From the NCBI GenBank assembly GCA_900770015.1, contig CAAGIU010000300.1:1-14725 (forward strand): a stretch of 14,725 nt of DNA, given 5' to 3'. Source of the DNA: an uncultured Oscillospiraceae bacterium (GTDB lineage Bacteria > Bacillota_A > Clostridia > Oscillospirales > Oscillospiraceae). A program made the position numbers and the translations under genes. Below, in pieces: positions 1 through 14,725 of the stretch; the stretch's first letter is position 1, and each line of letters begins with the position of its first letter. The notes beneath the pieces are model-generated. The model made no database searches. It was not told the DNA's origin and saw nothing but the letters and a program-made list of their open reading frames with translations.

Positions 1-451
1 CCAGCCAGCTGTTGATGGTTTCAATGGCTTTCTGCAAACCAGATTTATGGTGCCCTTTTCCACTGACGAACACCAGATTACGGGCTTCTTTTGCGGTATA
101 CAGCTGCTTTCTCAACTTTTTAAGCCTCTGAACCGTAATCTGCGGCGGAAAAATAATTCCTGTGCCGGATGCTTCCAGCAGCTTTGGCAGCTCGCTTGCA
201 ATCTTTTCGCCCAGCTTGAGCTGCTTCTTTGTCACAGCCGTCTTCCAGACAAACGAGTACCGATTGGCATTGGCTTCGATTTTCGTGCCGTCAATAAATA
301 CTGCGGATTTCTCAAAGGAAATTTCCCCGCAATCCACCAGCAGCTTCACCATCTGATTCAGCAGATCCTCCGCCGCGTAGGGTAAATGATCCTTGCGGAA
401 CCGGGCGATGGTGTTATGATCCGGGGCCGCATGGCCTTCCAGAAGGTACAT
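1..451 (-). pseudogene. IS1182-type transposase, internal fragment
   Basis: The minus strand reads continuously from about 451 down to the window edge as transposase sequence: an N-terminal piece MYLLEGHAAPDHNTIARF, then an acidic FIDGTKIEANANRYSFVWK segment, and near the edge a basic KGKHHKSGLQ-like stretch. These are typical of the DDE transposases of the IS1182 group (PDHNTIARF plus DGTKIEANA). The roughly 60-70 residues that normally precede MYLLEG are absent: upstream of 451 the frame continues without family resemblance and meets a stop near 575. The 3' part lies beyond the window. It is therefore a 5'-truncated, probably inactive copy. No terminal inverted repeat can be placed, because the broken end is internal to the element. 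The family call is firm; the exact breakpoint (about 440-455) is inferred from where similarity stops. Confidence 0.82.
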
Positions 452-453
452 GT

Positions 454-594
454 GCCAAGGAAAAAATACAGAAGCGCAAAGGGAAAGAACCCATTCCGGT
501 GCGCTCTCTGTGCTTCCTGAAACGAAAGGATCTTCCAGCCTCTGCTGCCGGGAAACGGTTGGAGGAGATGATTCTCAGCGCTGCCAGAAAATGA
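454..594 (+). pseudogene. Possible C-terminal remnant of a plus-strand gene (LysR-like tail?)
   Basis: Directly after the point where transposase similarity ends, the plus strand has an open frame ending in TGA at 592-594. It reads AKEKIQKRKGKEPIPV, then RSLCFLKRKDLPASAAG, then KRLEEMILSAARK. The pattern of a short strand with IPVR.LCF.KRKDLP followed by an amphipathic last helix resembles the tail of LysR-type effector domains, which would make this a regulator cut off by the insertion element. The evidence is one short fragment, so this is a weak call. The frame continues upstream to 385, but that part overlaps the transposase on the other strand. Confidence 0.28.
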
Positions 595-595
595 A

Positions 596-624
596 TTGAC
601 AAGTCCTCTGTCTATCAGTATAAT
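596..624 (+). promoter_or_regulatory. Perfect-consensus SigA promoter for the cobalamin riboswitch leader
   Basis: TTGACA at 596-601 and TATAAT at 619-624 are both exact consensus hexamers with an exact 17-base spacer. This predicts transcription starting near 631, about 15 bases before the riboswitch P1 stem. The -35 element lies two bases after the TGA of the upstream gene remnant. The perfect match suggests a strong constitutive promoter, with control left to the RNA downstream. Confidence 0.88.
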
Positions 625-644
625 GATATCGGAACGAAAAATGT

Positions 645-812
645 ACCATTCAGGTGCCCGGGGTGGAATCAACACGGACGGGTGAAAAGGGAAGCCGGTG
701 GAAATCCGGCACGATGCTGTCACTGTGTATGGGAGCTGTTTTCGATTGCTCACTGGGAAACCGGGAAGAGGAAAATGGCGATGATCAAAGTCAGGAGACC
801 TGCCTGAATGTG
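645..812 (+). promoter_or_regulatory. Cobalamin (AdoCbl) riboswitch
   Basis: The conserved core elements occur in the right order: AAAAGGGAA (685-693), the GCCGG/CCGGC hairpin (694-710), GCTGTCACTGTG (715-726), CACTGGGAAACCGGGAAG (751-768) and the B12 box AAGTCAGGAGACCTGCC (788-804). The closing P1 stem pairs CATTCAGG (647-654) with CCTGAATG (803-810) perfectly. The aptamer therefore looks intact and foldable, and it faces the LysR gene starting at 1000. In this class, B12 binding normally lowers expression of the downstream gene by termination or by blocking ribosome binding. Nothing between the aptamer and 1000 looks like a protein gene, so the regulator is the apparent target. Confidence 0.93.
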
Positions 813-951
813 GAATTTCAGATTCGCAGTCTACGGATCGTCTTTCTCACATGTTTTCTTTCATTGGGCAGAATAAAAAAGCTGTGCGTCGATTGGCGCA
901 TGGCAGTTTTGTGTATGTTTTTTCCGATGAAATGGGAGCTGTTTTGATTGC
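729..951 (+). repeat. Near-identical direct repeat: riboswitch core segment and a copy in the leader
   Basis: The 21 bases at 729-749, starting ATGGGAGCTGTTTT and ending CGATTGC inside the riboswitch, recur at 932-951 with a single missing C. The downstream copy runs straight into the hairpin at 951-970. TGTGTATG also precedes both copies: immediately in the first, and separated by a T-rich insert in the second. The offset is about 203 bases. This is too long to be chance in a few hundred bases. It may be a decayed partial duplication of the riboswitch or an element kept for alternative folding. Confidence 0.8.
874..923 (+). terminator. Hairpin with U-rich tail, possible riboswitch expression platform
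   Basis: GCTGTGCG (881-888) pairs with CGCATGGC (897-904) through eight pairs, two of them G-U, around an 8-base loop. It is flanked by A-rich sequence at 874-880 and by AGTTTT then GTGTATGTTTTTT at 905-923. The geometry fits a Rho-independent terminator about 60 bases beyond the aptamer, a plausible distance for a riboswitch-controlled off-switch. I did not find a clear mutually exclusive anti-terminator, so riboswitch control is inferred. Confidence 0.5.
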
Positions 952-976
952 CGCCGTAGCAATACGGCGGGTTTTG
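951..976 (+). terminator. Perfect 8-bp hairpin just upstream of the LysR ribosome site
   Basis: CCGCCGTA (951-958), loop GCAA (959-962) and TACGGCGG (963-970) form a perfect GNRA-capped stem followed by GTTTTGCTG. It resembles an intrinsic terminator with a short U tract. The LysR ribosome site starts only 11 bases after the downstream arm ends, leaving no room for another promoter in between. If the regulator is expressed, transcripts must read through this hairpin, so it is better seen as an attenuator or an mRNA-stabilising 5' structure than as an end-of-transcript signal. Confidence 0.55.
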
Positions 977-999
977 CTGCCTTTATGGAGGAATCAGGG

Positions 1000-1932
1000 A
1001 TGAATACGCTGTACTTCAACTACGCTCTGGAGGTGGAAAAAACAGCCTCCATCACTCAGGCTGCGGACAATCTGTTTATGACCCAGCCAACCTTGAGCAA
1101 AGCCATCAAGGATCTGGAAAACAGTCTGGGCTTTGCCGTATTCCGCCGCACCTCCAAGGGAGTAGTACCCACCCAGAAGGGACGGGAATTTCTGGAGCAC
1201 GCCCGGAAAATTGTGGCGCAGATCGAAAAGATGGAGCTGTCCCTGCAATCCAAAGATTCTGTAAACCAGGTCTTCAGCCTTGCCATTCCCCGGGCCAGCT
1301 ATATTTCCCAGGCTGCGGCGAAATTCCTGTGCTCTTTTGACAACAGCCGGGAAATGGAGCTGGACATTCTGGAAACCAGCTCCTTGAATGTGATTGAAAA
1401 GGTGGCCGCTGGAAATTTTGTGCTGGGCATCATCCGCTGCCATGTGGAGGACGAGGATTATTTTCTGAAAAATCTGGCGGAAAAGGGGCTGCAATATGAA
1501 AATCTGTGGCAGTCCCACTTTGTGGCGCTGATGTCCCAGAATCACCCCCTTGCCCAGCAGTCCAAGCTGACGGCAGAGGCGTTTGCCCCCTATATTGAAG
1601 TCGCCTTTGGAGACGACCATGTGCCCTATGTTCGGGTGAGCAGCCACGGCAGAGCAGCCGAAACGCTGAATAACAAGCGGATTCTGGTTTATGACCGGGC
1701 CATGCAGTTTGACCTGCTGCGGGCCAACTCACTGGCGTATATGTGGACATCTCCCCTGCCCGGACAGCTGCTGGAGCAGAACAACCTGGTCCAGCGCAAA
1801 ATCAAAAACAGCTGCGAATTCAAGGATTTGCTGATCAGCCGCTGCGGATACCGCTACAGCAAGCTGGATCGGGATTTCATTAATGAGCTGACTTTGCAGC
1901 GAAATGAGGTTGCCTATACCGGATGCTTCTGA
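1000..1932 (+). CDS. LysR-type transcriptional regulator
   Basis: A 310-residue protein of standard LysR length. The winged helix-turn-helix covers residues 1-62 (ASITQAADNLFMTQPTLSKA as the HTH, FRRTSKGVVPTQKGREF as the wing), followed by a linker helix and an effector-binding domain from about residue 90. I chose the ATG at 1000 rather than the in-frame ATG at 985: GGAGG at 987-991 lies 8 bases before 1000 and overlaps the codon after 985, and family N-termini begin at the MNTLYFNYALEV stretch. It lies downstream of the cobalamin riboswitch and upstream, in the same orientation, of the fumarate/Hdr operon, whose promoter carries a LysR-box-like dyad. It is the obvious candidate regulator of that operon, and its ligand may be a C4-dicarboxylate. 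Ligand and target are inferred. Confidence 0.93.
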   Translation: MNTLYFNYALEVEKTASITQAADNLFMTQPTLSKAIKDLENSLGFAVFRRTSKGVVPTQKGREFLEHARKIVAQIEKMELSLQSKDSVNQVFSLAIPRASYISQAAAKFLCSFDNSREMELDILETSSLNVIEKVAAGNFVLGIIRCHVEDEDYFLKNLAEKGLQYENLWQSHFVALMSQNHPLAQQSKLTAEAFAPYIEVAFGDDHVPYVRVSSHGRAAETLNNKRILVYDRAMQFDLLRANSLAYMWTSPLPGQLLEQNNLVQRKIKNSCEFKDLLISRCGYRYSKLDRDFINELTLQRNEVAYTGCF

Positions 1933-2005
1933 GCCATGCCCCATGGGAATCCCCCGTATTCCATTTTTCAATACACTCGTTATCTCTTTGGTTTTCAAAA
2001 TACAA

Positions 2006-2073
2006 GAGCCTGCCGAAAAAGAGGACCGCTTACGCAGTCAGCTGATTTTTTCGGCAGGTTCTTTTTTCTTTTT
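2006..2073 (+). terminator. Strong Rho-independent terminator after the LysR gene
   Basis: GAGCCTGCCGAAAAA (2006-2020) pairs with TTTTTCGGCAGGTTC (2047-2061) over 15 positions with one G-U pair. It is followed by TTTTTTCTTTTTG (2062-2074). The 26-base loop is long, but the stem and U tract are convincing. It ends the regulator transcript and separates it from the structural operon, so the operon needs its own promoter. Confidence 0.88.
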
Positions 2074-2085
2074 GTGAGAAACGTC

Positions 2086-2109
2086 ATAAGGAGTCGGCTG
2101 CTCCTTTAT
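2086..2109 (+). promoter_or_regulatory. Candidate LysR-type operator dyad
   Basis: AAGGAG (2088-2093) and CTCCTT (2101-2106) form an inverted repeat with a 7-base spacer, extended by AT-rich flanks. Its centre at about 2097 lies near -61 relative to the predicted start of the operon promoter, where LysR-type recognition sites usually sit. A second signal, the 8-base palindrome TGACGTCA (2132-2139), lies in the promoter spacer. Its ACGTCAT half also occurs at 2081-2087, beside the dyad. The placement is suggestive, but the arms are short, so this is a candidate only. Confidence 0.4.
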
Positions 2110-2122
2110 GGCAATCTTCAAT

Positions 2123-2151
2123 TTCACATTTTGACGTCATTTGAGTATACT
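2123..2151 (+). promoter_or_regulatory. SigA-type promoter of the fumarate/Hdr operon
   Basis: TTCACA (2123-2128) and TATACT (2146-2151) each match consensus at five of six positions and are separated by exactly 17 bases. Transcription would start near 2158, giving a leader of about 29 bases with an AAGGAG ribosome site (2174-2179) seven bases before the first gene. An alternative TTGACG at 2131-2136 also has a possible -10 at 17 bases (TATCGA), but that one is poor. Confidence 0.75.
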
Positions 2152-2186
2152 AATATCGATATGTAATTTCCGAAAGGAGAATCTCT

Positions 2187-3134
2187 ATGGGAACGAAAAT
2201 CACCATCATCGGCGCAGGCAGCGTGGGCTCCACCATTGCAAACGACCTGGTCGCCATGAACATTGCCACCGAAATTCTGCTGATTGATATCAATGAGCAG
2301 AAGGCCTTCGGAGAGGCAATGGACATTTATCAGGGCACCGGGTTCACCTCCCCCGCCATTGTCCGCTCCGGGCATTATGAGGATGCCGTGGGCTCCTCCA
2401 TCGTGATCATCACCTCCGGTTTGGCCCGAAAGCCCGGTCAGACCCGGCTGGAGCTGGCCCAGACCAATGTGGATATTCTCAAGCAGATCACCCCCAATAT
2501 TGTGAAATACGCCCCGGATGCTATCTATATCATCGTCTCCAATCCGGTGGATATCATGACCTACGCGTTCCACCGGCTCTCCGGCATCCCGGCTGAACGC
2601 ATCATCGGCTCCGGCACGGTGCTGGACACGGTGCGTCTCCAGACCGAGCTGGCAAAGGATTTCGGAATCAGCCCCAAAAATGTTCACGCCCATGTCTATG
2701 GGGAGCACGGGGACAGTTCCTTTGTCCCCTGGTCCCTGGCAACCATTTCCAACAATCACATCAGCCGCTACAAATCCCATGCGCCCCATCGGGATTCCAT
2801 TGTCTTCGATGGGGGCTATGACGCCTTTGAGGAGCGCATTCGGAAATCCGGCGCCGTTGTCATCCAGGCCAAGGGGGCCACCTTCTACGCCGTGGCCTTT
2901 TCTGTCTGCCACATCATCAAGTGCATCCTCAACGGCTCCGGCACAGCGCTGACGGTCTCCACCATGATGAACGGAGAATACGGCATTTCCGATGTCTGCC
3001 TGAGTGTACTGTGTATCGTGGACAGCAAGGGAGTCCGTGGAAAAATCCAGAATGACCTGACCGACGAGGAGCTGCAAAAGCTCCGCCGCAGTGCCGACAA
3101 ACTGAAAGAAACCATCGCTGCCATCAACATTTAG
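2187..3134 (+). CDS. mdh: Malate dehydrogenase of the LDH/MDH family (LDH-like sequence)
   Basis: A 315-residue NAD-dependent 2-hydroxyacid dehydrogenase. The nucleotide fold starts at GAGSVGS (residues 9-15), and Asp34 after the second strand indicates NAD rather than NADP. Catalytic residues are Asp147 and Arg150 (VLDTVR) and His174 (GEHGD). Most of the sequence looks like L-lactate dehydrogenase (TRLEL, SNPVDIMTY, GSGTVLDT). However, the specificity position has Arg81 in ARKPGQTR, where lactate dehydrogenases have Gln, and this Arg is the hallmark of malate/oxaloacetate enzymes. I therefore call it malate dehydrogenase. It heads the operon, and the next gene is fumarase, so the likely reaction is oxaloacetate + NADH to malate. 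Automated annotation may well label it lactate dehydrogenase. Confidence 0.85.
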   Translation: MGTKITIIGAGSVGSTIANDLVAMNIATEILLIDINEQKAFGEAMDIYQGTGFTSPAIVRSGHYEDAVGSSIVIITSGLARKPGQTRLELAQTNVDILKQITPNIVKYAPDAIYIIVSNPVDIMTYAFHRLSGIPAERIIGSGTVLDTVRLQTELAKDFGISPKNVHAHVYGEHGDSSFVPWSLATISNNHISRYKSHAPHRDSIVFDGGYDAFEERIRKSGAVVIQAKGATFYAVAFSVCHIIKCILNGSGTALTVSTMMNGEYGISDVCLSVLCIVDSKGVRGKIQNDLTDEELQKLRRSADKLKETIAAINI

Positions 3135-3147
3135 GGAGGATTGAGGA

Positions 3148-4524
3148 ATGGAATACCGCATTGAACATGATTCCATGGGAGAAGTACAGGTTCCCGCAGA
3201 CAAATATTGGGGCGCTCAGACCCAGAGAAGCCGCGAAAACTTCCCCATCGGCGTAGGACTGGAAACGATGCCGGTGGAGATTATTCACGCCTTCGGCATT
3301 CTGAAGCTGGCAGCTGCCAGAGCAAATCACGCTTTGAAGCCAGGAAAAATGACCGCCCCCAAGCTATCAGCCATTGAAAAAGCCGCCAAGGAGGTCATCT
3401 CCGGAGCATTAAACGACCATTTCCCCCTGGTCGTCTGGCAGACCGGCTCCGGCACCCAGTCCAACATGAACGCCAACGAGGTCATTGCCAACCGGGCCAA
3501 CGAGGTGGCCGGGGAGAAGCTGGTACACCCCAACGACGATATCAACATGAGCCAGTCCTCCAACGATACCTTCCCCACTGCCATGCACATCGCCGCGGTT
3601 TACGCCATCGAGGACAGGGTGCTGCCCGCCGTGGACACGCTGATCGATACCTTTTTGAAGCTGGAACGGGAGAACATCGATGCAGTCAAGTCCGGCAGGA
3701 CCCACCTGCAGGATGCCGTGCCCATCTCCTTTGCCCAGGAGATTTCCGGCTGGCGCACCAGTCTGGAGCGGGACAAGCAGCTGCTGGAAATCGCACTGCC
3801 GCCCCTGCGGGAGTTGGCACTGGGCGGCACCGCAGTCGGTACCGGTCTGAATGCTCCAAAGGGATTTGACAAAAAGGTTGCCGAAGAGGTTGCTCAGATT
3901 ACCGGCAAGGAATTTATTACCGCAGGCAATAAGTTCCATGCACTGACCTCCAAGGACGAGCTGGTATTTGCCCACGGTGCACTGAAAGCACTGGCAGCCG
4001 ACATGATGAAGATTGCCAATGATGTCCGTTGGCTGGCTTCCGGTCCCAGAGACGGTCTGGGTGAAATCTTCATTCCTGAAAATGAGCCCGGTTCCTCCAT
4101 CATGCCCGGTAAGGTCAACCCCACCCAGTGCGAAGCAGTCACCATGGTTGCTGTGCAGGTCATGGGCAATGATGCTACCATCGGCATCGCAGCCAGCCAG
4201 GGCAATTTCCAGCTGAATGTATTCATGCCGGTGATGGCTTACAATTTCCTGCAGTCTGCTCGGCTGTTGGCAGAATCCATCCAGTCCTTCAATGACCGCT
4301 GCGCTGTTGGTATCCGCCCCAACAAGGAGAAGATGCACTACAATCTGTATAACTCCCTGATGTTGGTCACGGCTCTGAATCCCTATATCGGCTACGAAAA
4401 CGCAGCTAAGACCGCCAAGAAGGCCTACAAGGAAAATATCTCTCTGAAAGAAGCCTGTGTTGCTCTGGGCTTCCTGACAGAGCAGCGTTTTGACGAAGTA
4501 TTCCACCCCGAACAGATGATTTGA
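3148..4524 (+). CDS. fumC: Class II fumarate hydratase
   Basis: A 458-residue member of the fumarase/aspartase superfamily at full length. It has [13 protein letters not shown], the [15 protein letters not shown] block, the [11 protein letters not shown] region and the signature [13 protein letters not shown] with the catalytic mobile-loop Ser. FumC and aspartase are close relatives. The N-terminal [20 protein letters not shown] and the malate dehydrogenase/fumarate reductase neighbours favour fumarase: malate to fumarate plus water, no iron-sulfur cluster needed. GGGAGG lies just before the start, 13 bases after the dehydrogenase stop. It links the dehydrogenase to the reductase encoded at the end of the operon. 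Confidence 0.93.
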
Positions 4525-4540
4525 TGGGGAGGAAACGGAA

Positions 4541-5335
4541 ATGACATACAGTTACTTTCCCGGCTGTACCCTGAAAACCAAGGGTGCGGACCTGGATGTC
4601 TACGGCAGAAAGGCCGCCGAGGTGCTGGGCTTTCCCCTGGAGGAGATCCCCGACTGGCAGTGCTGCGGCGGGGTCTACCCTCTTGCAAAGGACGAAATCG
4701 CCACCCGGCTGTCCTCCGTCCGGGCGCTGGCAGCGTCCCGGGAGCAGGGCGGCAAGCTGGTCACCCTGTGCTCCGCCTGCTACCATGTGCTCAAGCGGGT
4801 CAACGGGGATATGCGAAATGACGACGGCATCCGCCAGAAGGTCAACAACTATCTGGGCCTGGATATTCCCTATTTCGGGGAGACGGAGGTTCTGCACTAC
4901 CTGGAGGTTCTGCGGGACACGGTAGGCTGGGACAAGCTGCGTAACAAAGTCGTCAAACCCCTGACCGGGCGAAAAATCGGTGCATATTACGGCTGCTTGC
5001 TGCTGCGGCCCAGTCGGGAGCTGGGCTTTGACGATCCCGAAAATCCCACCATCATGGAGGATTTTCTTCGGGTCATTGGCGCAGAACCGGTCATCTACGC
5101 CATGCGAAATGAATGCTGCGGCGGCTACACCACCATTAAGAATCAGAAGTACGCCGCCAAACAGGCCCAGAAGGTTATCGACAATGCCTGCAACAGCGGT
5201 GCGGAAATGCTGATTACCGCCTGTCCGCTGTGCATGTATAACCTGACAAAGAACACGGACGGCAGTGTACCCGTCAAATATTTCACGGAGCTTCTGGCTG
5301 AGGCACTGGGACTGGAGGAGGAGAACCATGGCTGA
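4541..5335 (+). CDS. hdrB: HdrB-type heterodisulfide reductase subunit
   Basis: A 264-residue protein with two complete CCG domains. The first has Cys9, Cys41-Cys42 and Cys77/Cys80; the second has Cys152, Cys192-Cys193 and Cys228/Cys231. In methanogen HdrB such motifs bind two noncubane [4Fe-4S] clusters that cleave the CoM-CoB disulfide, and all ligands are kept here. Bacteria of this kind are not expected to make that heterodisulfide, so the physiological acceptor is unknown: a thiol/disulfide protein, or direct electron passage to the fumarate reductase subunits downstream. It has its own GGGGAGG site and overlaps hdrC by 8 bases, consistent with a 1:1 HdrBC unit. Confidence 0.93.
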   Translation: MTYSYFPGCTLKTKGADLDVYGRKAAEVLGFPLEEIPDWQCCGGVYPLAKDEIATRLSSVRALAASREQGGKLVTLCSACYHVLKRVNGDMRNDDGIRQKVNNYLGLDIPYFGETEVLHYLEVLRDTVGWDKLRNKVVKPLTGRKIGAYYGCLLLRPSRELGFDDPENPTIMEDFLRVIGAEPVIYAMRNECCGGYTTIKNQKYAAKQAQKVIDNACNSGAEMLITACPLCMYNLTKNTDGSVPVKYFTELLAEALGLEEENHG

Positions 5336-5714
5336 TCAGATGAGGCTTGACACCATCGCCTCCATTTCCGGTGTGAATCCCAGAAAATGTATGAAATGCG
5401 GCAAGTGCTCTGGTGCCTGCCCCGCCTATGATGAAATGGAATACCATCCCCATCAGTTTGTGTCCATGGTGGAAAGCGGCAGGCTTGATGAACTGATGGC
5501 GTCCTCAGGCATCTATACCTGCCTGAGCTGCTTTGCCTGCATCGAACGCTGTCCCCGAAGCGTGGAGCCCGCAAGGCTCATTGAGGCCGTCCGTCTGGCG
5601 GTGATCCGGCAGCAGGGAAACAATCATTTGACGCCCCAGCAGATCCCACCGCTGTTGGATGACGAGCTGCCCCAGCAGGCCATTACCAGCGCATTCCGAA
5701 AATACAGGCGATAA
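5328..5714 (+). CDS. hdrC: HdrC-type subunit, two [4Fe-4S] clusters
   Basis: A 128-residue small ferredoxin-like protein. Cluster motifs are Cys21/24/27/31 (CMKCGKCSGACP) and Cys65/68/71/75 (CLSCFACIERCP), the HdrC arrangement that wires HdrA to HdrB. I start it at 5328 because GGAGGAGGA lies just upstream and the family begins shortly before the first cluster; longer upstream starts would only read hdrB in another frame. It overlaps the hdrB stop by 8 bases, implying coupled translation. Confidence 0.92.
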   Translation: MADQMRLDTIASISGVNPRKCMKCGKCSGACPAYDEMEYHPHQFVSMVESGRLDELMASSGIYTCLSCFACIERCPRSVEPARLIEAVRLAVIRQQGNNHLTPQQIPPLLDDELPQQAITSAFRKYRR

Positions 5715-5725
5715 GGAGGAGGACA

Positions 5726-7717
5726 ATGCAGAAAATCGGCGTTTTTGTCTGCTGGTGCGGCAGCAATATTGCGGCAACGGTGGATGTGGAGGCAGTTTCT
5801 CAGGCTCTTTCCAGGGAGCCCGGCGTTGTATTCTCCACGAATTACCAGTACATGTGCTCCCAGACCGGGCAGGATCTGATTCAGAACAAAATCAAGGAAT
5901 ACGGGCTCACCGGCGTGGTGGTCTGCTCCTGCTCCCCCCGGATGCACGAGAATACCTTCCGCAAAACCTGTGAAAAAGCCGGGCTGAACCCCTATATGGT
6001 GGAGATCGCCAACATTCGTGAGCAGTGCTCCTGGATTCATAAGGACAAAGCGGCAGCCACGGAAAAGGCCATCATCCTGGGAAAAGCCGCCATTGCCAAG
6101 GTGCAGCTGAATGCCCCGCTCCGTGCCGGTACCAGTCCTGTCAAAAAGCGTGCGCTGGTCATCGGTGGCGGTATCGCCGGCATCCAGACGGCTCTGGACA
6201 TTGCGGATGCGGGATTTCCGGTGGACATCGTGGAAAAGCAGCCAACCATCGGCGGCAAGATGACCCAGATCGATAAGACCTTTCCCACACTGGACTGCGC
6301 CGCCTGTATCCTGACCCCCAAAATGGTGGACTGCGCCCAGAACGAGAACATCCGCATCTACGCCTATTCCGAAGTGGAAGCCGTCAAGGGCTTTGTGGGC
6401 AATTTCCAGGTGACCATCCGCAAAAAGGCAAGATTCGTAGACCCCGACAAGTGCACCGGCTGCGGCCTGTGTACCGAAAAGTGTCCCCAGAAGAAGGTTC
6501 CCAACGAATTCAATCTGGGTCTTGACAACCGCAGAGCCATTTATATTCCTTTTGCCCAGGCAGTTCCCAAGGTGGCAACCATCGATCCGGACTACTGCAA
6601 CATGCTGAAAAACGGGAAATGCGGTGTCTGTGCCAAGGTCTGCAGTGCCAATGCGATTGATTATAAACAGCAGGATGAACTGATTGAAGAAGAGTACGGA
6701 GCCATCGTGGCGGCTACCGGCTTCAATCCCATTGATTTAAGTAAATTCAATGAATTCGCCTATTCCCAGAGCCCGGATGTGGTGTCTTCCCTGGAATTCG
6801 AGCGGCTGATGAATGCTGCAGGCCCCACCGGCGGCACTCTGCTGCGACCTTCCGACGGCAAGCATCCCCACACCATTGTCTTTGTGCAGTGTGTAGGCTC
6901 CCGCTGCGATGGCGGCGAGAAGGGCAAGCCCTACTGCTCCAAGATCTGCTGTATGTACACCGCCAAGCATGCCATGCTCTGCCGGGAGAAATATCCCGAT
7001 ACCGAGGTTTATGTGTTCTATATCGACGTCCGTACCCCGGGCAAGAATTTCGACGAATTCTACCGCCGGGCTGTGGAGGAATACGGTGTCCATTACATCA
7101 AGGGGATGGTGGGCAAGGTGGTTCCCGAAAACGGCAAGCTGAAGGTGCAGGCCTCTGACCTGCTGGACAACCGCCAGCTGCACATTGACGCAGATATGGT
7201 GGTGCTGGCAGCTGCCATCGAGCCGGACAAGAGCGCCAGACCCCTGGCCACCATGCTCACCGCCTCCATGGATACCAACGATTTCTTCACCGAGGCCCAT
7301 CCCAAGCTGCGGCCTGTGGAGAACCCCACGGCGGGCATTTTCCTGTCCGGTGCCTGTCAGGGCCCTAAGGACATCCCGGAGACCGTCGCCCAGGCGGGAG
7401 CCGCCGCAGCCAAGGTCATCGGACTTTTGAGCAAGGATTATCTGCTCTGCAATCCCTGCACGGCACAGCCGGACGAGATGATGTGCAACGGCTGCTCCAG
7501 CTGCGAAAAGGTATGTCCTTACGGAGCCATTACCTATATCGACAAAGAGTTCCGTGGTCCCAACCGCACCACGCTGCTGCGCCGGGTGGCCCAGGTCAAT
7601 CCAGCGGTCTGCCAGGGCTGCGGTGCCTGTACCGTCGCCTGCATGAGCGGTGCTATGGATTTGAAGGGCTTCTCCAACAGACAGATTATGGCGGAGGTAG
7701 ATGCGATATGCAAGTAA
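5726..7717 (+). CDS. hdrA: HdrA, flavin-based electron-bifurcating subunit
   Basis: A 663-residue protein with full HdrA layout. The N-terminal iron-sulfur domain has VCWCGSN (Cys9, Cys11), Cys44 and CSCSPRMHENTFR (from Cys67). The FAD domain begins with VIGGGIAG (145-152), and TLDCAACILTPKM follows. An inserted ferredoxin domain has Cys243/246/249/253 and Cys291/299/302/306. The conserved FVQCVGSR stretch ends near 393. A C-terminal ferredoxin domain has Cys587/590/593/597 and Cys629/632/635/639. In characterised Hdr complexes the HdrA FAD splits electron pairs, one toward HdrC/HdrB and one toward ferredoxin. All expected cysteine sets are present. AAGGAGGAGG precedes the start, and the end overlaps the FlxD gene by 10 bases. 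Confidence 0.95.
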   Translation: MQKIGVFVCWCGSNIAATVDVEAVSQALSREPGVVFSTNYQYMCSQTGQDLIQNKIKEYGLTGVVVCSCSPRMHENTFRKTCEKAGLNPYMVEIANIREQCSWIHKDKAAATEKAIILGKAAIAKVQLNAPLRAGTSPVKKRALVIGGGIAGIQTALDIADAGFPVDIVEKQPTIGGKMTQIDKTFPTLDCAACILTPKMVDCAQNENIRIYAYSEVEAVKGFVGNFQVTIRKKARFVDPDKCTGCGLCTEKCPQKKVPNEFNLGLDNRRAIYIPFAQAVPKVATIDPDYCNMLKNGKCGVCAKVCSANAIDYKQQDELIEEEYGAIVAATGFNPIDLSKFNEFAYSQSPDVVSSLEFERLMNAAGPTGGTLLRPSDGKHPHTIVFVQCVGSRCDGGEKGKPYCSKICCMYTAKHAMLCREKYPDTEVYVFYIDVRTPGKNFDEFYRRAVEEYGVHYIKGMVGKVVPENGKLKVQASDLLDNRQLHIDADMVVLAAAIEPDKSARPLATMLTASMDTNDFFTEAHPKLRPVENPTAGIFLSGACQGPKDIPETVAQAGAAAAKVIGLLSKDYLLCNPCTAQPDEMMCNGCSSCEKVCPYGAITYIDKEFRGPNRTTLLRRVAQVNPAVCQGCGACTVACMSGAMDLKGFSNRQIMAEVDAICK

Positions 7718-8145
7718 AAACCGAATGGAAGCCCACCATCGTTGCCTTCTGCTGCAACTGGTGCAGCTACGCCGGGGCGGACCTTTCCGGCACCAACCGG
7801 CTGCAGTATCCCGCCGATGTGAAAATCGTCCGCATCCCGTGCTCCTGCCGCCTAAATCCCATGTTTATTCTCCGGGCCTTCCAGCGGGGCGCTGACGGGG
7901 TGATCCTCTGCGGCTGCCATCCCGGCGACTGTCACTACACCACCGGCAACTACTACGCCCGCAGAAGAATGACCCTGCTGTTTTCCATGCTGGAATACCT
8001 GGGGATCGAACGGGAGCGCACCCGGGTGGAATGGGTCTCCGCTGCCGAGGGTGCCAAGTTTGCCGCAACCATGAATGATTTCGTAAAGACCGTTACCGCT
8101 CTGGGCGAGAACAAGAGACTGGAGGATCTGCGATGCAAGGAGTAA
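7708..8145 (+). CDS. flxD: MvhD/FlxD-type [2Fe-2S] adaptor subunit
   Basis: A 145-residue protein with the MvhD signature: FCCNWCSYAGAD (Cys15, Cys16, Cys19), RIPCSCRLNP (Cys45, Cys47) and CGCHPGDCHYTTGNY (Cys68, Cys70, Cys75). These ligate a [2Fe-2S] cluster that carries electrons from the donor module to HdrA. Here the donor is not a hydrogenase but the NAD-binding FlxA-type protein three genes on, so FlxD fits better than MvhD. The start at 7708 overlaps the hdrA stop, with GGAGG at 7693-7697. Confidence 0.9.
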   Translation: MQVKTEWKPTIVAFCCNWCSYAGADLSGTNRLQYPADVKIVRIPCSCRLNPMFILRAFQRGADGVILCGCHPGDCHYTTGNYYARRRMTLLFSMLEYLGIERERTRVEWVSAAEGAKFAATMNDFVKTVTALGENKRLEDLRCKE

Positions 8146-9104
8146 AAGAAAAAGCCCTGGAGCTCCTTCGCTCCGGGAAAGCAGACCGGGTACTGGGCTG
8201 GAAAGCAGGGGAATTCTTCTATGACCTGACCCCGGCGGTCTTTGAAAGCGCCGAGGAAGCAGAGAAGGATTTTTGTTACAGCCCGTTCTCCGGTGCCAAC
8301 CTGTCCAAATACCTGATTGCCGAGAGCAAAAAGGGGGGCAAAATCGCGGTCTTTCTGAAGCCCTGCGACAGCTTCTCCTTTGTCCAGCTCCAAAAGGAGC
8401 ACCGCGTGAAGCGGGAAAACGTGTACGCCGTGGGCATCCAGTGTGACGGCATGTGCGACGCCGAAGCGCTGCGGGAAGCCGGCTGCGAGGGGCTTACCGG
8501 GCTTGAGGACGGCGAAGTGCTGACCGTACATACTCTTTACGGTGACAAAACTGTGGAAAAGCAGGCTGCTCTGCTGGGAAAATGTCGCACCTGCAAGAGC
8601 AAGCGAATCACCGATTATGATGAATTACTCGGGGAGCAGGGAGCGGACATCCCTTCCTCCCGGTTTGACCAGGTTGCCGCGCTGGAGGCCATGACCCCGG
8701 AGGAGCGCTTTGCCTTCTGGCGGAAGGAGCTGAGCAAGTGCATCCGCTGCAACGCCTGCCGGAATGTCTGCCCCGCCTGCAGCTGTGAAAAATGTGTCTT
8801 CGATAATCCCGCCTCCGGGGTGCAGAACAAGGCTGCAGCCGATTCCTTTGAGGAAAAAATGTTCCACATTATCCGGGCATTCCATGTGGCCGCTCGCTGC
8901 ACCGACTGCGGCGAATGCAGCCGAGTCTGTCCCCAGAAAATCCCCCTGCATCTGCTGAACCGGAAATTCATCAAGGACATTAGCGACCTGTACGGCCCCT
9001 ATCAGGCAGGCGCGGACTTCGCTTCCAGGCCGCCCCTGATGGATTTCAGCACGGAGGACCCCGAGCCTTCCGTCATCTATTCCAGAGGAGGCGCTGCGAA
9101 ATGA
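8133..9104 (+). CDS. flxC: FlxC-type dicluster ferredoxin-domain protein (FrhB-like N-terminus)
   Basis: A 323-residue iron-sulfur protein. The N-terminal part has FLKPCDS (Cys78), IQCDGMCD (Cys104, Cys108) and GKCRTCKSKR (Cys151, Cys154), resembling the F420-hydrogenase/dehydrogenase beta-subunit fold. The C-terminal half has two ferredoxin motifs, Cys203/206/209/213 and Cys256/259/262/266, with three extra cysteines just after the first (PACSCEKC; 216, 218, 221). It starts inside the last 13 bases of flxD and ends in an ATGA overlap with the next gene. Its place between the FlxD- and FlxB-type genes supports an electron-wire role in the NADH-oxidising module; an F420 or flavin site is not certain. 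Confidence 0.75.
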   Translation: MQGVKEKALELLRSGKADRVLGWKAGEFFYDLTPAVFESAEEAEKDFCYSPFSGANLSKYLIAESKKGGKIAVFLKPCDSFSFVQLQKEHRVKRENVYAVGIQCDGMCDAEALREAGCEGLTGLEDGEVLTVHTLYGDKTVEKQAALLGKCRTCKSKRITDYDELLGEQGADIPSSRFDQVAALEAMTPEERFAFWRKELSKCIRCNACRNVCPACSCEKCVFDNPASGVQNKAAADSFEEKMFHIIRAFHVAARCTDCGECSRVCPQKIPLHLLNRKFIKDISDLYGPYQAGADFASRPPLMDFSTEDPEPSVIYSRGGAAK

Positions 9105-10126
9105 AAAAAATCCCTGTTTCCCAACTGAACAGCCTGTTTGCCGCCATTGCCGAAAAGCAGAAGCTGTACCTTCCGGTGGATGATACCAGCGGACAGAGCC
9201 AATTCACCCTTTGGGAAGACGGAATGTGCCTTTCAAAGAGCGTCAACACCGTCCGCAGCGCCAAGGATTGCTTCTTTCCCCAGGTGGAAAACCTGATGGG
9301 CTTCAAGGTTGAAGGAAGCCAAATCCAGCTGATTGAGACGAGGGACCCGGCGGAGCCCTTCGTCCTTTTCGGGGTGCGGGCCTGCGATGTCCGCAGCTTT
9401 GACATTCTGGATCGGGTGTTCCTGGCAGAGCCTGTGGATACCTACTACGCCCAGCGGCGGGAAAGCTGCTGTGTGATTTCTCTCGCCTGCGGAAAGCCCA
9501 CCGAAACCTGCTTCTGCACCGCCTTCGGCATTGACCCCGCCCAGCCAAAAGGAGACGTCACTTGCTATCTGACGGAAAATCTGCTCTACTGGCAGGCAAA
9601 CACTGAAACCGGCGAAGCGCTGACTGATGGACTCCCCATGCTGGAGGATGCTGACCCGGCGGGAGCGGAGGAAGAAAAAGCAGCCATCCGGGCAATTGTC
9701 CAAAAGCTGCCCTTTGGTAAGCTGAATCTTTCCGCCTTTGGCGCGGGAAAGACGAAGGCGCTCTTTGACCTTCCCCAGTGGAAAGAGCTTGCCGAAAGCT
9801 GCCTGGGCTGCGGCACCTGCACCTTCGTCTGCCCCACCTGCCAGTGCTACGACATTCAGGAGTTTTCCGGCGGCAAGACGGTGAAGCGCTTTCGCTGCTG
9901 GGACAGCTGCATGTATTCCGACTTCACAAAAATGTCCGCCGGACAGCCCCGGCCGACCCAGACCGAGCGCTTCCGCCAGCGCTTTATGCACAAGCTGGTT
10001 TATTACCCGGATAACCATGAGGGGCTCTTTTCCTGTGTCGGCTGCGGCCGGTGTCTTCGCAAATGCCCCATTCACATGAACATCGTCAAGGTTGTCAAAA
10101 CAATCGGGGAGGGAGCGAGCAAATGA
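9101..10126 (+). CDS. flxB: FlxB-type dicluster iron-sulfur protein (sulfhydrogenase-beta/AsrA-like)
   Basis: A 341-residue protein. The conserved GVRACDVRSFDILDRVF stretch (residues 91-107), followed by CCVISLACGKPTETCFC, is typical of the sulfhydrogenase beta subunit and anaerobic sulfite reductase A family. Two [4Fe-4S] motifs follow, CLGCGTCTFVCPTCQC (234-249) and CVGCGRCLRKCPIH (312-325), separated by a RFRCWDSCMY segment. No sulfite reductase catalytic subunit or hydrogenase is encoded nearby, so the sulfur-metabolism names should not be used here. It overlaps both neighbours by four bases, with strict coupling to the NAD-binding partner that follows. Confidence 0.8.
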   Translation: MKKIPVSQLNSLFAAIAEKQKLYLPVDDTSGQSQFTLWEDGMCLSKSVNTVRSAKDCFFPQVENLMGFKVEGSQIQLIETRDPAEPFVLFGVRACDVRSFDILDRVFLAEPVDTYYAQRRESCCVISLACGKPTETCFCTAFGIDPAQPKGDVTCYLTENLLYWQANTETGEALTDGLPMLEDADPAGAEEEKAAIRAIVQKLPFGKLNLSAFGAGKTKALFDLPQWKELAESCLGCGTCTFVCPTCQCYDIQEFSGGKTVKRFRCWDSCMYSDFTKMSAGQPRPTQTERFRQRFMHKLVYYPDNHEGLFSCVGCGRCLRKCPIHMNIVKVVKTIGEGASK

Positions 10127-10947
10127 GAGAACCTTTGATTCCCATGATTGGCGTGGTCACGGCCATTCGAGTGGACACACCCGATGTGAAGACCTTCCGG
10201 GTGGTTGGTCTGGACGGAAAGAAGCCCTTTCTGCACATTCCCGGTCAGTGCGCCATGCTGTCCATCCCCGGCGTGGGGGAAGCCCTGTTTTCCATCACCT
10301 CCAGCCCCACGGAGGAGGCTTTTCTGGAGTTCTCCATCAAAAAATGCGGCTGTGTCACCGAATGGCTGCACGCCATGGAGCCGGGGCAGCAGCTCACCAT
10401 CCGAGGCCCCTACGGCAACGGGTTCCCTGTGGACACGGACTTTGCGGGGAAAGACCTGCTCTTTATCGCGGGCGGCATCGGCCTCGCCCCCCTGCACTCC
10501 GTCATCAACTACTGCCGCGCTCACCGGGAAAACTACGGCAAAATCGACATTGTGTACGGCTCCCGCTCCAAGGCGGACCTGGTGGACTTTGAGGAGATTC
10601 TGAATGAATGGTGCCGGGAAGACGGCATCCGGGTTCACCTGACCATTGACAATCCGGAGCCCGACTGGGACGGTCATGTGGGCTTTGTCCCAAACTTCGT
10701 AAAGGAGCTGAACCCCGATACCGCCAGAACCGTTGTGATGTGCGGCCCGCCCATTATGATCAAGTTCACCCTGGGCGGCCTGATGGAGCTGGGCTTTGAC
10801 CGGAACAATATCTACACCACCATGGAGTTGAAAATGAAGTGCGCTCTGGGCAAATGCGGCCGGTGCAACATCGGAAACAAATACGTCTGCAAGGACGGCC
10901 CTGTCTTCCGCTTTGACCAGCTGGATGCGCTGCCGGATGAGTATTAA
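10123..10947 (+). CDS. flxA: FlxA-type FAD/NAD(H)-binding subunit with [2Fe-2S] cluster
   Basis: A 274-residue ferredoxin-NADP reductase-like protein of the sulfhydrogenase-gamma/AsrB type. The FAD barrel has IPGQ (39-42) and FSITSSP (56-62). The nucleotide domain has GGIGLAPL (117-124) and CGPP (207-210). A C-terminal Cys240/245/248/256 set (KMKCALGKCGRCNIG) binds a [2Fe-2S] cluster. It is the entry point for a pyridine nucleotide in this operon, giving the electrons passed by FlxB, FlxC and FlxD to HdrA. NADH is the likely donor given the Flx context, but specificity between NADH and NADPH cannot be read safely. The start overlaps the upstream stop as ATGA, with GGGAGG before it. Confidence 0.87.
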   Translation: MREPLIPMIGVVTAIRVDTPDVKTFRVVGLDGKKPFLHIPGQCAMLSIPGVGEALFSITSSPTEEAFLEFSIKKCGCVTEWLHAMEPGQQLTIRGPYGNGFPVDTDFAGKDLLFIAGGIGLAPLHSVINYCRAHRENYGKIDIVYGSRSKADLVDFEEILNEWCREDGIRVHLTIDNPEPDWDGHVGFVPNFVKELNPDTARTVVMCGPPIMIKFTLGGLMELGFDRNNIYTTMELKMKCALGKCGRCNIGNKYVCKDGPVFRFDQLDALPDEY

Positions 10948-10957
10948 GGAGAAACGT

Positions 10958-11632
10958 ATGGAAGAAATGGTTCAAGTCTATCTTTTCGGCAAGAAATACG
11001 CCGTACCGGCCAGCCTGACCATCATGGAGGCCATGGAGTATTCCGGCTATCAGCTGGTTCGGGGCTGCGGCTGCCGGAACGGCTTCTGCGGTGCCTGCGC
11101 CACGGTGTACCGCATTGCCGGTGACCGGGAGCTGAAGGCCTGTCTGGCCTGCTCCACTAAGGTTGAGGATAATATGTATGTGGCAACGCTGCCCTTCTTC
11201 CCTCTGGTGAAAGAGGTTTATAATATCGAGGAAGTGAAGCCCACCCAGCAGATCATGATGCAGCTGTACCCGGAAATCTATTCCTGTGTTGGCTGCAACG
11301 CCTGCACCAAGGCCTGCACCCAGGGGCTGAACACCATGCAGTATATTGCCTATGCCCAGCGCGGGGAGTATGAGAAGTGCGCAGAGGCTTCCTTCGATTG
11401 CGTGATGTGCGGTGTCTGCTCCTCCCGCTGCCCTGCGGGAATCTCCCATCCGCAGGTTTCCATGCTGGCTCGCCGCCTGAACGGCAAGTATCTGGCTCCT
11501 CACTGCGACCATCTGGACGAGCGTGTGCAGGAAATTCTGGACGGCAAGTACGAAAAGCTGATTGAGGATCTGATGGGTAAACCCATTGAAGAAATCAAAG
11601 AGCTGTATAACACCCGCGATATCGAGAAGTAA
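10958..11632 (+). CDS. Fumarate reductase-type iron-sulfur subunit, [2Fe-2S] plus two [4Fe-4S]
   Basis: A 224-residue protein. Residues 1-75 are a plant-type ferredoxin fold with GCGCRNGFCGACATV (Cys37/39/44/47) and ACLAC (Cys62, Cys65). The second half has CVGCNACTKACTQG (110/113/116/120) and CVMCGVCSSRCPAG (148/151/154/158). This is the FrdB/SdhB order, and the flavoprotein follows 12 bases later. Both C-terminal motifs have four cysteines in HdrC-like spacing, whereas classical FrdB has a [3Fe-4S] cluster in the last site. I start it at 10958 (GGAGAAACGT upstream, 10 bases after the flxA stop). It probably carries electrons from HdrBC or HdrA to the flavoprotein. There is no CCG domain, unlike methanogen TfrB. 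Confidence 0.82.
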   Translation: MEEMVQVYLFGKKYAVPASLTIMEAMEYSGYQLVRGCGCRNGFCGACATVYRIAGDRELKACLACSTKVEDNMYVATLPFFPLVKEVYNIEEVKPTQQIMMQLYPEIYSCVGCNACTKACTQGLNTMQYIAYAQRGEYEKCAEASFDCVMCGVCSSRCPAGISHPQVSMLARRLNGKYLAPHCDHLDERVQEILDGKYEKLIEDLMGKPIEEIKELYNTRDIEK

Positions 11633-11644
11633 GGAGGCAGCACG

Positions 11645-13255
11645 ATGTATCTTGATCCGAAAATGAATGAATCCATCCGCAAGGTAGAAGCGGCCCGGGA
11701 AGCCAACATGAAGCTGGACCCCAGCCGTATGACTGCGGAGGAAAAGGAAAATCTGCTGAAAACCTTCCATCCTGATTACCGGGAGGATCAGTTCGTGTCT
11801 TTGCGCATCGGCCCCAACAAGGGCGAGAAAGTGCCCGCTGAGCTGGCAGCACTGCTGGAGGGCAAGTCCCGGATGGACGGGTTAAGCGTGGATCTGACCA
11901 ATCCAGACTATGAGACGGATGTGCTGATTATCGGCGGCGGCGGTGCAGGCTGCAGTGCAGCGATTGAAGCCAATGAAAACGGTGCCAGCGTGCTGATGGT
12001 GACCAAGCTCCGTGTGGGCGATGCCAACACCATGATGGCAGAGGGTGGCATTCAGGCTGCTGATAAGCCCAACGATTCTCCTGCCCAGCATTTTCTGGAT
12101 GCCTTCGGCGGCGGTCATTTCGCAGCCCAGAAGGATCTGCTGTATAAGCTGGTCACAGAAGCTCCCGAGGCCATCCAGTGGCTGAGCAAGCTGGGCGTGG
12201 AATTTGACAAAGCTCCCGACGGCACCATGATTACCACCCATGGCGGCGGCACCTCACGGAAGCGTATGCACGCTGCCAAGGACTACTCCGGTGCAGAGAT
12301 CATGCGCACTCTGCGGGACGAAGTACTGAACCGGGGCATTCCCGTTGTGGATTTCACTTCGGCTATCGAGCTGATTAAGGACGAGAACGGTAAATGTGCC
12401 GGTGCTGTCCTTATGAATATGGAAACCAAAGAACTGATGGTTGCCAAAGCAAAGACTGTCATTCTTGCCACCGGCGGTGCCGGACGGCTCCACTACCAGG
12501 GCTTCCCCACCTCCAACCACTATGGTGCCACCGCCGACGGTCTGGTGCTGGCCTACCGGGCTGGTGCGCGACTGCTGTACCCGGATACCTTGCAGTATCA
12601 TCCCACGGGGGCAGCTTTCCCCGCCCAGATTTACGGCGCGCTGGTCACGGAAAAGGTGCGCTCCCTGGGGGCCATGCTGGTCAACGCCAAGGGCGAAGTA
12701 TTTATGAATCCCCTGGAAACCCGGGACGTTTCCGCTGCGGCCATCATCCGGGAGTGCACCGAGCGGGGCAATGGGGTGACAACCCCCCAGGGCTGCGCCG
12801 TCTGGCTGGACACCCCCATGATTGAGGCAAAGCACGGAGCAGGCACCATTGAAAAGCGAATCCCCGCCATGCTGCGTATGTTTGCCAAGCATGGCATCGA
12901 CATCCGCCAGGAGCCTATTCTGGTCTATCCCACCCTGCATTACCAGAACGGCGGCCTGAAGATCAGCGCCAACGGCCAGACTGAGCTTGAAAACCTGTAC
13001 GCAGCCGGTGAAGTCGTCGGCGGTATCCATGGCCGCAACCGTCTGATGGGCAACAGTCTGCTGGACATCATCGTCTTTGGCCGCAATGCCGGTAAGGAAG
13101 CCTCTGAAAAGGCAAAGTCTGTCCAGGTTGGTGAGTTGACACTGAGCCACCTGAAAGCTTATAATACGCTTCGTGCGGAAGCGGGCATTCATGACGATAA
13201 GATGTCGCCTCAGCTGCTGCCGGATTACGTTAGAAAAGAGAATAGAGGGAAATAA
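11645..13255 (+). CDS. Fumarate reductase flavoprotein subunit (soluble type)
   Basis: A 536-residue member of the fumarate reductase/succinate dehydrogenase flavoprotein family. The FAD motif GGGGAG lies at 97-102, after an unusual 90-residue N-terminal extension. Active-site landmarks are retained: QYHPTG (His319), VTEKVR (Glu336, Arg339), TRDVS (Arg360), LHYQNGG (His432) and GRNRLMGNS (Arg464, Arg466). At the position where membrane-bound FrdA/SdhA carries a covalently flavinylated His, this protein has Asn128 (ANTMMAEGG), so FAD is probably bound noncovalently. Only about 55 residues follow the last FAD-binding segment, so the usual C-terminal helical domain is missing. GGAGGC lies before the start. 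L-aspartate oxidase is a relative, but no nadA or nadC neighbours it, and the iron-sulfur partner argues for fumarate reduction. Confidence 0.85.
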   Translation: MYLDPKMNESIRKVEAAREANMKLDPSRMTAEEKENLLKTFHPDYREDQFVSLRIGPNKGEKVPAELAALLEGKSRMDGLSVDLTNPDYETDVLIIGGGGAGCSAAIEANENGASVLMVTKLRVGDANTMMAEGGIQAADKPNDSPAQHFLDAFGGGHFAAQKDLLYKLVTEAPEAIQWLSKLGVEFDKAPDGTMITTHGGGTSRKRMHAAKDYSGAEIMRTLRDEVLNRGIPVVDFTSAIELIKDENGKCAGAVLMNMETKELMVAKAKTVILATGGAGRLHYQGFPTSNHYGATADGLVLAYRAGARLLYPDTLQYHPTGAAFPAQIYGALVTEKVRSLGAMLVNAKGEVFMNPLETRDVSAAAIIRECTERGNGVTTPQGCAVWLDTPMIEAKHGAGTIEKRIPAMLRMFAKHGIDIRQEPILVYPTLHYQNGGLKISANGQTELENLYAAGEVVGGIHGRNRLMGNSLLDIIVFGRNAGKEASEKAKSVQVGELTLSHLKAYNTLRAEAGIHDDKMSPQLLPDYVRKENRGK

Positions 13256-14172
13256 TGGATACGGTATTGACTCTGGTCAAGCAGACGGTCACCATGTTTT
13301 TGCTGGCGGGCGTTGGCTTTGCTATGTTCAAAAGCGGTAAAATCACAAAAGAAGGCAGCAAATCCATCGGCAATATTCTGATTTACGGCTCGCTTCCCTG
13401 TGTGCTGATTTCTTCATTCTTCATTGAAAAGACGCAGGAGCACATGATTGGCTTAGCAATCAGTGCTGCCCTCGGTTTCTTGCTGGTGCTGATGAGCATT
13501 CTTGTGGGAAAACTGTGTTTCCGGGAGGACGCAATCGCCAAATTTGCTGCCGCTTTTTCCAATCCCGGCTTCTTCGGAATCCCCTTGATTCTTGCCTCCC
13601 TGGGCAGCGGATGCGTCTTTTATGTGGCAGGCTTCATTGCCTGCGTTAACCTGGGCCAGTGGACCTATGGTGTTGCGGTTATGACCGGGCAAAAGGGCGG
13701 TTTTTCCTTGAAGCGTCTTGTAACCGCACCCTTCGCCATTGCGATTGCAATCGGTCTGGCGATTTTCCTCACTGGAATCGAGATCCCCGGCATCCTGAAA
13801 AACAGCATCACTGCTATCAAAGAACTCAATACCCCTCTGGCAATGTTTACGGTGGGAATCTATCTGGCACAGACAGATTTGAAAAACATGTTTTTCAAGA
13901 AATCGCTGTACAGCATTTCCCTTGTGCGTCTGCTGGTGATTCCTGCATTGGCCATTTTGCTCCTGTGGCCGCTGCCGGCAGCGATGCTGGATATGAAAAT
14001 CGCTCTGTTTATCGCCGCGGCCTGCCCGGTAGGCTCCAATATCGCTGTCTATGCGCAGCTGCATAATCAGGACTATGCCTATTCTGTGGAAACCGTTATT
14101 ATCTCCACAATTCTAGCCATCGTCACCATGCCGATCATGGTGAGCCTTGCACAGATGGTCTGGGCACTCTGA
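13255..14172 (+). CDS. AEC-family (auxin efflux carrier) organic acid transporter
   Basis: A 305-residue hydrophobic protein with about ten predicted membrane segments and no cleavable signal peptide. The conserved FSNPGFFGIPL stretch (residues 101-111) and the matching C-terminal repeat (ACPVGSNIAVYAQ) mark the AEC family, which includes bacterial malate permeases. The ATG shares its A with the flavoprotein stop codon, so it belongs to the operon, and it uses a weaker AGAGGGA site. In this context it probably moves malate, fumarate or succinate across the membrane; the direction and exact substrate cannot be read from sequence. Confidence 0.85.
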   Translation: MDTVLTLVKQTVTMFLLAGVGFAMFKSGKITKEGSKSIGNILIYGSLPCVLISSFFIEKTQEHMIGLAISAALGFLLVLMSILVGKLCFREDAIAKFAAAFSNPGFFGIPLILASLGSGCVFYVAGFIACVNLGQWTYGVAVMTGQKGGFSLKRLVTAPFAIAIAIGLAIFLTGIEIPGILKNSITAIKELNTPLAMFTVGIYLAQTDLKNMFFKKSLYSISLVRLLVIPALAILLLWPLPAAMLDMKIALFIAAACPVGSNIAVYAQLHNQDYAYSVETVIISTILAIVTMPIMVSLAQMVWAL

Positions 14173-14314
14173 TGCAGTATCGCATGTCCTGTGTTAAACA
14201 AAAAAATCGGAACGATATCCTGATATTGACAGTAATAAGATCACGTCGTCGTTTATCAGCGCATACAACCAGCGCGGAGATATCAGCGATAAAGCTTTTA
14301 TCTCTGCCATATGC

Positions 14315-14587
14315 TTATTCGACATGGCGGTTCTGCTTCGCCAGTTCCGAAATGTCCGGGTATTTAGGCAGAACAAAGGCATAACCGCCGGGGCTGTGTG
14401 GAATCAGGCAATTGGTACAGTCCTTAATTCCCTTATCTGTATAACGGAAATTTCCGCCGCACCGGTCTCCCAGGGCGTACAGCGGGCAGTAGCAGAACAG
14501 GCAGTTAAAATCTTCCGCTGCCCCTTTGTGGCAAGGAAAATACTTGCATTCCCGGTTCCGGAAAAAGCTATGATCGTTTTGTTTCAT
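14315..14587 (-). CDS. Small cysteine-rich metal-binding-type protein
   Basis: A 90-residue minus-strand protein of the cysteine-rich small domain family (Pfam Cys_rich_small). It shows SFFRNRECKYFPCHKG, then DFNCLFCYCPLYALGDRCGGN, then GIKDCTNCLIPH, with nine cysteines likely to bind a metal or iron-sulfur cluster. This domain is often encoded beside, or fused to, cobalamin biosynthesis enzymes, but its function is not established. I prefer the start at 14587 (GGGAGGGG upstream, and the family begins at this point). An in-frame ATG at 14611 overlaps the upstream stop and could add eight residues. It converges on the transporter gene, leaving only 142 bases between the stop codons. Confidence 0.85.
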   Translation of the reverse strand: MKQNDHSFFRNRECKYFPCHKGAAEDFNCLFCYCPLYALGDRCGGNFRYTDKGIKDCTNCLIPHSPGGYAFVLPKYPDISELAKQNRHVE

Positions 14588-14607
14588 GGGTTTCCGCCCC
14601 TCCCAAT

Positions 14608-14725
14608 TCATACTTCCCGGTTGATGACGCGGTAGACAAGCTCCATGTCCAGCCCGCCCCGGACAGCATCAGCCAGAGAATCATATTGACGCTTCTTATA
14701 CTCTTGTAGGTCAAAGGTACCTAAG
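14608..14725 (-). CDS. cobQ: C-terminus of a probable cobyric acid synthase (partial)
   Basis: The minus strand has an open frame from the window edge to a TGA at 14608-14610. It reads GTFDLQEYKKRQYDSLAD, then AVRGGLDMELVYRVINREV, with no stop inside. The closing pattern (YK..QYD.LAD.VR..LDM...Y.I) resembles the last helices of cobyric acid synthase (CobQ/CbiP), which amidates the corrin ring. Its stop overlaps a possible start of the cysteine-rich gene, so the two are probably cotranscribed. Only about 39 residues are visible, so the name is tentative. Confidence 0.5.
   Translation of the reverse strand, partial: LGTFDLQEYKKRQYDSLADAVRGGLDMELVYRVINREV

What the first reader, a model, noticed from the sequence alone, without database searches (positions are those of the whole stretch)
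2123..14172. Operon for an NADH-dependent, possibly electron-bifurcating fumarate reductase (Mdh-Fum-HdrBCA-FlxDCBA-Frd)
Seen: one promoter followed by twelve co-directional genes with overlaps or short gaps. They include a complete HdrABC set, a FlxABCD-like NADH module and a fumarate reductase flavoprotein/iron-sulfur pair, preceded by malate dehydrogenase and fumarase. Known: HdrABC-Flx complexes oxidise NADH and split electrons between a higher-potential disulfide-type acceptor and ferredoxin. Methanogens have a thiol-linked fumarate reductase (TfrAB), and fumarate/succinate is far more positive than NADH. Inferred: the pair replaces or extends the heterodisulfide branch, so 2 NADH + fumarate + oxidised ferredoxin gives succinate + reduced ferredoxin. 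No quinone-binding or membrane anchor subunit is encoded. I do not know of a characterised example of this combination.
Basis: partly seen in the sequence, partly recalled or inferred. Interest (0 to 1): 0.88.

Follow-up and report, generated by a model that had tools for sequence, protein, structure and literature searches.

The report
Gut Clostridia NADH-linked fumarate reductase operon
A gut bacterium carries one operon for making succinate without quinones, in which an electron-splitting complex probably feeds NADH electrons to fumarate while also charging ferredoxin; the idea has been proposed before for a relative but, as far as I could see, not proven.

Summary
Twelve co-directional genes encode a malate dehydrogenase, fumarase, HdrBCA, FlxDCBA, FrdBA and a permease. 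Of 80 related clostridial loci, 58 hold the nine-gene HdrBCA-FlxDCBA-FrdBA block, all 58 in the same order; the other 22 run off their contigs. FrdA and the cluster cysteines look intact. In 16 related genomes I found no menaquinone pathway (menB, MqnC), no DsrC, and exactly one HdrA, the operon's own. A soluble NADH:fumarate reductase in which Hdr feeds FrdBA is therefore well supported. That ferredoxin is also reduced is likely but unproven, here and in what I read. The idea is not new: the same kind of operon and reaction were proposed for Pseudoclostridium thermosuccinogenes, and a Flx-Hdr/TfrAB cluster for tubeworm symbionts. What I add: HdrB, far more than HdrA, sets the Frd-linked complexes apart. 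Every Frd-adjacent HdrB put in a tree (20) falls in one clade (100/100, long stem) holding none of 20 HdrBs from FrdA-negative genomes; the clade includes HdrCB-FrdBA operons without HdrA. This points to HdrB as the exit port to FrdB. Against it, some genomes have this FrdBA without Hdr. New member of a known (proposed) kind; medium interest.

The parts
2005..2062 (+). terminator-like hairpin after the upstream LysR gene, marking the operon's 5' side
   Evidence: RNA fold -30.4 kcal/mol, z -4.98 against shuffles, followed by a T run
2123..2151 (+). promoter-like site (TTCACA-17-TATACT)
   Evidence: 10/12 consensus match; sites in the window as a whole not above chance
2187..3134 (+). NAD-dependent malate dehydrogenase of the LDH/MDH family
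   Evidence: Pfam Ldh_1_N/C; NCBIfam L-LDH above cut-off; Arg81 in 40 of 40 aligned copies, Gln in the aligned LDH 4m1q
3148..4524 (+). class II fumarase FumC
   Evidence: TIGR00979 715 bits, cut-off 664.75; at over 70% identity in 54 of the 58 complete loci
4541..5335 (+). HdrB, two CCG motifs (non-cubane cluster sites); member of the Frd-associated HdrB clade
   Evidence: PF02754; ten motif cysteines in 59 of 59 rows; clade and diagnostic residues
5328..5714 (+). HdrC, two [4Fe-4S] sites
   Evidence: TIGR03290 62.7 bits, below its cut-off of 160; eight cysteines in 59 of 59 rows
5726..7717 (+). HdrA, FAD and ferredoxin-domain subunit, presumed bifurcation site
   Evidence: aligned over 658 residues with 5odc_A, 682 bits; cluster cysteines kept in 63 rows apart from a few truncated N-termini
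7708..8145 (+). FlxD/MvhD linker subunit
   Evidence: PF02662 183.3 bits
8133..9104 (+). FlxC, 4Fe-4S dicluster protein, FdhB/FrhB-like
   Evidence: Pfam Fer4 dicluster; best PDB matches F420 formate dehydrogenase beta subunits of Hdr complexes
9101..10126 (+). FlxB, HydB/AsrA-like Fe-S subunit
   Evidence: PF17179; sulfhydrogenase 1 beta 9nez_B, E 7.6e-43
10123..10947 (+). FlxA, FAD/NAD(P)H-oxidising subunit
   Evidence: PF00175, PF10418, PF00970 (read from 10126); sulfhydrogenase 1 gamma 9nez_C, E 1.8e-57
10958..11632 (+). FrdB, [2Fe-2S] plus two [4Fe-4S] sites, no CCG domain
   Evidence: Pfam/NCBIfam (read from 10949); each of the twelve ligand cysteines in at least 103 of 104 rows
11645..13255 (+). 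FrdA, fumarate reductase flavoprotein with an N-terminal extension of about 88 residues and no usual C-terminal domain
   Evidence: PF00890 270 bits; active-site residues invariant; model best matched by E. coli FrdA 1kf6
13255..14172 (+). AEC-type permease, presumed C4-dicarboxylate transporter
   Evidence: PF03547 73 bits; among the 80 loci a homologue was scored only in L001

Best explanation
The operon encodes the reductive branch from oxaloacetate to succinate plus a soluble, quinone-free NADH:fumarate reductase. FlxA oxidises NADH; electrons pass FlxB/FlxC/FlxD to the HdrA flavin, which splits them. One branch leaves through HdrA's ferredoxin domains and reduces ferredoxin. The other goes HdrC -> HdrB (non-cubane clusters as a relay) -> FrdB -> FrdA flavin -> fumarate. 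Net: 2 NADH + fumarate + oxidised ferredoxin -> 2 NAD+ + succinate + reduced ferredoxin, the last usable by Rnf or hydrogenases. Shown from sequence: gene content, order, conservation, intact cofactor and active sites, lack of quinone genes in relatives, and HdrB specialisation linked to FrdBA. Inferred: complex formation, direction, HdrB-FrdB contact, ferredoxin reduction.
For: Order fixed in 58 of 58 complete loci among 80. FrdA active-site His319, Arg339, His432, Arg466 in 111 of 111 rows, cluster cysteines kept. In 16 of 16 relatives: no menB, no MqnC above cut-off, no DsrC, exactly one HdrA, the operon's; RnfC above cut-off in 12 of 16. In 299 phylum genomes HdrA is in 27 of 30 FrdA+ and 73 of 269 FrdA- genomes. 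FrdBA is joined to Flx-Hdr in three separated FrdA lineages with three gene orders, and HdrCB-FrdBA pairs exist without HdrA in the operon. All 20 Frd-adjacent HdrBs tested form a clade with 5 from other FrdA+ genomes and 0 of 20 from FrdA- genomes. FrdA contexts without Hdr carry fumarase, malic enzyme, malate dehydrogenase or pyruvate carboxylase, which supports fumarate as substrate (genes read by eye). Thermodynamically allowed. In P. thermosuccinogenes a like operon was about 4-fold up under CO2 limitation, and H2 suppressed succinate, which its authors read as a ferredoxin link (PMC7282089, passages).
Against: No biochemistry. Three FrdA+ genomes (G083, G087, G312) lack HdrA at E <= 1e-120, so this FrdBA type can work with other donors; 11 of 31 FrdA loci show no Hdr within the stretch fetched and 4 are cut short. 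Four FrdA+ genomes (G049, G055, G091, G096) gave only HdrBs outside the Frd clade. The Moorella MetFV-HdrABC-MvhD complex did not reduce ferredoxin (Mock 2014 as told in PMC8578096, passage). In a tubeworm symbiont tfrAB did not follow the expression pattern of the rest of its Hdr-Flx cluster (PMC11636981, passage).
Confidence: 0.63

Rival explanations
1. Same complex, no bifurcation: Flx-Hdr is only a wire from NADH to FrdBA, and all of the energy is lost as heat.
For: The Moorella MetFV-HdrABC-MvhD complex does not reduce ferredoxin (PMC8578096, passage). 4 of the 16 relatives have no RnfC above cut-off.
Against: HdrA keeps its flavin motif and ferredoxin-domain cysteines. A 14-gene-product relay to move electrons from NADH to fumarate would be costly when simpler NADH:fumarate enzymes exist (recalled).
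Confidence: 0.22
2. Two enzymes in one operon: Hdr reduces an unknown small or protein disulfide, and FrdBA takes electrons from that thiol or from ferredoxin; no direct complex.
For: HdrB keeps all ten cluster cysteines, as does the generic type. FrdBA occurs in genomes without HdrA. TfrAB of methanogens uses thiols (named from NCBIfam, and PMC6315080).
Against: FrdB lacks the CCG domain that NCBIfam's TfrB model carries C-terminally and that HdrB matches, so it has no thiol site of its own. No DsrC in 16 of 16 relatives. HdrB type follows FrdBA.
Confidence: 0.07
3. The flavoprotein reduces another unsaturated acid, not fumarate.
For: FAD_binding_2 reductases include many substrates, for example urocanate reductase among the PDB matches.
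Against: Malate dehydrogenase and fumarase in the same operon; fumarase, malic enzyme, malate dehydrogenase or pyruvate carboxylase beside unlinked homologues; active-site residues as in complex II.
Confidence: 0.05
4. The complex runs backwards, oxidising succinate with confurcation of reduced ferredoxin electrons to NAD+.
For: Hdr-type bifurcation is in principle reversible (recalled).
Against: The forward reaction is downhill by 18 to 49 kJ under the potentials tried.
Confidence: 0.03

Closest known systems
'Succinate operon' of Pseudoclostridium thermosuccinogenes (PMC7282089; Koendjbiharie and van Kranenburg 2019 preprint, not read)
   Same: Fumarase, seven Flx-Hdr genes, two fumarate reductase genes and a putative transporter in one run; same reaction proposed.
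   Different: There no malate dehydrogenase is named at the head. I could not fetch its sequence, so protein relatedness is untested.
FlxABCD-HdrABC of Desulfovibrio (Ramos 2015, seen as a reference; PMC4215793, passages)
   Same: Same seven-subunit NADH/Hdr set.
   Different: There the high-potential acceptor is thought to be a DsrC-type disulfide and fumarate reductase is a separate quinol enzyme; here FrdBA is in the operon and relatives lack DsrC.
flxABCD-hdrABC interspersed with korABCD and tfrAB in tubeworm symbionts and Thioflavicoccus (PMC6315080, PMC11636981, passages)
   Same: Flx-Hdr next to a thiol-type fumarate reductase; direct electron transfer proposed.
   Different: Reductive TCA cluster of Gammaproteobacteria, with OGOR; tfrAB rather than this short FrdB.
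Thiol:fumarate reductase TfrAB of methanogens
   Same: FrdA scores best against TfrA (361 bits); CCG chemistry linked to a fumarate reductase.
   Different: Below the TfrA cut-off of 718 bits; CCG domain on separate HdrB, not on FrdB; NADH module added.
MetFV-HdrABC-MvhD of Moorella (PMC8578096, passages)
   Same: Hdr module with a swapped acceptor enzyme.
   Different: Methylene-THF reductase as acceptor; no ferredoxin reduction found.

Membership tests
FlxABCD-HdrABC NADH dehydrogenase/heterodisulfide reductase | All seven subunits with cofactor sites | tested here: met
FlxABCD-HdrABC NADH dehydrogenase/heterodisulfide reductase | A known disulfide partner (DsrC) in the genome | tested here: not met
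   0 of 16 relatives; the window's own genome is not held
FlxABCD-HdrABC NADH dehydrogenase/heterodisulfide reductase | NADH-dependent ferredoxin reduction | not testable with these tools
   needs biochemistry
Proposed Flx-Hdr-coupled fumarate reductase (P. thermosuccinogenes type) | Fumarase + Flx-Hdr + FrdBA in one operon | tested here: met
   compared with the operon as described in PMC7282089
Proposed Flx-Hdr-coupled fumarate reductase (P. thermosuccinogenes type) | Sequence kinship with the P. thermosuccinogenes proteins | not tested
Thiol:fumarate reductase TfrAB | TfrA model above cut-off | tested here: not met
   361 bits, cut-off 718
Thiol:fumarate reductase TfrAB | Iron-sulfur subunit with fused CCG domain | tested here: not met
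   FrdB 224 residues, no PF02754
Quinol:fumarate reductase / complex II | Catalytic residues of the flavoprotein | tested here: met
   aligned with complex II flavoproteins; invariant
Quinol:fumarate reductase / complex II | Covalent-FAD histidine | tested here: not met
   Asn128 where Mycobacterium Sdh1 has His; Asn in 111 of 111 rows
Quinol:fumarate reductase / complex II | Membrane anchor and quinone | tested here: not met
   no anchor among the twelve genes; menB 0 of 16, MqnC above cut-off 0 of 16 relatives
8-Methylmenaquinol:fumarate reductase SdhABE | SdhE model above cut-off for the HdrB-like subunit | tested here: not met
   151.6 bits, cut-off 500

The most novel reading that the evidence does not exclude
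A dedicated HdrB type is the docking and exit port for fumarate reductase. Its non-cubane clusters work as a relay to FrdB instead of reducing a disulfide, so Hdr complexes change their terminal acceptor by exchanging HdrB together with an acceptor enzyme, while HdrA and the donor module stay generic.
Probability: 0.45. Interest if true: 0.68.

Novelty: new member of a known kind. Interest (0 to 1): 0.55.

Why it matters
Clostridia without cytochromes or quinones are not expected to conserve energy on fumarate, yet many make succinate and the electron donor is often left open (for example PMC12773636 draws a generic NADH-dependent fumarate reductase for Blautia luti; passages). If fumarate reduction charges ferredoxin, succinate formation yields ion-motive force through Rnf and extra ATP, which changes energy budgets for anaerobes of the gut. 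The HdrB result makes the open question of how Hdr complexes choose acceptors directly testable, in a cultured relative (Eubacterium coprostanoligenes ATCC 51222, locus L028).

Tried and rejected
FrdB structure model: mean pLDDT 58.2, too poor for a fold search, not used. FrdA model: mean pLDDT 70, used only for a coarse match. No multimer tool is offered, so the HdrB-FrdB contact could not be modelled. A wish to test SdhE kinship of HdrB failed to separate types: Frd-type and generic HdrBs score similarly against both HdrB and SdhE models, the Frd type lower on TIGR03288 (124-163 bits in six, window included, against 167-208 in five; for all but the window only the aligned piece was scanned). 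His119, at first taken as a mark of the Frd-type HdrB, is also present in the aligned methanogen HdrBs, so it is not unique. HdrC does not separate the groups (32.8-40.2% against 28.7-42.7%). HdrA gives the same split but weakly (91/84, branch 0.035), so a single origin of the Frd-linked Hdr lineage with later rearrangement is as possible as repeated recruitment. The Fisher test on co-occurrence (p 1.7e-11) ignores kinship. Papers PMC9044749, PMC6776011 and PMC4478896 (passages) held nothing that bears on the operon.

Rows dropped before counts: 6 of 47 FrdA-negative HdrA loci (L122, L149, L156, L161, L163, L164) and 3 of 24 loci from FrdA-positive genomes (L124, L172, L173) had no HdrB or HdrA hit over 60% of the query and are not. 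The FrdA-negative loci were picked from the top of the HdrA ranking, which biases their HdrA identity upward. The HdrB tree used 20 of the 41 FrdA-negative rows and 6 window-type rows; the HdrA tree used 12 FrdA-negative rows and 9 of the other FrdA-positive rows and left out L165 and L171. L165 and L171 were long branches. The FrdA tree used 20 of the 80 window-type loci.


Full report
What is there. The window carries a LysR gene (985-1932), a strong terminator-like hairpin (2005-2062), a weak promoter-like site (2123-2151) and twelve + strand genes from 2187 to 14172 that overlap or lie 10-16 bases apart. Family scans give: Ldh_1-type dehydrogenase, class II fumarase, HdrB, HdrC, HdrA, MvhD/FlxD, FlxC, FlxB, FlxA, an SdhB-like protein (FrdB), an FAD_binding_2 flavoprotein (FrdA) and an AEC permease. 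The first gene is named L-lactate dehydrogenase by NCBIfam, but Arg81 stands where a true lactate dehydrogenase has Gln, in 40 of 40 aligned copies. By the recalled specificity rule it is a malate dehydrogenase.

Conservation. Of the 80, 58 hold HdrBCA-FlxDCBA-FrdBA complete, all 58 in the same order and strand; the 22 others stop at a contig end. FumC over 70% identity is in 54 of the 58 and a malate dehydrogenase homologue over 50% within 4 kb in 38. The permease is less constant: it was scored only in L001.

Sites. FrdA keeps His319, Arg339, His432 and Arg466 in 111 of 111 rows and His462 in 108; the alignment with Mycobacterium Sdh1 puts them on complex II motifs. The covalent-FAD histidine is Asn128 (111 of 111), so FAD is probably non-covalent. 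FrdA has about 88 extra N-terminal residues and ends without the usual C-terminal domain; its model, of middling quality, is best matched by E. coli FrdA. FrdB has one [2Fe-2S] and two [4Fe-4S] ligand sets, each cysteine in at least 103 of 104 rows, and no CCG domain. HdrB keeps both CCG motifs in 59 of 59 rows, HdrC both clusters in 59 of 59, and HdrA aligns end to end with the methanogen HdrA 5odc_A.

Genomic setting. No genome is held for the window, so 16 genomes behind related loci, picked by me, were used. None has menB, none has MqnC above cut-off (10 have weak matches), none has DsrC. Each has exactly one HdrA at E <= 1e-60, that of the operon. RnfC is above cut-off in 12 of 16. Many of these are draft genomes, so each absence alone is weak; the agreement of 16 is not. 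Hence fumarate reduction here is unlikely to use quinol, and the Hdr complex has no other known acceptor.

FrdBA outside this group. In 299 genomes drawn from the phylum of L028's genome, 30 have this FrdA type, with 31 matches at E <= 1e-80, all of them at 1e-185 or better. Around these 31 (30 fetched, plus L028): Flx-Hdr is adjacent in 6; HdrCBA with further HdrA-like genes and MvhD in 8 (one of them, L099, cut at a contig end, so that HdrB and HdrC were not seen); HdrCB alone in 2; none seen in 11; cut short in 4. Contexts without Hdr carry, by eye, fumarase, malic enzyme, malate dehydrogenase, pyruvate carboxylase or a CoA transferase, which supports fumarate as the substrate. Genome-wide, HdrA (E <= 1e-120) is in 27 of the 30 FrdA+ genomes and 73 of 269 FrdA- genomes (kinship not corrected). 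The three exceptions, G083, G087 and G312, hold the nearest outside relatives of the window's FrdA, so this enzyme family can live without HdrA. On the FrdA tree the Flx-Hdr link occurs in three separated places with three gene orders.

The HdrB result. Identity to the window's HdrB is 40.8-48.4% in 12 Frd-adjacent loci with HdrA, 42.2 and 44.0% in the two HdrCB-FrdBA loci, and 24.1-36.7% in 41 loci from FrdA-negative genomes, with no overlap. HdrC overlaps fully, and HdrA tends the other way, though the FrdA-negative loci were chosen by HdrA rank. In a 61-row HdrB tree one branch (100/100, length 0.62) holds all 6 window-type and all 14 other Frd-adjacent HdrBs, 5 from FrdA+ genomes where Frd lies elsewhere, and 0 of 20 from FrdA- genomes. 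Eight genomes (G065, G139, G104, G196, G221, G297, G268, G060) hold a Frd-adjacent HdrB inside and another HdrB outside, a control within genomes. Against it: sampled HdrBs of four FrdA+ genomes (G049, G055, G091, G096) are all outside; an HdrCB pair away from any HdrA would have been missed. HdrA shows the same split only weakly (91/84, branch 0.035). Both HdrB types keep all ten cysteines (25 of 25, 28 of 28), but residues beside the clusters differ: Thr10, Pro47 and Val83 in 25 of 25 of the Frd type against mostly Ser, Ala and Arg in the other. The acceptor-side subunit has thus changed with FrdBA while HdrA hardly has.

Mechanism. The best reading is NADH -> FlxA/B/C/D -> HdrA, splitting to ferredoxin and to HdrC -> HdrB -> FrdB -> FrdA -> fumarate. 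With NADH at -320 mV and fumarate at +33 mV (values in PMC5861303, passage) and ferredoxin at -420 to -500 mV, the overall reaction is downhill by 48.8 to 33.4 kJ per succinate, and by 17.9 kJ under the least favourable values tried. The wiring is supported; the splitting is inferred from HdrA's kinship with proven bifurcating complexes. The Moorella MetFV-HdrABC-MvhD complex, which does not reduce ferredoxin (PMC8578096, passage), shows that this inference can fail.

Prior work. Ten library searches and passages of ten papers were seen. PMC7282089 describes a like operon in P. thermosuccinogenes and the same reaction as an assumption, citing a 2019 preprint that is not held. PMC6315080 and PMC11636981 propose Flx-Hdr feeding tfrAB in sulfur-oxidising symbionts; there tfrAB did not follow the expression of its cluster. 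I saw no report of a purified complex in these searches, which cover open-licence papers only.

Verdict. A real, conserved operon, widespread in the sample, of a kind already proposed in print; most likely an electron-bifurcating NADH:fumarate reductase, not proven. The HdrB specialisation is the part that I did not see in the passages read.

Noticed in passing
window 635-821 (+): Full-length cobalamin riboswitch (RF00174, 93.1 bits) right behind a 12/12 promoter-like site (596-624) and upstream of the LysR gene; none in 7 related loci scanned. It may tie the LysR regulator, and so the operon, to B12 status.
   Followed up: partly
window 2-574 (-): IS1182-type transposase piece running off the window's left end (NF033551, 63 bits, below cut-off).
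   Followed up: partly
window 14315-14611 (-): Cysteine-rich small domain protein (PF04071, 99.6 bits) convergent with the operon; the fragment behind it (14608-14724, -) had no family match.
   Followed up: partly
L084, L086, L087, L091, L092, L095, L099, L102: FrdBA beside HdrCBA plus further HdrA-like and MvhD genes, without a clear FlxA/FlxB match: a different, undescribed donor module for the same fumarate reductase.
   Followed up: partly
L088 and L094: Compact hdrC-hdrB-frdB-frdA operons with no HdrA within the stretch fetched.
   Followed up: partly
L083: FrdBA downstream of two NapC/NrfH-like cytochrome genes, class I fumarase and followed by a malic enzyme (by eye): possibly a quinol-linked version.
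   Followed up: no
HdrA matches in many G genomes: Many HdrA frames hold one in-frame TGA, possibly selenocysteine.
   Followed up: no
L001 and L076: Record titles name Bacteroidaceae and Planctomycetaceae, but the operon there is 70-97% identical to clostridial ones in most subunits; probably mislabelled or mixed bins.
   Followed up: no
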